From NCBI RefSeq assembly GCF_000743525.1, contig NZ_JQGK01000008.1, positions 1 to 64,000 of the forward strand: DNA of 64,000 nt, given 5' to 3'. Under the pieces are notes generated by a model. The model did not search any database, had not been told where the DNA came from, and saw only the letters and a program-made list of their open reading frames with translations. This stretch comes from Sulfurospirillum sp. SCADC. Lineage in GTDB: Bacteria > Campylobacterota > Campylobacteria > Campylobacterales > Sulfurospirillaceae. Each line of letters starts with the position of its first letter. Positions within the stretch are counted from its first letter, which is position 1. This document shows positions 1-64,000 of the stretch, piece after piece. A program made the translations under genes and the position numbers.

Positions 1-382
1 ATGTATTTATATGGTGTAGTAATAGTTCGACCAGTGTTTCGTAAAGAGTACCGTGTCGTTGTGCTATTTGCACACTATGCGCCCCTTGATCTTTGGCACT
101 CTCTTTAAAAATCTCCAAAAGAGCTTTCCCTTTACAAATGTTTTCTCTGCTTGTAGTCTCGTCTTCATTGACAAGCGTTTCCAGCAAAAGATCCCGTGAA
201 CCCAGACCAATATTTCCCGCAAGATTCATCGAAGTAGAAACATGTGCGTGTTCTACGGTGTGTAAAAGCGCCAAAGGAAGATTCAGTGTTTTCGAAAAGA
301 ATGCGCCATAAGCAGTGACGGATTGACTCAATTTTGACCCATCAATACATGCAAAGACTGTTTTTGTATTAGTATTTTTCAT
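1..382 (-). CDS. Universal stress protein (UspA family), 3' end cut by window edge
   Basis: Reading the minus strand from the ATG at 382 gives an uninterrupted frame of about 127 residues that runs off the left edge. It opens with [17 protein letters not shown] and continues with a segment rich in small residues (LPLALLHTVEHAHVS), the usual beta-strand, loop and helix opening of a UspA fold. The ATG overlaps the TGA stop of the SulP gene by one base (TGATG), so the two are translationally coupled and likely one transcript. SulP-UspA pairs are common and suggest that the Usp domain modulates the transporter. The nucleotide-binding C-terminal half lies outside the window, so ATP binding cannot be judged. 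Confidence 0.8.
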   Translation of the reverse strand, partial: MKNTNTKTVFACIDGSKLSQSVTAYGAFFSKTLNLPLALLHTVEHAHVSTSMNLAGNIGLGSRDLLLETLVNEDETTSRENICKGKALLEIFKESAKDQGAHSVQIAQRHGTLYETLVELLLHHINT

Positions 383-1872
383 CAATGACCTCCCATCATT
401 TTTTCAATCTCTTCGGGTTTATCATGAATCCCAAAACGATCGATAATTGTTTGATTTGCCTCATTAAGACCCATCAATTCGACCTGAGCGCCTTCACGGC
501 GAAATTTAATCACCACTTTATCCAAGGCACTCACCCCTGTAATGTCCCAAAAATGAGCACGACTGAGATCAATCACCACTTTTTCGACCACCTCTTTAAA
601 ATCAAATGAAGCGATAAAACGATCAGCGGAATTAAAAAAGACCTGACCCACAACGGTGTAGATTTTGGTGTTGTTCTCTTCATCGAAACGCGATTCAACA
701 TACATAAAATGGCTGATTTTGTTGGCAAAGAAAAGCGATGCTAAAAGCACACCAGTTAAAACGCCATACGCCAAATTGTGCGTAAAAACAACGACAACAA
801 CGGTCATCACCATCACAAGATTTGTTGAAAAAGGAAGTGTTTTAAGCCTCTTTATCGAACCCCAATCAAACGTTCCAATGGAGACCATAATCATAATAGC
901 CACAAGTGCCGCCATCGGAATCAGTGAGAGCCATTGGCTTAAAAATACCACCATGATAAGCAACATCACGCCTGCAAAGAGGGTTGAAAGCCTGCCGCGT
1001 CCACCTGATTTGATGTTGATGACCGACTGCCCGATCATCGCGCATCCTGCCATGCCACCAAAAAATCCTGCAACGATGTTCGCTACCCCTTGACCTTTAC
1101 ACTCACAGTTTTTATCGCTTTTGGTATCGGTGAGTTCATCCACAATGGTAGCGGTCATAAGTGACTCTAAAAGTCCAACAACCGCAAGCGCTGCGGAATA
1201 GGGAAAGATGATTTGAAGTGTTTCCAAACTCAAAGGCACATCGGGGAGTAAAAAAATGGGCAAGGTATCAGGCAGTGTTCCCATGTCACCGATGGTGCGC
1301 ACATCCCAACCACTTAGCAATACAAACCCCGTAATCACCACAATCGTGACCAAGGGAGAGGGAACCAACTTACCCAACATAGGAATCAAAGGAAATCCAT
1401 AAATGATGCCAAGTCCAAAAGCAACCAGTGCGTAAGTGTGCCACGAGACATGGGTGAGTTCAGGCAATTGCGCCATAAAAATCAAAATGGCTAACGCATT
1501 CACAAAGCCTACCACAACAGAGCGAGAAACAAAACTCATCAAAGAGCCCAACTTCAAATACCCAGCGCCTATTTGCAAAACGCCTGTCAAAACCGTAGCC
1601 GCAAGCAGATACTCTAAACCATACGATTTAACCAATGTCACCATCAAAAGCGCCATCGCTCCCGTGGCAGCTGAGATCATACCAGCGCGACCTCCCACAA
1701 ACGCAATCACTACGGCGATACAAAACGACGCGTAAAGCCCCACTTTGGGATCAACCTCTGCGATAATTGAAAAGGCAATCGCCTCAGGAATCAGTGCCAA
1801 TGCAACAACCAGACCTGAGAGAATATCGCCTCTTATATTTCCAAACCACTCTTTTTTTACTGTTAAGACCAA
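382..1872 (-). CDS. SulP family anion transporter with C-terminal STAS domain
   Basis: About 496 residues: a multi-span hydrophobic core (first about 400 residues) with the SulP signature region GLYASF followed by repeated glycine-rich membrane helices, then a cytoplasmic STAS domain of about 90 residues ([21 protein letters not shown]). The family moves sulfate, bicarbonate or dicarboxylates; the substrate cannot be read from sequence. I chose the TTG at 1872 because AAAGGA lies 7 bases upstream and the product then begins in register with the conserved [11 protein letters not shown] segment. An in-frame ATG at 1932 would add 20 atypical residues without a ribosome site. It is coupled to the downstream universal stress protein. 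A TATACT hexamer at 1956-1961 could be the -10 element. Confidence 0.85.
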
Positions 1873-1997
1873 CAATTTTTCCTTTGCATAGTGCAAGCGT
1901 AAAAGTACATAAAATCTGAAACTAAAACACAAGTATCTTTGTATGTAAGAGTTTTAGTATAGCCAAAGAAGCGTTATAAAGGCATAAGAGTACGTGT

Positions 1998-3104
1998 TTA
2001 AAAATACCAATACAACTTTGTCCAAAGCGTATCTTGAACCAGTTTTGAGCCGTATTCAGAGCCTATTTGTCCATCGTTCATATTGTAGGAAATATCCAAG
2101 AGCATGTTGTTTTTAAAGCTATACGTTGCGCCAAAAGAGTTTTGCATCGACTTATCTTCGAGGTTGTAAATATTTTTATAGTAAAGTGACCCATACAGCC
2201 AATCAAAGGGTTCTTTTTGTGAAAACTTGTTTATGAAATACTGATGATCAAAAAAAGGCTCAGACTTGCTGCTTTGATTTTTTTGGTAAAAATACTCACT
2301 GGTGATGCTCAACTCAAACTCGGTTAAATACTTTAACCCCACCAAATAAGCATAATCATCCGCGCCTAATGTTTTAGCAAACTCTCCATGCACTTCAATG
2401 TTCGTTTGAAGATTTTTAGAAAAATCCAGCCCTATTTTATCGCTCTGCTCGCTTCGATGATAATAGATAAGGTCAATATCCGTATCATACGCCAAAAAAT
2501 AGGCTTTAACCCCTATATGATTTTGCTCTTCTTCATTAAAATCACTGTTCATCTGGTCATTGCTTTGCATCACAATGAGATCTAATGAGATATTTTTCAC
2601 ATCCCCATCGTAGCTTTTGTTGTACCGATAATTCGCCATCACATACCCCTCACGTGAAGCATCAGGGTCATTTGGGTCTTTCTTTCGATCAAAAAATGCG
2701 ATGGGATTGACAAAGTAGCCTTTACCCCATTTAGGCGCTTTTTTACCGACCTCTATAAGATTATTTTGATCAAACTTATACTGCACGAAGAGTTGCGCGA
2801 TGGTGTAGGCATCACTGTATTCGCCATCGACATCGTTGTAATTCACCATCACTTCAGAATCGAACTTGAACGCATCGTGAAAGTAAGCAAATTTAAGATC
2901 ACCCTCGCTAGCATAAGTCTTCATGCTATCTTTGTTTTTAGTACGAAACTGCGGTGAGTCTTCATTTAAGCCTTGAAGTTTATTTTCACCTTTGAGATAA
3001 CCACTCAAAGTATAGGGTTTGACCTCGATGGCATCAAGGTCAAAATCGTAATCTCCTGCATGGCCTAAAACAGCTGCAAAAAGAATTACATGTAAAGGTT
3101 TCAT
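1998..3104 (-). CDS. Putative outer-membrane beta-barrel protein of an ABC/LolA-like operon
   Basis: 368 residues with a short signal peptide (MKPLHVILFAAVLGHAGD) and a body of alternating polar and aromatic residues ending in WYWYF, a terminal aromatic typical of outer-membrane barrels. No catalytic motif is visible. Its ATG directly abuts the stop of the LolA-like gene, and it is the last gene of a four-gene operon with an ABC ATPase and FtsX-type permease. This suggests it is the outer-membrane partner of an envelope export or lipid/lipoprotein trafficking system, but the cargo is unknown. The signal-peptide codons for Leu-His-Val carry a copy of the TTACATGTAA repeat (3086-3095). Barrel assignment is from composition and ending only. 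Confidence 0.6.
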   Translation of the reverse strand: MKPLHVILFAAVLGHAGDYDFDLDAIEVKPYTLSGYLKGENKLQGLNEDSPQFRTKNKDSMKTYASEGDLKFAYFHDAFKFDSEVMVNYNDVDGEYSDAYTIAQLFVQYKFDQNNLIEVGKKAPKWGKGYFVNPIAFFDRKKDPNDPDASREGYVMANYRYNKSYDGDVKNISLDLIVMQSNDQMNSDFNEEEQNHIGVKAYFLAYDTDIDLIYYHRSEQSDKIGLDFSKNLQTNIEVHGEFAKTLGADDYAYLVGLKYLTEFELSITSEYFYQKNQSSKSEPFFDHQYFINKFSQKEPFDWLYGSLYYKNIYNLEDKSMQNSFGATYSFKNNMLLDISYNMNDGQIGSEYGSKLVQDTLWTKLYWYF

Positions 3105-3821
3105 CTATTTTCGAAACTCTTGCACTTTGCCAATATTTTCGATGGTAAAGAGTTCATCGGCAAACTCACGCGAGGTTATTTTCCCATACACCATGATGGA
3201 TTTGTAGCCTTTATACAGTGGCGAATCTGTCTCAATCACCGCAGGTCTTACGATGCCCCCACCAAAGTCTTTCATATCTTTGTAGTAGAGCGTTTTTATG
3301 AGCATCCCCGTAGAAGTATAACAGGCAATTTTTGTCGGTGTCACTGTTTTTTTATCGACTTCCATCAACAATTTATCATATGCAACCGTCTCATTTTTAG
3401 CTTTCAAATCTAAGACAATGATTGCCCCTTCATCTGTTTCACTTTTGATGTCATACTCAGCCGAGAAATCGAGTTGCATAATATCGCTGTTGTTAAATAC
3501 GCCTCCCACCACACTTTGCATCGAAGTGATACGAATAGGTTTACCGACCTCAGGCAAATAAAGCCACATATTTTCATCCAATCTCAGTGTACTTCTGCCT
3601 TTTTCACTGTCAGGCTGTAAGAACAACGAGACAATTTTATCTTTGCCTTTTTTGATCTGATACAGCAAAAACTCTTTTTTACTCCCATCTGGCTCAATGT
3701 TAATGAGCTTTTTATAACTATCCGCAGAACTAGGACTGAGCTTTTTATCCACTTGTTCTAAAAGGCTCTCCGCTCCAAAGAGGGCTAGCGTTGTGAGTAA
3801 AAAAAGTATGATCTTCTTCAT
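3105..3821 (-). CDS. LolA-like outer-membrane lipoprotein-sorting protein
   Basis: 238 residues, with a signal peptide (MKKIILFLLTTLALFGAES) and a predicted half-barrel body containing the stretch RSTLRLDENMWLYLPEVGKP, characteristic of the COG2834-type outer-membrane lipoprotein-sorting proteins. These are periplasmic carriers related to LolA that usually accompany MacB/LolCDE-like ABC transporters. Here the gene sits between the permease (9-base gap) and a barrel protein (directly adjacent), which fits a carrier moving a hydrophobic cargo from inner to outer membrane. It is not the housekeeping LolA by context. Cargo is unknown. Confidence 0.75.
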   Translation of the reverse strand: MKKIILFLLTTLALFGAESLLEQVDKKLSPSSADSYKKLINIEPDGSKKEFLLYQIKKGKDKIVSLFLQPDSEKGRSTLRLDENMWLYLPEVGKPIRITSMQSVVGGVFNNSDIMQLDFSAEYDIKSETDEGAIIVLDLKAKNETVAYDKLLMEVDKKTVTPTKIACYTSTGMLIKTLYYKDMKDFGGGIVRPAVIETDSPLYKGYKSIMVYGKITSREFADELFTIENIGKVQEFRK

Positions 3822-3830
3822 GGTCTTCTC

Positions 3831-5069
3831 CTAATAAGTACGTAACGCTTCAACAGGATCAAGTCTTGAAGCTTTGATGGCGGGAGATATGGACGCAACG
3901 AGTGAGATCAAAATAACGATGATACTCACACTAAGTATCTCATTTATCCCTAAACTCGGTGTTAAAATAAGACCGCTCTGTTGCCCAATGCTATAGGTAA
4001 TTTTGACAATGTTGAGAAGATAAACAATCCCCAAAGACAAGATGCTTCCCACAACTGCTCCAAACACGCCTAACATCAAGCCTTCACATAAAAAAAGTTT
4101 GACGATGGTCAAAGGCGGTGTGCCCATCGCCGCGATGGTTCCTATTTCTCTGACACGCTCAAACACACTCATGATCATCACATTAAGGATGGAGATAAGA
4201 ACAATCGAGATAAGAATGATTTGAATCGAAATATTCATAATATCAATCATCTTAATGATGTTGTAAAAAGGAGAGAGTTGCTGCCATGTGTGAATTTCCA
4301 AAACAGGCTTGCCCTCTTTATTGAATTTTTCCAAAAGTGGCTGAAGTGATTTTTCTGCAACTCCTAGTTTTTCTACATCTTTGAGGCGAAGGACGATTTC
4401 ACTGATCTCAAGTTCATTATTCATACGCAGTGCCTTCTTGGCATCTTCGATGTGAATGTACCCATCCCTTCCTCCAGGTCCCATGACTTGCCCCACAATA
4501 CCTGCAACTTTAAGGTTAATGCCATTGACGGAACCATTTTTGTTATTGGCAACCAAGACGATGGTATCGCCTATTTTGACATCCATACCTTTGATAAGCA
4601 GTTCAGGAACGATGATTTCGCCTGGTTTAAAGGTACCATTCATATCCGAAATTCGACTTTCAAGCAGTGGCAGCGTTGGAAATTCATCTTTAGGATTAAT
4701 CGCATTCAGTCTGATGTTGGTCGTACTGGTAAAGTTAGAAAACATTGCACCAAACTTTATGCGGTAAGAGTAACTCTGCACATAAGGGTTAGACGCTAAC
4801 GTTGATTCGATAAATTCTAACATTTTGGCATTGAGGTTTTTATCGAGAGGGAGGTTATCGACAGAAGCCACATACCCTTTTTTGTGTATCTGAATATGCC
4901 CCATTAACGAATCGGTAATCTGCCCAACCGTGTAACTTTTAAAGCTTCCTGACATCGCCGTGTAGATAAGCACAAAGATGACCCCTATCGTAATAAGTGA
5001 AGCCGTTAAAAGCGTTCTTCGATAGTTTCGTTTGAGATTTCGATAGGATATTTTAAGGATATTGTTCAT
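3831..5069 (-). CDS. ABC transporter permease, FtsX/MacB/LolCE type
   Basis: 412 residues. One membrane helix lies near the N terminus (about 18-40, RTLLTASLITIGVIFVLIYTA), a large periplasmic domain follows (about 45-270, MacB-like core), and three C-terminal helices contain the FtsX-like region (ILNVMIMSVFERVREIGTIAAMG), a signature of lipoprotein-type exporters. It overlaps the ATPase gene by 4 bases (ATGA), so the two are coupled. This architecture is mechanotransmission rather than classical transport: the permease drives periplasmic work on a substrate handled by the LolA-like neighbour. Only one permease gene is present, so it would work as a homodimer. Confidence 0.88.
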   Translation of the reverse strand: MNNILKISYRNLKRNYRRTLLTASLITIGVIFVLIYTAMSGSFKSYTVGQITDSLMGHIQIHKKGYVASVDNLPLDKNLNAKMLEFIESTLASNPYVQSYSYRIKFGAMFSNFTSTTNIRLNAINPKDEFPTLPLLESRISDMNGTFKPGEIIVPELLIKGMDVKIGDTIVLVANNKNGSVNGINLKVAGIVGQVMGPGGRDGYIHIEDAKKALRMNNELEISEIVLRLKDVEKLGVAEKSLQPLLEKFNKEGKPVLEIHTWQQLSPFYNIIKMIDIMNISIQIILISIVLISILNVMIMSVFERVREIGTIAAMGTPPLTIVKLFLCEGLMLGVFGAVVGSILSLGIVYLLNIVKITYSIGQQSGLILTPSLGINEILSVSIIVILISLVASISPAIKASRLDPVEALRTY

Positions 5070-5752
5070 TGGTTCATCCTTTGATCAGCTACAATTTCAC
5101 CATCGACAAGGGTGATAAGTCTGTCCACATTCGAGACTATTTTTTCATCATGCGTTGCGAACACAAACGTCGTTTGATGCTCTCTTTGAATTTTTTTCAT
5201 CAGATCAATAATCATATGCGCTGTTTTGGTATCAAGATTTGCCGTAGGTTCATCGGCAAAAACGATTTTGGGATTGGTGACAAGCGCTCTTGCAATAGCG
5301 ACGCGTTGCATCTGCCCACCTGAGATTTTATCGGGTGTTTTGTCTTTATGATCCAGCATCCCTACTTCTTCTAAAAGCTTCAAAACCCTACTTTTGCGTT
5401 CATTCTCGCTTAAATTTTGAATCATAATAAGAGGATATTCAATGTTTTCATACACGCTCAAAACAGGAATAAGGTTAAAACTTTGAAAGATAAAGCCAAT
5501 GTTTTCACCCCGAAAGTTAGCTCTTTGCGTTCGACTCATTGCTTTAGTAGAGACACCATCAATGATGATTTCACCACTAGTTGGAGTATCAAGGCACCCT
5601 AACATATTAAGCACCGTACTTTTTCCACTACCACTTGGACCCACGAGTGAAACAAACTCGCCTTCATTTATCTCCAGTGAAAAATCCTTGATAACCTCAA
5701 GATCTATCTCGCCTGCTCGATAAACTTTTTTCAGATGACTCGCTTTAACCAT
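5066..5752 (-). CDS. ABC transporter ATP-binding protein, LolD/MacB type
   Basis: 228 residues with all ATPase motifs: Walker A GPSGSGKST near residue 38, the Q-loop region FIFQSFNLIPVLSVYENIEYP, the ABC signature ISGGQMQRVAIARAL, Walker B KIVFADEPTANLD and the H-loop FVFATHDEK. The LIPVL motif after the Q-loop is typical of LolD/MacB-class ATPases that pair with FtsX permeases. First gene of the four-gene envelope operon. Its putative promoter lies about 230 bases upstream, beyond a MITE-like palindrome, next to a box shared with the two-component operon at 10.9 kb. Confidence 0.92.
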   Translation of the reverse strand: MVKASHLKKVYRAGEIDLEVIKDFSLEINEGEFVSLVGPSGSGKSTVLNMLGCLDTPTSGEIIIDGVSTKAMSRTQRANFRGENIGFIFQSFNLIPVLSVYENIEYPLIMIQNLSENERKSRVLKLLEEVGMLDHKDKTPDKISGGQMQRVAIARALVTNPKIVFADEPTANLDTKTAHMIIDLMKKIQREHQTTFVFATHDEKIVSNVDRLITLVDGEIVADQRMNQ

Positions 5753-5781
5753 AGTATCTCCAAAGTTTTAATTTTAAACAA

Positions 5782-5947
5782 TAGACTTCTTGCATAACCC
5801 TTGAAAAGATAAAGAGTTTGCTTAGAGTGCGTTAATTTTTGAAACTCAAAATTGAGTCATAGCCGAAGCTATGGCGATGTTTTTAGTTTCAAAAAGTGAT
5901 GTGCTATAAGCGATACTCTTTTTGCAATGGGTTATGCAAGAAGTCTA
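5782..5947. mobile_element. MITE-like 166-bp imperfect palindrome with perfect 19-bp terminal inverted repeats
   Basis: The ends TAGACTTCTTGCATAACCC (5782-5800) and its exact reverse complement (5929-5947) bound a non-coding segment. The two halves remain alignable to the centre, for example GCTTA near the first third and TTTTTGAAAC further in on both arms, and the centre is a CATAGC/GCTATG hairpin around 5858-5873. If the outer TA at each end is the target duplication, the element would fit IS630/Tc1-type or IS5-type non-autonomous elements; the family is inferred, not shown. No open frame encodes a transposase. It lies in the leader between the proposed promoter and the ABC ATPase start, so it would be transcribed as a long hairpin. 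Confidence 0.65.
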
Positions 5948-5985
5948 ATATAGACCGTCTATCTTAATAGCGTGTTAATACTAGA

Positions 5986-6039
5986 ATAGTACACGATTAC
6001 CTTCACTAAACTATCAAGTGAAGATAAACGAAGTTAAAC
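5986..6039 (-). promoter_or_regulatory. Predicted response-regulator box and promoter of the ABC/LolA-like operon
   Basis: On the minus strand two 10-bp-spaced direct repeats, TTTAACTTCG and TTTATCTTCA (within 6018-6038), are followed by TTGATA (6012-6017), a 20-base spacer and TACTAT (5986-5991). The 26-bp box matches 23 of 26 bases of the one before the cytochrome b561 gene at 10950-10975, and the TTGATW-N20-TA element spacing is identical. Tandem YTTAA half-sites with a 10-bp period are what PmrA/QseB-type OmpR-family regulators recognise. The assignment is from sequence similarity only. Confidence 0.6.
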
Positions 6040-6060
6040 ACCTCATAGCTTCCTTTTTAA

Positions 6061-7173
6061 CTATACTAAATGTATCAATCCTTCATATCCAATATAGAGA
6101 CCAATACATAAAATAAGTCCTCCAGAGAAATAAGGTGCTTTTCTTGCGATGGTGCCAAAACCCGTAAATTTTTTCGACATATAGTTAGCACTAATTGCTG
6201 CAATTGAGCCTGTCAATACAAGAGTTATGGCTAATCCAATACTAAAACCTAGAACTAGTGTAGCGCCCAAAGCCATTTTTTTGAGTTGTAAACAAAGAAG
6301 GAGTACCGTAATACTTGCGGGACAGGGAATAAGCCCTCCTGTTAAACCAAAGAGTAAAACTTGCCAATTGGTTACATCTTTATTGGCGAATCGTTTTCGT
6401 ATATCATTGGCATGTGCCAACTCATGCGCATCTTGGTATCCAGGGGAAGTAAGATCAAGTCCTACTAATTCATTATGTACATGTCCGTGAGCATGTTCTA
6501 CAAACTCTATATCATAAGCATAGGCTTCTTCATTGTGCGTAAGAAGAACTCTTGCCATAAACTCATGAGGTTCTGGTATATCATCAACTGATTCTAAAAA
6601 ATCACCTTTATCTATGAAAGAAAAAGATTGTGCTTCTCCATTTGCTCTTTCTGTTTGAACCGTGAATATATCTTGTTTTGTTATATCAAAATCTTTAGCA
6701 ATTAATCTAAATTTTGGTGGTTGACCTTTTTCAAAGATTGATAAATTGATGATACCTATTTCTGTCTCTATGACAAAATCTTCACAATGATGATCATGTG
6801 CATCTTCTTTGTGATCATGTTCATAGGACTGTTGATGAGTTTTATATGTCTGTCGAATCATCCATAATGCTATGCCAATAATTATAATGGCAGAGGCAAC
6901 TTGGAGATAAGGTTCAAGTACACCGTCACTATACTGTGCTCCAAAGTACAATCCCATTAAGGCGATGATCCAAACAATAGCAGTGTGTGAAATCGTAGCA
7001 GCAACACCAAGCATAACGGCTTGCCAAATACTTCCTTTAATAGCAATGATAAAAGAAGCCATCATCGTTTTAGAATGTCCTGGCTCTAACCCATGTAGGG
7101 CGCCTAATATAATAGCACTAGCCAATAAAACCCAAAGGTTTGACCCATCTGTAATAAGCGTTGTCATATCCAT
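6061..7173 (-). CDS. rcnA: RcnA-type nickel/cobalt efflux membrane protein with enlarged histidine-rich loop
   Basis: 370 residues, longer than typical RcnA (about 270-300). The N-terminal helices carry the family signature LGALHGLEPGHSKTMMASF (near residue 22) and SHTAIVW. A long hydrophilic section (about 112-255) includes HDHKEDAHDHHCEDF and a second His-containing stretch (EHAHGHVHNE). The C-terminal helices contain GGLIPCPASITVLLLC, the HX-poor second half of the NiCoT/RcnA fold. It lies 13 bases downstream of a CsoR/RcnR-family repressor with a G-tract operator, so metal-induced expression is expected. Metal identity (Ni, Co, possibly other) is inferred from family. Confidence 0.85.
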   Translation of the reverse strand: MDMTTLITDGSNLWVLLASAIILGALHGLEPGHSKTMMASFIIAIKGSIWQAVMLGVAATISHTAIVWIIALMGLYFGAQYSDGVLEPYLQVASAIIIIGIALWMIRQTYKTHQQSYEHDHKEDAHDHHCEDFVIETEIGIINLSIFEKGQPPKFRLIAKDFDITKQDIFTVQTERANGEAQSFSFIDKGDFLESVDDIPEPHEFMARVLLTHNEEAYAYDIEFVEHAHGHVHNELVGLDLTSPGYQDAHELAHANDIRKRFANKDVTNWQVLLFGLTGGLIPCPASITVLLLCLQLKKMALGATLVLGFSIGLAITLVLTGSIAAISANYMSKKFTGFGTIARKAPYFSGGLILCIGLYIGYEGLIHLV

Positions 7174-7186
7174 TTGTTTTTATTCC

Positions 7187-7456
7187 TTATAAATATTTCG
7201 TGATTTGTTTAAATTCATGAATCAGTTCATCGGAACTTAAGGTGCCATCTTTTGCGGCATTATCGAGACAGTGGTTTATATGATCATGAATTAAAAGCTT
7301 TTTTGCATTGCTTACAGCTTTTTCAACAGCATGTAGTTGCTGTGCTATCTCAGAACACGCGCGTTCTTCTTCAATCATGCTAATAATGCTTTTTAAATGC
7401 CCACTAGCTCTTTTTAATCGTTTTGAAACATCTTCATGTGAATTGTGTTTTGACAT
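7187..7456 (-). CDS. Metal-sensing repressor of the RcnR/CsoR (DUF156) family
   Basis: 89 residues forming the all-helical CsoR/RcnR fold. Candidate ligands are Cys34, His59 and Cys63, with the 25- and 4-residue spacings of the family's X-Y-Z positions, plus N-terminal His4 and His7. A Cys at the last position is CsoR-like (Cu) rather than RcnR-like (His), although the partner gene is an RcnA-type efflux pump, so the sensed metal is ambiguous. First gene of a two-gene operon with rcnA. Its start codon lies 5 bases from a G7-centred inverted repeat, the kind of operator this family binds, so it should repress itself and the pump. Confidence 0.85.
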   Translation of the reverse strand: MSKHNSHEDVSKRLKRASGHLKSIISMIEEERACSEIAQQLHAVEKAVSNAKKLLIHDHINHCLDNAAKDGTLSSDELIHEFKQITKYL

Positions 7457-7460
7457 GTTA

Positions 7461-7489
7461 TATCCTATAGGGGGGGATAGGATATTGTA
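7461..7489 (-). promoter_or_regulatory. G-tract operator overlapping -10 and ribosome site of the rcnR-like/rcnA operon
   Basis: Perfect 8-bp arms TATCCTAT (7461-7468) and ATAGGATA (7477-7484) flank A plus seven G (7469-7476). This matches the G-tract-in-inverted-repeat layout known for RcnR/CsoR operators. TACAAT (7484-7489, reading on the minus strand) is a plausible -10 touching the operator. The AGGA that would bind the ribosome is inside the operator arm, 7 bases before the ATG at 7456, so repressor binding would block transcription at the start site. Confidence 0.8.
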
Positions 7490-7513
7490 AAATAAAAATA
7501 CTTCAATAGAGTT

Positions 7514-7549
7514 TAGAAACTAAGACTTACATGTAAATCTTAGTTTCTA
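7514..7549. repeat. 36-bp palindrome built on TTACATGTAA, overlapping the kinase stop codon
   Basis: Arms TAGAAACTAAGA (7514-7525) and TCTTAGTTTCTA (7538-7549) pair perfectly around a centre containing TTACATGTAA (7527-7536), with only one mismatched pair (7526/7537). The right arm includes the TAG stop of the sensor kinase gene. It may act as a terminator for the two-component operon, but no strong T-run follows on the minus strand. Confidence 0.7.
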
Positions 7550-8782
7550 GCTGTATGGCTTTGCATCAATTTGAATAGAGACCAAATGTGTAGTATCATC
7601 GTAGGTATAGTGGAGGAAATATTTGTTGATAGAAACAATGGTTTTGATAATAAATAGCCCAAAGCCGTAGCCAGTAGAGCTTTTATGGCGTATGCTTGAG
7701 TCTATTTTCCATTGAGTACCCTCTTGCGAAACATCAATGGGCAAAGCATTACCTTTGTTATAAAAAATGAGGCTTTGGTCATTACATGTAATGTAAAGCT
7801 TTTTATCGGATGTATATTTTAGGCCATTATCAATCAAGTTTTTAAAACAAAGTACCCACAATTCTGCATTACCTTTAAGCAACAAAGATTTACAACCACT
7901 GATCACAATAGCATTTTTTTCAGTGGATTCAAACAGCTTCATCGCCTCTTCGATTAAATCTGAAGCCATGTTTAATGTCTCATCACTTTGGTGTTGTGCT
8001 ACTATCAAGCGTTCAATGTGCAAAAATTCATCCAATTGGTCATTGAGCCCTTTTAAAATGTGAGCAAGTTTTGCATGACTCTCATAAGAAGGCTCTTGTT
8101 TGACATAAAACATACCCTTTGCAAGGGGGGTTTTCATCTCATGCATAAAGACTTTGTTAAACATTTCCCGCATTTCTATCATCTGTTTAAGCTGAGCAAC
8201 TGAGCGATTATAAGAGTCAATCAAACGATAAATCTCTTCATGAGGAGAGGAGGTATCTAACGAAGAGAGATCGCCTGATTCAAGAGCTTTTAGTTTTTCA
8301 TTGACGAGGGCAAGAGGCTTAAGCCCTTTTTGCAACCGCTTGTACACAAATACTTGCGATAACAATAATATGGTAAAAATAAAATGTACGACCTCATTAC
8401 CACGAGGGAGTGCCTTATCGCTAAGTATCACTTCTCCTATTGAATTGTAAACGCGTAGCACTTTCTCATTTCCAATTTCAAGGACTTCAAATCCTTTAGT
8501 AACATCACCTCGTTTAAGTAGACTCTTAGCGTGAGTCGGTAATATTTCCTCATAAGGTGTCAATTCAAACAGCACTAAAACCTCTTTAGGAATGGGCAAT
8601 GCTTGAAAAATAAAGGGCTGTAAAGCACTCACACTACTGAAATAGCGTGTCATATCCAATGCCTCTTGGCGTTGTTTTTGATCATAAATAAAAAGTGCCC
8701 ACAAACCAATCATAACCATTGCTACTAAAACAAACAAAAATTTGGTTTGCTGTAAAAGTGAACTTTTGATACTACTCCACAA
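7547..8782 (-). CDS. Sensor histidine kinase of the envelope/redox two-component system
   Basis: About 411 residues: transmembrane helix near residues 13-33, a periplasmic sensor region of about 95 residues, a second helix (VVHFIFTILLLSQVFVY), HAMP-like linker, HisKA with phospho-acceptor in HEMKTPLAKG (His about 214) and a HATPase domain (N-box NLIDNGLKY, G-box STGYGFGLFIIK). I chose the TTG at 8782: it has GAGGG upstream and overlaps the regulator's stop by 11 bases, whereas the upstream in-frame ATG at 8839 would overlap it by 68 bases. Pairs with the response regulator directly upstream. Signal unknown. Confidence 0.85.
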   Translation of the reverse strand: MWSSIKSSLLQQTKFLFVLVAMVMIGLWALFIYDQKQRQEALDMTRYFSSVSALQPFIFQALPIPKEVLVLFELTPYEEILPTHAKSLLKRGDVTKGFEVLEIGNEKVLRVYNSIGEVILSDKALPRGNEVVHFIFTILLLSQVFVYKRLQKGLKPLALVNEKLKALESGDLSSLDTSSPHEEIYRLIDSYNRSVAQLKQMIEMREMFNKVFMHEMKTPLAKGMFYVKQEPSYESHAKLAHILKGLNDQLDEFLHIERLIVAQHQSDETLNMASDLIEEAMKLFESTEKNAIVISGCKSLLLKGNAELWVLCFKNLIDNGLKYTSDKKLYITCNDQSLIFYNKGNALPIDVSQEGTQWKIDSSIRHKSSTGYGFGLFIIKTIVSINKYFLHYTYDDTTHLVSIQIDAKPYS

Positions 8783-9434
8783 GGCGATACCCTCTTCCTC
8801 GTATAGATACAATATGTTTTTTATCGGAAAATGGCGCAATTTTAAGTCGAATTTTACTAATAATCATCTCCAAACTATTACCACACTGGGATTGAATGGC
8901 ATAGGCTTCTGCTAAGAGCTGATCCTTGGAAACAATGGAGCCAAAATGTTTTATGAGTGCAAAGTAAACTTGAAACTCTGCTTCGGTAAGAAGGAGTGGC
9001 TTACCTTGATACAGCCCATCATGCGCATTTTTATCGATTTCAAAAGGTTTTACATGTAAGGTTTTTTCTAACCCACCACCCACTCTTCGGTATACACTGA
9101 TGATACGCGCATACAACTCATCAGGGTCATAAGGTTTAGGGAGATAATCATCAGCGCCTATTTGTAGCCCCAAAACTTTATCTCCCACACTGCCCCTAGC
9201 CGAAGAGATGATGATAGGAATAGTACTTTTTTGTCGCATTTTCTTGCACACTTCAAGCCCGTCCATCCCCGGAAGTCCCAAATCAAGCAATACCAAATCA
9301 TACTGCTTAAGATCCAATACCAAAGCCCTAAAAGGGTCATCGCATATCTCACAAGCAATGCTTCGATGGTGTAAAAAATCTACTATTAGCTCTGCAAATT
9401 CGATATCATCTTCTACGAGGAGTATTTTTATCAT
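8772..9434 (-). CDS. OmpR/PhoB-family response regulator
   Basis: 220 residues: receiver domain (1-115) with acidic pair EDD near residue 8, phospho-acceptor Asp51 in VLLDLGLPGMDG, and Lys100 in YLPKPYD; then a winged-helix DNA-binding domain ending KHIVSIRGRGYRLVE. Fourth gene of a five-gene operon (cytochrome b561, Spy-like, cytochrome c, regulator, kinase). A 10-bp-period direct repeat box occurs before this operon and before the ABC/LolA-like operon, the most likely targets. The codons for Leu-His-Val-Lys in the interdomain linker carry a TTACATGTAA copy. Confidence 0.93.
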   Translation of the reverse strand: MIKILLVEDDIEFAELIVDFLHHRSIACEICDDPFRALVLDLKQYDLVLLDLGLPGMDGLEVCKKMRQKSTIPIIISSARGSVGDKVLGLQIGADDYLPKPYDPDELYARIISVYRRVGGGLEKTLHVKPFEIDKNAHDGLYQGKPLLLTEAEFQVYFALIKHFGSIVSKDQLLAEAYAIQSQCGNSLEMIISKIRLKIAPFSDKKHIVSIRGRGYRLVE

Positions 9435-9435
9435 G

Positions 9436-9897
9436 TTATTTCATAATATATTTAACATTGTTTTTCCACGCAACATGACAAGAGATACATGTGCGATCAA
9501 GCTCTTGTGAAGCCTCTTGAGCTCCTGCCCAATCTTTTTGCAACAGTGCTTTTTCTATTTTTGCTACATCTTCATCCATGATTTTATCCATCACCACCAA
9601 AGTCTCCTTAAATGCTTCTCGCTCTTCTTGCGCCATAATTACCCATGGTTTATCTTTGGGGGCTGGATGCGTGCGTATAAAATCTATCCCTCTTTTGACC
9701 AAATAAGGATTCATCCCGATGATACCTCTTTGGATATTGCTAGCAGCATTGCCCATGCCCTCCATCAATTGTGCGTAAGTTATATCTTCTTGCTTCATGG
9801 ACTTCAACAAATCCTCTGCTGTTTTAACCTCAGCAAACAATGCGCTAGAGAGTCCAACCAGTAATGCTACAGTGATGATTTTATGACTATTTTTCAT
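9436..9897 (-). CDS. Periplasmic class II cytochrome c (c'/c556-like)
   Basis: 153 residues with a signal peptide (MKNSHKIITVALLVGLSSALFA) and one haem-binding CISCH at residues 137-141, close to the C terminus. Helical composition and C-terminal haem site fit the four-helix cytochrome c'/c556 class, which bind NO or pass electrons. It lies 1 base upstream of the response regulator gene and downstream of the Spy-like protein, so it is co-expressed with its own regulators. It might be an electron partner for the b561 protein or part of signal sensing; both are inference. Confidence 0.85.
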   Translation of the reverse strand: MKNSHKIITVALLVGLSSALFAEVKTAEDLLKSMKQEDITYAQLMEGMGNAASNIQRGIIGMNPYLVKRGIDFIRTHPAPKDKPWVIMAQEEREAFKETLVVMDKIMDEDVAKIEKALLQKDWAGAQEASQELDRTCISCHVAWKNNVKYIMK

Positions 9898-9907
9898 GAT
9901 TATTCCT

Positions 9908-10354
9908 TTAAATTGTAGCTAATTTTTGAATGATTGCTTGTTTTTGTGTATCATTTAACACACTTAGAATATCGCCAATGGCTTTAGCCTGCGCTTCGAT
10001 AAAATCACGGGAAGCTTGAGCTTGTTCTTTGATAAATAAACCTTTGTCAAAATGACCATTTTTATCCAAAGGAATGGCAACTTTTTGCTTTTGAGTAGTC
10101 ACATCACATGGCTTTTGTGCTAAATCTCTCATGATACTTTGTATCGCCATCTTTTGTTTGATTTCAAGCTCTATCGTCGAAATGGCAGACATCAATACCG
10201 CCATACTATTCACGCTTGAGGGTTGGTTAAACCAAGTACCTCTCAAGTGATCCTCGGCGCAAAAATCCCTCGCACCCATGGGTCCACCAAAACCATAAGC
10301 AACATTTGTCGCCAACACAAAAGCAAATCCTAATGCTATTATTTTTGTTTTCAT
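9908..10354 (-). CDS. Small periplasmic helical protein, Spy/CpxP-like
   Basis: 148 residues: signal peptide (MKTKIIALGFAFVLATNVAYG) then a Gly-Pro-Met start and long helices, ending LNDTQKQAIIQKLATI, which resembles the LTxxQ motif of Spy/CpxP family envelope-stress chaperones. Two Cys (about 32 and 103 in CAEDH and KPCDV) could form a disulfide. The call rests on length, helical pattern and the LTxxQ-like end, so it is tentative. Such proteins commonly damp two-component sensors encoded beside them, and here a kinase and regulator lie in the same operon. Confidence 0.55.
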   Translation of the reverse strand: MKTKIIALGFAFVLATNVAYGFGGPMGARDFCAEDHLRGTWFNQPSSVNSMAVLMSAISTIELEIKQKMAIQSIMRDLAQKPCDVTTQKQKVAIPLDKNGHFDKGLFIKEQAQASRDFIEAQAKAIGDILSVLNDTQKQAIIQKLATI

Positions 10355-10893
10355 CTTCTATCCTTTGGTTTTGGGAACCACATTCTTTTGAGAATATTTT
10401 CTTTTGTTTTCAACATATATGAAAAGACTCCGATGATATGAATAACGATCAGTGCAATAAGAACTTTTGAGAGCATCCCATGAACAACGCCTACTGTTAA
10501 AGCCTTAAAATTTTCAGGCAAAGCGAGGGTTGAACCAAAAAAGATGATCTCCGATAACCCTGTCATTCTTCCTAGTACAATACCACTAACCGCCATGGCA
10601 AGGATAACCATGTAAATCAAAAGGTGATTCAAAGAAATGAGTTTTTCTCTCAAAATACCCATTTGGGTAAGCTTTGCGGGTTTTGGGTATTTGGCTAAAA
10701 CGATTAACCTTACGATGGTAAGAAGAAAAATAAACAACCCTAGCACAATGTGCACCTTGAGTGAGCCTATTTTTGCAATAGTATTGGGGATATTGGAGAG
10801 AACAAGCGTACCGCTCACCAAAATAAAAGTGAGCAATATGCCTTGAAACCAGTGTAGAATGACTAACGGATTACTGTATGTTTTAGGCATCAT
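10351..10893 (-). CDS. Cytochrome b561-family membrane protein
   Basis: About 180 residues with four hydrophobic helices and histidines at spaced positions (NPLVILHWFQG, SLKVHIVLG, LNHLLIYMV, GVVHGMLSK, LIVIHIIG) suitable for two haem b groups, as in bacterial cytochrome b561/YodB-type proteins. Start taken at the ATG at 10893, 6 bases after AAGGA; an in-frame ATG at 10935 would place the start upstream of the predicted -10. First gene of the b561-Spy-like-cytochrome c-regulator-kinase operon, overlapping the next by 4 bases. Likely moves electrons between quinol and a periplasmic acceptor. Confidence 0.8.
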   Translation of the reverse strand: MMPKTYSNPLVILHWFQGILLTFILVSGTLVLSNIPNTIAKIGSLKVHIVLGLFIFLLTIVRLIVLAKYPKPAKLTQMGILREKLISLNHLLIYMVILAMAVSGIVLGRMTGLSEIIFFGSTLALPENFKALTVGVVHGMLSKVLIALIVIHIIGVFSYMLKTKENILKRMWFPKPKDRR

Positions 10894-10921
10894 CTGTTTT
10901 CCTTGATGTTTTGATAATGAA

Positions 10922-10975
10922 ATCTTACAATGCAAGATTCATCACAAAATCAAGTGAAATTAAACGAACTTAAAC
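10922..10975 (-). promoter_or_regulatory. Predicted autoregulatory box and promoter of the b561/two-component operon
   Basis: Minus-strand layout: TTTAAGTTCG and TTTAATTTCA (10-bp direct repeats, within 10954-10974), a weaker third copy CTTGATTTTG, then TTGATT (10948-10953), a 20-base spacer and TAAGAT (10922-10927), about 29 bases before the chosen ATG. The 26-bp box differs at three positions from the box at 6014-6039. The TTTAA-N5-TTTAA pattern is the PmrA/QseB type of half-site pair. Confidence 0.65.
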
Positions 10976-11070
10976 CAACAATAAAACAATTTCATCCACA
11001 CTCAAAAGTTTTCCACTACTTTTAACTTCAATCTAATATGCAAGAGTTCAAACTGTAAGCTTTTTCAAAA

Positions 11071-11100
11071 GGTTTTATCTTTACATGTAAAGATAAAACC
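11071..11100. terminator. Perfect 30-bp palindrome centred on TTACATGTAA, likely terminator
   Basis: Arm GGTTTTATCT (11071-11080) and its exact complement AGATAAAACC (11091-11100) flank TTACATGTAA (11081-11090). It starts 7 bases after the stop of the MreB-like gene and would form a 15-bp stem in either direction. On the minus strand a short T4 run follows. Terminator role is inferred; the palindrome itself is direct. Confidence 0.65.
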
Positions 11101-11107
11101 GATGCGT

Positions 11108-12115
11108 TTACGTGCCTAAAAGGGAGCTGTAACGCGTCTCTTCCATGGCACGTCCAGCACCAAGGATAATGTTATGCAGAGGATTTTCCACAAGATTGAC
11201 CTGTATCTCTAACTTCGCACTGAGGTAGCGATCGAGTCCTTGAAGCATCGAAGAACCGCCTGTGAGCAAGATGCCTTGATCGTAAATATCTTGGGCAAAC
11301 GAAGGGGGGAGCTCTGAAAGCAGTGAATGGGTGAGTGCTACCATTTTATCGGCAAGGGGCATAATGGCACGGTGCACATCGGTGGAGCTGACCACAAAAC
11401 TCTCAGGCAGTCTGGAGACGAGATTTTTTATATTGATTTTCATCGTTTTTTCTTCGGTTTCAAACAAATTACCCAGCTCTTTTTTCAAACGCTCTGCATC
11501 GTTATGCGAGATGAGAATACGTTTATGCGCTTTAAAATACTCGATAATCGCCTCATCAAGGTCATTCCCTGCAAGGCGAAGCGACTTACTCATCACAATG
11601 CCATTGCACGAAAGCAGTGAAATATCGCTCACACCAGCTCCAATGTCAAGCACTAAAACACCTTTGGGTAGCTCAATGGACTGCATAGAACCAAGAGCCG
11701 CAGAAAAAGGGTCTTTGATGAGCATCACATCACGTGCACCCCCATCTTTGCACGCTTCCACCACCGCACTTCGCTCCATGGATGTCAGGTCGCTCGGCAC
11801 ACTCACCACGATAGTTGGCTTGAAAAAACGACGTTGCGCAATACGCGAAATCACCTCTTTGATATAGGCTTTTGCCACCGTCAAATTGGCAATCGCCCCT
11901 CTGGAAAGTGGGTGCATGATTTCAATGTATTTGGGATTTTTACCCCACATGCGCCTTGAAGAAGCACCTCCATCAAAAAAGGAGTTTCGGTTATTATCAA
12001 AAGCGATGGAGGTGGGTTCATCTAAAATAATCCCACGGCTTGGTTGATACACCAGTGTATTATTGGTGCCAAGATCAATGGCAAAGGCGTTGGAAGAACG
12101 GAGAATTGCAAACAT
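11108..12115 (-). CDS. MreB-like actin-family protein
   Basis: 335 residues with the actin/Hsp70-fold nucleotide motifs: phosphate-1 loop AIDLGTNNTLVY (near residue 12), phosphate-2 VLVLDIGAGVSDISLLS (about 152-170) and adenosine motif GILLTGGSSMLQGLD (about 278). It is clearly of the MreB/Mbl family but diverges from canonical MreB (SSRRMWGKNP replaces the usual LGRTP region), and no mreC/mreD follows. It overlaps the upstream TerC gene by one base, an odd pairing. It may be a second MreB paralogue; whether the organism has another copy cannot be seen here. Confidence 0.8.
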   Translation of the reverse strand: MFAILRSSNAFAIDLGTNNTLVYQPSRGIILDEPTSIAFDNNRNSFFDGGASSRRMWGKNPKYIEIMHPLSRGAIANLTVAKAYIKEVISRIAQRRFFKPTIVVSVPSDLTSMERSAVVEACKDGGARDVMLIKDPFSAALGSMQSIELPKGVLVLDIGAGVSDISLLSCNGIVMSKSLRLAGNDLDEAIIEYFKAHKRILISHNDAERLKKELGNLFETEEKTMKINIKNLVSRLPESFVVSSTDVHRAIMPLADKMVALTHSLLSELPPSFAQDIYDQGILLTGGSSMLQGLDRYLSAKLEIQVNLVENPLHNIILGAGRAMEETRYSSLLGT

Positions 12116-12858
12116 TACAACTCTTTAGGTGTGACTGATTTTTTAGCTTTTTTCTTACGACTGTAGATGTTAATCGACTCAACCGCAAGGGAGAATGCCA
12201 TCGCAAAGTAGACATATGCTTTTGAGATATGAAGCCCAAGCCCTTCAGCGATCAAAGTTACCCCCACCAAGATCAAAAACGAAAGTGCTAAAATTTTGAT
12301 GGTAGGATTCATATCGATAAAATGTGAGATGCCTTTACTAGCAAACATCATCACTCCAACCGCGATCACAACGGCTAAAATCATAACGATGATGTCATTC
12401 GCCATACCCACTGCGGTAATGACCGAGTCAAGTGAGAAGACGATGTCCAAGATCGCGATCTGAATGAGTGTATTGAAAAAACCGCGTGAGCCTTTTTTGA
12501 GCTCTTTTTCCTCTTCGCCTGCCTCTTCAATATCTTGGTGAATCTCCGTCGTTGACTTTGCAAGCAGGAAAAGTCCTCCGATGATTAAGATCAAATCGCG
12601 CCCTGAAATATCTTGCCCTAAAATGGTCAAAAGAGGTGTCGTAAGCTTCATAATCCAAAAGAGTGATAGTAAAAGCATAATGCGGGTGATCATCGCAAGT
12701 GCGAGTCCAAAAATGCGCCCTTTATCGCGTTGATGGGCTGGTAAACGCCCTACTAAAATGGCAATAAAGATAATATTGTCGATGCCAAGTACAATTTCCA
12801 AAGCCGTCAAGGTCAATAACGCCATAAGCGCTTCAAGGGTAAACAACGATTCTAACAT
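12115..12858 (-). CDS. TerC family integral membrane protein
   Basis: 247 residues with about seven membrane helices and the two family signatures with acidic residues in helices: EIVLGIDNIIFIAIL (near residue 21) and DIVFSLDSVITAVGM (about 137). TerC proteins are implicated in metal (Mn) export or tellurite resistance and in metal loading of exported proteins. A basic C-terminal tail (SRKKKAKKSVT) is probably cytoplasmic. Translationally coupled to the MreB-like gene (TAATG). Confidence 0.88.
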   Translation of the reverse strand: MLESLFTLEALMALLTLTALEIVLGIDNIIFIAILVGRLPAHQRDKGRIFGLALAMITRIMLLLSLFWIMKLTTPLLTILGQDISGRDLILIIGGLFLLAKSTTEIHQDIEEAGEEEKELKKGSRGFFNTLIQIAILDIVFSLDSVITAVGMANDIIVMILAVVIAVGVMMFASKGISHFIDMNPTIKILALSFLILVGVTLIAEGLGLHISKAYVYFAMAFSLAVESINIYSRKKKAKKSVTPKEL

Positions 12859-12929
12859 TTCATTCTTTCCTGATTTTTGTTTATTTCATTGTACCGACTT
12901 TTGGGTATAACTCTTCTTAGTAAATCCTC

Positions 12930-12953
12930 TTGTTAAGCTAGCTACGTTATAAT
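12930..12953 (+). promoter_or_regulatory. Candidate promoter of mqnA
   Basis: A consensus -10 TATAAT (12948-12953) lies 29 bases before the mqnA ATG, which also has AAGGAG. The only -35-like hexamer, TTGTTA (12930-12935), is too close (12 bases), which is common in Campylobacterota promoters that rely on the -10. Confidence 0.5.
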
Positions 12954-12982
12954 TTGTCCATTGTTATCTAAGGAGTTTTTAT

Positions 12983-13639
12983 ATGATTTTTGGAAAGATA
13001 GATTATATCAATCTACTTCCGTTTCATGTTTTCTTAAAAAAATCTTCTCTACCCAATGCTTTTAAACGCTCATGTGAACATCAAAAATCCGTTCCCTCCG
13101 CCATTAATCGCAAATTTAGAAAACGTGCTGTGGATGCTGCTTTTATCTCAAGCATTGAGAGTAAACGCACAGGGATTAAACGCCTCAATATCGGCATTGT
13201 GGCGCAAAAAAATGTTAAAAGTGTCATCATGAAACAAGGTGAGCCCAAAAGTGATCCTGCATCCGCAACATCCAATAAACTAGCCCGTGTCCTTGGGTTA
13301 CAAGGTGAAGTGTTTATTGGTGATCGCGCTTTAAAGCTCTATTTAAAATCCCCCGAAACCTACATCGATCTTGCGCAAACATGGCATGACACGTACCATT
13401 TGCCGTTTGTATTTGCCCGTTTTTGTGTCAATGCCCGTTACCGTTTTTACAAACGTCTCTCAACTCAATTTGTACGACATCCGATTAAAATTCCCAACTA
13501 CATTCTCTCCCAGTACGCCAAAGAGCGTGGTATCGTTGAAAAAGATATTAAAGCGTATCTCAAACTGATTAGCTATACTATCGGACGAAAAGAGCAAAAA
13601 GCGCTCTTTATGTTTTTAAAAAAAGCCAAACGCCTTTAA
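12983..13639 (+). CDS. mqnA: Chorismate dehydratase MqnA (futalosine menaquinone pathway)
   Basis: 218 residues, shorter than most MqnA (about 230-280) but with the family hallmarks: FGKIDYINLLPFHVF at the start, SAINRKFRKRAVDAAFISSIES, FIGDRALKLYLK, and DLAQTWHDTYHLPFVFARFCV. MqnA removes water from chorismate to give 3-[(1-carboxyvinyl)oxy]benzoate, the first committed step to menaquinone via futalosine, the route used in Campylobacterota. Good ribosome site AAGGAG 6 bases before ATG. Stands alone, followed by gdhA after 34 bases. Confidence 0.85.
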   Translation: MIFGKIDYINLLPFHVFLKKSSLPNAFKRSCEHQKSVPSAINRKFRKRAVDAAFISSIESKRTGIKRLNIGIVAQKNVKSVIMKQGEPKSDPASATSNKLARVLGLQGEVFIGDRALKLYLKSPETYIDLAQTWHDTYHLPFVFARFCVNARYRFYKRLSTQFVRHPIKIPNYILSQYAKERGIVEKDIKAYLKLISYTIGRKEQKALFMFLKKAKRL

Positions 13640-13673
13640 GCCTTCATCGTAAAATCCCCAAAGGAGTTGCCTG

Positions 13674-15035
13674 ATGTCTGTGAAAAGTGATATTGAGAAA
13701 GTTTTAAAATCCACGATCCAAAGTACCCCTGGACAAACCGAGTTCTACCAAGCCGTTGAGGAGGTTTTGATCTCCCTTGAACCGCTTTTACACGCAGAAC
13801 CCAAATACGATCAGTACAACATTTTAGAGCGCATCGTCATCCCCGAGCGCCAAATTCTTTTTCGCGTCGTTTGGATGGACGACCAAGGCAAAATTCAAAC
13901 CAACATCGGCTACCGTGTGCAGTTTAACTCCGCCATTGGACCTTACAAAGGCGGTCTTCGTTTTCACCCGAGCGTCAATCTTGGGATCATCAAGTTTCTA
14001 GGCTTTGAGCAGATTTTTAAAAATTCCCTCACAGGGCTTGCCATCGGCGGTGCCAAAGGGGGAAGCAATTTTGATCCCAAAGGAAAAAGTGAAGGCGAAA
14101 TCATGCGCTTTTGCCAATCATTTATGGTCGAACTTTCCAAACACATCGGCGAAACCAAAGACATTCCAGCAGGCGACATTGGCGTGGGAGGGCGCGAAAT
14201 TGGTTATATGTTTGGCGAATACAAACGTCTTACGAGTCGTTTTGAAGGCGTTTTAACGGGGAAAGGACTCAACTGGGGTGGCTCCCTTGCGCGCACCGAA
14301 GCGACAGGCTATGGCTCTGTCTATTTCGCCGAAAACATTCTCAACAAAGCCAGCGACTCACTCAAAGATAAAGTCTGCACCGTCTCAGGCGCAGGTAACG
14401 TTGCCCTCTACACGATCCAAAAACTCTATGAGATGGGCGCACTTCCCGTTACATGTAGCGATTCAAAAGGGATGATTTACGACAAAAATGGTGTCGATTT
14501 CACCGTGCTGAAAGCGATCAAAGAGGTAGCGCGTCAAGACCTCAGTGAATACATCAAAATTCGTCCTAATGCCGTCTATATTCCCCTCTCTGAGTATCCT
14601 CAAGGAACCAATGCGGTGTGGAGTATCCCTTGTTTTGCGGCCTTTCCAAGTGCTACTCAAAATGAACTTAACCTGACCGACGTCCAAATTCTCTACAAAA
14701 ACGGGTGTCGTTTGGTCAATGAGGGTGCGAACATGCCAAGTACCCCTGGTGCGATTGGCTTTATGCTGGCACACAAGATGTTCTACGGCCCTGCCAAAGC
14801 CGCCAACGCGGGAGGTGTCGCAACCAGTCAACTGGAGATGAGTCAAAATGCCAGCATGCAAAAATGGAGTTTTGCCGAGGTTGACAGCAAACTTCACACC
14901 ATTATGCGGTCTATCTTTGATCTTGCCTACGCCACCTCAAAAGAGTTTGGAAATGAGGGAAATTTGATGCTGGGTGCAAACATCGCAGGCTTTCGAAAAG
15001 TAGCCGACTCCATGATCGACCAAGGCGCGGTGTAG
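13674..15035 (+). CDS. gdhA: NADP-type glutamate dehydrogenase
   Basis: 453 residues, the usual length for the hexameric bacterial enzyme. Visible motifs are the substrate region GPYKGGLRFHPSVNLGIIKFLG, the glycine-rich GLAIGGAKGGSNFDPKGKS with catalytic Lys, DIPAGDIGVGGREIGYM, and the Rossmann segment VSGAGNVALYTIQKLYEMG. It makes glutamate from 2-oxoglutarate and ammonium; the length and sequence resemble NADPH-dependent biosynthetic forms. Ribosome site AAAGGAG precedes the ATG. A hairpin terminator follows at once. Confidence 0.95.
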   Translation: MSVKSDIEKVLKSTIQSTPGQTEFYQAVEEVLISLEPLLHAEPKYDQYNILERIVIPERQILFRVVWMDDQGKIQTNIGYRVQFNSAIGPYKGGLRFHPSVNLGIIKFLGFEQIFKNSLTGLAIGGAKGGSNFDPKGKSEGEIMRFCQSFMVELSKHIGETKDIPAGDIGVGGREIGYMFGEYKRLTSRFEGVLTGKGLNWGGSLARTEATGYGSVYFAENILNKASDSLKDKVCTVSGAGNVALYTIQKLYEMGALPVTCSDSKGMIYDKNGVDFTVLKAIKEVARQDLSEYIKIRPNAVYIPLSEYPQGTNAVWSIPCFAAFPSATQNELNLTDVQILYKNGCRLVNEGANMPSTPGAIGFMLAHKMFYGPAKAANAGGVATSQLEMSQNASMQKWSFAEVDSKLHTIMRSIFDLAYATSKEFGNEGNLMLGANIAGFRKVADSMIDQGAV

Positions 15036-15036
15036 T

Positions 15037-15066
15037 AAAACGGGCAAAGCCCGTTTTACATGTAAA
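15037..15066 (+). terminator. gdhA terminator merging into a TTACATGTAA copy
   Basis: Stem AAAACGGGC (15037-15045), loop AAA, stem GCCCGTTTT (15049-15057), with the T-run running straight into TTTTACATGTAAAG (repeat copy 15056-15065). Classical intrinsic terminator shape right after the gdhA stop. Confidence 0.8.
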
Positions 15067-15082
15067 GATTTAAAAAGTGTTT

Positions 15083-15715
15083 TTAAGTACCCAACGTATT
15101 AAAAACACGATCTCCTGCGTCTCCAAGGCCGGGAACGATATAGCCATTTTCATTCAGCCCATCATCCACACATGCCGTAAAAACAGGGACATCTGGGTGA
15201 ACGTCACTAAAACGCTTTAACCCTTCAGGCGCCGAGACCAACGCTAAAAAGCGAATATCTTTGACCCCTTTGCTTTTAAGAAAATTCACCGCATCAATCG
15301 CTGTGCCACCCGTCGCAAACATCGGATCAATGATGATCGCGGTACGCTCAAGATGATCCGAGGGAAGTTTGGCATAGTAAAACTCTGCTTCGAGTGTTTT
15401 TTCATTGCGTTGAAAACCCAAAAAGCCTACGCTCGCATCGGGAATCAGTTTAAAAACACTGTCCAACATGCCAAGAGCAGCTCTTAGAATCGGGCAAATC
15501 ATAATCTTAGCATCCAGTTTTTTAGCATTTGCCACGGCAACAGGGGTTTGAACCTTAACGTCACGAAGCGGTAAATCTCTGGTTGCCTCAAAGAGCATCA
15601 AATAAGAGATTTCATCGACCAAAAGTCGAAACTGAAAGGGCTCTGTTTTTTCATCTCTTAAGATCGAAAGTTTATGCTCAATCAGAGGATGTTTGATGAC
15701 ATGAACATTTTTCAC
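15083..15715 (-). CDS. upp: Uracil phosphoribosyltransferase
   Basis: 210 residues with the PRPP-binding loop in IIDPMFATGGTAIDAVNFLK (about residue 128) and the uracil-binding end GYIVPGLGDAGDRVFNT, both diagnostic for UPRTase, which converts uracil and PRPP to UMP. Third gene of gltX-maeB-upp with a 1-base gap to maeB, an arrangement suggesting co-transcription without obvious pathway link. Confidence 0.95.
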   Translation of the reverse strand: MKNVHVIKHPLIEHKLSILRDEKTEPFQFRLLVDEISYLMLFEATRDLPLRDVKVQTPVAVANAKKLDAKIMICPILRAALGMLDSVFKLIPDASVGFLGFQRNEKTLEAEFYYAKLPSDHLERTAIIIDPMFATGGTAIDAVNFLKSKGVKDIRFLALVSAPEGLKRFSDVHPDVPVFTACVDDGLNENGYIVPGLGDAGDRVFNTLGT

Positions 15716-15716
15716 G

Positions 15717-16994
15717 TTATTTCAACTCCGCGTCGATCATCGCTTGTAAATCTCTTTTATACAGACCAATATCAAAGTCCTCTACACGAGCTACGCCATC
15801 TTTAATTGCAGCTTCAGCCACCGCAGCAGAGACCCAAACAAGCACACGTCTGTCAAATGGTTTTGGAATAATGTAATGAATACCAAACTTCAACTCTTCA
15901 CCATTGTAGGCTGATTTGACATAATCAGGCACCTCTTCTTTCGCCAATTTGGCCAAAGCAACAGCAGCCGCCATTTTCATGCCTTCGGTTACTTTGGTTG
16001 CTTTGACATCCAACGCACCTCTAAAGATGAAAGGGAAACCTAACACGTTGTTGACTTGGTTTGGATAGTCACTTCTTCCTGTTCCCATCATTACATCATC
16101 TCTGACCGCATGAACTTCTTCTGGCAGAATTTCAGGAGTTGGATTCGCAAGGGCGAAAATAATAGGGTATGGATTCATGGATTTAACCATCTCCGCACTC
16201 ACAACACCCGGCGCTGAAAGTCCAAGGAACATATCTGCACCCTTCATGGCATCCTCAAGTGTGCGATCACTTGTCTCTAAGGCAAATTCTGCTTTGTAGC
16301 TGTTAAGATCGTCTCGACCTGAGTGAATCACCCCTTTGGTATCGATCATAACGATCTTTTTAGCGCCCAAAAGTTTGTACATTTTTGCACATGCAATACC
16401 AGCAGCTCCAGCACCTGAGACGACAATTTTCATATCTTCGATTTTTTTACCGCTGATCTCAAGGGCATTGATAAGACCGGCAGAGGTAATCATCGCCGTA
16501 CCGTGTTGGTCATCGTGCATCACGGGGATATTGACACATGCTTGAAGTTTTTGCTCAATCTCAAAACATTTAGGTGCTTTAATATCTTCGAGGTTGATAC
16601 CGCCAAACGTTGGAGCCAGTGCTTTACAAATAGCTATAATTTTATCAGGATCTTTTTCATCCAATTCAATATCAAACGCATCAACGCCTGCAAATTTTTT
16701 AAACAGAACGGATTTGCCTTCCATAACAGGTTTACCAGCGACTGCGCCAATATCACCCAGACCAAGAACCGCTGTTCCATCGGTAATCACCGCAACAAGA
16801 TTGCCTTTGTTGGTATAGGTATAGGCTAGCTCGTTATCTTTTTCAATTTCAAGACATGGATGGGCAACACCTGGAGTATAGGCCATTGAAAGGTCTCTGG
16901 CTGTATCACAACGTGTTTTAACATTGATCTCGATCTTTCCACCAACGTGGTATGCTAAAGATTCCTCTTTCGTTACTTTTCCTTTATGACTCAC
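15717..16994 (-). CDS. Malic enzyme, NAD(P)-dependent oxaloacetate-decarboxylating
   Basis: 425 residues, the short bacterial form without a phosphotransacetylase tail. Motifs: [14 protein letters not shown] near residue 37, [30 protein letters not shown] (substrate and metal site), [12 protein letters not shown]-type segment [18 protein letters not shown], and nucleotide fold [28 protein letters not shown]. It interconverts malate with pyruvate and CO2, linking the TCA cycle with gluconeogenic carbon. Overlaps gltX by 11 bases. Confidence 0.92.
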
Positions 16995-18387
16995 CAGAAC
17001 TCCTTTGAAATAAAATTAATGTTTCGATTCTTTTAACCACGTCTTCATATCCAATAATTTCCAAAACGTCAAAAATAGAAGGACTGACTGAACTGCCTAC
17101 CATGGCAATACGAATCGCTTGCGCCAAATCTTTAAGCTTTAAGCCGCGCTCTTCTAAGAATGCTTTGGTAAATGTTTCAAATTCACTCGCAAGTAAAAGC
17201 GATTTCTCACCTTTTAATACCACCAAATAGTCTTCTAAAACGCCTAGTCCATCGGCAGTTAAGAACTTCTCAACCGCTTTTTCATCGTAACACGTTGGTG
17301 CCTCTAAAATCTGCTGAATAAGGTTTGCAAACTCGACCAAGGTTTTTGCACGGTCACGAAGTGCGTCAATCAGTAACTCTTTCTTTACATGTAAGGAAAT
17401 ATCGACATCAAAAAAGCGCAATTCTTCAATCAAACGCTCATAACTGGCCTGCTTAATGTAATGCGTATTAAGCCATACCAATTTTTCTTGGTTGTAGGCT
17501 GACGCTGATTTGTTGATATGCGAAGGATCAAAGAGCGCTTGCATTTGCTCAAAAGAAAAAATCTCCTGATCGCCATGACTCCACCCCAAACGAATGAGAA
17601 AATTCAGCAGTGCTTCTGGCAAATACCCTTCGCGTTTATACTCCATCACATCCACCGCACCATCGCGTTTGGAGAGCTTTTTCCCTTGCGGATTTAAGAT
17701 CATCGGCACATGGTAAAATTTTGGAATTTTAAAACCAAAGGCTTCATACAAAATGATCTGTTTAGGGGTATTAGAAACATGATCGTCGCCTCTAATGACC
17801 TCATTAACACCCATCAGCGCATCATCAATGACCACAACAAAATTATACGTTGGCGTGCCATCACTGCGCGCAATAATAAAATCATCAAGAATGTCAGTGG
17901 CATTAAAACAGATTTCACCTTTGACACCATCGACAAAGGAAATCACGCCACTCGTGGGCGCTTTAATGCGAATCACAGGCTCAACGCCCACAGGAGGTGT
18001 ACCTGTAAAATCACGGTATCTGCCATCGTAATGCGGGCGCTCTTTGCGTGCGGATTGCTCTTCACGCAGGGCATCAAGCTCTTCTTTGCTCATATAACAT
18101 TTATAGGCTTTGCCTGCATCTAAAAGTTTTTGAACATAACTTTTATACAGATCAAAACGCTCAGATTGATAAACAACCTCACCTTCATGTGCCAATCCCA
18201 CCCATTTAAACGCTTCTATAATGGCATCTACGGCTTCTTTTGAGTTTCGTGCGAGGTCTGTATCTTCAATGCGAAATAAAAATTTTCCACTGTTTTTTTT
18301 CGCCCAAAGATAGCTGTAAAGGGCTGTGCGAAGCCCTCCTATATGCAAATATCCCGTAGGACTAGGGGCAAAACGTGTCACTACCAT
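16984..18387 (-). CDS. gltX: Glutamyl-tRNA synthetase
   Basis: 467 residues with class I synthetase signatures: [20 protein letters not shown] (HIGH motif at about 17-20) and [11 protein letters not shown] (KMSKS equivalent at about 239). Contains the anticodon-binding helical C-terminal domain. Campylobacterota often carry two GltX paralogues, one acting on tRNA-Gln; which one this is cannot be decided from sequence alone. First gene of the gltX-maeB-upp run. The C-terminal domain has a Leu-His-Val-Lys encoded by the TTACATGTAA repeat. Confidence 0.93.
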
Positions 18388-18414
18388 GACTCTACCTTCA
18401 CTGTAATTTGATGA

Positions 18415-18434
18415 ATTATGTATAAATTATGTAT
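18415..18434. repeat. Tandem 9-bp direct repeat upstream of gltX
   Basis: ATTATGTAT occurs at 18415-18423 and 18426-18434, an 11-bp period, 28-47 bases upstream of the gltX start. On the gltX strand it reads ATACATAAT twice and could supply a -10 or a regulator site. Significance uncertain. Confidence 0.35.
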
Positions 18435-18587
18435 CATTTTGTTACGCGTTAACTAAAAATTCTACGAGAGCGGACGCAAAAACATTTTTTTAATTTTTTT
18501 TGTCTAAAAACATGTTATCATTCGTAGCTCTTATTTTTAATACAGACACGATTATATAGCTATTTTTCTTAAAACAAAGGACTATTG

Positions 18588-19442
18588 ATGAAGATAAACC
18601 TAAAGGTGTTAACTTTTGTAACGTTGAGTGCTACCCTTCTTTTTTCACCTGTCAATGCAGGAACCATTGATGGCGTTTCCGTTATTATTAACAAAGAACC
18701 CATCACGCTTTACGATGTTTTCAAATACTCACAGCGCTTTAACATCTCTAAAAAAGAGTCTTTGGACATTTTGGTAAGACAAAAGTTGGAAGAGTCTGAG
18801 ATCAAAAAACAAAGTATCACCGTTGATAATTTTGAAGTTGATCAGTACATTGAAAACTTAGCAATTAGCAACAACATGAGTCAATACGACTTTCTCAATA
18901 TGATCCGTTCAAAAAACATTGATGTCTCCGAGTACAAAGAAGATCTCAAAAAGAAATTACAACGCGATAAGCTGTATAAAAAAATTGTCAACACCAAAAT
19001 GCAACAAATGGGTGATGGTGAGCTTCAAGCCTATTACAATGAAAACCTCAATGAGTTTTCACAAGCCAGTGCGTTTGATGTAACGATCTATACCAGCGCA
19101 AATCAACAAAGCCTTGCCGCGATTCAAAGTAACCCCATGAGTGCAGTGAGTGATGTTGAGCTTAAAGAGGGAAAACTTGAAGCGAGTCAAACCGATCCAA
19201 AATTAGCAGCCCTGCTTAACAAAACGGCCATTGGTCACTTTTCACCTGTTGTCAAATCCGATGCCAATAACTACGCGATGTTTTTTGTGAAAGAGAAACA
19301 CAATGTGCAAAGTGTCTCATTTGAGAACGCTAAAAACTATATCTACTCAAAACTAAGCGAAGGTAAAGAGCAAAAAGCGATTGAAGAGTTTTTTGAAAAA
19401 CTCAAATCTTCTGCCAATATTCAAGTCGTTAGAGCGCCATAA
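18588..19442 (+). CDS. SurA-like periplasmic peptidyl-prolyl isomerase/chaperone
   Basis: 284 residues: signal peptide (MKINLKVLTFVTLSATLLFSPVNA), SurA N-terminal domain (about 25-145, DGVSVIINKEPITLYDVFKYSQRF) and a shortened parvulin-like domain (about 150-270) ending before residue 284. It resembles the PEB4/Cj0596-type outer-membrane protein chaperones of Campylobacterota. Start at ATG 18588 with AAAGGA 6 bases upstream; the preceding in-frame TTG at 18585 is less likely. Followed by a strong bidirectional terminator. Confidence 0.85.
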   Translation: MKINLKVLTFVTLSATLLFSPVNAGTIDGVSVIINKEPITLYDVFKYSQRFNISKKESLDILVRQKLEESEIKKQSITVDNFEVDQYIENLAISNNMSQYDFLNMIRSKNIDVSEYKEDLKKKLQRDKLYKKIVNTKMQQMGDGELQAYYNENLNEFSQASAFDVTIYTSANQQSLAAIQSNPMSAVSDVELKEGKLEASQTDPKLAALLNKTAIGHFSPVVKSDANNYAMFFVKEKHNVQSVSFENAKNYIYSKLSEGKEQKAIEEFFEKLKSSANIQVVRAP

Positions 19443-19460
19443 TTTTTTACATGTAAACGA

Positions 19461-19500
19461 AAAAAGGGGCTTGCTTCAAAATCGAAGCAAGCCCCTTTTT
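19461..19500. terminator. Bidirectional terminator between SurA-like gene and accC
   Basis: Seventeen-base arms pair perfectly (19461-19477 with 19484-19500, core GGGGCTTGCTTC and GAAGCAAGCCCC) around a six-base loop, with A-run on one side and T-run on the other, serving both converging genes. A TTACATGTAA copy (19447-19456) lies immediately left. Confidence 0.92.
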
Positions 19501-19518
19501 TATCTCGAAAAATGTGTT

Positions 19519-20850
19519 TTAGTAGTGTGAAAGGTAGTTTGTATCGAAATGATTTTCGATAAAATCAGGATTTTCCATCATGTTTAAGTGAAAATCACGA
19601 ACAGTTTTAATGCCCTCGATTTGTAACTCACTCAAAGCTTGTTTCATCTTTTTGATCGCACGTTCACGGTTTTCACCCCAAACAATCAACTTTCCAATCA
19701 TAGAGTCATAATGCGGTGGTACAGAATAGCCTTGGTACGCATGTGAATCCATACGTACATTGCGGCCTCCTGGAATGATGTACTTTGTAATCTTACCTGG
19801 GCTTGGGATGAATTTGACAGGATCTTCCGCCGTAATACGACACTCAATCGAATGACCTTTGAAAGTAAGGGCACTTTGATCAAAAAGTTTTTCACCCTCC
19901 GCAACGCGAATCATCCACTCGATGATGTCAATGCCGCTAACCATTTCACTCACACAGTGTTCGACTTGAAGTCTCGTGTTCATCTCCATAAAGTAGAAGT
20001 TTTTATCGGCATCCAAAAGGAACTCAAAGGTACCGGCATTTTCATAGCCGATGTATTTGGTTGCCTTAACCGCGACTTCGTGAAGGCGTGCTCTGGTTTT
20101 ATCATCAAGTGCAATCGCAGGAGACTCTTCAATCAGCTTTTGGTGACGTCGCTGCATCGAACAGTCACGCTCGCCTACATGCACAACATTGCCAAACGAA
20201 TCGCCAATAACTTGCACTTCAATGTGACGAGGATTTTTGATGTATTTTTCCATATAAAGCGCGCCATCGCCAAACGCACTGAGCGCTTCGCTTTCAGCCG
20301 CAAGAAACGATTTTTCCAAATCTTCCATCTTCTCAACCACACGCATACCACGTCCACCACCGCCTGCACTCGCTTTGACAATCACAGGAAGTCCGATCTG
20401 TTCAGCCAATTTTTTGGCGTCTTCAACACTCTCAAGAATGCCTTCACTCCCAAGGATAACAGGCACGCCTGCTTTTTTCATCACATCTTTGGCTTTGGAT
20501 TTATCGCTCATCAAAACCATAGAGTCCACTGAAGGGCCGATAAATTTGATATTGTGGTGTTGGCACACTTCAACAAAGGTTTGGTTTTCACTTAAAAAAC
20601 CATACCCTGGGAAGATCGCGTCACACCCACTGATTTCAGCGGCACTGATAATGGCAGGAATGCTAAGATAACTTTCCGATGATTTGGGGCCACCAATGCA
20701 AATACTCGCATCAGCATGTTGAAGATAGAGCGCATCTTTGTCCGCCGTAGAATAAACCGCAATCGCTTGCTTGCCCATCTCTTTGATGGTTCTTATTGCG
20801 CGAAGGGCGATCTCACCACGATTGGCAACAAGAATTTTCTCAATCTTCAT
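19519..20850 (-). CDS. accC: Acetyl-CoA carboxylase, biotin carboxylase subunit
   Basis: 443 residues with the ATP-grasp carboxylase layout: N-terminal KILVANRGEIALRAIRTIKEMG, ATP-binding loop KASAGGGGRGMRVV (about 159-172), EKYIKNPRHIEVQVIGD, and catalytic region FLLDADKNFYFMEMNTRLQVEH. Carboxylates the biotin on AccB with bicarbonate and ATP in the first step of fatty acid synthesis. Overlaps accB by one base (TAATG). Confidence 0.96.
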   Translation of the reverse strand: MKIEKILVANRGEIALRAIRTIKEMGKQAIAVYSTADKDALYLQHADASICIGGPKSSESYLSIPAIISAAEISGCDAIFPGYGFLSENQTFVEVCQHHNIKFIGPSVDSMVLMSDKSKAKDVMKKAGVPVILGSEGILESVEDAKKLAEQIGLPVIVKASAGGGGRGMRVVEKMEDLEKSFLAAESEALSAFGDGALYMEKYIKNPRHIEVQVIGDSFGNVVHVGERDCSMQRRHQKLIEESPAIALDDKTRARLHEVAVKATKYIGYENAGTFEFLLDADKNFYFMEMNTRLQVEHCVSEMVSGIDIIEWMIRVAEGEKLFDQSALTFKGHSIECRITAEDPVKFIPSPGKITKYIIPGGRNVRMDSHAYQGYSVPPHYDSMIGKLIVWGENRERAIKKMKQALSELQIEGIKTVRDFHLNMMENPDFIENHFDTNYLSHY

Positions 20851-21326
20851 TACACTTTCTCCACCGCAAAGATTGGCATATCGTATTCTACTGGCTGACC
20901 ATCTTCAACAAGGATTTCTAAAATTTTACAATCAAATTCTGCTTCGATTTCATTCATAATCTTCATCGCTTCGATAATGCCAATAGGCTGACCTTTACGG
21001 ATCACATCGCCTACTTTGGCAAAGGGAGCAGCACCAGGAGCTGGAGAACGGTAGAATGTTCCAACCATCGGTGATTTCATACTAAGACCTGCGGGTGCAG
21101 CATTAATGCTCGCTTCGCCGCCAACGTGAGCAGCAGGTGTTGCAGCAACAGCGTGTGCAACACCTGCTGCTTGATGTACGACAGGCGCAGGAGCTGCTGC
21201 ATAGGCAACAGGACCATCAAAACCTTTTTGAAGTTCAATGCTAAAATCACCCTCTTTGATTTTCAATTTTGTAATATCGCTTTTATCAAAAATACGTATT
21301 AACTCTCTAATCTCACTTTTGTCCAT
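20850..21326 (-). CDS. accB: Biotin carboxyl carrier protein of acetyl-CoA carboxylase
   Basis: 158 residues: N-terminal helical segment, an Ala/Pro/Val-rich linker (about 40-80) and a C-terminal biotinyl domain with EAMKIMNE, Lys122 being the biotinylated residue. Ribosome site GGAG before ATG. Co-transcribed with accC. Divergent from dcd with a shared 91-base intergenic region. Confidence 0.95.
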   Translation of the reverse strand: MDKSEIRELIRIFDKSDITKLKIKEGDFSIELQKGFDGPVAYAAAPAPVVHQAAGVAHAVAATPAAHVGGEASINAAPAGLSMKSPMVGTFYRSPAPGAAPFAKVGDVIRKGQPIGIIEAMKIMNEIEAEFDCKILEILVEDGQPVEYDMPIFAVEKV

Positions 21327-21354
21327 TCGGTTTCTCCTAAATATTTGCCATTTT

Positions 21355-21381
21355 TTGGCATGACATAAAATGTGTTATAAT
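21355..21381 (+). promoter_or_regulatory. Candidate dcd promoter with extended -10
   Basis: TGTTATAAT (extended -10, TATAAT at 21376-21381) lies 37 bases before the dcd ATG; TTGGCA (21355-21360) is a possible -35 at a short 15-base spacing. TGCCA/TGGCA around T6 makes a small inverted repeat at 21346-21360. Confidence 0.55.
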
Positions 21382-21417
21382 ACCACACTAAATATATACG
21401 ATCACTTAAGGGAAATT

Positions 21418-21978
21418 ATGGGTTTAAAAGCAGACAGTTGGATACGAGAAAAATCGCTCAAAGAGCGTATGATAGAGCCTTTTTGCGAAGAACAAGTGGG
21501 CAAAGATGTCGTCAGTTACGGTGTGAGCAGTTACGGGTATGACATCCGCGTAGGACGAGAATTTAAGATCTTTACCAATGTCAATTCCACCGTCGTTGAT
21601 CCCAAAGAATTTGACGATAAAAATGTGATTGATTTTGAAGGTGACATCTGCATTGTCCCCCCCAATTCATTTGCCTTAGCACGTACCGTGGAGTACTTCA
21701 TAATCCCTAAAAACGTCCTAGCCATTTGTCTTGGCAAAAGTACCTATGCACGTTGTGGTATCATCGTTAATGTCACACCGTTTGAACCAGAGTTTGAAGG
21801 TCATATCACCATCGAAATTTCAAACACGACACCGTTACCTGCTAAAATCTATGCCAACGAAGGCATCGCACAAGTGCTCTTTTTAGAGGGGGACACCGCA
21901 TGTGAAACCACCTACAAAGACAAACACGGTAAGTACCAAGGACAAACAGGTATTACCCTACCACGCATTTTAAAATAA
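21418..21978 (+). CDS. dcd: dCTP deaminase
   Basis: 186 residues starting [18 protein letters not shown], preceded by AAGGG at the right distance, so an in-frame ATG at 21370 was not used. Trimer dUTPase-like fold with [13 protein letters not shown], the catalytic region [37 protein letters not shown] and the C-terminal [12 protein letters not shown] that closes over the nucleotide. Deaminates dCTP to dUTP for thymidylate synthesis. The next gene follows after 6 bases. Confidence 0.95.
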
Positions 21979-21984
21979 GCACTT

Positions 21985-22623
21985 ATGGCTTTACATGTAA
22001 AAGCTTTAGAGCAAAATAATTTAGAAGAGTTTGATGGCTTTTATGCCATCTACTCAACTGCATTTCCCCTCTCAGAGCAAAAATCTCGCGACGCACTTTT
22101 AGCAATGCAACACGCCCCTTTTTACACCATTTATCTTGCCTATAATGACGAAAAAATAGTTGGATTTTGCATTATGTATCATCCGCACAATGACGATTTT
22201 TTCTTGCTCGAATACATGGCGGTCGATGAGCGTCTTCGTGGCAGTGGACTGGGCTCCACGCTTTTAAAAAGTAGCATCGAACAGCTCTTTGAAACGCATG
22301 GCACGCGCGCACTTTTGATCGAAATCGACTCACCTGAAAAAAGCTCAATTGATCATGAAATTCGCCAAAAGCGAGAAGCCTTTTACCGTCGTTTGGGGGC
22401 ATTAAAAATTGATCCGTTTGATTATATCTTAGCGCTCCAAAGTAGTGAAAAAGCCCCACCTATGGAGCTTTTAGTCTATCACCTCCGTATGCGCGAAGTT
22501 TCCAAAGAGACGCTGCACACATGGCTTGAAAAACTTTATGTTGATGTGTATGGATGCACGAATGACGATCCTCGCATTGCACACATGCTTGCGCCTATGC
22601 CCCCGATGTTAAACCTCATTTAG
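21985..22623 (+). CDS. GNAT family N-acetyltransferase
   Basis: 212 residues. The acetyl-CoA binding motif A is visible as LLEYMAVDERLRGSGLGSTLLKSSIE (about 72-97), matching the R-x-x-G-x-G/A loop. Substrate unknown. The first residues, MALHVKALEQ, are encoded by a TTACATGTAA copy at 21991-22000, six bases after the ATG. Likely co-transcribed with dcd (6-base gap) and with the next small membrane protein (11-base gap). Confidence 0.8.
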   Translation: MALHVKALEQNNLEEFDGFYAIYSTAFPLSEQKSRDALLAMQHAPFYTIYLAYNDEKIVGFCIMYHPHNDDFFLLEYMAVDERLRGSGLGSTLLKSSIEQLFETHGTRALLIEIDSPEKSSIDHEIRQKREAFYRRLGALKIDPFDYILALQSSEKAPPMELLVYHLRMREVSKETLHTWLEKLYVDVYGCTNDDPRIAHMLAPMPPMLNLI

Positions 22624-22634
22624 AAGGATTGTTG

Positions 22635-23090
22635 ATGGAGATTTTTTTAAGCGACCAATACGAAACCCTCTGGACAGCGATTAGCTCCATTATGGGTGTT
22701 ATCGCAACAACTTTGGCTATTTTTGCACTTATTTATTCGATGCGGACGTATCGTAAAACGATGCAAATCGTCCATTACGGCGAAATCGATAAAATGTACT
22801 TTGAGATTCTCAAAGAAGCCCTTGCTAAACCACATTTAGTGCAAAAAAACAGTGAACGAAGTGCCGAACAAGAGGTAGAGTATGACATCTACGCGTTTAT
22901 TATCTGGAACTTTTTAGAGTCAATCTATGATCGCTGTATGCTCGATCACGATCTACAAAATACATGGTTCCCCATCATCCAAGCCGAACGAAAAATTCAT
23001 CTTCCATGGATTCAAGAGAGCGAGAATAGAGCTAAATTTAAAGCAGAATTTTTGAGATTTATTGATGAGGGGAAGTTTGAGATAGCTTAA
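22635..23090 (+). CDS. Hypothetical single-span membrane protein
   Basis: 151 residues with one clear membrane helix near the N terminus (TAISSIMGVIATTLAIFALIYSM, about 12-34) and a soluble charged cytoplasmic remainder. No recognisable catalytic motif; it resembles the many DUF4760-like small proteins with one helix and a helical tail, but I cannot assign a family firmly. Start ATG 22635 chosen over two preceding TTG codons because AAGGA lies 6 bases upstream. Last gene of the dcd run. Confidence 0.7.
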   Translation: MEIFLSDQYETLWTAISSIMGVIATTLAIFALIYSMRTYRKTMQIVHYGEIDKMYFEILKEALAKPHLVQKNSERSAEQEVEYDIYAFIIWNFLESIYDRCMLDHDLQNTWFPIIQAERKIHLPWIQESENRAKFKAEFLRFIDEGKFEIA

Positions 23091-23120
23091 TACTACCGAA
23101 AACGCTCTTTTTTTAAAGAG

Positions 23121-23148
23121 TAAGAATCTTTACATGTAAAGATTCTTA
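23121..23148. repeat. Perfect 28-bp palindrome centred on TTACATGTAA between convergent genes
   Basis: Arms TAAGAATCT (23121-23129) and AGATTCTTA (23140-23148) flank TTACATGTAA (23130-23139) without mismatch. The right arm contains the TAA stop of the yafQ-like gene. Sits between converging genes, consistent with a bidirectional terminator. Confidence 0.75.
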
Positions 23149-23415
23149 GCCGAAAAGCTCACTATGCGTTGCAAGTCTTGCCAAGATGATTTCATCATTG
23201 ATTTTTTGATACACCAGTAGAATATCGCCACCCAAATGGCACTCTCTAAAATCTTTCCAATTCCCTTTTAAAGCGTGATCTTTTGACTCTGGTGGAAGTT
23301 CACAACCCTCTTTCAACAACGCCAAAAAAGAGATAAGTTTTTCAAATTGCATATCTGTTAATTTGGTATGGGCATAATCTTTTAAAAATGATTTATGCCT
23401 CTTAAGCGTTGGCAC
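23146..23415 (-). CDS. YafQ/RelE-family mRNA interferase toxin
   Basis: 89 residues of the RelE/ParE fold. LPPESKDHALKGNWKDFRECHLGGDILLVYQ and the end ILARLATHSELFG match YafQ-type toxins, including the catalytic His near the C terminus. These cut translating mRNA at the ribosome. Overlaps the antitoxin gene by 14 bases, the usual antitoxin-first layout. Confidence 0.88.
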   Translation of the reverse strand: MPTLKRHKSFLKDYAHTKLTDMQFEKLISFLALLKEGCELPPESKDHALKGNWKDFRECHLGGDILLVYQKINDEIILARLATHSELFG

Positions 23416-23650
23416 GTTTTAACTCGTCAAGTGAAAAAGTGTCAACATTTTTACCTTCTCGAACCTCTTGCAATATCTGTTGTGTTTTTGCATTGGGTAT
23501 TTCGATGTCAAAAGGGATGCCTTTTCTAAGACGGACTTGATTTAAAAAAAGATTGACCGCTTCGCCCAGTGTTAAGCCAAGCGTTGCGAAAATTTCTTGC
23601 GCTTCTTGTTTGACAGTCGGGTCTAGTTTGATGCTCGTAGTTTGTCTCAT
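23402..23650 (-). CDS. RelB/DinJ-family antitoxin
   Basis: 82 residues: N-terminal ribbon-helix-helix (SIKLDPTVKQEAQEIFATLGLTLGEAVNLFLNQV) for DNA binding and dimerisation, and a C-terminal tail (DTFSLDELKRANA) that would wrap the toxin. Ribosome site GGAGG precedes the ATG. A consensus promoter with a palindromic operator lies directly upstream, so autorepression is expected. Confidence 0.88.
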   Translation of the reverse strand: MRQTTSIKLDPTVKQEAQEIFATLGLTLGEAVNLFLNQVRLRKGIPFDIEIPNAKTQQILQEVREGKNVDTFSLDELKRANA

Positions 23651-23670
23651 AATGCGACCTCCTATTTTTG

Positions 23671-23711
23671 TAATACCATCGTATTATAGAGCAATCCCAA
23701 AACCTTGTCAA
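23671..23711 (-). promoter_or_regulatory. Consensus sigma-70 promoter and palindromic operator of the dinJ-yafQ pair
   Basis: On the minus strand TTGACA (23706-23711), 17 bases, TATAAT (23683-23688): a perfect consensus. The inverted repeat TAATAC-CATC-GTATTA (23671-23686) overlaps the -10 and start region and is the probable antitoxin operator. Confidence 0.85.
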
Positions 23712-24884
23712 TTACTTCTCAACTCGGAGCAACAACCCATTCAAATAAAACGAAGCGCTTGCGTTGATAAGGCACGGATGGTCGCTGTCTTGTTGCATTT
23801 GCTCTAAGAGGATGTATTGCACTTTCAGATCGTGGGAAACTTCCATGGCGATCTCTAAAAGCTCTTTTTTACCGACGTGAAAGGAGCAGGAGAACAGAGC
23901 GATTAACCCACCGTCTTTGACCGCTTTGGTACTTTCCATTAAGAGGTGTTTGAAGCCTCGTTTGGCGCCACTGGTTTGCTCTTTGGTTTTGGCGAAGGAT
24001 GGTGGGTCGAGTACGATCAGATCGAAGCTATTTTTATATTTTTTCTCTTTCATAAAGGTAAACGCGTCGGCGGCATAAGCTTCGTAATTTTCCATCGCAT
24101 TGGCTGCTAAATTGGCTTTGGTTTGTTCTATTGCCGATTCGGAAATGTCGACGAAGATGGCATTTTTAGCCCCTTTTGAGAGTGCGTAGATACCAAAACC
24201 ACCCGCATTGCAACAGATGTCGAGCACGGTGTCGTTCTCTTTGATGTAACTCGCACAGATGGCTCTGTTTTTGCGTTGGTCGAGGTAAAAGCCTGTCTTT
24301 TGGGCATCTTCGATGTCGACTAAAAAATGGAGCCCATTTTCATTCAACGTAAACTCTTTAGTGGGTGTTCCAAAAAGGGTGCCATTTTTGCTCTCCAAGC
24401 CTTCGATTTCTCGGGAGTGAATGTCGGATTTTTCGACGATCCATGAAGGGTTTACAAGCTGCTTGAGTGTGCTTAAAATGAGTTCACGAAAGATTTCCAT
24501 ACCTGCGGTGTTGATCTGAATGGAGAGCGTGTCGCCGTATTTGTCGACAATCAAGCCTGGCAAAAAGTCGGCTTCGGAGTGAATCAGGCGCACCGCGTTG
24601 GTACCATGTAAAAGCGTTTCGCGTTTCGCGATAGAACGTTTGATGCGGTTATGGAAAAACTTTTTGCCGATCTCTTCTTTGCCAAAACTCAAAATTCGTG
24701 CGAAAATGGCGCATTTGGGGTTGACGTACGCGGTTCCTAAAAAACCGTCTTTTTTAGAAAACAGTGCGATTATTTCACCGCTTTGAAACTCTTCAGCGCT
24801 TGAGTCGATTTCGTTGGCGTACACCCATGGGGTAAAGCATCTGATTTTGGGGACAACGGAGTGTTTTACGTATACTTTATTCAA
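23712..24884 (-). CDS. SAM-dependent rRNA methyltransferase, RlmI/RlmK-like with PUA domain
   Basis: 390 residues: N-terminal PUA-like RNA-binding domain (about 1-80, KHSVVPKIRCFTPWVYANEID), a linking domain, and a Rossmann methyltransferase with motif I VLDICCNAGGFGIYALSKGAKN, and DLIVLDPPSFAKTKEQ as the catalytic NPPY-like loop. The layout fits RlmI-type 23S rRNA m5C methyltransferases (COG1092). Overlaps the next upstream gene by 8 bases. Confidence 0.87.
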   Translation of the reverse strand: MNKVYVKHSVVPKIRCFTPWVYANEIDSSAEEFQSGEIIALFSKKDGFLGTAYVNPKCAIFARILSFGKEEIGKKFFHNRIKRSIAKRETLLHGTNAVRLIHSEADFLPGLIVDKYGDTLSIQINTAGMEIFRELILSTLKQLVNPSWIVEKSDIHSREIEGLESKNGTLFGTPTKEFTLNENGLHFLVDIEDAQKTGFYLDQRKNRAICASYIKENDTVLDICCNAGGFGIYALSKGAKNAIFVDISESAIEQTKANLAANAMENYEAYAADAFTFMKEKKYKNSFDLIVLDPPSFAKTKEQTSGAKRGFKHLLMESTKAVKDGGLIALFSCSFHVGKKELLEIAMEVSHDLKVQYILLEQMQQDSDHPCLINASASFYLNGLLLRVEK

Positions 24885-25659
24885 TGATTTTTCCTAATAT
24901 AGTTTGTAACTCTTTGGTAAAGGCAGGATGTTCGAGTACGTCACCGTGCGTTGTGTTGGAAAAGATGACATGTAAAGGTTTTATTGGCATTACCTCTAAA
25001 AGTTTTTCAAGATGATACCGCGGAATGATCGTATCATGTTCAACTTCGATAACAGCAATTTGTGCTTTGACCAAAGGGAGGTAATTTACACTTTCAAATT
25101 TGTTTTTGAGCAAAAGATCCACGGGGAAAAAAGGGTACTTGAGTTTGGCTAAAGAGAGGATCGAATCATACGGGGTGATTAAAACCAAGCCGTCCACAAC
25201 GCGTTTACTGGCAAGATACGTCGCAACGCCTGTGCCCAAACTTCGCCCTATCACAACCACTTTGCGACCTTTCGCATAGGTGTCATAGATCTTCAAAGCA
25301 TCTTCAAAAAAGGCTTGCTCGCTAGGCTCTCCCGTACTTTCCACATACCCTCGGTAGTTAAAAGCAACCACATCATACCCTTGCAACACTTTTACATGTA
25401 AAACAAAATGCGTCGCATCATCGGCATTTCCACCAAAGTAGAGAATCAACCCTGCATCGCTTTGCGCATCGGTACGCAATACACCATCTAACACGGCATC
25501 AGCGCTTACATGTAAGGAGAGTCGCTCAATGTTTTCACCACTTATCTGAGCCTGCTTTTCAATTAAATGTGCAGGGAAAAGCTGCGCGTTTTGCGTGAAA
25601 TAGAGATACCCCATCGCTACTGCATAAAATCCGATCATTCCAAATAAAAGTTTTTTCAT
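24877..25659 (-). CDS. Alpha/beta hydrolase with N-terminal membrane anchor
   Basis: 260 residues. N-terminal hydrophobic helix (LLFGMIGFYAVAMGYLYF) and an alpha/beta-hydrolase core with nucleophile elbow GRSLGTG (Ser about 137), Asp in EVEHDTIIP and His in NTTHGD, resembling the Bem46/YfhR group. Contains two exact TTACATGTAA copies and one near copy, each encoding Leu-His-Val. Natural substrate unknown. In a coupled run with the two methyltransferase genes. Confidence 0.82.
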   Translation of the reverse strand: MKKLLFGMIGFYAVAMGYLYFTQNAQLFPAHLIEKQAQISGENIERLSLHVSADAVLDGVLRTDAQSDAGLILYFGGNADDATHFVLHVKVLQGYDVVAFNYRGYVESTGEPSEQAFFEDALKIYDTYAKGRKVVVIGRSLGTGVATYLASKRVVDGLVLITPYDSILSLAKLKYPFFPVDLLLKNKFESVNYLPLVKAQIAVIEVEHDTIIPRYHLEKLLEVMPIKPLHVIFSNTTHGDVLEHPAFTKELQTILGKIIE

Positions 25660-26243
25660 CGTGCTTCTTTCTTCAAAAATACCGTAAAATCGCCATCCAT
25701 ATAGCCCTCATACATTTCCACATCGTAGGCAAAATCACTCACGTGGGCTTCGATTTCTTCGGGCAAGAAGTAGTTAAAATGCCCCTCTTTTTCTTCACCT
25801 CGAAGCAGGTTAAAGACAAATCCTTTTTTAGAAACCTCATAACAACGGCGAATAAATAAAAAGGTCTCCGAACGGTTCAAGATATTCATCGAACCACTGG
25901 CGATGTAAAAATCCGCAAACGCCAATTCGTCATTTAAAATATCTTTTTTCACGCAGGTCTGCTTGGTACGTTTATGCGCCACAAAGAGGGCCTCTTCAAG
26001 CATATCGTAGCCTGTGTATTTTCGAGGCAACGCACCTTTTTGCTGCAAAAAAAGATACAAATCGCCAAAGCCACACCCCGCATCAATAACGCTACTAAAG
26101 GGCAAATGCTCCCCCAAAAGCTCATGGATCACTTCAAAACGGGTGTGTTGCGACTGTTTGGAGTTCCAGTTGAGTCCTCGTGCCGTACACCCATAGCGTT
26201 TGATGGCATTTTCATAAAAGGTTTTATTGTTGATACGTGGCAT
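25656..26243 (-). CDS. Class I SAM-dependent methyltransferase
   Basis: 195 residues with SAM-binding motif I VIDAGCGFGDLYLFLQQ (about residue 57), followed by TGYDMLEEAL (acidic ribose-binding residue) and DFYIASGSMNIL. Family is clear, substrate is not. Overlaps the hydrolase gene by 4 bases, forming a three-gene run with the RlmI-like gene. Confidence 0.82.
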   Translation of the reverse strand: MPRINNKTFYENAIKRYGCTARGLNWNSKQSQHTRFEVIHELLGEHLPFSSVIDAGCGFGDLYLFLQQKGALPRKYTGYDMLEEALFVAHKRTKQTCVKKDILNDELAFADFYIASGSMNILNRSETFLFIRRCYEVSKKGFVFNLLRGEEKEGHFNYFLPEEIEAHVSDFAYDVEMYEGYMDGDFTVFLKKEAR

Positions 26244-26272
26244 ACAAGGAGGCTAAAAAAAGAGGGGCACTT

Positions 26273-26992
26273 TTAGCTTAAAAGTGCCGAAATGCTTTGT
26301 TGCATCATACTGTTTTGGTGGACTTGTGCAAGAACAGCGCTGGTGAGTTTGATCTCATCGCTCTTGATTTGCGTGATTTTTTGATCGAGAGGGGTTTCTG
26401 AAATCTGCGAATTGGCACTGCTTAAATTGGTAATCGTCGTCAAAGAATTGGTAATAGAACTGCTAGAAGCATTGATCTGATTACCTGCTGTTTGGCTCAG
26501 ACTGCTTAAATTTTCTCTAAAATTCGCAATGCCCTCTTGATTGTCCAAAGAGAGAGAACTGAGCCCTGAAACATCAAGACCATAGTTACTCGAGAGGAGA
26601 TTTTGCCCATTGTAAGTGGTTTGATTGGCGATATCTTGCATGGAGCTGCTAATCGCATCAAACTCTTCTTGAAGCATTGCTTTTTGATCGCTACTCAAGG
26701 AAGCATTGTTAGAACGAACCGCGAGATCATTTAATTGCTCTGTTCCTGCACTAATCGCTTGCAAGGAGGAGTCTGCGATCTGGTACATACTAACCGTCTC
26801 GTTGGCATTTTGAACGTTTTGGGTTAAAGAGGAGATTTGGGAAGAGAGTGCATCGGAGATGATAAGACTGGCACTGTCTTTTCCGCTAAGTTCTTTAGTC
26901 GCTGCAATCTTCTCTAATGTTGTGTCTGCATTGGTTTTCTTGTCAGAGATAAGGTTTAAAATCTGACTATTGGAACTGCTAGAAATTTTCAT
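26273..26992 (-). CDS. FlaC-like short secreted flagellin homologue
   Basis: 239 residues, about the size of FlaC of Campylobacter jejuni. It keeps the D1 helices of flagellin (TLEKIAATKELSGKDSASLIISDALSSQI and DLAVRSNNASLSSDQKAMLQEEFDAISSSMQDIANQTTYNGQNLLS) but lacks a variable central domain, and its ends are less canonical than filament flagellin. FlaC is secreted through the flagellar apparatus. Starts at ATG 26992 after GGGAG. Divergent from the pse operon, with a consensus sigma-70 promoter rather than a flagellar one. Confidence 0.75.
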   Translation of the reverse strand: MKISSSSNSQILNLISDKKTNADTTLEKIAATKELSGKDSASLIISDALSSQISSLTQNVQNANETVSMYQIADSSLQAISAGTEQLNDLAVRSNNASLSSDQKAMLQEEFDAISSSMQDIANQTTYNGQNLLSSNYGLDVSGLSSLSLDNQEGIANFRENLSSLSQTAGNQINASSSSITNSLTTITNLSSANSQISETPLDQKITQIKSDEIKLTSAVLAQVHQNSMMQQSISALLS

Positions 26993-27021
26993 CACATGCT
27001 CCCTAACTTAAAGATGCATTT

Positions 27022-27051
27022 ATTATACTACTCCTATGATACACTTGTCAA
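27022..27051 (-). promoter_or_regulatory. Near-perfect sigma-70 promoter of the FlaC-like gene
   Basis: TTGACA (27046-27051), 18 bases, TATAAT (27022-27027) on the minus strand, about 30 bases before the start codon. No sigma-28 or sigma-54 pattern is seen here. Confidence 0.8.
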
Positions 27052-27080
27052 ATCAGAAGCGGAATTAAAATTGCTTTTAA

Positions 27081-29211
<2,131 letters not shown>

Positions 29212-29215
<4 letters not shown>

Positions 29216-29910
29216 ACATCGCCATCATCCCTGCACGTGGCGGAAGCAAGCGCATTCCTCGCAAAAACATCAAAGATTTTTGCGGAAAGCCACTGATCGC
29301 CTACAGCATCGAAGCGGCGTTTCAAAGTGGACTTTTTGAGAAGATTATTGTGAGTACCGATGATGAAGCAATCGCAACGGTTGCCAAAAGCTATGGCGCC
29401 GAGGTTCCTTTTCTGCGACCGCGTGAACTGAGTGATGACTTTACAGGCACGGGCGCGGTGGTGGAGCACGTGCTTCAAACCTTAAAAGAGCGAGGTGAAA
29501 CCTATGATTTTGCCTGCACGATTTACGCTACTGCACCGCTTTTAGAACCACGCTACCTCATCGAAGGCTTTGAAAGACTCAAAGAAAGTGACGCGGTGTA
29601 CGCCTTTTCCGTGACATCGATGCCTTTTCCGATTTGGCGTACCTTCAAAATTACCGAAATAAAACGGTGTGAAATGTTTTGGAGGGACAAATTTGCTGCG
29701 CGAAGCCAAGACTTAGAGGAAGCGTACCAAGATGCTGGGCAATTTTACTGGCATAACCTTCATAAAACCGCGCACGATGTGATGTTTGGAAGCGAGAGTA
29801 TTCCCATCGTTTTACCTCGCCATCTCGTTCAAGACATCGACACGCCCGAAGACTGGACACGCGCCGAACTCATGTACAAAGTGCTTCATGAAAACACTGA
29901 TAAGAGCTGA
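29212..29910 (+). CDS. pseF: Pseudaminic acid cytidylyltransferase PseF
   Basis: 232 residues with the CMP-sialate synthetase signature IIPARGGSKRIPRKNIKDFCGKPLI and substrate region ATAPLLEPRYL. It activates pseudaminic acid with CTP, and the PseF-type segment FYWHNLHKTAHD/FGSESIPIVLPRHLVQDIDTPEDW supports Pse rather than Neu specificity. Start ATG 29212 overlaps the pseC stop; an in-frame ATG at 29203 is less suited. Overlaps pseG by 23 bases. Confidence 0.93.
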
Positions 29911-30778
29911 TAGTTCGAGCGCCATCGGACTTGGGCACATCATGCGCGACCTTGTGCTAGCGCAAAGCTTGGAGGGCGAAGTGGTGTTTGCCTGTCAAGC
30001 ACTTCAAGGAAGCATGATAGAGCAGATTCCCTATGAAGTTCACATCCTTCAAACCAACGATGCAGACGAACTGATAGCGCTCATACACTCTTTACATGTA
30101 AACCTTTTGGTGATCGATCATTATGGCATTGACGCGCATTTTGAGCAAACCGTGAAAGAGACGACAAATGTCACCATCCTGAGTTTTGATGACACCTACC
30201 AAGCACATCACTGCGATATTTTGCTCAATCACACCATCTGCGCCGATGCCGCTCGTTACGCAAATCTTGTGCCCAAAGGATGTGAACTACGTTGTGGCAG
30301 TACGTATACGCTGATTCGTGATGAGTTTAAAGATGAGAAAAACATCGCGCGTGAAAAGATTTACGATGTGCTGATTGCGATGGGTGGAAGTGACGCAGGA
30401 AATCTTACGTTAGAGATCCTCAAAATCCTTCCTAAATCGTTACATGTAAGCATACTTTCGACCACAGCCAATGCCCACCTGCACGAGCTTCAAACCTATG
30501 TCGAGGCGTTTCCAAACATCGCTTTACATGTAAACGCAAACGAGGTCGCCAAAATCATGAATCAAAGCAAATGTGCGATTGTCACACCCAGTGGCATCGT
30601 GCAAGAGGTGCTTTTTATGGAACTGTCATTTATTGCGATTAAAGTCGCACACAATCAAGACGATATGTATCGATATTTAGAGGAGCATGACTATCCAGTT
30701 ATGCACGATTTTGAGCCTCAAATCCTCAAAACCCTCATTCACGCATGGATGCAAGGAGAGAACTTTGAAGATCGCTGA
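29888..30778 (+). CDS. pseG: UDP-2,4-diacetamido-2,4,6-trideoxy-altropyranose hydrolase PseG
   Basis: 296 residues, GT-B-like fold: RADSSSAIGLGHIMRDLVLAQ with the catalytic-region GHxxR motif, VIDHYGIDAHFEQ, IAMGGSDAGNLTLEIL and TPSGIVQEVLFM. Removes UDP before PseI condensation. I start it at ATG 29888 in line with MKTLIRADSS. It carries three exact TTACATGTAA copies within 450 bases, the densest cluster in the window. Confidence 0.93.
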   Translation: MKTLIRADSSSAIGLGHIMRDLVLAQSLEGEVVFACQALQGSMIEQIPYEVHILQTNDADELIALIHSLHVNLLVIDHYGIDAHFEQTVKETTNVTILSFDDTYQAHHCDILLNHTICADAARYANLVPKGCELRCGSTYTLIRDEFKDEKNIAREKIYDVLIAMGGSDAGNLTLEILKILPKSLHVSILSTTANAHLHELQTYVEAFPNIALHVNANEVAKIMNQSKCAIVTPSGIVQEVLFMELSFIAIKVAHNQDDMYRYLEEHDYPVMHDFEPQILKTLIHAWMQGENFEDR

Positions 30779-31808
30779 TTTTGATTTCAACACTATCAAA
30801 ACGTTTATCATCGCCGAGCTCTCTGCCAACCACAACGGTTCATTGCAAACAGCGCTTGAGACGATTAAGGCGGCTAAAAAAGCAGGGGCGGACGCGATTA
30901 AATTGCAAACCTATCGCGCCGATACGATCACGCTTGATTGCGACAGAGACGAGTTTATCATCCAAGGTGGAACGCTGTGGGACAATGCCAAACTTTACGA
31001 TTTGTACCAAAAAGCGTACACACCTTGGGAGTGGCACGAAACGCTTTTTAAAACAGCACGCGAAGAGGGGCTTATCTGTTTTTCATCTCCTTTCGATGAA
31101 ACAGCGGTCGATTTTCTACGGCCATTTGATCCACCTGCATATAAAATCGCTTCATTTGAGATCACCGATCACGCGCTGATTCGTAAATGTGCTAAAGAGC
31201 ATAAACCGATGATTATCTCCACGGGTACCGCCTATTTTGAAGAAATTGAAGAGGCAGTTGCCCTTTGCAAACAGGAAAACAATGACGAGATTATTCTGCT
31301 TCAATGCACCAGCTCTTACCCCGCACCTCTTGAGCATGCGCATCTGAAAACAATTCCTGATTTGGCAAAACGTTTTGGCGTTATCGCAGGATTGTCCGAC
31401 CACACATTGGGCATCAGCGCACCCATTGCCGCTGTAGCATTAGGCGCGCGTGTCATTGAGAAACATTTCATTCTGGAACGCTCCATCGGTGGAGCTGACG
31501 CGGCATTTTCACTCGACGTGGAGACGTTTTCTGCCATGAGCAAAGCCATTCGCGAAACGGAACTTCTTTTAGGTGACGTGCATTACGAGATGGACGCGTT
31601 TAAGCTCAAAAATCGCCGTTTCAACCGAAGCCTTTATGTGAGTGCACCCATTCGCAAAGGGGAGATTTTAACACGGGAAAACGTCAAAAGTGTGCGCCCT
31701 TGCAATGGCTTGCATCCACGTCATTTACACGAAATCCTTGGCAAAAAAGCTGCCTGCGACTTAGCATTCGGCACGCCTTTACGCCTTGAAGATGTCATCT
31801 TATTATGA
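30765..31808 (+). CDS. pseI: Pseudaminic acid synthase PseI
   Basis: 347 residues: NeuB-type TIM barrel (TFIIAELSANHNGSLQTALETIKAAKKAGADAIKLQTY) and C-terminal antifreeze-like SAF domain (PIRKGEILTRENVKSVRPCNGLHPR). Condenses the PseG product with phosphoenolpyruvate. TTG 30765 chosen as start: AAGGAG is 6 bases upstream and the TTG overlaps the end of pseG, whereas the first in-frame ATG would add 26 unrelated residues. Confidence 0.93.
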   Translation: MKIADFDFNTIKTFIIAELSANHNGSLQTALETIKAAKKAGADAIKLQTYRADTITLDCDRDEFIIQGGTLWDNAKLYDLYQKAYTPWEWHETLFKTAREEGLICFSSPFDETAVDFLRPFDPPAYKIASFEITDHALIRKCAKEHKPMIISTGTAYFEEIEEAVALCKQENNDEIILLQCTSSYPAPLEHAHLKTIPDLAKRFGVIAGLSDHTLGISAPIAAVALGARVIEKHFILERSIGGADAAFSLDVETFSAMSKAIRETELLLGDVHYEMDAFKLKNRRFNRSLYVSAPIRKGEILTRENVKSVRPCNGLHPRHLHEILGKKAACDLAFGTPLRLEDVILL

Positions 31809-31824
31809 GAAAAGAAGACCTTAG

Positions 31825-32361
31825 ATGCTCTATTTGACTCCCTATTTTAGGCTCACACACGAAGAACACAGAGCCCTTTTGGCACTGCGCAACCAAGAAG
31901 CCATTCTTCGCTATACACCGACCCAAAAAGAAATTGCGTTTAACGACCATCTTGCATGGGTGGAAACACTGAAAAACAATGATGACACACTTTATTTAGC
32001 TCTCAAGAAAGATCAGATCATGCAAGGGGCAATCCATGCAAATGCGATTAAGAGTCACACACCCTCATGGGGACTATTTTTTAATCCAACTACCTCACCG
32101 CTTGTGACATCAGCCGTTGCACTCTTTTTTTTAGATACACTTTTTAATCAGTACCGTGCATGCCATGTTAAGTCTTTTGTGCATGTTGAAAATAGCCCTG
32201 CTCTAAAATTCAATGAACGTTTAGGATTTAAGATGAGAGATACACAACCATCCTCCTTTTGCACGATGGCATTAAGCCATGAAGTATGGCAAATGAAAAA
32301 AAATTCTAAGCTCTTTCAACCCATTCTAAAAACAGCTTCACAACTCACGATAAGGAACTAA
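31825..32361 (+). CDS. pseH: GNAT acetyltransferase, probable PseH (UDP-4-amino sugar N-acetyltransferase)
   Basis: 178 residues, with the RimJ/RimL-like layout LTHEEHRALLALRNQEAILRYT, GLFFNP, and the C-terminal VENSPALKFNERLGFKMRD typical of PseH and related nucleotide-amino-sugar acetyltransferases. It fills the only missing step between PseC and PseG in this operon. The next gene is an acyl carrier protein, so transfer of an acyl group other than acetyl is a possible alternative. Confidence 0.72.
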   Translation: MLYLTPYFRLTHEEHRALLALRNQEAILRYTPTQKEIAFNDHLAWVETLKNNDDTLYLALKKDQIMQGAIHANAIKSHTPSWGLFFNPTTSPLVTSAVALFFLDTLFNQYRACHVKSFVHVENSPALKFNERLGFKMRDTQPSSFCTMALSHEVWQMKKNSKLFQPILKTASQLTIRN

Positions 32362-32363
32362 AC

Positions 32364-32651
32364 ATGGAGAAGATTACAGACATCATCATAGCGGCACTGC
32401 AAGAGTTTAATGAAGAACTCCAAGAGCCTTCCCTTGAGCATCCAAGCCTCGATACCAAACTTTTTGGAGGCAATGGCGTACTAGATAGCCTTGCCCTTGT
32501 CTCATTTATTGCGGACATTGAAGAGAAGGTATCGGAACACTATGGCAAAAACATTGTTTTAGCAGATGAAAAAGCCATGAGCCAAAAAGTATCTCCGTTT
32601 CGAACCGTAGAAACGCTCTCTGCTTATATTGAAAAGCTTCTCAATGTCTAA
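32364..32651 (+). CDS. Acyl carrier protein in the glycosylation operon
   Basis: 95 residues of carrier-protein type with the phosphopantetheine site GVLDSLALVSF (Ser42). It is not the housekeeping fatty-acid AcpP by context: it lies between a GNAT acetyltransferase and an SDR reductase, followed by an AMP-forming ligase. Similar acp/ligase pairs occur in the C. jejuni flagellar glycosylation locus. Likely carries a small acyl or aminoacyl unit destined for a sugar. Confidence 0.82.
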   Translation: MEKITDIIIAALQEFNEELQEPSLEHPSLDTKLFGGNGVLDSLALVSFIADIEEKVSEHYGKNIVLADEKAMSQKVSPFRTVETLSAYIEKLLNV

Positions 32652-33345
32652 AATCATCATCATCACCGGCAGCCGCAAAGGTATTGGGTATGCGTTGTGT
32701 GAAGCCTATCTCAGCGAAGGGCATACCGTGATTGGATGCAGTCGTGAAGCCACAACCCTTGCGCATCCACACTACCGACATTTTATCTTGGATGTTGCGG
32801 ATGAAATGGCGGTGGTGGCAATGATTCGAAGTGTCAAAAAAGAGTTTGGTCGTATCGATGTGTTGCTCAATAACGCAGGGATTGCGAGTATGAACCATAC
32901 GCTTACAACCTCACTCTCCACACTCAATGCGATTCTTCAAACCAATATTGTCGGAACATTTCTCTTTCTTCGAGAAGTTTCCAAAGCAATGATGAAACAA
33001 AAAAAAGGGCGCATTGTCAATTATTCAACCATTGCGACAGCATTAAGGCTTGAGGGCGAAGCGATCTATGCAGCAAGTAAAGCAGCCATAGAAAACCTAA
33101 CAGAGACAACGGCTAAAGAGCTTTCTCCTTTTGGCATTACCGTCAATGCAATAGCCCCAACACCGATCGAAACCGATCTGATTAAAGCGGTGCCAAAAGA
33201 GAAGATGGCGTCCCTTCTTGCCCAACAAGCGATTGCACGATTTGGTACATTTGACGATATTAAGCATGTCATCGATTTTTTGATAGACGATAAAAGTGAT
33301 TTTATCACTGCGCAAGTTATTCATCTTGGAGGAGTACATCGCTGA
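32644..33345 (+). CDS. Short-chain dehydrogenase/reductase (FabG-like)
   Basis: 233 residues with Rossmann motif TGSRKGIGYALCEAYLSEG, NNAGIAS, and catalytic Ser and Tyr-x-x-x-Lys in NYSTIATALRLEGEAIYAASKAA. Start ATG 32644 overlaps the carrier-protein stop by 8 bases; an in-frame ATG at 32629 is possible but less likely. The tight coupling to the carrier and ligase suggests reduction of a carrier-bound keto or hydroxyacyl group. Confidence 0.85.
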   Translation: MSKIIIITGSRKGIGYALCEAYLSEGHTVIGCSREATTLAHPHYRHFILDVADEMAVVAMIRSVKKEFGRIDVLLNNAGIASMNHTLTTSLSTLNAILQTNIVGTFLFLREVSKAMMKQKKGRIVNYSTIATALRLEGEAIYAASKAAIENLTETTAKELSPFGITVNAIAPTPIETDLIKAVPKEKMASLLAQQAIARFGTFDDIKHVIDFLIDDKSDFITAQVIHLGGVHR

Positions 33346-34679
33346 TGCTTAGTAAATTAGCTCTGTTTGATCAAAAAATTGCCATAGTAGATCATGATGA
33401 TCGCTCCTACACGTACGATGATCTTATCAAACGTGCTTTGGTATATCAAAAGACGCTGCTTGCCAACATCCCTGAAGGCTCAAGCGTTGCCATTCTTTCA
33501 GACTACAACTTTGAGGCTATTGCACTTTTTAGTGCGCTTTATGAAAAAAAAGCAATCATCACCCCCATAACAAGTACCACACCCGCAGAAATAAATGAGC
33601 GAATTGCGATTGCACAATGTTTATATAGTATCGCCTATCATGGCGAATCTTTCGTTGTGACCACTCATACCAACGATGCAACACCTCATCCCATGCTTGA
33701 GAACCTTCAAAAAATAGGTGATGCAGGATTGATTCTTTTTAGCAGTGGCAGTACCGGAAAACCAAAAGCTATGGTACACAATCTTTCCCACCTTGTAGCC
33801 CATTATGAAATGAAAAAAAGTAAAAATTTAGTGATGCTTCTTTTCTTGATGTTCGACCATATCGGTGGACTCAATACCATGCTCAATATTCTCTCTATGG
33901 GCGCAACAATGGTCATACCGCATAATCGCAATCCTGAACATATCTGTGCGCTTATCGAACGTTATCATGTTGCAGTATTGCCCTCTTCGCCTACATTTTT
34001 AAACCTAATTCTGATGAGTGGAGCACACGAGCGTTACGATTTGTCTTCTCTTAGAATGATCACGTATGGTACGGAGACCATGCCAGAATCTCTGTTAAAT
34101 AAACTCAAAATCGTTTTTCCGAAAATTAAATTTTTACAGACGTTTGGCACCAGTGAAACAGGCATCGCGACAACCTCTTCGAAGGCTTCTGATTCTACGC
34201 TGATGCGCATTGAAGATACGTCGTGTGAATATAAAATCGTCAATCACACCTTGTGGCTCAAAAGCGATACGCAAATTTTAGGCTATCTTAATGCTTCCAT
34301 GGAGAGTTTTCATGAGGGCTGGTTTGACACGGGCGATCTTGTTGAAGAGAGTGAAGATGGATTTCTTCGCATCATCGGACGCGCAAAAGAGGTTATCAAT
34401 GTCGGTGGACAAAAAGTGTTGCCCAATGAGGTCGAGTCCGTCATTTTGATGATGCCCGAAGTGCAAGACTGCATGGTAAGTGCGATCTCTAATGCCATTA
34501 CAGGACAAAGTGTCGCCGTTGAAGTCGTTTTAAAAGACCCAAAAGAGGCAACATCCATTAAAAAAATGATCCGCACCTTTTGCAAATCACGACTGGATGG
34601 TTATAAAATCCCAACGCATGTGAATGTTGTAGAACAGACTCACTTTAGCGAACGCTTTAAGAAAATGAGACTTGGTTAA
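33345..34679 (+). CDS. AMP-binding acyl/aminoacyl ligase (ANL superfamily)
   Basis: 444 residues. P-loop-like LILFSSGSTGKPKAMVHN (about 126-143), FGTSETGIATTSSKASD, GWFDTGDLVEESEDGFLRIIGRAKEVINVGGQKVLPNEVE and a C-terminal domain with the catalytic KM..LG-like end. Shorter than usual acyl-CoA ligases, similar to stand-alone adenylation proteins. TGATG coupling to the reductase. It would load a carboxylic acid onto the nearby carrier protein. Confidence 0.82.
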   Translation: MLSKLALFDQKIAIVDHDDRSYTYDDLIKRALVYQKTLLANIPEGSSVAILSDYNFEAIALFSALYEKKAIITPITSTTPAEINERIAIAQCLYSIAYHGESFVVTTHTNDATPHPMLENLQKIGDAGLILFSSGSTGKPKAMVHNLSHLVAHYEMKKSKNLVMLLFLMFDHIGGLNTMLNILSMGATMVIPHNRNPEHICALIERYHVAVLPSSPTFLNLILMSGAHERYDLSSLRMITYGTETMPESLLNKLKIVFPKIKFLQTFGTSETGIATTSSKASDSTLMRIEDTSCEYKIVNHTLWLKSDTQILGYLNASMESFHEGWFDTGDLVEESEDGFLRIIGRAKEVINVGGQKVLPNEVESVILMMPEVQDCMVSAISNAITGQSVAVEVVLKDPKEATSIKKMIRTFCKSRLDGYKIPTHVNVVEQTHFSERFKKMRLG

Positions 34680-35659
34680 TGACATCGATGCATCCTAAAA
34701 TTTGTACCATTGTGGTAACCTATAATCGTTATACTCTTTTAAAAGAGTGCATCGATAGCTTACTGCATCAAACCTATCCAACAGATATTGTAGTGATAGA
34801 CAATGCTTCTACCGATGGAACGGAAGCTAATCTTATCAAAGAAGGATACACCTCTTTTGAGAATCTTTGCTATCAGAAACTTGACACGAATTTAGGTGGA
34901 GCAGGAGGATTTCATGCAGGATGCACGTATGCATCTGCGTATGAATATGATTTTATGTGGTTAATGGATGATGATGCTGAGCCAGAATACACTGCTTTGG
35001 AAAAACTTATAGAAGCCATCTCTCTTAATGCTTCCTATCCTGCATATGCGCCTTCTGTGTTTATTGGAACAAAAGAGAAACACACGCTTTCAACCTTCGG
35101 GCATAGAGGGCAATTTAACTATAAACAGACATTACCTTCTTTTCAGCGTCCTCTTTCAGTAGAAACCTTTTTAAAAAAAACTGTTGAGATTGATATGGCC
35201 TCTTTCGTAGGTATTTTGATTTCTAGCAATGCGATGAAAAAGATTGGACTTCCTAAAAAAGAGTTTTTTATCCACCATGACGATACAGAGTATAGCTTAC
35301 GCTTGGCAACTTTAGGAAAAATCCTTTTAGTCAATGAGAGTAAGATTTATCATAAAGAGAAACGTCAAAATGAGAAAATTGAGCGCCGATTTTTTGGATT
35401 TCATAAAAATCGCATTCGTTTTGAGGTATTGTGGCTAAAGTATTATGGATTAAGAAATTCTATTTATATTGCCATCCAATACAGTAAAACTCCTTTCGTG
35501 TGGCTAGATATTCTTAAACTCTATGGTACGTTATGCAAAGATATTCTGTTATACGATGATCACAAATGGCTACGTTTATGCTTCGCGACACATTCTATTT
35601 TGGATGGACTTCGTGGCAACTTTGACAATACCAAAGCCAAAAGACTGTTATATGTATGA
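34679..35659 (+). CDS. Family 2 glycosyltransferase, possibly galactofuranosyltransferase
   Basis: 326 residues with GT-A start CTIVVTYNRYTLLKECIDSLLHQTYP, ASTDGT, and the DDD motif FMWLMDDDAEPE. The NGG/WLMDDD style resembles rhamnosyl and GlfT-type transferases. The next gene encodes UDP-galactopyranose mutase and overlaps by 8 bases, so UDP-Galf as donor is a reasonable inference. Coupled to the ligase by TAATG. Confidence 0.8.
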   Translation: MTSMHPKICTIVVTYNRYTLLKECIDSLLHQTYPTDIVVIDNASTDGTEANLIKEGYTSFENLCYQKLDTNLGGAGGFHAGCTYASAYEYDFMWLMDDDAEPEYTALEKLIEAISLNASYPAYAPSVFIGTKEKHTLSTFGHRGQFNYKQTLPSFQRPLSVETFLKKTVEIDMASFVGILISSNAMKKIGLPKKEFFIHHDDTEYSLRLATLGKILLVNESKIYHKEKRQNEKIERRFFGFHKNRIRFEVLWLKYYGLRNSIYIAIQYSKTPFVWLDILKLYGTLCKDILLYDDHKWLRLCFATHSILDGLRGNFDNTKAKRLLYV

Positions 35660-36785
35660 TTATGTCATTGTAGGAGCAGGTTTTGCAGGCGCAGTCAGTG
35701 CCAATCTTTTAGCAACACATCACAACAAAAAAGTTCTCGTGATTGAAAAAAGAGTACACATCGGCGGTAACTGCTACGATGAAGTCGATGAAAACGGCAT
35801 CGTCGTGCATCGCTACGGACCGCATCTGTTTCATACTTCTTCCAAAGAGGTATGGGAATATCTTTCACGCTTTACAGAGTGGACACCTTATGAACATAAA
35901 GTCTTGGCACATATCCATGGAAAAAATGTCCCCATTCCATTTAATTTTAACACCATTGAAGCACTTTTTGAACCTACTCACGCCAAACAATTTATACAAA
36001 AACTTTCACAACATTATCCCCAAAATGCCAAAATACCCATTTTGGAGTTACAAAAAAACCCAGATGAAGATTTGCAACAGTTAAGTAATTTTATTTATGA
36101 AAATCTTTTTGTTCACTATACAGCAAAGCAGTGGGGCGTGTCTCCTCATGAGATTGACAGCGCCGTAACAGCGCGTGTACCCATTTTAATTGGGCGCGAT
36201 GATCGCTACTTTAACGATACATTCCAAGCCATACCCAAACATGGCTATACAAAGCTTTTTGAAGCACTATTATACCATCCCAACATCACCGTTGAACTCA
36301 ATAAAGATTTTTTAACCGAAGTGTGTTGGCAGGAAAAGCGTATAGGGTTTAGGAATGATTTTACATGTAAGATTATTTACACAGGCGCTGTTGATGAACT
36401 CTTTGGGTACTGTTTCGAAGCATTGCCCTACCGTAGCACCGATATGGTCTTTGAAACGATGGATCAAGCCTATTTTCAAGAGGCTGCAACGATAAATTAC
36501 CCCAATGATCATGACTATACTCGCATCACAGAATTCAAGCATATTCATCCTAACCTAAGCCCAAAAACAACCATTTTAAAAGAGTATCCCAAAGAGCATT
36601 GTAAAGAGATTACTGTTCCTTATTATCCTATTTTTAACGATAAAAATCAGGAACAATATACACAATACATGCAAAAAGCACAGCACTTCTCCAACCTTAC
36701 ACTCATAGGAAGGCTTGCGGAGTATCGTTATTATGATATGGATGACATCGTTCTTCGTGCATTAAATACTGTAGGCATCGCATGA
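35652..36785 (+). CDS. glf: UDP-galactopyranose mutase
   Basis: 377 residues. FAD-binding MYDYVIVGAGFAGAVSANLL, then VIEKRVHIGGNCYDEVDENGIVVHRYGPHLFHT and FNGAVDELFGY-like IYTGAVDELFGYCFEALPYRS, all diagnostic of Glf. Converts UDP-galactopyranose to UDP-galactofuranose. Start ATG 35652 lies inside the end of the preceding transferase gene. Suggests a furanose sugar in the glycan made by this locus. Confidence 0.94.
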   Translation: MYDYVIVGAGFAGAVSANLLATHHNKKVLVIEKRVHIGGNCYDEVDENGIVVHRYGPHLFHTSSKEVWEYLSRFTEWTPYEHKVLAHIHGKNVPIPFNFNTIEALFEPTHAKQFIQKLSQHYPQNAKIPILELQKNPDEDLQQLSNFIYENLFVHYTAKQWGVSPHEIDSAVTARVPILIGRDDRYFNDTFQAIPKHGYTKLFEALLYHPNITVELNKDFLTEVCWQEKRIGFRNDFTCKIIYTGAVDELFGYCFEALPYRSTDMVFETMDQAYFQEAATINYPNDHDYTRITEFKHIHPNLSPKTTILKEYPKEHCKEITVPYYPIFNDKNQEQYTQYMQKAQHFSNLTLIGRLAEYRYYDMDDIVLRALNTVGIA

Positions 36786-39067
36786 AGTATTTTAAGCAAG
36801 CGTTGATCGAGCAAACGTTTCATCGTTATCTTGAAAATCCAGCAATTAAGATTGTCTCTTTCGACATCTTTGACACTCTCTTTTTTCGAACATGCGGTAC
36901 GCCCTCAATGGTTTTTGAAATTATGGGAGCGCATGAAGAGGTACGCGCATGGTTTGATACGCCCTCTTCTTTTGCGCATTATCGACGCCATACGGAACGC
37001 AAGCTCAAAGCAGAGGGAAAAGAGGTCAGCCTTGCGGAAATTTACGATACTCTTCCAATTCCTTCACAGCAAAAGAGTCGTTTTTTGGAGATAGAGCTCC
37101 AAACAGAACGTGATGTTTTAGTGCTCAATCCTCAACTCGAACGATGGATTGACATGGCTTATGAAGCCGGAAAGCAGATTATTTTAATCTCCGATATGTA
37201 CCTTAGCACACAAGAAATCACATCCATTGCCCTGTCTCAGCTTAAAAACCTCCACAAAATATCTCACATCTACGTTTCGTGCGAACAGCAAAAGAGTAAA
37301 GCAACGGGAGAGCTTTTTTTACATGTAATGGATGATTTAAATATAGAGGCATCACAGCTTTTACACATTGGGGACAACCCAAATGCCGATATCTCCATAG
37401 CGAAAAGCTTTGGCATAGCAACACTGTACTATGGGTTAGAGAGCAATGAAAAAGAGGCGATGCACCATGAAGCGCTTTATCTCAAAGAAGTTTTACCCCA
37501 CGGCAATCATGTACGCACGCTGAGCCTTCTGTGCAATCCCTACGACACTGCCTTAGAGCGATTTTACTTCAGACTAGGAGCTTCTCTTTTTGCTCCGATT
37601 ATATGGGAATTGAGTCATTGGCTTTTGGCGTGTTCACACCAGTTTGGACTGGACAAGCTCTTATTTCTTATGCGAGAAGGTGCCATTTTTCAACACTATT
37701 TTCAAAAGCTCTATCCGCATATCGCAACAGATCGTGTGTATGCGTCTCGAAGATCCACCCAATTTCTCACGCTCATACCAGACGATATTGGCAGTCTAAA
37801 GCCAGATACGTTTAAAGGGCTTACGCTTAAAGATCTTTACGAAAACTTTTTTATCCCGTTTGAGACGAGCGCTCTGCACGCTTACGGCGATCTTTCCTAT
37901 GAGATGCTTTCAACCCTAAGCATAGAAGGAAAACCTCTTTTAGAGCATGTTCAAGAGGAGCTAAATGCAAACAAAAAGAGCGTCAATGATGCGTTTGAGA
38001 CACAAAAGAAGCTTTTGTGTGATTACCTTGACACGTTACATGTAAACGCTTCATCCGCCTTGATTGATTTTGGTGGAGGAGGAAGTGTTTTAAAAAATTT
38101 ACACCCTTTATTTTCCCCTAAAACAAAACCGCATACTTCGATTCTTTTTTACCAAAGTATGCGCGGTTACCAAAATTTAAATCACGAGCACACACTCTCC
38201 TTTTTACCATATAACGCCAAAACAGCTCATGCCTTAGAGTGCATCGCTCGAACACCCGATTTTATTGAGATACTGCTCAACGGCGAGTACCCAACGACCG
38301 TAGGATACACCAAAAGTTCTGCTCAAACGGAGTACTTAGCGTGCAACGATCTCTCTATGAAAACCATCCAAAATGCTTTGCATGCAGGCATTGAGAGCTT
38401 TTTTAGCCTTGCTCGCGACTATGCTCTTCCTTCCAAAACTTTTTCAAGAGAGCATTTAGCACTGATACTTTCACGCCTTATTGAGCTTCCAACGCATGAA
38501 GAAGTTAAATTTTTGGGAGCTTTGGAGTACGATGAAGGACGTGGAAGCAGTCATCGTTATACGATTATTCAACCCGAGCAGATTACACAGGTAAAAAACC
38601 AAGGAGAAGAGGCTTTCTACAAACACTTTTTAGCCAATCCCTCACACATGAAACAACACTGTATTTGGCCACAAGGTGTTCTGACAACCATCCATCAAAA
38701 CTTTCTTCTACCCTTTTATGGCACGAACACACATCCCAATCAAAAAGTCATCGACACCCTTTTAGAAAAATTGGATGCTTTAAAACCAAAAAAAATCATG
38801 ATTTACGGAGCAGGTGATCTGTTTAAAGAGCTTCTTCCTTTTTTACATGTAAGAGATATTCACATTGAAGCGGTAATAGACTCACGTGCAGAAATTCAAC
38901 CCTTTATCTCCGAAGATTTTCGTGTACTCTCCTTGGAAGAGGCGTTGCGCGACAAAAAAGAAGCTATCATTTTAATTGCCAGTGGCGTTTATGGGCAAAG
39001 CATATCGCTATTGATCAAAAAATTTGTACACGAACATACTAAAAAAATGACGATTATTTCCGTTTAA
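36782..39067 (+). CDS. Giant HAD-superfamily protein 1 with C-terminal Rossmann-like tail
   Basis: 761 residues. N-terminal HAD phosphatase-like domain (1-220) with nucleophile Asp28 in SFDIFDTL, IILISDMYLS (motif II) and LLHIGDNPNADI (motif IV). The middle (about 240-640) is a conserved but unnamed domain. The last about 95 residues begin with KKIMIYGAGDLFKELL and look like a nucleotide-binding Rossmann unit. COG5610-like proteins of this kind occur in surface-glycan loci; the substrate is unknown. Overlaps glf by 4 bases. Has three exact TTACATGTAA copies. Confidence 0.78.
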   Translation: MKYFKQALIEQTFHRYLENPAIKIVSFDIFDTLFFRTCGTPSMVFEIMGAHEEVRAWFDTPSSFAHYRRHTERKLKAEGKEVSLAEIYDTLPIPSQQKSRFLEIELQTERDVLVLNPQLERWIDMAYEAGKQIILISDMYLSTQEITSIALSQLKNLHKISHIYVSCEQQKSKATGELFLHVMDDLNIEASQLLHIGDNPNADISIAKSFGIATLYYGLESNEKEAMHHEALYLKEVLPHGNHVRTLSLLCNPYDTALERFYFRLGASLFAPIIWELSHWLLACSHQFGLDKLLFLMREGAIFQHYFQKLYPHIATDRVYASRRSTQFLTLIPDDIGSLKPDTFKGLTLKDLYENFFIPFETSALHAYGDLSYEMLSTLSIEGKPLLEHVQEELNANKKSVNDAFETQKKLLCDYLDTLHVNASSALIDFGGGGSVLKNLHPLFSPKTKPHTSILFYQSMRGYQNLNHEHTLSFLPYNAKTAHALECIARTPDFIEILLNGEYPTTVGYTKSSAQTEYLACNDLSMKTIQNALHAGIESFFSLARDYALPSKTFSREHLALILSRLIELPTHEEVKFLGALEYDEGRGSSHRYTIIQPEQITQVKNQGEEAFYKHFLANPSHMKQHCIWPQGVLTTIHQNFLLPFYGTNTHPNQKVIDTLLEKLDALKPKKIMIYGAGDLFKELLPFLHVRDIHIEAVIDSRAEIQPFISEDFRVLSLEEALRDKKEAIILIASGVYGQSISLLIKKFVHEHTKKMTIISV

Positions 39068-39082
39068 AATATTGAGGTTTCT

Positions 39083-41434
39083 ATGACAAGCTTATTAAAA
39101 AAACAGTTCACAACCTACCTATCAAATCCTAGCATTAAAATGGTTTCTTTTGATGTGTTTGATACGCTCGCTTTTCGATATTGCCCAAAACCTGTTGATC
39201 TTTTTTTAGAAATTGGGCGCCATCCAATATCTTTAAGCTATTTTGCAACGCCTGAAGCCTATCAAACGTTTCGAATTGCGGCAGAAGCCCAAGCACGTGA
39301 ACAAAAAAAAATTGGCGAAGAGGTAACACTACATGAAATCTATCAACAATTGAGGTTACCACAACACGTAGCGCAGCAACTCCTTACCCACGAAATAGAA
39401 ATGGAATATCAATATATATTTTTAAACACTGATATTGTTGAGTGGATTGATCTTGCACAAAAATGGGGGAAAGAAGTCATTTTTATATCCGATATGTATC
39501 TCTCAGAATCTCAAATTAAACACATTGTTCTGTCAAAACTACCCAAGAACACACACATAAAGCAACTCTATGTTTCCTCGGAATATAACAGCACAAAAAC
39601 ATCAGGAAATCTTTTTCAAAAAGTTTTATCTGATCACGATTTGACACCTAACGCATTATTACATATTGGAGATCACCCTTTTGCGGATGTTAAAATACCT
39701 TCTGACTTGGGGATTCAAACCTTGCATTATCTACCAGATTCTTATTTGCAAAAGGCAGTAGAACTTGAACGTGCCTATTTTAAGGCATCTGCATTGTATA
39801 ACACGCATACAAAATTTCGTATTCTCAGTGCTCTTAACAACCCTTACACGGAGGAATCGGATCGATTTTTTTATACTCTGGGAAGTTTTATTCTAGGACC
39901 ACTACTTTGGGATTTTTCGTACTGGCTTATTGATCTTCAAAAGCAAAAAGCTCTTCAGCAAATCAATTGTGTAATGCGAGAAGGACGCATTTTTCAAAAA
40001 TGTATCCATATGATTGATCCTACAATTAATGTAAATCTCCTCTATGCGTCACGAAAAGCAACATTTTTACCCTCATTTGATTTTGATGACTTCGAACAGA
40101 ATGGATTAAACTTTTTTACGTTCCGAAAAATGACCGTTCAAAGTTACTATGAACTTCTTGGTCTTACCATTAACGATCCTTTTGTTTTAGTACATAAAGA
40201 TCATATTTTTGACAATAGTACCTATTTTTCAACCAATAATCAAAAGCTCATTTTTCATATAACGCAGGAATTTAAACATAACATTGAGACGATTCGTACC
40301 AATGTCCAACAAAAGAAACAATGCTTCTTAGAGTATCTTCGCACGAATAAATTTACCTCAAACTCACTGCTTGTAGATTTTGGAGGGCAAGGGACTATTC
40401 TTAAGAACATTCTTTCAACGCTTGATCCAACAGATATAAAACCAACTATGGCACTTTTTTATATGCACCATAAAGGGTTTAAAAAAATGTTAGGAGAGCC
40501 TATCCATAGTTATCTTAGCTCAAATATTCACACAGAAACGTCACTATCCAAAATTGCTCGTAGCCCTGAATTTCTTGAAATTTTATTGAATGGTTTTTAT
40601 ACCACAACTACAGGATATACTCAAAATGCTAATGGAACAGCTAAAGCTATTACCGAGCCGTTACAACCGTGGCAAGAAAGTATGAAACCTTATTTTGATG
40701 CCTTTGATAAAGGAGTAGAAAACTTTTTTGAAACCGCACTATCGTACCAACTTCCAAAACAGCTCTTGAGCCATGATGACGCATTAAATATTTTATTACG
40801 CCTTATTGAAGTTCCTTCTTACACTGAAGCTTCTTACTTAGGATCACTATCTCATGATGAAGGTTATGGCACACCCTTTGCAGAAAATATTATCAATGAA
40901 AAACATAAAGAGACGCTTCGTGAAATAGGGCTTTTTGAATCCTATAAAAAACATATGTCAAATTTTAATTTTCAAGTTGGAAATATTCCTTGGGTGCAAG
41001 GGACTATTGCACAAATTGACGGTGATTTTTTACCCAACATAAAGGGATTTATACAAGAAAAACCAAATACCCTTGCCGTAAGAACGATTATTTCAACACT
41101 GATGGACAATGCCATTGATACGGTATGTATTTATGGTGCAGGCGAGCTTTTCGGTATGCTCTTGATTCATTTAAAGCAAAACCATATTCATATTCAACAG
41201 GTTTTTGATACACGTGCTACCTTTAAGCCATTTATATCCAATGGCCATGAAGTACATCCGCTTGATAAATCAACGATAGAAGTAGTGAGAAATCAAACAA
41301 TCATTGTAGCAACCGTTGCCTTTGCGACAGACGTAACCAATCTGCTATCGCTCTACTCAATTGAAGCATCTATCCCGTTAAACATTGTCAATTACACGGA
41401 TGGATTGGTTCGCATAGTGCCGTCCATACATTGA
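39083..41434 (+). CDS. Giant HAD-superfamily protein 2, tandem paralogue
   Basis: 783 residues, collinear with the preceding protein: Asp24 in SFDVFDTL, FISDMYLS, LLHIGDHPFADV, a matching middle domain (FLEILLNGFYTTTTGYT mirrors FIEILLNGEYPTTVGYT) and a tail starting CIYGAGELFGMLLIHL. Starts 15 bases after its paralogue. It is visibly more AT-rich, has an A9 run at 39303-39311, and has no TTACATGTAA copy, unlike its sister, suggesting different ancestry or an old divergence rather than a recent duplication. Confidence 0.78.
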   Translation: MTSLLKKQFTTYLSNPSIKMVSFDVFDTLAFRYCPKPVDLFLEIGRHPISLSYFATPEAYQTFRIAAEAQAREQKKIGEEVTLHEIYQQLRLPQHVAQQLLTHEIEMEYQYIFLNTDIVEWIDLAQKWGKEVIFISDMYLSESQIKHIVLSKLPKNTHIKQLYVSSEYNSTKTSGNLFQKVLSDHDLTPNALLHIGDHPFADVKIPSDLGIQTLHYLPDSYLQKAVELERAYFKASALYNTHTKFRILSALNNPYTEESDRFFYTLGSFILGPLLWDFSYWLIDLQKQKALQQINCVMREGRIFQKCIHMIDPTINVNLLYASRKATFLPSFDFDDFEQNGLNFFTFRKMTVQSYYELLGLTINDPFVLVHKDHIFDNSTYFSTNNQKLIFHITQEFKHNIETIRTNVQQKKQCFLEYLRTNKFTSNSLLVDFGGQGTILKNILSTLDPTDIKPTMALFYMHHKGFKKMLGEPIHSYLSSNIHTETSLSKIARSPEFLEILLNGFYTTTTGYTQNANGTAKAITEPLQPWQESMKPYFDAFDKGVENFFETALSYQLPKQLLSHDDALNILLRLIEVPSYTEASYLGSLSHDEGYGTPFAENIINEKHKETLREIGLFESYKKHMSNFNFQVGNIPWVQGTIAQIDGDFLPNIKGFIQEKPNTLAVRTIISTLMDNAIDTVCIYGAGELFGMLLIHLKQNHIHIQQVFDTRATFKPFISNGHEVHPLDKSTIEVVRNQTIIVATVAFATDVTNLLSLYSIEASIPLNIVNYTDGLVRIVPSIH

Positions 41435-41452
41435 ATGCACAAGGATCATTTC

Positions 41453-42526
41453 ATGCAAAAAAAATACGTCCTTTACGATGCGAGTACTTCTTATATGATT
41501 ATGGTGGCTTGGATTACAGCAGCATTCTATCGGTCTGAATACACTAATATTCTTTTTCTAAATACAACCTTTCTCGAAAATCCAACAGATATTCAGCAAC
41601 GTCTTCTTGATACATCCATTTTTAGTAAAGTGATTTTAATCCATGATGAAAAAGATATCCATGTGGAGAATTTAATCACCCAGGTCTGCGATACCCCTGA
41701 AGAAATAGCCTATTATCATTTTTCAAGTTACGGCTCTTTTTATTCTACGCAACTCTTTAACTTTTGTCAATCTCATGCTATTGCGATTATTCTTAACGAA
41801 GAAGGTGGAGGAACCTATACCCTTTATGAAAGTTATTATGACTTTTTTCATACATATACCAATGGGCAACTCGCATGGGTGGATTTAGACTATCTCTCAG
41901 AAATTTGGGTGTTTAATCCTGCTCTTTACGGTAGCCAATCACCGCATAAGCTTCGTGAGATCAATTTTTGGTCATTCATCAGTAGTGTTGAAAAACGCGC
42001 CCATTTTGTCGATCAACTCAATCATGTCTTTAATTACCATGATTCTTCCTTCTCTTATGATGCGATCTTATTAACCCAAAATTTTTATGCCTATAAAACA
42101 TTATCCCTCTATGAGCAACTCGATTTTTATGCGGAAATTCTTCATCATCTGAAACTCAACATTGCAGTCAAACCTCATCCTTGTGAAGCAAAAATGGACT
42201 ATACTAAAAAAGGTTTTAACGTTATAGATACCGCACCATCTATTCCTTGGGAAATAATTATGCTCAACAGATGCCTAAAATCAAATACAAATACGCTTGT
42301 TTTGATCTCTGTTTTGTCTACCGCCCTCTATACACATCGATCTTTTTTTCATCGGAGCCCATATGGTGTTGTATCGATTTCACTTTACAAAATTGCACCT
42401 GAGGCTATTCAAAAAGTTATTGGAGACAAGCGCTTCAATATCTATTATAATCTCTTTAATCCATTCGATGAATGTCATTTTCCAATAAATATAACTGACT
42501 TAAAATCGCTATTGCAAGTACCTTAG
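41453..42526 (+). CDS. Sialyltransferase-like glycosyltransferase (GT52-like)
   Basis: 357 residues. It carries the pair of motifs shared by bacterial sialyltransferase families: an acidic pair plus Gly (Glu116-Glu117-Gly118 in ILNEEGGG) and His242-Pro243 in VKPHP, followed by a Ser/Thr-rich segment (LISVLSTAL). Such enzymes use CMP-activated nonulosonic acids, which this locus makes. ATG 41453 was chosen because AAGGA is 7 bases upstream; the ATG at 41435 has none. Family assignment is from motifs only. Confidence 0.62.
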   Translation: MQKKYVLYDASTSYMIMVAWITAAFYRSEYTNILFLNTTFLENPTDIQQRLLDTSIFSKVILIHDEKDIHVENLITQVCDTPEEIAYYHFSSYGSFYSTQLFNFCQSHAIAIILNEEGGGTYTLYESYYDFFHTYTNGQLAWVDLDYLSEIWVFNPALYGSQSPHKLREINFWSFISSVEKRAHFVDQLNHVFNYHDSSFSYDAILLTQNFYAYKTLSLYEQLDFYAEILHHLKLNIAVKPHPCEAKMDYTKKGFNVIDTAPSIPWEIIMLNRCLKSNTNTLVLISVLSTALYTHRSFFHRSPYGVVSISLYKIAPEAIQKVIGDKRFNIYYNLFNPFDECHFPINITDLKSLLQVP

Positions 42527-42606
42527 CGATTTTATGAAACGTAAATCCCGTTCATACACAAATATTTCATTTTGTCGATTTAAAAAGAGATACATAAAGG
42601 GTTTTC

Positions 42607-43653
42607 ATGCAAACAATAGAACATATAAAACTTACGGTTTCTTCAACCATTAAAGAAGCAATGCAAGTCATTGATACGGGGGCTATGAAAATCGCTGTAG
42701 TACTTGACCCGCATGATCACTTAATTGGCATCTTAACCGATGGAGACATCAGGCGTGGCTTTCTCGCAGGCATGAACTTAAATGAAAAGATAGAATCCAT
42801 TGTTCAAAAAAGTCCAATTGTATGCCATGTCGGAGAGACAAAAGACGAAATACTCCAAAAATCATTAGGCAAACGAATTTATCACTTACCCATTTTAGAC
42901 TCCAATGAAAAAGTTGTTGGTATAGAAGATGTTGAAGAACTTTTCAAACCACATAAAAAAAGCAACAAAGTTGTATTGATGGCGGGGGGATTGGGTACAC
43001 GACTCCATCCACTTACCCAACAAACGCCAAAACCAATGCTACGAGTAGGTGATCAACCCATTTTAGAAACTATTATTAACAATTTCAAACATTATGGATT
43101 TTTTGACTTTATTATCAGTGTAAATTACAAAGCGGATGTGCTTAAAAACTATTTTGGGGATGGATCAAAATTTGGAGTATCAATCGAATATATAAATGAA
43201 ACAATGCGAATGGGCACGGCAGGTGCGTTAAGCCTCATAGAAGAAAAATTTACTGAACCTATCTTTGTTATGAATGGCGATTTACTGACCAATATTAATT
43301 TTGATCATTTGTTAAACTTTCATCTCTCAAATAACGCCATGGCAACCATGGCAGTAAGAGAACATGAATTCCAAATCCCTTATGGTGTTATACATCAAAC
43401 AAATCAAAAAATTATCTCAATCGAAGAAAAGCCTATCCAGCGTTTTTTTATTAATGCAGGGATATATTTACTCAACCCAAATGTTCTTGCGTATATTCCC
43501 AAAGAGACATTTTTTGATATGCCATCATTATTTGAAACTCTTATTCAAAACAATTATGAGCCTTTGAGTTTCCCTATACGAGAATACTGGCTTGATATAG
43601 GTCGCATGGATGAATTTGAAAAAGCACAAAATGATTACTATGACTTATTTTGA
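42607..43653 (+). CDS. ptmE: PtmE-like sugar-1-phosphate nucleotidyltransferase with CBS domains
   Basis: 348 residues: two CBS motifs (1-115, GILTDGDIRRGFLAG and LPILDSNEKVVGIEDVEELF), then a nucleotidyltransferase domain (about 120-348) with VVLMAGGLGTRLHPLTQQTPKPML and FVMNGDLLTNINF. The same fusion is found in PtmE of C. jejuni, which makes GDP-glucosamine derivatives for legionaminic acid synthesis. It follows an 80-base gap and could start its own transcript. A G6 run encodes the conserved Gly-Gly. Confidence 0.82.
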   Translation: MQTIEHIKLTVSSTIKEAMQVIDTGAMKIAVVLDPHDHLIGILTDGDIRRGFLAGMNLNEKIESIVQKSPIVCHVGETKDEILQKSLGKRIYHLPILDSNEKVVGIEDVEELFKPHKKSNKVVLMAGGLGTRLHPLTQQTPKPMLRVGDQPILETIINNFKHYGFFDFIISVNYKADVLKNYFGDGSKFGVSIEYINETMRMGTAGALSLIEEKFTEPIFVMNGDLLTNINFDHLLNFHLSNNAMATMAVREHEFQIPYGVIHQTNQKIISIEEKPIQRFFINAGIYLLNPNVLAYIPKETFFDMPSLFETLIQNNYEPLSFPIREYWLDIGRMDEFEKAQNDYYDLF

Positions 43654-44516
43654 AAGAGACACCAGTGCTAAAGCGTAAAATTAATTTTGATATTTGTACC
43701 CACTGTAACCACCGATGTACATTCTGTTCCAATAGTGATTCGCGAACTATCAAAGACCAAACATCCTTGCATGATTTTATAATTGTTATGGACAATCTAA
43801 CACGCTATATTCAAATCAGTGAACTTGGACTCTCCGCAAAAGGCGAAATTCTGATCAACAAAGATATTGAAGAGATTATCAAGGCAGCTAAAAAGATCTA
43901 TCATATCCCTTATTTATATTTTAGTACGAATGGGGCTCTTTTAACCAAAGAAAAAGCAGTACAGGTTATAGAAGCAGGGATCGACAGTATCAAATTTTCA
44001 ATTAACGCAACGGATGCAAAGAGCTATCACTCTATTCATAAAGTAGATGATTTTGATCGTGTGATTGATCATTTTAAACACTTACTCATATTAAAAAAAG
44101 AACATTACCCTTATTTAAAGCTGAGTATTTCTTCGGTCACTTTGCAAGATGAGACATCCTTAATTGAGGCATTTCAAGATATATTTGGGGAAGATTTTGT
44201 GCACATTGACCGTATCTCACGCTATGCGATCAGTTATACTCCAAAATTTGACGCTTCTTTAGCATCTCCAACAATTACAAAGCGTTGTTCTATCCCTTTT
44301 GAAGAAATTTATATTAATAGCGATGGCTCTTTAGGATTATGCTGTAAAGATTACTTTGATGAAATTAATTTTGGATCACTCAAAAAGAGTGATTTTTTAG
44401 AACTCTATCATTCAAAAATGTTTGCATCGATCAGAGCAATGCATGAGAATGGAGTGTTTAGTGATAATCACTTGTGCCAAAAATGTTTATTATTTGAAGG
44501 AAGAGACCGTGTATAA
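43650..44516 (+). CDS. Radical SAM protein with SPASM-like C-terminal cysteines (1)
   Basis: 288 residues. The radical SAM cluster motif is C19-x3-C23-x2-C26 in CNHRCTFC, followed by LGLSAKGEILINKDIEEI and FSTNGALLTKEKA. The C terminus has further cysteines (SLGLCCKDYFDE, LCQKCLLFEG) as in SPASM/twitch proteins with extra Fe-S clusters. The TTG start at 43650 overlaps the ptmE stop and has a weak ribosome site; GTG 43665 is an alternative. Substrate unknown; the setting implies modification of a nonulosonic acid or its precursor. Confidence 0.8.
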   Translation: MKETPVLKRKINFDICTHCNHRCTFCSNSDSRTIKDQTSLHDFIIVMDNLTRYIQISELGLSAKGEILINKDIEEIIKAAKKIYHIPYLYFSTNGALLTKEKAVQVIEAGIDSIKFSINATDAKSYHSIHKVDDFDRVIDHFKHLLILKKEHYPYLKLSISSVTLQDETSLIEAFQDIFGEDFVHIDRISRYAISYTPKFDASLASPTITKRCSIPFEEIYINSDGSLGLCCKDYFDEINFGSLKKSDFLELYHSKMFASIRAMHENGVFSDNHLCQKCLLFEGRDRV

Positions 44517-45225
44517 CAATCAACGCATTGTAGCAATTATCACTGCACGCGGTGGAAGCAAGCGTCTTCTTGGAAAAAACATTCTCCCATTACAGGGTAA
44601 ACCTTTAATTGCTTGGAGTATTGAGGCTGCATTGCATTCTCCTTTGATCGATGATGTCATTGTTTCTACCGATGATCCTACCATTGCACAAATAGCACGC
44701 CAGTACGGGGCACAAACCCCTTTTTTACGTCCTATAGAACTAGCATCTGATGCAGCTAAATCCATCGATGTAGTTTTACATGTACTTGATAGTTTAGAAC
44801 ATTCCAAGAAACAAAGGTATGATCACGCGATTTTACTTCAGCCCACTTCGCCATTAAGAGATACCGAGGATATAAACGGTGCCATTTGCTCTTTTTTTGA
44901 TCAAAATGCTGATTCTGTAATTGGAGTATGTGAAGCGGAGCACAATCCAATTTGGAGTAATACCCTAAATGAAGATCGAAACATGAAAAATTTTATCCCT
45001 GATCAGTATAATAACCTAAGAAGTCAAGACTTACCTACATATTATCGCATTAATGGGGCATTTTATATGGCGAAAACAGCTATCTTACAAGAGCAAAAAA
45101 CTTTTTTCATCAAAGAGAATATCTATGCTTATCTTATGTCACAGGAGCATTCCATCGATATAGATACATCGCTTGACTTCATGGTTGCAACGGCATTATT
45201 ACAACAAAAGGAAACCAAATGTTAG
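44509..45225 (+). CDS. legF: CMP-nonulosonate synthetase, probable CMP-legionaminate synthetase
   Basis: 238 residues with IVAIITARGGSKRLLGKNILPLQGKPLIAWSIEAAL and LLQPTSPLRDTEDINGAI, the NeuA/LegF/PtmB signature. It is distinct from PseF at 29.2 kb. Since the legB-C-H-I-G genes on the opposite strand lack a synthetase, this is the best candidate for the final legionaminic acid activation. GTG 44509 start with AGGAAG upstream, overlapping the radical SAM gene by 8 bases. Confidence 0.87.
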   Translation: MYNNQRIVAIITARGGSKRLLGKNILPLQGKPLIAWSIEAALHSPLIDDVIVSTDDPTIAQIARQYGAQTPFLRPIELASDAAKSIDVVLHVLDSLEHSKKQRYDHAILLQPTSPLRDTEDINGAICSFFDQNADSVIGVCEAEHNPIWSNTLNEDRNMKNFIPDQYNNLRSQDLPTYYRINGAFYMAKTAILQEQKTFFIKENIYAYLMSQEHSIDIDTSLDFMVATALLQQKETKC

Positions 45226-46247
45226 GAACACACATAGAGAAGAAAGAAGAAAAAGTTAATTTTAATGCCAATGAGATTATCTTCTCAAAAGAGTGGGAAA
45301 GCTATCGTGGAAAAGAGTATTTTGAATACCGCAAAAATTGGGCAGAATTTCCTCAAAAAAAAATTATTTCTCATTTCCCTCTTAATTTAGATATTGAAAC
45401 AACGGATCTTTGCAATCTAAAATGCCCAATGTGTGCTAGAACAATTAAAGATACAGACCAAGAGAATCATCTTGTTAAAAGCCGCTATATTGACCGCACA
45501 GCCTATATCAATATTATTGATCAAGCCGTTGAACATGGTGTCAAAGCAATTAAGCTTCAGTATTTAGGAGAACCTTTGCTACATAAAGACATTGTGTTTC
45601 AAGTCGAATATGCAAAGCAAAAAGGGATTATTGATGTTATGTTTAATACAAATGCTGTTTTATTAACACCAGAACTTTCCAAACAGCTACTTGACGCAAA
45701 ACTTGATAAAATATTTATCTCATTCGATGCCGTAAATCCAAAACTATACGAACAGCAGCGTGTCGGTACAACAATGGGCAAAGTGATTGATAATATTTAT
45801 GAATTTGTCAAACTACGTAACGCATGTTATCCTCAAACTCATATTCGCCTATCGATGGTTATGTATGATGATCCCATTTGGCAACAACAATTTGAAGCAA
45901 TGAAAATCATGTGGAATGGATTAGTCGATTCACTAGGTTATGGTATTTTCAATGAACGTCATCCCGATAAAAAACATGAATACGAAAAAGTTGAAGGTTT
46001 TTGCTGTGAACAGCTATTTCAACGAATGTTTCTCAAATGCAATGGTAATGTAACAGTCTGCTGTGTTGATGGAGACGATGAGTATGTAGTCGGAAACTGG
46101 AAAGAACAACGACTAATCGATATTTGGAATGCTCCAGCATATCAACAGATTCGAAAAGATCACATTGTGGGAAATTACGATAAACACGCTATATGTCGAA
46201 AGTGTTTTCTACCAGATTTATACAAGAAAACCTATTTTAGCAAATAA
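45219..46247 (+). CDS. Radical SAM protein with SPASM-like C-terminal cysteines (2)
   Basis: 342 residues. Cluster motif C65-x3-C69-x2-C72 in CNLKCPMC, then LQYLGEPLLHKDI and FNTNAVLLTPE, and C-terminal Cys pairs (EGFCCEQ, VTVCCVDGDDE, ICRKC) for auxiliary clusters. Overlaps legF by 7 bases, and its 3' end overlaps the convergent legG by 11 bases. An A9 tract lies at 45355-45363. Substrate unknown; with the other radical SAM protein it brackets legF. Confidence 0.82.
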   Translation: MLGTHIEKKEEKVNFNANEIIFSKEWESYRGKEYFEYRKNWAEFPQKKIISHFPLNLDIETTDLCNLKCPMCARTIKDTDQENHLVKSRYIDRTAYINIIDQAVEHGVKAIKLQYLGEPLLHKDIVFQVEYAKQKGIIDVMFNTNAVLLTPELSKQLLDAKLDKIFISFDAVNPKLYEQQRVGTTMGKVIDNIYEFVKLRNACYPQTHIRLSMVMYDDPIWQQQFEAMKIMWNGLVDSLGYGIFNERHPDKKHEYEKVEGFCCEQLFQRMFLKCNGNVTVCCVDGDDEYVVGNWKEQRLIDIWNAPAYQQIRKDHIVGNYDKHAICRKCFLPDLYKKTYFSK

Positions 46248-47403
46248 TTTCAAGATCGTAAAACTGTTTTTTTACAATCTCATTCAATATAACACTTTTT
46301 AAGATATCTTTGACTTTCAAACTTGCATTTCCATCTCCATAAGGATTTGATACGGTTTTAAGTTTTTGTTGAAATACAGCAGAGTACAACTCCTCAAAAG
46401 CGTTCAAAATACTCTTGCTATCACTCTTGCAGTCTATAACACTGCTAGCTTTTAGCCGACCTGTTTGTCTATCCCCGATATTAATCGTCCCTATTTTAAG
46501 ACTAGGGGCTTCAAGTAATCCACTTGAACTATTGCCAACCACCGCATCAACATATTGCAGTGCACTAAGATATCGTAGCTGCCCTAATGAAGTAAACGCT
46601 ATTGATTTATTCTTATTTGCTAACACATACTCATCAATCATTTGATTGATAATACGCCCATCAGTATCACTATTGGCTTTAGTAAATATAATATTGGTGT
46701 CTTGAAGCTCATTTAACGCATTGAGCAATTCTTGAAATTGTCCCTTTGCAGCAGAATTTTCCAAAGTAACTGGATGAAACGTCACAATAATATTCTTTTT
46801 ATTTAACTTGAAACTAATAGATTTTTCAAACGCATCTTTAGTAAGAAGCTTTAATCTTTTAATATTTTCAATCCCTATTCCACCAACATTATAAACTCGA
46901 TTAGGATGCTCGCCCAGCTGTATTACTCGATGACGGTATTCTTCAGTCGCAGTAAAATGTAAATTAGCCATTTTAGTAATACTATGGCGTATTGATTCAT
47001 CAAATGCCCCCACTGTTATTTCACCACCATGAAGATGAGCAATCGGGATACATGCAATCATAGCCGCAATTGCAGCACTAAATATCTCATATCGATCGCC
47101 TAGAACTACGACTATATCTGGACGCAGTTCTTCGTATGCTTCCGAAAAAGAGATCTGAGCCAACCCCATTGATTTTGAAATGCCAATTGAGGTATCACTA
47201 GAGAGAAGCATTTCAATTTTTTTTGTAATGGTGAACTCTTTTTCAATCTCTTTGTACGTTAGTCCAAACTCTGGACTCAAATGCATTCCTGTTACAATGA
47301 GCTGAAGTTCTAAGGCATTATCGGCAACAATTTCTTTCATCAACCAATAAAGCAATCCATATTCAGCCCTTGTTCCTGTTACAACACATATTTTTCGCTT
47401 CAT
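46237..47403 (-). CDS. legG: UDP-sugar hydrolysing 2-epimerase, LegG/NeuC type
   Basis: 388 residues with ICVVTGTRAEYGLLYWLMKEI, LGDRYEIFSAAIAAMIACIPIAHLHGGEITVGAFDESIRHSITKMANLHF and VVGNSSSGLLEAPSLKIGTINIGDRQTGR, the NeuC-family signature. Releases the NDP and inverts C2 to give 2,4-diacetamido-2,4,6-trideoxymannose for LegI. Last gene of the minus-strand leg operon, 4-base overlap with legI. Confidence 0.93.
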   Translation of the reverse strand: MKRKICVVTGTRAEYGLLYWLMKEIVADNALELQLIVTGMHLSPEFGLTYKEIEKEFTITKKIEMLLSSDTSIGISKSMGLAQISFSEAYEELRPDIVVVLGDRYEIFSAAIAAMIACIPIAHLHGGEITVGAFDESIRHSITKMANLHFTATEEYRHRVIQLGEHPNRVYNVGGIGIENIKRLKLLTKDAFEKSISFKLNKKNIIVTFHPVTLENSAAKGQFQELLNALNELQDTNIIFTKANSDTDGRIINQMIDEYVLANKNKSIAFTSLGQLRYLSALQYVDAVVGNSSSGLLEAPSLKIGTINIGDRQTGRLKASSVIDCKSDSKSILNAFEELYSAVFQQKLKTVSNPYGDGNASLKVKDILKSVILNEIVKKQFYDLEIIC

Positions 47404-48398
47404 AATAGTTCGTCTTCTTGATAATTTTTAAGAGCAACTGTTCCAATAACTTCGTCCCATCGCTTAGGACTCATTCCATTACCTGGTCTTTTGACAGTGA
47501 TATTTTCTTCACTAAATAGTTCGCCTTTTTTAATAGCTTTACATGTAAGAATAGATTTACGTGCTATTTCCATATTTTTCACCTCGCTTGGGCTTGGTTT
47601 TTTAATCCCATTACCCAAAGCTTGCTCAATATTGCGTATTGCTTTGACCATTGCCATCAATTCGGCAGGTTCCAAACTCGCTTTATGATCAGGTCCTTCC
47701 ATTGTTCTATCTAATGTAAAATGTTTTTCAATCACACATGCACCCATAGCAACTGCTGCAATAGATACTTCAATGCCTTTGGTATGATCAGAATACCCAA
47801 CGCGAATCCCAAATACATCTGCTATGGTTTGCATAGCCTTCAAATTTACATCTTCCATTGGGCAGGGATATTCTGTTGTGACATGCAAAACGGTAATGCG
47901 CTCTTTAGGTGTTCCTGATTGGATCAAAATTTCAAGCGCGTCTTTAATCTCTTCTAAATTTGCCATGCCTGTTGAGAGAATAACCTCTTTGCTAAGGGAA
48001 CCTATATGCCGCAAATACGGCAGATTTGTAATCTCCCCGCTGGGAATTTTAAATATACTCATTTTAAGTTGATTGAGTAAGTCAATACTATCATGATCAA
48101 AAGGTGTTGAGAGAAAAAGAATATTTTTTAACGTGCAATATGTCATTAATTCATAATGTGCAGATGCATCCAATTCGAGCTTTTTGATCATCGTATATTG
48201 CGATTCATTCGCATCGGTTGTCTCTTTTTGATACGTTGCTTTTTGAGCTGTTTTGGAAACTAGCTTGTCAGCTTTAAACGTTTGGAATTTTACCGCGTCC
48301 GCACCAGACGCACTAGCAACATCAATCAACTCTTTGGCAAGCTTGAGACTTCCATTATGATTAACACCTGCTTCTGCGATGATAAAAACACTCTTCAC
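47400..48398 (-). CDS. legI: Legionaminic acid synthase LegI (NeuB family)
   Basis: 332 residues: barrel start FIIAEAGVNHNGSLKLAKELIDVASASGADAVKFQTFKADKL, STGMANLEEIKDAL, HFTLDRTMEGPDHKASLEPAELMAMV and a C-terminal SAF domain (SILTCKAIKKGELFSEENITVKRPGNGMSPKRW). Condenses the LegG product with PEP. Distinct from PseI in the same window. Coupled to legH and legG by 4-base overlaps. Confidence 0.92.
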   Translation of the reverse strand: MKSVFIIAEAGVNHNGSLKLAKELIDVASASGADAVKFQTFKADKLVSKTAQKATYQKETTDANESQYTMIKKLELDASAHYELMTYCTLKNILFLSTPFDHDSIDLLNQLKMSIFKIPSGEITNLPYLRHIGSLSKEVILSTGMANLEEIKDALEILIQSGTPKERITVLHVTTEYPCPMEDVNLKAMQTIADVFGIRVGYSDHTKGIEVSIAAVAMGACVIEKHFTLDRTMEGPDHKASLEPAELMAMVKAIRNIEQALGNGIKKPSPSEVKNMEIARKSILTCKAIKKGELFSEENITVKRPGNGMSPKRWDEVIGTVALKNYQEDELL

Positions 48399-48970
48399 TT
48401 TACCACGCTCCCCGCTTTTATAAAACCACTCACGTGAGCATACTCTTTACATGTAGCATTACTTCCGTAAAATGTTCCCATGTTCACATGTGCTCCACCA
48501 TTTACAATAGCGCCTGTTGAGATATGACAACACTTTTCAATGATAGCGTCATGTTCTATGAGTGATTTTGTATTAATAATACAATTTTGACCTATCACAA
48601 CATTGGAATTAATAAGAGCATGGTGCATAATCACGCAACCTTCTCCTATTTTTGCATGTTTTGATACATATGCCAAAGGAGAAATAATAATGGGAAGGAC
48701 ATAGCCAAATACTTTGAGCATTTCAAAAAATTTTATTCTCATTTCAGCCGATTTAATGTGACCAATCGTAATCAGGGCATAAGAATAATGATGACGTAAA
48801 TCTTCCAGATTATCATCACTTCCAATGATCTTATAGCCCAAAACATCTTGCCCCACACACTCTTTTTTATCTATAATTCCTGCAATTTCATATTTATTTT
48901 CCAACTCAATCACATCAATCACCGACTTACAATGACCGCCACCGCCAATAAGTAGGATTTTCTTTTTCAT
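48395..48970 (-). CDS. legH: NeuD-family acetyltransferase, probable LegH
   Basis: 191 residues: N-terminal nucleotide-sugar binding part (KKKILLIGGGGHCKSVIDVIE) and left-handed beta-helix hexapeptide repeats (AKIGEGCVIMHHALINSNVVIGQNCIINTKSLIEHDAIIEKCCHISTGAIVNGG). The position between legC and legI fits N-acetylation of the 4-amino group (LegH). NeuD-type O-acetylation is an alternative. Confidence 0.85.
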   Translation of the reverse strand: MKKKILLIGGGGHCKSVIDVIELENKYEIAGIIDKKECVGQDVLGYKIIGSDDNLEDLRHHYSYALITIGHIKSAEMRIKFFEMLKVFGYVLPIIISPLAYVSKHAKIGEGCVIMHHALINSNVVIGQNCIINTKSLIEHDAIIEKCCHISTGAIVNGGAHVNMGTFYGSNATCKEYAHVSGFIKAGSVVK

Positions 48971-50106
48971 AATCTTACCGAACTAGGTATATTGACGACT
49001 CTATTTTCTAACCAAAGAGCGTTCGATAAATCTCCACATTGACATGCTTTAAACATCTCTAATGTATTCATCAATGTCCAAATAGGGCGTGTCATCACAC
49101 CGTTACTATTAGTATATTCTAAAAATTCATCTCTTTGTTTTTTAGTATCTAAAATAATAGTATTCAGCCAATAATTTGACTGTGTATCTTTTGGTTCTTT
49201 GACATAATGAATATTTGAATTTTCAAAAAATTCTTCATATATTTTAGCTAACTCTCGTTTATTTTCTAAAAAATTATCCAATTGCTCTAATTGTGCTAAT
49301 AAAAGTGCCGCATTGAGGTTTGGAAGACGGTAATTAAAGCCAACTTCATCATGAACAAATTCCCATTTATGAGGTATTTTAGCTGTTGTGGTAAGGTGTT
49401 TTGCTTTTTTAGCAAGCTCTTCGTCATCCGTAATCATCACACCACCACCTCCGCTAGTGATGATTTTATTACCATTGAAACTAAATGCTCCTACTTTTCC
49501 AAATGTCCCTGTATGTTGAGCTTTGAAATAGCTTCCAAGCGACTCTGCCGCATCTTCAACCAAAGCAATATGCCACGCATCACAAAGATCCTTTATTTCA
49601 TCAATCTTGCATGGATGCCCAAAAGAGTGCATCGGAACACATGCTCTAATGACTTTACCCGTTATTTTATTGATACATTGCCCCTCTTTGAGTTTGGCAT
49701 TTTCATTTAAAAATATATGCAAAGCCTCGGGGGAGAGCCCTAATGTTTCTTTGTCAACATCCACAAAAATAGGCTTTGCTCCACAATACGTTATAGCATT
49801 ACATGTAGCGATAAATGTCAAAGGCTGTGTAATTACTTCATCCTCTTTGCCCACACCCATCAAAATCAAGCTTACATGTAAAGCTGCCGTGCCATTCACC
49901 GTTGCAACAGCATACTTACTTCCTACATGTAAAGCAAATTCTTTTTCAAAACGATCAACATAAGAACCAACACTGGAAACAAAAGTAGAATCGATACAAT
50001 CATTCATATACACTTTTTCATTCCCGTTAAAGCAAGGTTCATGCAAAGGTATTAAGGCTTTATTGTGAAACTGTCTTCGAATAAATGCTACGGTTTCTTT
50101 ATACAT
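48967..50106 (-). CDS. legC: LegC-family PLP aminotransferase
   Basis: 379 residues of the DegT family: SSVGSYVDRFEKEFALHVGSKYAVATVNGTAALHVSLIL, LVEDAAESLGSYFKAQHTGTFGKVGAFSFNGNKIITSGGGGVMIT with the PLP Lys in SFNGNK. Transfers an amino group to C4 of the LegB product. Overlaps legB by 8 bases and legH by 4. Contains one exact and two near TTACATGTAA copies. Confidence 0.93.
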   Translation of the reverse strand: MYKETVAFIRRQFHNKALIPLHEPCFNGNEKVYMNDCIDSTFVSSVGSYVDRFEKEFALHVGSKYAVATVNGTAALHVSLILMGVGKEDEVITQPLTFIATCNAITYCGAKPIFVDVDKETLGLSPEALHIFLNENAKLKEGQCINKITGKVIRACVPMHSFGHPCKIDEIKDLCDAWHIALVEDAAESLGSYFKAQHTGTFGKVGAFSFNGNKIITSGGGGVMITDDEELAKKAKHLTTTAKIPHKWEFVHDEVGFNYRLPNLNAALLLAQLEQLDNFLENKRELAKIYEEFFENSNIHYVKEPKDTQSNYWLNTIILDTKKQRDEFLEYTNSNGVMTRPIWTLMNTLEMFKACQCGDLSNALWLENRVVNIPSSVRL

Positions 50107-51079
50107 TGTAAAGGTTTGCTTTATATTTTATCAGGTTTTCACGCTGCGTAAACCACTCAACAGTCAATGCTAGCCCTTCGCGAATCGTGATTGTCGGCTT
50201 AAACCCTGTGAGAGTATTGATTTTTGTATTATCACACCATAAGCGAAAAACCTCAGAGTTCTCAGGACGGATACGTTTTTCGTCTGTCAAAAATTCAACA
50301 TTGCTATTCATGATCTCTTTGATGAGACAAAGCGTGTCATAGATGCTGATTTCATAATTTGAACCAATGTTTATGGCTTCCCCAATGGCAGCATCACATT
50401 CGAGCAATGCCATAAAGCCTCTGCATGTATCGCTTATATAGTTAAAATCGCGGGTAGGTCTAACATCGCCTAGCTGAATCTCCTTGGCACCGTTCATAAT
50501 TTGTGTAATAATTGTTGGAATAACCGCACGGGCACTTTGTCTTGGGCCATAGGTGTTAAACGGTCTTGCAACCACTACGGGCAGTTTAAAGCTATTATAA
50601 TAACTCAAAGCAACCATGTCCGCCCCTATTTTAGAAGCACTATAAGGACTCTGAGGCTGTAACGGATGCTTTTCATCAATTGGAACATACTGCGCCGTTC
50701 CATAGACTTCACTCGTACTTGTATGGATAATTTTTTTGACACCATTCTCTAAAGCAGCTTGACATATATTAAGCGTACCATTAACATTGGTTTCAATATA
50801 ACTTTGAGGTGCTCTATAGGAATAAGGGATTGCGATTAATGCTGCCAAATGAAACACTGCATCAATATCTGTCGTAATCTCCTTGCATAAAAAGGGATCC
50901 CGAATGTCTCCGCTAATAATTTCTAGATCATCTTTGCACGCAACATCCTCCAACCATCCCCATGAATTAAATGAGTTATATTCATTTAATGCTCGAACTT
51001 CGTATCCACTCGCTATTAGCATTTCACAAAGATGAGATCCAATAAAACCATTGGCACCCGTAACTAATATTTTTTTCAT
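50099..51079 (-). CDS. legB: LegB NAD-dependent sugar 4,6-dehydratase
   Basis: 326 residues, extended SDR: KKILVTGANGFIGSHLCEMLIASGYEVRALNEYNSFNSWGWLE, catalytic HTSTSEVYGTAQYVPIDEKHPLQPQSPYSASKIGADMVALSYYNSF with YxxxK. The FNSWGWLE segment is typical of LegB-type retaining dehydratases acting on GDP- or UDP-GlcNAc. First step of the legionaminic acid branch. Overlaps the PhyH gene by 4 bases. Confidence 0.93.
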   Translation of the reverse strand: MKKILVTGANGFIGSHLCEMLIASGYEVRALNEYNSFNSWGWLEDVACKDDLEIISGDIRDPFLCKEITTDIDAVFHLAALIAIPYSYRAPQSYIETNVNGTLNICQAALENGVKKIIHTSTSEVYGTAQYVPIDEKHPLQPQSPYSASKIGADMVALSYYNSFKLPVVVARPFNTYGPRQSARAVIPTIITQIMNGAKEIQLGDVRPTRDFNYISDTCRGFMALLECDAAIGEAINIGSNYEISIYDTLCLIKEIMNSNVEFLTDEKRIRPENSEVFRLWCDNTKINTLTGFKPTITIREGLALTVEWFTQRENLIKYKANLYNV

Positions 51080-52089
51080 CGTAATCCAAAATTGAGATAT
51101 TGATCAATATGAAAGAGTATTGTGTTCTTCAACGTAGGCTGATGATCAAAATATAACACCATATCTTTGCGAGATCCACCATCATAAGCATAGTTAAAAC
51201 TATGATGAATTTTCGTATCAAAGAGGACAATATCCCCTGCTTTTAAAACACCTAGTTCCGCTTTTTTTACTTTGGCAAATGAATCTTCAAAATGGTTATG
51301 TTCTTGAGTCGTCATCCCATTAATTGCATACATTTTGTAGTATCGATCTTGATACCTTTTTTTGATCTTGTGCGTTCTTCTAATAAATTTAAACGGACCA
51401 TCATTCTCTTTCATGTCTTCTAAAATAACCATCACCTTGAATTGATCACTCAAGTTATCAATATGCCACAAATCATTATTTCGATAGTAATCTGGTGCAA
51501 AAAAATGTTCAACAATCGCCGCTGAAGGCTCAACATGATCGAGACGAAGATAGCGTGCGACTATTTCATTGATACGCGTATCTTTATAAAACTGATTTTG
51601 TATCTCAGAAGGCATATGTTTTTTGGGTGAAAAAATGACTCTTTTTCGACCATCGTACGTTGAACCTATCGCTATATTTTTTTCTGCTGAAGTCTCAAAA
51701 TAAAACCGATTTCTAAGTGCTTTTTGTTCTTGCTCTGGTGTAAGTGGCGGCAACGCGTCAAATTCATGATTCCAAAGTTTCACTAATGTTTGAACTTCTT
51801 GTGAAGTCAAAAAATTTTCAATAATATAAATTCCATCTTTATCCAAAGCTTTAGTAATAGGATCAATGGAACAAGGAGCTTTTTCCAAATGTTTTTTATC
51901 CATAAATTTCCAAAGTGACCAGAATAATGAGGGATAAGATTGCAATAAAAATTTAATATCAGCACCATTACTACCAAAAAGTGACTCTTTGACATTGTGT
52001 GATTCTTGCACTTTGAGAATCTCTTTTTTTAACAACGTTTCAATTTCTTCTAAATTTTTATCGGGTCGCTTTAACAAATCATTAAACAT
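51076..52089 (-). CDS. Phytanoyl-CoA dioxygenase (PhyH)-family protein
   Basis: 337 residues. The Fe(II)/2-oxoglutarate facial triad is visible as His209-x-Asp211 in LWHIDNLS and a distal His295/296 in KIHHSF, with Arg307 in GSRKD suitable for 2-oxoglutarate. N-terminal about 75 residues are unassigned. Lying between an SGNH-like gene and legB, it may hydroxylate a nonulosonic acid precursor or an acyl substituent. Substrate is unknown. Confidence 0.78.
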   Translation of the reverse strand: MFNDLLKRPDKNLEEIETLLKKEILKVQESHNVKESLFGSNGADIKFLLQSYPSLFWSLWKFMDKKHLEKAPCSIDPITKALDKDGIYIIENFLTSQEVQTLVKLWNHEFDALPPLTPEQEQKALRNRFYFETSAEKNIAIGSTYDGRKRVIFSPKKHMPSEIQNQFYKDTRINEIVARYLRLDHVEPSAAIVEHFFAPDYYRNNDLWHIDNLSDQFKVMVILEDMKENDGPFKFIRRTHKIKKRYQDRYYKMYAINGMTTQEHNHFEDSFAKVKKAELGVLKAGDIVLFDTKIHHSFNYAYDGGSRKDMVLYFDHQPTLKNTILFHIDQYLNFGLR

Positions 52090-52106
52090 AACCTCTCCTT
52101 TTGAAT

Positions 52107-53726
52107 TTAAAGAAAAATACTCACTATTTTATCATAATCAGTATTATCGTGATACGCTTTCCACTTCGTCTCATCCGAACAAGAGCAAAATATGATTTTA
52201 GTATAATCGTCCAATTTTGCTAAATTATTCAATTCTATTAAGCATTTAACACTCTTTTCCGCGTGTAAAGCACCTATTAACTTAGCCAAAAAGCTAGTGC
52301 TCTCACCAATCAGTACAATTCTTTGAGTGTTAGCTAATTGATATTTTAAAAGTTGCACTAACGCATTTGACTGCACTTTAAAATATTCCCAATCAAATCC
52401 ACTTGTGGATAATGTGTCATGAAAAGAAAATACTTTCTCTTTCGAAATACCCATCACTTCTTTTAACATGCTGCTTATCGTAGTTTCATGATTAATGGCC
52501 GTTATTAAAATCCTATCAAAATCTAAATTCAAAATACTTTCGGGCGTTTTAATAACTACGTCTTGATATGCCCCTGTGTACTGATCTATGATGGTGTTTT
52601 TTTTGTGGATATACCCACTGGCAAAAAGTATTTTGGCAAAATCAGAGAACCCATAAAAGATCAATGTCTCATCTTCTTTAATAATCTTTTGCAGCAATGT
52701 AGACAGTTTTTCAACCGCCAAGAGATACGCATCAATATTGGTAAAATTGACACTTTTCCTTAATGGATGGTACGAGTATAAACTTTGAATCACATGTGGA
52801 TGGGTATAAGGAATACTATCAAGAATCTGCTCCGTAAATTGTGCAGCTCCGGTGTGTGATAAATGGTAATCATCGTAAAAATGGTGGTATTCTAATCCAA
52901 AATCATCTCCAAACAAACTTCCAAGGAGGGTTATTTTGCCTAAGTGGATACGTAATTTTTCAACTAAAATGGCATCATATTCTCCACACTCTTTTTTATA
53001 CCCATATCCCCATGAATACGAAGGAGATAATACAAAATAGACTGTTTTACCCTCAGATTCAAAACAATCTTTTAATTGTTTTAAATACATAATTGACCAA
53101 TTAGAAGGGGGGAACATCGTAAGAGGCTCAAAAACATTCTGTTTAAGATTTGTCGATTCCAAACATTTAAACGTTTTGTGTATCCGTGGTTCATACCCAA
53201 AAAAAACTTTACTCGGAAATTTAAAAACCAACGATTTAAAAAAAAGGAAAAAAGGAAAAATAATGGGGTATTTTATATCGGGGTGATATTTTTTCATATA
53301 ACTTTGGTGATGTGTAAAAAAATATCGCCACTGAGCCCAAGACAAAAATTGTCGCTCATAAAGCATATACGGGTAAAATTTTTCTCCCAAAATATGAGGA
53401 TCCAATCCAATAAAAATAGTATGTGCTTTTTGAAATATCGTTTTATTTTTTTGATACGTCCGAAACATGGCAAAAGGACCAGCAGAACTTTCACCAAAAT
53501 TCATCACATCGCCTTCTTCAAGCGCATACCTAGATACTACGATTTTTGGAATTAGATGAACTTTGGCAAAACTACTGCCTAGAAAAATAATCTTTGGCTT
53601 TTTTCTTATTTTTTGTGCCCAATGAGCATAGTTGTATAAATGTGTCCATAATGCAATCGGCTGTATGATCCCTACTTTAAAGCCCAGAAGCAAGAAGAGA
53701 TATCCAGCCGCTAGGACACATACCAT
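52107..53726 (-). CDS. Membrane-anchored SGNH-like protein with C-terminal Rossmann-like domain
   Basis: 539 residues. N-terminal membrane helix (VCVLAAGYLFLLLGFKVGI), then a region with IIFLGSSFAK (Gly50-Ser51-Ser52, SGNH block I-like) and DDYHLSHTG (Asp285-x-x-His288, block V), as in DltD/AlgX-like proteins that handle O-acyl groups. From about residue 345 a second part starts LIFYGFSDFAKILFASGY, resembling the tail of the two giant HAD proteins. A role in acyl transfer to the glycan is inference. Only 6 bases from the maf gene. Confidence 0.6.
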   Translation of the reverse strand: MVCVLAAGYLFLLLGFKVGIIQPIALWTHLYNYAHWAQKIRKKPKIIFLGSSFAKVHLIPKIVVSRYALEEGDVMNFGESSAGPFAMFRTYQKNKTIFQKAHTIFIGLDPHILGEKFYPYMLYERQFLSWAQWRYFFTHHQSYMKKYHPDIKYPIIFPFFLFFKSLVFKFPSKVFFGYEPRIHKTFKCLESTNLKQNVFEPLTMFPPSNWSIMYLKQLKDCFESEGKTVYFVLSPSYSWGYGYKKECGEYDAILVEKLRIHLGKITLLGSLFGDDFGLEYHHFYDDYHLSHTGAAQFTEQILDSIPYTHPHVIQSLYSYHPLRKSVNFTNIDAYLLAVEKLSTLLQKIIKEDETLIFYGFSDFAKILFASGYIHKKNTIIDQYTGAYQDVVIKTPESILNLDFDRILITAINHETTISSMLKEVMGISKEKVFSFHDTLSTSGFDWEYFKVQSNALVQLLKYQLANTQRIVLIGESTSFLAKLIGALHAEKSVKCLIELNNLAKLDDYTKIIFCSCSDETKWKAYHDNTDYDKIVSIFL

Positions 53727-53732
53727 AACGCA

Positions 53733-56516
53733 TTATCCATAGCGTACAAGATATTTTTGCAAATATTCAATACAAAAAGCTTTATACTTTTCATTCGTAA
53801 GAAGGTATTTTAATTTATAATCAACTAAATAATCAAAATACAGCACCTCATCGTTAAAAAGATTTGAAGTTTTGCAGAGTGCTAAGGCATGATATTCAAA
53901 AATGTTAAAATAATTAAAGTTATTCTCTTGAATTTCAGATTGACTAAATCCGAAATATTCAGGATGACTCAATAATGGATGTCCCGTCTTTTTGATTTGT
54001 TCATTTAAGGCTTTAATTTTCATCTTTTTATACGTTTTATTAAAGACCATTGTGAAAATATGGCTACAGTATTTTTGTATGATTGACACTAACTCAGGGG
54101 TCTCTTTTTGAACATTATGCAGATAAATATCCATATATTGAACCATTTTATATATGGATCCTACGAGAACAAATTTGACATTTCTTACATTTGAAAAAAT
54201 TGTTTGTGCTAATTGCATATCCATCTCATTTAAACAGCACGCATTGATACATAGATCATATTTATTTGCAATACGATGAATGAACGCAATAAATTCTTTA
54301 TCTTCAAGATTTTTCTTAACTGCTGCAAATCCTATAGTATCTTTACAATAGAGATCTTTCATTTTTGCGACATCAATAGGCGCTCCAAGGCTATCATAAA
54401 ACGTATATTCTAAATAATGTTTATCTTCACGATCGACTACATGAACAAAAGCAGAAGGTAGTATTTCCTGTGTATCTGCTCGCGTAAACATAATCCTATC
54501 AGATTTCCCAACATATTCATCAGGAACATCGTATAAAATCCCTCGCATATCGGCATCAAAAACACGCCCATTGTGAGCTTTCATCTCTTTACATGTAATC
54601 GTATCGATTTTTGTATCATTAAACCAAACATCGATTTCATGCACCGTATGAATCAAGGCTCGCCCTTTACCATAATCCATCGTTTTAACAATAGCATCAA
54701 TACACCCTGCCAATGAAAAAAGCCATCCTTTGTACACAGAGAGAAGATCAACCATCTTTTGATAGTGTGATGCTTCATCAGGGGCATACCGCACTTCGAT
54801 TGGTGCGATCGTGATCTCTTGAACCAGCATCATAGACTGAGCAATATGCCAGATCACTTGATCAAAAATCTCCTCTTTACGCTTCGCTCTTATTTCTTCA
54901 ATGGCTTCCAATAAATCGCGCATCGTCTCCGTAGTCACTTCGTGCTTAGCCTCTAAGGAATCACATGTGTGTGCTACTTTTAAAAAAAGCGTTTCCACCT
55001 CATGTTGTGTTGCGTGAAGATATGCCTCGATGGACGTGACTTTATCCACGACATTTTGGGTAATCGCCACAATGTCTTTTGGAGAAACGTGAGAAAGTTT
55101 TACAGCCCTTTTTGGACTTTTTTGTTTTACATGTAAAGAGAGTGCTTTTTCAAAAGGAAGCTCAATAGCCCCAAAAATACGTGCTCCGCCTTCGGTGGCA
55201 TTGATCGTCTCCATGCGTGCTTTGGCTTCAGCAATATCTTTTTCAAAAAATCCTCGAAACATATTCCAAATTGCTGTTGTCTTAACTTTGCCTTCTCCAC
55301 CGTATGCCACGGTCCAGCCATCAATCTCGCTCTGTTTGACATTATCTTCACCAAAGACATGTCCACTCGCATGGCTTTTACCATCCTTTCCATACGCCAA
55401 ATCTTGCCCGATAAGAATGCACGTTTTAAAATGACTATGAAAAATGAGTTCATACGCCATATTCGCAGCACTCATACCGATGCCAATGTATCCCCACTCT
55501 TTAGGCCCTGTGACGCGCATATAGCCTAAAGGGCGCAAACTGATGATCACATCGCTACTGTGCACACTGTCGATCACTTCAGCATGTTGCAATGAACTAA
55601 GCACCGTTATGACACCCTTCATTGCCTCTTTGGGCGTCTCTTGAAAAAAACGACTGGTAAGCGCCACGCGTTCTATTGAGGTAACAACATCGGGCTTAAT
55701 CCCATGTTTGCTTAAGATCGGTAAACTCGCATCGACGGCAAATATCCGCACATACGGAGCAATTTTTTTAAGATGAGGAAGTTGTTTTGCAAGCGAAGGA
55801 CCCGTGGATACAAGCACAGCAACATCCGTCGTACCTACTTTTTTGATTAGGTCAAAAAGAGGTGGGGTATGTGGAATGGAGGGAAGATTGGTCATATGAT
55901 GTTTAAGTCCGATCAAGGCATCTGTCGTATCATTCCCAGCCAAGACAACGGCATGATGGATAGTTTCGATAAACAGATGATTGCTACGATGAATCAATTC
56001 GTTAAACTCCTCATAAAAAGGAGTCATTACATGTAAATAGTACACTTTAGCATACCGCTGTTGCTCAAGTTCTTTAAAGAGTGGCGCAATGGATGGAAAA
56101 TCCAGTTGATCTTGCGCTAAGATCACCAAACGTCCTTCACGTATCTCTTGTGTAAAATCAATCATATGCAACACAATATAAGCAATCTGAGGATCAGGTT
56201 CAATGACTACAATGCGTTTAAGACGCTGATTTGAGAGTAAATATTTCAACAACACACCATTTCCTAAACCAAAAAAATAGAAATAGGGGTACTCTTGAAA
56301 TACTTCAAAAGAAGCCATTTGCGCAGCAATCGCTACGTTAGGAGCGGTGTCATAAAGTGGTTTAAACAACGTTGTATGCACAAGGTTGAGACTCTCTATG
56401 CTATTTTCATCCATGAAAACTTCGTAATGAAGGGGCGTCTCTTCTAAAGGCAACATCGAAGCAAACAGTGGATTGATCTGTTGCAAAGCTGAAAAATTAA
56501 TTTCGTAAAAAGACAT
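53733..56516 (-). CDS. Motility accessory factor (Maf, DUF115) flagellin nonulosonic-acid transferase
   Basis: 927 residues, longer than most Maf proteins (about 600-700). N-terminal FFGLGNGVLLKYLLSNQRLKRIVVIEPDP, central DUF115 core VAVLVSTGPSLAKQLPHLKKIAPYVRIFAVDASLPIL, and CILIGQDLAYGKDGKSHASG, followed by long helical C-terminal extension (about 560-927). Maf proteins attach CMP-activated Pse/Leg to flagellin in the cytoplasm. It is directly downstream of the flagellin gene and heads the leg operon. Three TTACATGTAA copies. Confidence 0.88.
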   Translation of the reverse strand: MSFYEINFSALQQINPLFASMLPLEETPLHYEVFMDENSIESLNLVHTTLFKPLYDTAPNVAIAAQMASFEVFQEYPYFYFFGLGNGVLLKYLLSNQRLKRIVVIEPDPQIAYIVLHMIDFTQEIREGRLVILAQDQLDFPSIAPLFKELEQQRYAKVYYLHVMTPFYEEFNELIHRSNHLFIETIHHAVVLAGNDTTDALIGLKHHMTNLPSIPHTPPLFDLIKKVGTTDVAVLVSTGPSLAKQLPHLKKIAPYVRIFAVDASLPILSKHGIKPDVVTSIERVALTSRFFQETPKEAMKGVITVLSSLQHAEVIDSVHSSDVIISLRPLGYMRVTGPKEWGYIGIGMSAANMAYELIFHSHFKTCILIGQDLAYGKDGKSHASGHVFGEDNVKQSEIDGWTVAYGGEGKVKTTAIWNMFRGFFEKDIAEAKARMETINATEGGARIFGAIELPFEKALSLHVKQKSPKRAVKLSHVSPKDIVAITQNVVDKVTSIEAYLHATQHEVETLFLKVAHTCDSLEAKHEVTTETMRDLLEAIEEIRAKRKEEIFDQVIWHIAQSMMLVQEITIAPIEVRYAPDEASHYQKMVDLLSVYKGWLFSLAGCIDAIVKTMDYGKGRALIHTVHEIDVWFNDTKIDTITCKEMKAHNGRVFDADMRGILYDVPDEYVGKSDRIMFTRADTQEILPSAFVHVVDREDKHYLEYTFYDSLGAPIDVAKMKDLYCKDTIGFAAVKKNLEDKEFIAFIHRIANKYDLCINACCLNEMDMQLAQTIFSNVRNVKFVLVGSIYKMVQYMDIYLHNVQKETPELVSIIQKYCSHIFTMVFNKTYKKMKIKALNEQIKKTGHPLLSHPEYFGFSQSEIQENNFNYFNIFEYHALALCKTSNLFNDEVLYFDYLVDYKLKYLLTNEKYKAFCIEYLQKYLVRYG

Positions 56517-56605
56517 TCAAACCCTTTGTTATAATAATGGATAAAACCCCTATCGTGCATACCTAACGCATTAAAGCAAAAACCATGCCGATAAAGCATA
56601 AAAAA

Positions 56606-56635
56606 AGGGGTTAGTGAGTTACCTCACCAACCCCT
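56606..56635 (-). terminator. Flagellin gene terminator
   Basis: Arms AGGGGTTAGTGAG (56606-56618) and CTCACCAACCCCT (56623-56635) pair with one mismatch around TTAC; on the minus strand the stem ends CCCCT and runs into a T7 tract. Separates flaA from the maf-leg operon. Confidence 0.92.
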
Positions 56636-56675
56636 GAACGTATCTAAAGCCGCTACGCAACCTTAGGCACTGTTA

Positions 56676-58145
56676 CTATTGTAACAATGTCATAACGTTT
56701 TGTTGAGCAGCGTTTGCTTGACTCAACGCATAACTTCCTGATTGCGCAAGAATGTTATATTTTGAGTAGTTAGCAGATTCTGTTGCAAAGTCAACGTCAC
56801 GGATTTGAGATTCCGCGGATGTAACGTTTACTTGAGTTACAGAGATGTTACTGATCGTTGATTCCAATTGATTTTGAACAGAACCGATATTTGCACGAAT
56901 GCTATCAAGTGACTCTTGTGCTGTTTGAGCAATTTTGATCATCGCTTGTGCGCCTGCATACGTTGTAACACCCGCACCGATATCATCGCCTGCCCCAACA
57001 GCATTGCTATTGGTAAAGGCACCCATAGCTTCAGCCACAGCAGAGCTGATCGTACCCATCATATCTTTAAGACCAACACTTTTTTGGTTTGCAGAAGTAT
57101 CAACAGTGACAGATCCAGTTATTGTAGTAGAATAATTAATATCAGCTGCACCTGATTTTGTCAATGTTAAACGACCCGCATAGGTACTATCGGCAACATG
57201 ACCTTGCGCAGTAAGTCCTGCGACGTCTATCGCACGACCATCGCTTGAGGTAAGCTCTAAGGCACCCTCAGAGTTGACGCTAGCACTTACACCCGTTGTT
57301 GCAGAGTATTGATTGATCGCATCAACTAGCGTACCGCTACTATCGTTCGCTTTAACATCAAGAGAAGAGGCAATCGTAACACCATTAATCGTGATCGTAC
57401 CTGTCGTACCTGAAGTAACCGCAGCAGTACCTGTTTGTGTCAAACTCCAACTTGCACTGACACCTGTTGCATCGGTACTTTTATTGATCTCAGCCGCCAA
57501 TGCACCTACACCTGTTCCTGCACTGGTACTGATAACAACGGAAGAAAGCGTAATGTCTGCACCCGATGCTGATGAGAAGGTCATCGTCACTTTACCCGTA
57601 CCAGTCATCATCTCAGTCGTTTCAAAACGCGTTTGACCGATTTTATCAGAACTCGTTGCACCGATACTCATACTGATGGTTTGGTTCGCATACGCACCGA
57701 TTTGGAACTCCGCGTTCGTAAAGTTACCTGAAAGCAAGCTTTTACCGTTGTACGAAGTGGTAGAAGCGATGTTGTCAAGTTCTTCCATCAAAGAAGCGAT
57801 GTCTGATTGAAGGGCTTTACGAGAACTTGTACTTTGACCATCTTGCGCCGCTTGGGTTGCTTTGGTTTTGATGGTATCAAGAATGCTAATTTGCTCATCC
57901 ATCGCACCATCCGCAATTTGAGCGATAGATACACCATCGTTCGCATTAGAGATTGCTTGGCTAAGAGAATTAGCTTGTGAACGAAGAGAGTCAGCAATGG
58001 ACATACCTGATGCATCATCAGCTGCAGAGTTGATTCTCAAACCTGAAGACAATTTAGCGAGTGAATCGCTCAAACTGTTACTTGTTTTGTTAAGGCTGGT
58101 TTGCGCAGCAAGCGCTGCAACGTTTGTGTTAATACGGAAACTCAT
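56676..58145 (-). CDS. flaA: Filament flagellin
   Basis: 489 residues. Starts MSFRINTNVAALAAQTSLNKTSNSLSDSLAKLSSGLRINSAADDASGM and ends SYALSQANAAQQNVMTLLQ, the conserved coiled-coil D0/D1 ends. The central region (about 180-390) is rich in Ser, Thr, Ala and Gly and includes repeats resembling Flagellin_IN domains (GTITINGVTIASSLDVKAND); it is the expected glycan-bearing surface. ATG 58145 has AAAGGA upstream and lies 57 bases downstream of the sigma-28 -10 element. Symbol follows family usage; whether other flagellins exist is unknown. Confidence 0.95.
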   Translation of the reverse strand: MSFRINTNVAALAAQTSLNKTSNSLSDSLAKLSSGLRINSAADDASGMSIADSLRSQANSLSQAISNANDGVSIAQIADGAMDEQISILDTIKTKATQAAQDGQSTSSRKALQSDIASLMEELDNIASTTSYNGKSLLSGNFTNAEFQIGAYANQTISMSIGATSSDKIGQTRFETTEMMTGTGKVTMTFSSASGADITLSSVVISTSAGTGVGALAAEINKSTDATGVSASWSLTQTGTAAVTSGTTGTITINGVTIASSLDVKANDSSGTLVDAINQYSATTGVSASVNSEGALELTSSDGRAIDVAGLTAQGHVADSTYAGRLTLTKSGAADINYSTTITGSVTVDTSANQKSVGLKDMMGTISSAVAEAMGAFTNSNAVGAGDDIGAGVTTYAGAQAMIKIAQTAQESLDSIRANIGSVQNQLESTISNISVTQVNVTSAESQIRDVDFATESANYSKYNILAQSGSYALSQANAAQQNVMTLLQ

Positions 58146-58201
58146 GATAAATCCTTTTATCTTTAGGTATTTCGCGGGCGTCCTTGCCTTTGATGAAAAC
58201 A

Positions 58202-58228
58202 AGATCGGAGTCTGACAAAAAAACTTTA
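58202..58228 (-). promoter_or_regulatory. Sigma-28 (FliA) promoter of flagellin
   Basis: On the minus strand TAAAGTTT (58221-58228), 11 bases, TCCGATCT (58202-58209), close to the flagellar consensus TAAAGTTT-N11-GCCGATAA. Confidence 0.9.
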
Positions 58229-58305
58229 ACATCACCTGCTATTTTTAAAAAGATTTTTTTTAGATAGAATACACAAAAATGTTTACATGTAAAGATGGAA
58301 AAGAA

Positions 58306-60378
58306 TTGAAAAATCTCATTATTGTCGAATCCCCGACTAAAGCAAAAACGATTAAGAATTTTTTAGGTAAAGAGTATACTGTTGTTGCTTCCAAAGGACA
58401 TATCCGCGATCTTCCCAAAAGCAGTTTTGGCATCAAGATCGACAACCAAACCTTTACCCCAGAGTACCGCATCCCCAAAGATCATGCGGTGGTGGTTAAA
58501 GAGATCAAAGATCTTGCCAAAGTTGCGGATCAAGTCTATATCGCGACCGATGAGGACCGCGAGGGTGAGGCGATTGGTTTTCATATCGCTACTGCCATTG
58601 GTAAAGACCCTCAGTCGCTTCCACGCATCGTTTTTCATGAGATTACCAAAACGGCGATCACGCATGCACTTGAAAATCCTAGGGTTTTAGATGTAAGCAG
58701 TATCAATGCCCAACAAGCAAGGCGCTTGCTAGATCGCATCGTGGGCTACAAGCTCTCTCCACTCCTCTCTTCCAAAATCCAAAAAGGACTTAGTGCAGGG
58801 CGCGTTCAATCGTCCAGCCTTAAAATCATCGTCGATCGTGAAAAAGAGATAAGAGCGTTTGTTGCCGAAGAGTTTTGGAGTATCGATGCGCTGTTTAACA
58901 CAACCATTGAATCCTCTTTGGTCGAGTTTGAAGGTGAAAAAATCGATAAAATGACGATCAGCAATGGTGAGCGTGCCCACGCGATCAAAGAAAAACTGCT
59001 TAAAGAAGCGTTTAAAGTAGCCCTCTTAGAGAAAAAAGAGCGTGAAAGTTCCCCAAGTCCTGCTTTTATGACATCCACGCTTCAACAAAGTGCCTCCAGT
59101 AGTTTAGGATTTTCGCCTAAAAAAAGTATGATGATCGCGCAAACCTTGTACGAAGGTGTCAAGACGCATCAAGGGGTTATGGGTGTCATTACGTATATGC
59201 GAACCGACTCTTTGAACATCTCCAAAGAGGCAATCGAAGCGGCGCGTGATCAGATCAAACAAAACTATGGCGATGCGTATCTGCCTGAAAAACCACGTTT
59301 TTATGCCAACAAATCTAAAAGTGCCCAAGAGGCGCACGAAGCGATTCGTCCGACCATTTTAGAGTTTACCCCTAAAATTGCACAAGAGTATCTCAAACCC
59401 GATGAGCTCAAACTCTATACACTGATCTACAACCGCTTTTTAGCGTCTCAAATGAACAATGCACGTTTTGAATCCCAAACGCTGATGTTTGAAAGCAACA
59501 GTGGAAAGTTCAAAGCCAGCGGTCGCAAGCTCCTTTTTGATGGTTTCTATAAAGTGTATGGCGATAATGACAAAGATAAGCTTTTGCCAGATCTCGCCCT
59601 TGGACAAGAGGTTAAACTCTCTAAAATTGATGCGAATCAGCACTTTACCGAGCCCCCATCACGCTACTCAGAAGCGAGTCTCATTAAAAAACTAGAAGGT
59701 CTTGGCATTGGTCGTCCCTCAACCTATGCACCCACCATCTCGGTTTTAACGGCGCGTGATTACATTACGATTGAGAAAAAGCAGATCATTCCCACCGAAA
59801 TTGCCTTTCAAGTGACCGAGCTTTTAGAAAAGCATTTCCCCCAAATCGTTGACTCCTCGTTTACCTCTAACATGGAAGAGAGACTCGACCTCATTGCGGA
59901 AGACAAAGAGGATTGGCAGGCGATTTTATGGGAATTTTATGAGCCTTTTGAAGCACAAGTCGCCAAAGGCAAAACGGACATCGAAAGCCAAAAAGTGGTC
60001 GTTTTTACGGGTGAAATGTGTCCAGAGTGTGGTAAAGAACTCGTCAGACGCAAAGGGCGTTTTGGAGAGTTTATCGCATGCAGTACCTATCCTACATGTA
60101 AATACACCCAAAACCTTAAAAAAGTGAGTGAAAGTGCTCCTAAGGAGAAAATAACCCTTGCCGTTCCTTGTCCAGAATGCGGAGGACCGATCTTAGAGCG
60201 CAGTTCTCGCAGAGGTAAATTCTTTGGTTGCGGTAACTATCCAAAATGTAAATTTATCTCTAACCACGAACCAACAGAGAAAAAATGCCCTGAATGCGGC
60301 TACATTATGGCAAAACGAGAGTTGCGTAAAAAAGAGATTTTTGAATGTATCAAATGCAAACACAAAGTTGACGCGTAA
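58306..60378 (+). CDS. topA: DNA topoisomerase I
   Basis: 690 residues from TTG 58306, giving the normal opening MKNLIIVESPTKAKTIKNFLG. An ATG at 58279 would add nine residues encoded mostly by a TTACATGTAA copy. TOPRIM (VYIATDEDREGEAIGFH), catalytic Tyr297 in GVITYMRTDS, and three C-terminal zinc ribbons (CPECGKELVRRKGRFGEFIAC; CPECGGPILERSS; CPECGYIMAKREL) are visible. Relaxes negative supercoils. Convergent features absent; a double hairpin follows. Confidence 0.95.
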   Translation: MKNLIIVESPTKAKTIKNFLGKEYTVVASKGHIRDLPKSSFGIKIDNQTFTPEYRIPKDHAVVVKEIKDLAKVADQVYIATDEDREGEAIGFHIATAIGKDPQSLPRIVFHEITKTAITHALENPRVLDVSSINAQQARRLLDRIVGYKLSPLLSSKIQKGLSAGRVQSSSLKIIVDREKEIRAFVAEEFWSIDALFNTTIESSLVEFEGEKIDKMTISNGERAHAIKEKLLKEAFKVALLEKKERESSPSPAFMTSTLQQSASSSLGFSPKKSMMIAQTLYEGVKTHQGVMGVITYMRTDSLNISKEAIEAARDQIKQNYGDAYLPEKPRFYANKSKSAQEAHEAIRPTILEFTPKIAQEYLKPDELKLYTLIYNRFLASQMNNARFESQTLMFESNSGKFKASGRKLLFDGFYKVYGDNDKDKLLPDLALGQEVKLSKIDANQHFTEPPSRYSEASLIKKLEGLGIGRPSTYAPTISVLTARDYITIEKKQIIPTEIAFQVTELLEKHFPQIVDSSFTSNMEERLDLIAEDKEDWQAILWEFYEPFEAQVAKGKTDIESQKVVVFTGEMCPECGKELVRRKGRFGEFIACSTYPTCKYTQNLKKVSESAPKEKITLAVPCPECGGPILERSSRRGKFFGCGNYPKCKFISNHEPTEKKCPECGYIMAKRELRKKEIFECIKCKHKVDA

Positions 60379-60403
60379 GCCGTTTTCAAAGATAAACCCC
60401 CAC

Positions 60404-60448
60404 GCACCCTTGGTGCTTGACTGCGTGCAACCTCATTGGTACGCAGTC
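60404..60448 (+). terminator. Double hairpin after topA
   Basis: Small hairpin GCACC/GGTGC (60404-60416) followed by GACTGCGT (60419-60426) pairing with ACGCAGTC (60441-60448). No strong T-run, so a terminator role is possible but not certain. Confidence 0.4.
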
Positions 60449-60477
60449 TAAACTTTACATGTAAGGAATCTTCACCT

Positions 60478-61323
60478 ATGAAAAAATCAATTTTTTTATG
60501 TTCTATTTGCAATATCTCCAGTGGAAGCTGCGCCGAGGATTGTGGATTTTGCACGCAAAGTGCGCACCATCATGCCGATATTGAACGTTACAAATATAAA
60601 CCCGTAGAGCAAATTGTCTTTGAAGCACAAAGTGCTGCAAGCAATGGCGCTTTAGGATTTTGCCTCGTCACCTCAGGTCTGGGATTGGATGAGAAAAAAC
60701 TCTCCTTTGTCTGCGAAGCGGCACGCGCTGTACGCTCAGTTCTACCTGAGATTCACCTCATTGCCTGTAATGGTATGGCAAATGTTGAGCAACTTCGCGC
60801 CCTTAAAGAAGCTGGCGTCAACTCGTACAACCACAACCTTGAGAGCTCTCAAGCGTTTTATAAGGCGATCTGCACGACGCATACATGGGAAAGTCGGTAT
60901 GAAACCTGTTTACATGTAAAAGAATCAGGGCTCTTCTTGTGCAGTGGTGGCATCTTTGGTTTAGGTGAAAGCAAAGAAGATCGCGCTTCGTTTATACAAA
61001 GTGTCAAATCACTGAACCCTGAGACGATGCCACTGAATTTTTACATCCAAAACCCCGCACTTCCCCTCAAAGCCAACCCACTGAGTGAAGCAGAAGCGTT
61101 AGACATTATTACCCAAGTAAGAGCAGCGCTGCCAAACACCAGACTGATGGTTGCAGGAGGGCGAGAGACTACGTTTGTAAGCCCTGATTGCGATATATTT
61201 GCAGCAGGTGCTGATGCTATTGTGATTGGTGACTATCTGACCACCAAAGGTGAGCTTCCTAAAAAAGATCGCGAGATGATCACACGATTAGGATACGACA
61301 TTGCGATAAGCTGTCACGCGTAG
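60478..61323 (+). CDS. bioB: Biotin synthase
   Basis: 281 residues with radical SAM motif C-x3-C-x2-C in SGSCAEDCGFCTQSAHH and YNHNLESSQAFYKAICTTHTWESRYETC, GGIFGLGESKEDR. It is about 40-60 residues shorter than E. coli BioB, as in Campylobacterota. ATG 60478 is used; the AAGGA ribosome site upstream is formed by the tail of a TTACATGTAA copy (60455-60464). A second copy encodes Leu-His-Val-Lys (60910). Confidence 0.93.
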   Translation: MKKSIFLCSICNISSGSCAEDCGFCTQSAHHHADIERYKYKPVEQIVFEAQSAASNGALGFCLVTSGLGLDEKKLSFVCEAARAVRSVLPEIHLIACNGMANVEQLRALKEAGVNSYNHNLESSQAFYKAICTTHTWESRYETCLHVKESGLFLCSGGIFGLGESKEDRASFIQSVKSLNPETMPLNFYIQNPALPLKANPLSEAEALDIITQVRAALPNTRLMVAGGRETTFVSPDCDIFAAGADAIVIGDYLTTKGELPKKDREMITRLGYDIAISCHA

Positions 61324-61429
61324 CAGATGTACTGCTACGCTCTACCTAAAACTTTCAAACTAACTTCTATACTATTCTTCTCTCTAATATAATAACGCTT
61401 ACAATTTATGAAGCATGCAAAACAAAATT

Positions 61430-61438
61430 TGATATACT
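61430..61438 (+). promoter_or_regulatory. Extended -10 promoter of gltA
   Basis: TGATATACT (extended -10, TATACT at 61433-61438), 25 bases before the chosen ATG. No clear -35. Confidence 0.55.
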
Positions 61439-61463
61439 ATTTTATTACGAATAAAGGATGCCT

Positions 61464-62750
61464 ATGAGTAAAGAGACCGTTACCCTTATCGACAATCGTA
61501 CGGGCACAGAGTATGAATTTCCGATCCTTAAGTCAACACTAGGACCTGATGTTGTAGATATTTCTACATTCTATGGTAACACAGGGATGTTTACGCTTGA
61601 TCGCGGCTTTACCTCTACGGCAAGCTGTAGGTCACGGATTACCTACATTGATGGGGACCTTGGTAAGTTGATGTACCGCGGTTACGACATCGCCTATTTG
61701 GCAACTAAAAAGTCGTTTTTAGATACCGCTTTTTTACTGCTGCATAAAGAGCTTCCCAATAAAGATGAGTATAAAAACTTTTTACTAGAGCTTAAAAAGC
61801 GCTCTTTTATTCATGAAAGTATGCGTAAACTCTTTGATGCGTTTCCTGATAATGCCCATCCAATGGCGATTCTCTCCGCGGCAGTTTCAGCGCTTTCAAC
61901 CTTCTATTTTGATCACCTCGATATGGACTCACCCGATCAAGCCAAAGAGATGGCACACCGCATCATTGCAAAAATACCAACGATAGCGGCTTTTTCATAC
62001 CGCTATTCTCAAGGTTTGCCGATTATCTATCCTGACTTAGACAAAGGCTTTACGGAGAACTTTTTATACATGATCCGAGGCTATCCTCATCACCATATTG
62101 ACCTCAAACCAATTGAAGTCAAAGCACTGGATACGATCTTTACCCTGCATGCAGACCATGAGCAAAATGCTTCGACCACCGCTGTTCGTGTCGTCGCATC
62201 GACGCATGCACATCCGTATGCGGCCATTTCAGCGGGTATTGGTGCTCTTTGGGGAAGAGCGCATGGAGGCGCTAACGAGTCGGTGATTCGTCAACTTGAG
62301 CTCATTGGCAGTGTTGAAAATGTGGATAAATATATCGCAAAAGCGAAAGATCCTAATGATCCATTTAGATTGATGGGCTTTGGTCATAGAGTCTATAAAA
62401 ACTTTGACCCACGTGCAACGATTTTGAAAAATCTTCAAAAACAGTTGGTCAATGATCTCTCTATCAACAGCGAATTGATGGAAGTGGCACACCGAATTGA
62501 AGAGATTGCGCTCAATGATGAGTACTTCATCAAACGTAAACTCTACCCCAATATCGACTTTTATTCAGGGCTTATTTTGCAAGCGCTTAAAATCCCTAAA
62601 GAGATGTTTGCCGTGATCTTTGTGATTGGGCGAACACCTGGGTGGATCGCACAATGGCTTGAACTGAAAGAACAACCCGATATGAAGATTGCACGTCCTC
62701 GCCAACACTATCTTGGACCGCTTGAGCGTACGCCTAAATACGATCTCTAA
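61464..62750 (+). CDS. gltA: Citrate synthase
   Basis: 428 residues of the type II (hexameric, NADH-sensitive) kind. Catalytic His in NASTTAVRVVASTHAHPYAAISAGIGALWGRAHGGAN and GFGHRVYKNFDPRA are visible, plus Asp in NIDFYSGLILQAL. Condenses acetyl-CoA and oxaloacetate at the entry of the TCA cycle. ATG 61464 preferred over 61458 because AAAGGA is 5 bases upstream. Confidence 0.96.
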   Translation: MSKETVTLIDNRTGTEYEFPILKSTLGPDVVDISTFYGNTGMFTLDRGFTSTASCRSRITYIDGDLGKLMYRGYDIAYLATKKSFLDTAFLLLHKELPNKDEYKNFLLELKKRSFIHESMRKLFDAFPDNAHPMAILSAAVSALSTFYFDHLDMDSPDQAKEMAHRIIAKIPTIAAFSYRYSQGLPIIYPDLDKGFTENFLYMIRGYPHHHIDLKPIEVKALDTIFTLHADHEQNASTTAVRVVASTHAHPYAAISAGIGALWGRAHGGANESVIRQLELIGSVENVDKYIAKAKDPNDPFRLMGFGHRVYKNFDPRATILKNLQKQLVNDLSINSELMEVAHRIEEIALNDEYFIKRKLYPNIDFYSGLILQALKIPKEMFAVIFVIGRTPGWIAQWLELKEQPDMKIARPRQHYLGPLERTPKYDL

Positions 62751-62757
62751 CACCCGT

Positions 62758-62787
62758 TTACATGTAAGGATTTGTCCTTACATGTAA
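62758..62787. terminator. Bidirectional terminator built from two inverted TTACATGTAA copies
   Basis: Arm TTACATGTAAGGA (62758-62770), loop TTTG, arm TCCTTACATGTAA (62775-62787), then GACCTTTTT. Lies between convergent gltA and the AMIN-domain gene. Confidence 0.85.
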
Positions 62788-62797
62788 GACCTTTTTC

Positions 62798-63505
62798 CTA
62801 CTTCAATTTAACGATATATCCACCATTAAATGCTTGCAAATCATAACGATAATGCCCATCGAGTAAGAGTGCAATGCGGTAAAATCCATCGTGACTTCCC
62901 AGTGTTGCAGAGACAAAAGGCGCTTGGTTAAACACTAAATTTTTCGTTCCATACGCATTGACTTTTTTAAAATCAATCACGACTTTATAAGGATCCGCAA
63001 TGAGAAAATCTCGGATTTTACTCTCTTTGGTAAAAATAGTGATCTCGTTTTGATGGATAAAAAAGGAGAGATCTTCATTTAACTTAAAGGTGTTACCAGT
63101 GTTTGCACTAACCTTTGTTGTGGGTTTTTCTTCTTTAAGAAGCGGTGCAGGGGGAAGATCTTTTTTCTCAATTGACGGGGGTGTCACAACTGGTACACTC
63201 GGTTTAGACGCATTGGTTTCGGTTTTTTGACTTAATAGAAGCGGTAAATGCCAATCAACATTCTGCTCAACCGCAACAATCTCTTCACTGATAGATCCAT
63301 CTAAATTTTGAAAGGTCACCGAAGCACTTTTTAAAATACGTGCACTACTAGGAAGGGTGAGTGTGGTACTTTTGAAGTCTGTTAATTCGTCTTTAATTTG
63401 CGTGGTTTTCCCTACCGTTTGAGGAGACATGCTTGTCTCAAAAGGATTTTCTCTCGCCTCTAATATCATTGCAAGAGATAGAAAAAGCCAAAGAATCTTC
63501 TGCAT
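62798..63505 (-). CDS. Periplasmic AMIN-domain protein
   Basis: 235 residues: signal peptide (MQKILWLFLSLAMILEA), a low-complexity Pro/Thr/Lys linker (about 95-130) and a C-terminal AMIN domain (ITIFTKESKIRDFLIADPYKVVIDFKK to YDLQAFNGGYIVKLK) that binds the cell wall. The gene follows an FtsB-like gene by 13 bases and enolase, the usual Campylobacterota order, suggesting a role at the division site. Confidence 0.82.
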   Translation of the reverse strand: MQKILWLFLSLAMILEARENPFETSMSPQTVGKTTQIKDELTDFKSTTLTLPSSARILKSASVTFQNLDGSISEEIVAVEQNVDWHLPLLLSQKTETNASKPSVPVVTPPSIEKKDLPPAPLLKEEKPTTKVSANTGNTFKLNEDLSFFIHQNEITIFTKESKIRDFLIADPYKVVIDFKKVNAYGTKNLVFNQAPFVSATLGSHDGFYRIALLLDGHYRYDLQAFNGGYIVKLK

Positions 63506-63518
63506 CTGCTCTCCTTAA

Positions 63519-64000
<482 letters not shown>

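Follow-up and report, generated by a model that had tools for sequence, protein, structure and literature searches.

A PseH relative with a predicted acyl-ACP donor and its carrier cassette in the pseudaminic acid operon of Sulfurospirillum sp. SCADC

The pseudaminic acid (Pse) operon of Sulfurospirillum sp. SCADC raises the question of what genes for acyl activation do directly behind those for synthesis of the sugar. In the window, the 64,000-nucleotide stretch of DNA that was analysed, the operon is complete. The genes pseB (inverting UDP-GlcNAc 4,6-dehydratase, positions 27108–28097; TIGR03589, 562 bits, cut-off 408), pseC (aminotransferase, 28094–29215; TIGR03588, 486 bits, cut-off 423.5), pseF (CMP-Pse synthetase, 29203–29910; TIGR03584, 332 bits, cut-off 206), pseG (UDP-sugar hydrolase, 29888–30778; TIGR03590, 227.5 bits, cut-off 153.6) and pseI (pseudaminic acid synthase, 30780–31808, start approximate; TIGR03586, 510.5 bits, cut-off 340) all exceed their NCBIfam equivalog cut-offs. 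Four genes directly behind them form the 3′ end of the operon: a GNAT (31825–32361), which starts about 16 bp past pseI, a putative dedicated acyl carrier protein (ACP, 32364–32651), a FabG-like SDR (32644–33345) and an ANL-family AMP ligase (33345–34679). The gap between GNAT and carrier is 2 bp, while carrier and SDR overlap by 8 bp and SDR and ligase by 1 bp. The start of the SDR is the ATG at 32644; the ORF finder extends the frame to a TTG at 32629. Pfam matches were obtained for the GNAT (Acetyltransf_3), the SDR (adh_short) and the ligase (AMP-binding and AMP-binding_C, PF00501/PF13193). The next, co-directional genes encode a GT2 glycosyltransferase (34679–35659; PF00535) and a UDP-galactopyranose mutase, glf (35640–36785; PF03275 GLF, 237 bits), and all genes listed here lie on the forward strand. 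An earlier note had described a GNAT, a carrier, a reductase and an AMP ligase coupled within the pse operon, and all four reading frames were recovered in that arrangement.

Against the PseH profile (TIGR03585) the GNAT scores 58.6 bits, under the equivalog cut-off of 93.1. It is the best PseH match of the genome, which contains no PseH over the cut-off. A GNAT lies directly upstream of the ACP-SDR-ligase cassette in pse operons of Arcobacteraceae, of Sulfurimonadaceae and of two genomes belonging to the same genus as the window; the family names were assigned by way of named loci. Among 397 Campylobacterota genomes, a PseH-like match is present in 254, over the cut-off in 220 and under it in 34. 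The genomes with a cassette in the pse operon have no PseH over the cut-off in 11 of 11 cases, and all of them fall among the 34 (p ~5e-11 by counting, a value that ignores kinship). In the window's family, PseH exceeds the cut-off in 26 of 44 genomes, and both cassette genomes lie outside those 26. In the phylogenetic tree, 18 GNATs linked to the cassette group together as a single clade (98/98), separate from 23 canonical PseH sequences (100/95); row L091, labelled "canonical", and some of the long branches are uncertain. Judged by gene content and phylogeny, the GNAT of these pse operons substitutes for PseH.

The residues of the GNAT were compared using the roles and numbering of the H. 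pylori PseH structure (PMC4363471), where Arg30 and His49 bind the sugar, Asn131 binds pantetheine, the backbone of Gly103 holds the CoA pyrophosphate, Tyr138 is the general acid and Leu91 and Glu126 contact the acetyl group. Arg30, His49 and Asn131 are kept in 18/18 members of the clade (R22, H42 and N123 in the window protein). The P-loop glycine, Gly103, occurs in 24/24 canonical PseH sequences versus 0/18 of the clade, the window protein having T95, and in 0/24 of the ACP-linked GNATs, that is, the clade and six more encoded beside other dedicated carriers. The Lys133 column holds K or R in 16/24 canonical sequences versus 0/18, the Leu91 column has become Trp in 18/18 and Glu126 is present in 22/24 versus 2/18. 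Pantetheine contacts kept while diphosphate contacts are gone is the pattern expected if the donor has changed from CoA to a carrier-borne pantetheine. Tyr138, found in 22/24 canonical sequences, is replaced by Asn, Asp or Thr in the clade; this loss could mean altered or weaker catalysis and counts against the donor change.

As a control, divergent PseH-like GNATs were taken from genomes outside the set with a cassette in the pse operon. Most of them keep the glycine, one (G358) has the allowed alanine and two rows are gapped in the alignment. Two sequences have neither residue: that of G293 sits in a GNAT-ACP-ligase-SDR cluster, a permuted and diverged cassette missed by the carrier profile, and that of G213 has no ACP nearby, an exception that counts against the proposed link between glycine loss and carrier. 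The AlphaFold model of the window GNAT (pLDDT 92) has PseH (4ri1) as its top structural match, with Z 20.9 and an rmsd of 1.9 over 160 residues. FdhC, in a structure with 3-hydroxybutanoyl-amino-sugar product, ranks second (Z 19.3), level with SpeG.

The GNAT could instead be an ordinary, divergent PseH using acetyl-CoA, next to a cassette that serves some other acylation, for instance of another glycan sugar through the downstream GT2 and glf genes, which we consider unlikely. A PseH is indeed expected in a pse operon and the profile match points to one, most other cassette loci have no PseH-like GNAT and the Aeromonas glycan is capped by a distinct 102 Da moiety (PMC7874193). However, the equivalents of the P-loop glycine and Lys133 are lost in the whole clade and the acetyl-contact residues are changed. 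Moreover, GNATs of the clade accompany the cassette into non-pse loci, namely L138 (a NeuB/NeuC/PtmA cluster), L142 and L151, and in genome G120 a canonical PseH is encoded within the pse operon while a GNAT of the clade lies beside the cassette. The GNAT thus tends to travel with the carrier more than with the sugar. The assignment as an acetyl-CoA PseH was rejected on the score and the P-loop; the acceptor residues were not the ground. It seems reasonably likely that loss of the CoA-diphosphate loop moved the GNAT subfamily from acetyl-CoA as its donor to a dedicated acyl-ACP, and that an exchangeable ACP-reductase-ligase cassette thus sets the N-acyl group of pseudaminic acids and, in relatives, of legionaminic-type acids. 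The gene set, from Aeromonas and enterobacterial islands, and N7-acylated Pse, from A. baumannii, are already known; a PseH relative seemingly switched from acetyl-CoA to acyl-ACP appears to be new.

The identity of the carrier is based on its size, its genetic linkage and the invariant D41-S42 of the phosphopantetheine site (D-S-L) in "LDSLALV" among 15 homologues, which also share an invariant "AMSxxxSPF" motif. The protein had no match to the Pfam PP-binding profile (PF00550), and the profile of its family had none in Pfam and PDB. The match to AcpP is weak; this and the missing PF00550 match count against the acyl-ACP reading. The SDR of the window has the complete tetrad N101, S128, Y142 and K146; among 15 homologues, N101, Y142 and K146 are invariant and S128 is replaced by T or A in 7. 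K12 and R34, also invariant in these homologues, would fit NADPH by known SDR motifs. The nearest solved structures of the SDR are mostly FabG enzymes, i.e., 3-oxoacyl-ACP reductases, and its score for the FabG equivalog (TIGR01830) is 172.8 bits, under the cut-off of 297.75. In the ligase, the P-loop S133-K141, the A8 motif, D331, R346 and the C-terminal K439/K440 are conserved in 49 homologues, and the model (pLDDT 93) has an ANL fold (Z 35). At the sequence level, the catalytic residues of both the SDR and the ligase are intact. The structural matches of the ligase are broad ANL enzymes that do not tell one acid from another, and the sequence does not reveal which acid is loaded.

The four genes probably encode an acyl-ACP pathway through which pseudaminic acid synthesis yields a different N-acyl form in place of the N-acetyl one. 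The ligase would adenylate a small carboxylic acid and load it onto the phosphopantetheine arm at Ser42 of the carrier, and the SDR with NADPH would reduce a keto group of the carrier-bound acyl; the acid could also be reduced before loading. The GNAT would then move the acyl from the carrier arm to the 4-amine of UDP-4-amino-4,6-dideoxy-L-AltNAc, after which PseG, PseI and PseF would yield CMP-Pse5Ac7-acyl. PseH of the established pathway modifies the 4-amine of UDP-4-amino-AltNAc; with the GNAT in its place, the acyl is expected on N7 of Pse. The acyl-activation line and the non-acetyl nonulosonic acid proposed in the earlier note are both supported by the comparison and strengthened by the lost CoA P-loop. 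One correction concerns the GNAT, which is no extra gene but takes the place of PseH.

A scan of species genomes with the ligase gave 17 relatives, and ACP-SDR-ligase was found in that order at 14 of the 17 loci. These 14 loci belong to Campylobacterota, Spirochaetes, Gammaproteobacteria, SAR11 and other Alphaproteobacteria, Bacteroidota and Opitutales. The carrier profile matched in 67 of the 397 Campylobacterota genomes. Order and strand are kept in 70/70 loci with all three genes, a set in which a few loci share a genome or come from two collections, and the junctions are mostly within ~20 bp. This recurrence is far beyond chance, and the cassette is a mobile one. As a whole, the module is genuine, and what the earlier note made of it is sound in outline. 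Outside pse operons, the cassette occurs in other amino-sugar loci, often beside KASIII and a NeuD-type gene, which suggests that its job is generic acyl supply. No cassette was found in plasmids with the SDR as a query at 1e-50, and the ligase query gave only two distant matches in phages.

The constancy of the cassette also bears on a DltA/DltC-like scheme, in which an amino acid or glycerate is loaded and transferred without reduction and the SDR acts elsewhere. It draws on the similarity of the carrier to DltC (17.8 bits, far under the cut-off) and on the amino-acid-activating DltA and PigI among the fold matches of the ligase. Yet the SDR is never apart from carrier and ligase in the 70 loci, its closest solved structures are mostly enzymes that reduce 3-oxoacyl-ACP and the glyceroyl-type module of Campylobacterota appears to be FkbH-KASIII-ACP; we regard this scheme as improbable.

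A close published parallel to the module comes from Aeromonas. Group II flagellar islands with the gene order pseH-orf1-orf2-orf3-luxE-luxC are described in 98 strains, orf1–3 encoding an ACP, a 3-oxoacyl-ACP reductase and an AMP-dependent synthetase (PMC7874193). By this published description, the same four functions stand in the same order in a Pse locus, but luxE and luxC follow in Aeromonas, whereas GT2 and glf follow in the window, which has no luxE/luxC. In the accessible text of that paper, the CoA site of the pseH GNAT is not discussed. ACP, CaiC and FabG are also present in enterobacterial islands (PMC4875605). For Aeromonas AH-3, the linking sugar is reported to be a Pse derivative of 376.14 Da, and the glycan also has an unexplained 102 Da moiety (PMC7874193). 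Exchanging one acetyl of Pse5Ac7Ac for C4H6O3 gives a calculated mass of 376.148, matching the former, and C4H6O3 itself has a mass of 102.03; the acyl product might account for both the 376 Da Pse and the 102 Da moiety in Aeromonas.

The Aeromonas report reads these genes as a fatty-acid or "liposugar" component, and a longer, fatty-acid-like chain on the glycan was proposed for Enterobacteriaceae as well (PMC7874193, PMC4875605). A FabG-like SDR, an ACP and an AMP ligase would suit such a product, and in several other loci the cassette has KASIII as a neighbour. In the window, however, the operon has no ketosynthase, dehydratase or enoyl reductase, and the only comparable Pse mass, the 376 Da of Aeromonas, fits a C4 hydroxyacyl and not a lipid chain, so a liposugar is very improbable here. 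The missing ketosynthase also counts against the acyl-ACP pathway preferred here, because a 3-oxoacyl would then have no evident source.

The best guess for the acyl group in that pathway, a tentative one made by analogy, is (R)-3-hydroxybutyryl. It derives from the known alternative N7 acyl of A. baumannii and from FdhC, a GNAT that places this group. The A. baumannii module psaABCGHF makes Pse5Ac7-[(R)-3-hydroxybutanoyl], with a non-acetyl acyl on N7 that correlates with a replaced psaD/psaE (nucleotidase/acetyltransferase) pair (PMC9676051). Unlike the window, the named module has no dedicated ACP, reductase or ligase. FdhC (5ktc) is a 3-hydroxybutanoyltransferase of dTDP-Fuc3N and thus also acylates a nucleotide amino sugar, but it was crystallised with CoA, i.e., with a CoA donor.

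The earlier note had likened the locus to the glyceric acid derivatives of C. jejuni. The likeness lies in acylated Pse on flagellin, as predicted for the window, and in carrier genes within a flagellar locus. FkbH proteins make glyceryl-ACP. Near pseB/pseC, C. jejuni encodes FkbH, KASIII and small ACPs, and the pse operons of Sulfurovaceae (L153, L154, L156) appear to have a module of that type; the window operon has neither FkbH nor KASIII. The glycerate route of C. jejuni and Sulfurovaceae is therefore a separate solution. The analogy also failed in other respects: the carrier-family profile had no match in the one C. jejuni genome searched, the ligase of its FkbH-KASIII-ACP locus has only 28 bits to the window ligase and the acyl of the Cj1295-dependent di-O-methylglyceroyl-Pse is on N5 (PMC3068675).

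No characterised cassette homologue with a known acyl product was found in the literature. LOS class E of C. jejuni seemed a candidate, but the review consulted contains no acyl data. In the tetronate genes rfbKLMNO of V. cholerae O1, an ACP, an AMP ligase and reductases feed the N-acylation of an amino sugar, with perosamine as a different acceptor and reductases of other types; no GNAT of the window's clade is known in that set. A dedicated ACP and a ketoacyl-ACP reductase are also proposed to supply an amino-sugar N-acyltransferase in F. psychrophilum, where wfpC-G place 3,5-dihydroxyhexanoyl on Qui2NAc4N (PMC6519341); ketosynthases are present there instead of a ligase, and the acyltransferase is PglD-like, not a GNAT.

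Nonulosonic acids of flagella and surface glycans carry differing N-acyl groups, and in genomics every PseH-like gene is usually annotated as an acetyltransferase. If the proposal is true, the residue signature and the linked cassette would predict operons that make non-acetyl nonulosonic acids, an enzymatic explanation would be at hand for puzzling masses, among them that of the 376 Da Aeromonas Pse, and the donor switch of a nucleotide-sugar GNAT would be open to study by mutation and structure. As to the destination of the sugar, the window also contains a legionaminic-type pathway (LegB, LegC, NeuD, NeuB, NeuC), a Maf-like transferase (53733–56516) and a flagellin (56676–58235). Maf-type transferases can place acylated Pse on flagellin, which would be the attachment expected here, and with these genes in the same window flagellin is a plausible target of the product sugar.

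The pse operons of Sulfurovaceae loci L153, L154 (7259-10878) and L156 carry an acyl module unlike the ACP-SDR-ligase cassette of the window, composed of an FkbH-domain protein, an ACP, a KASIII and a GNAT. The module is located between pseG and pseI, and its GNAT likewise lacks the P-loop glycine, which corresponds to Gly103 of PseH. These loci suggest a glyceroyl-type Pse as the product. In C. jejuni (L162:6292-10652, same genome as L041), pseB/pseC are adjoined by FkbH-KASIII-ACP genes, a plausible source of the methylated glyceroyl group known on the Pse of this species.

The GNAT signature brought to light a permuted, diverged form of the cassette with the order GNAT-ACP-ligase-SDR and an aminotransferase alongside (L193:8360-11248). 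In Helicobacteraceae (L036, L109, L116 and L121-L124), ACP-SDR is followed by two ligases in tandem. The rule for the GNATs is broken in L194, where a PseH-like GNAT of a pse operon (8836-9306) lacks the P-loop glycine and has no carrier nearby. Elsewhere in this locus (2683-4549), the peptide FKSYKDVVI recurs in several frames, and the region looks like a CRISPR repeat array.

Downstream of the window cassette, positions 36782-41434 encode a tandem pair of proteins (761 and 783 aa) that resemble each other at the N-terminus, the first containing a HAD hydrolase domain; the next gene (41435-42526) is polysialyltransferase-like (PF07388). The legionaminic-type region includes two radical SAM/SPASM genes (43650-44516 and 45219-46247), and a PhyH-family dioxygenase gene (51076-52089, reverse strand) lies between the legionaminic genes and Maf; the cassette of SAR11 locus L030 is likewise adjoined by a PhyH gene. 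Divergent from the pse operon, a short protein with flagellin_N only is encoded on the reverse strand (26273-26995), preceded by a 12/12 match to the sigma-70 consensus at 27051-27022.
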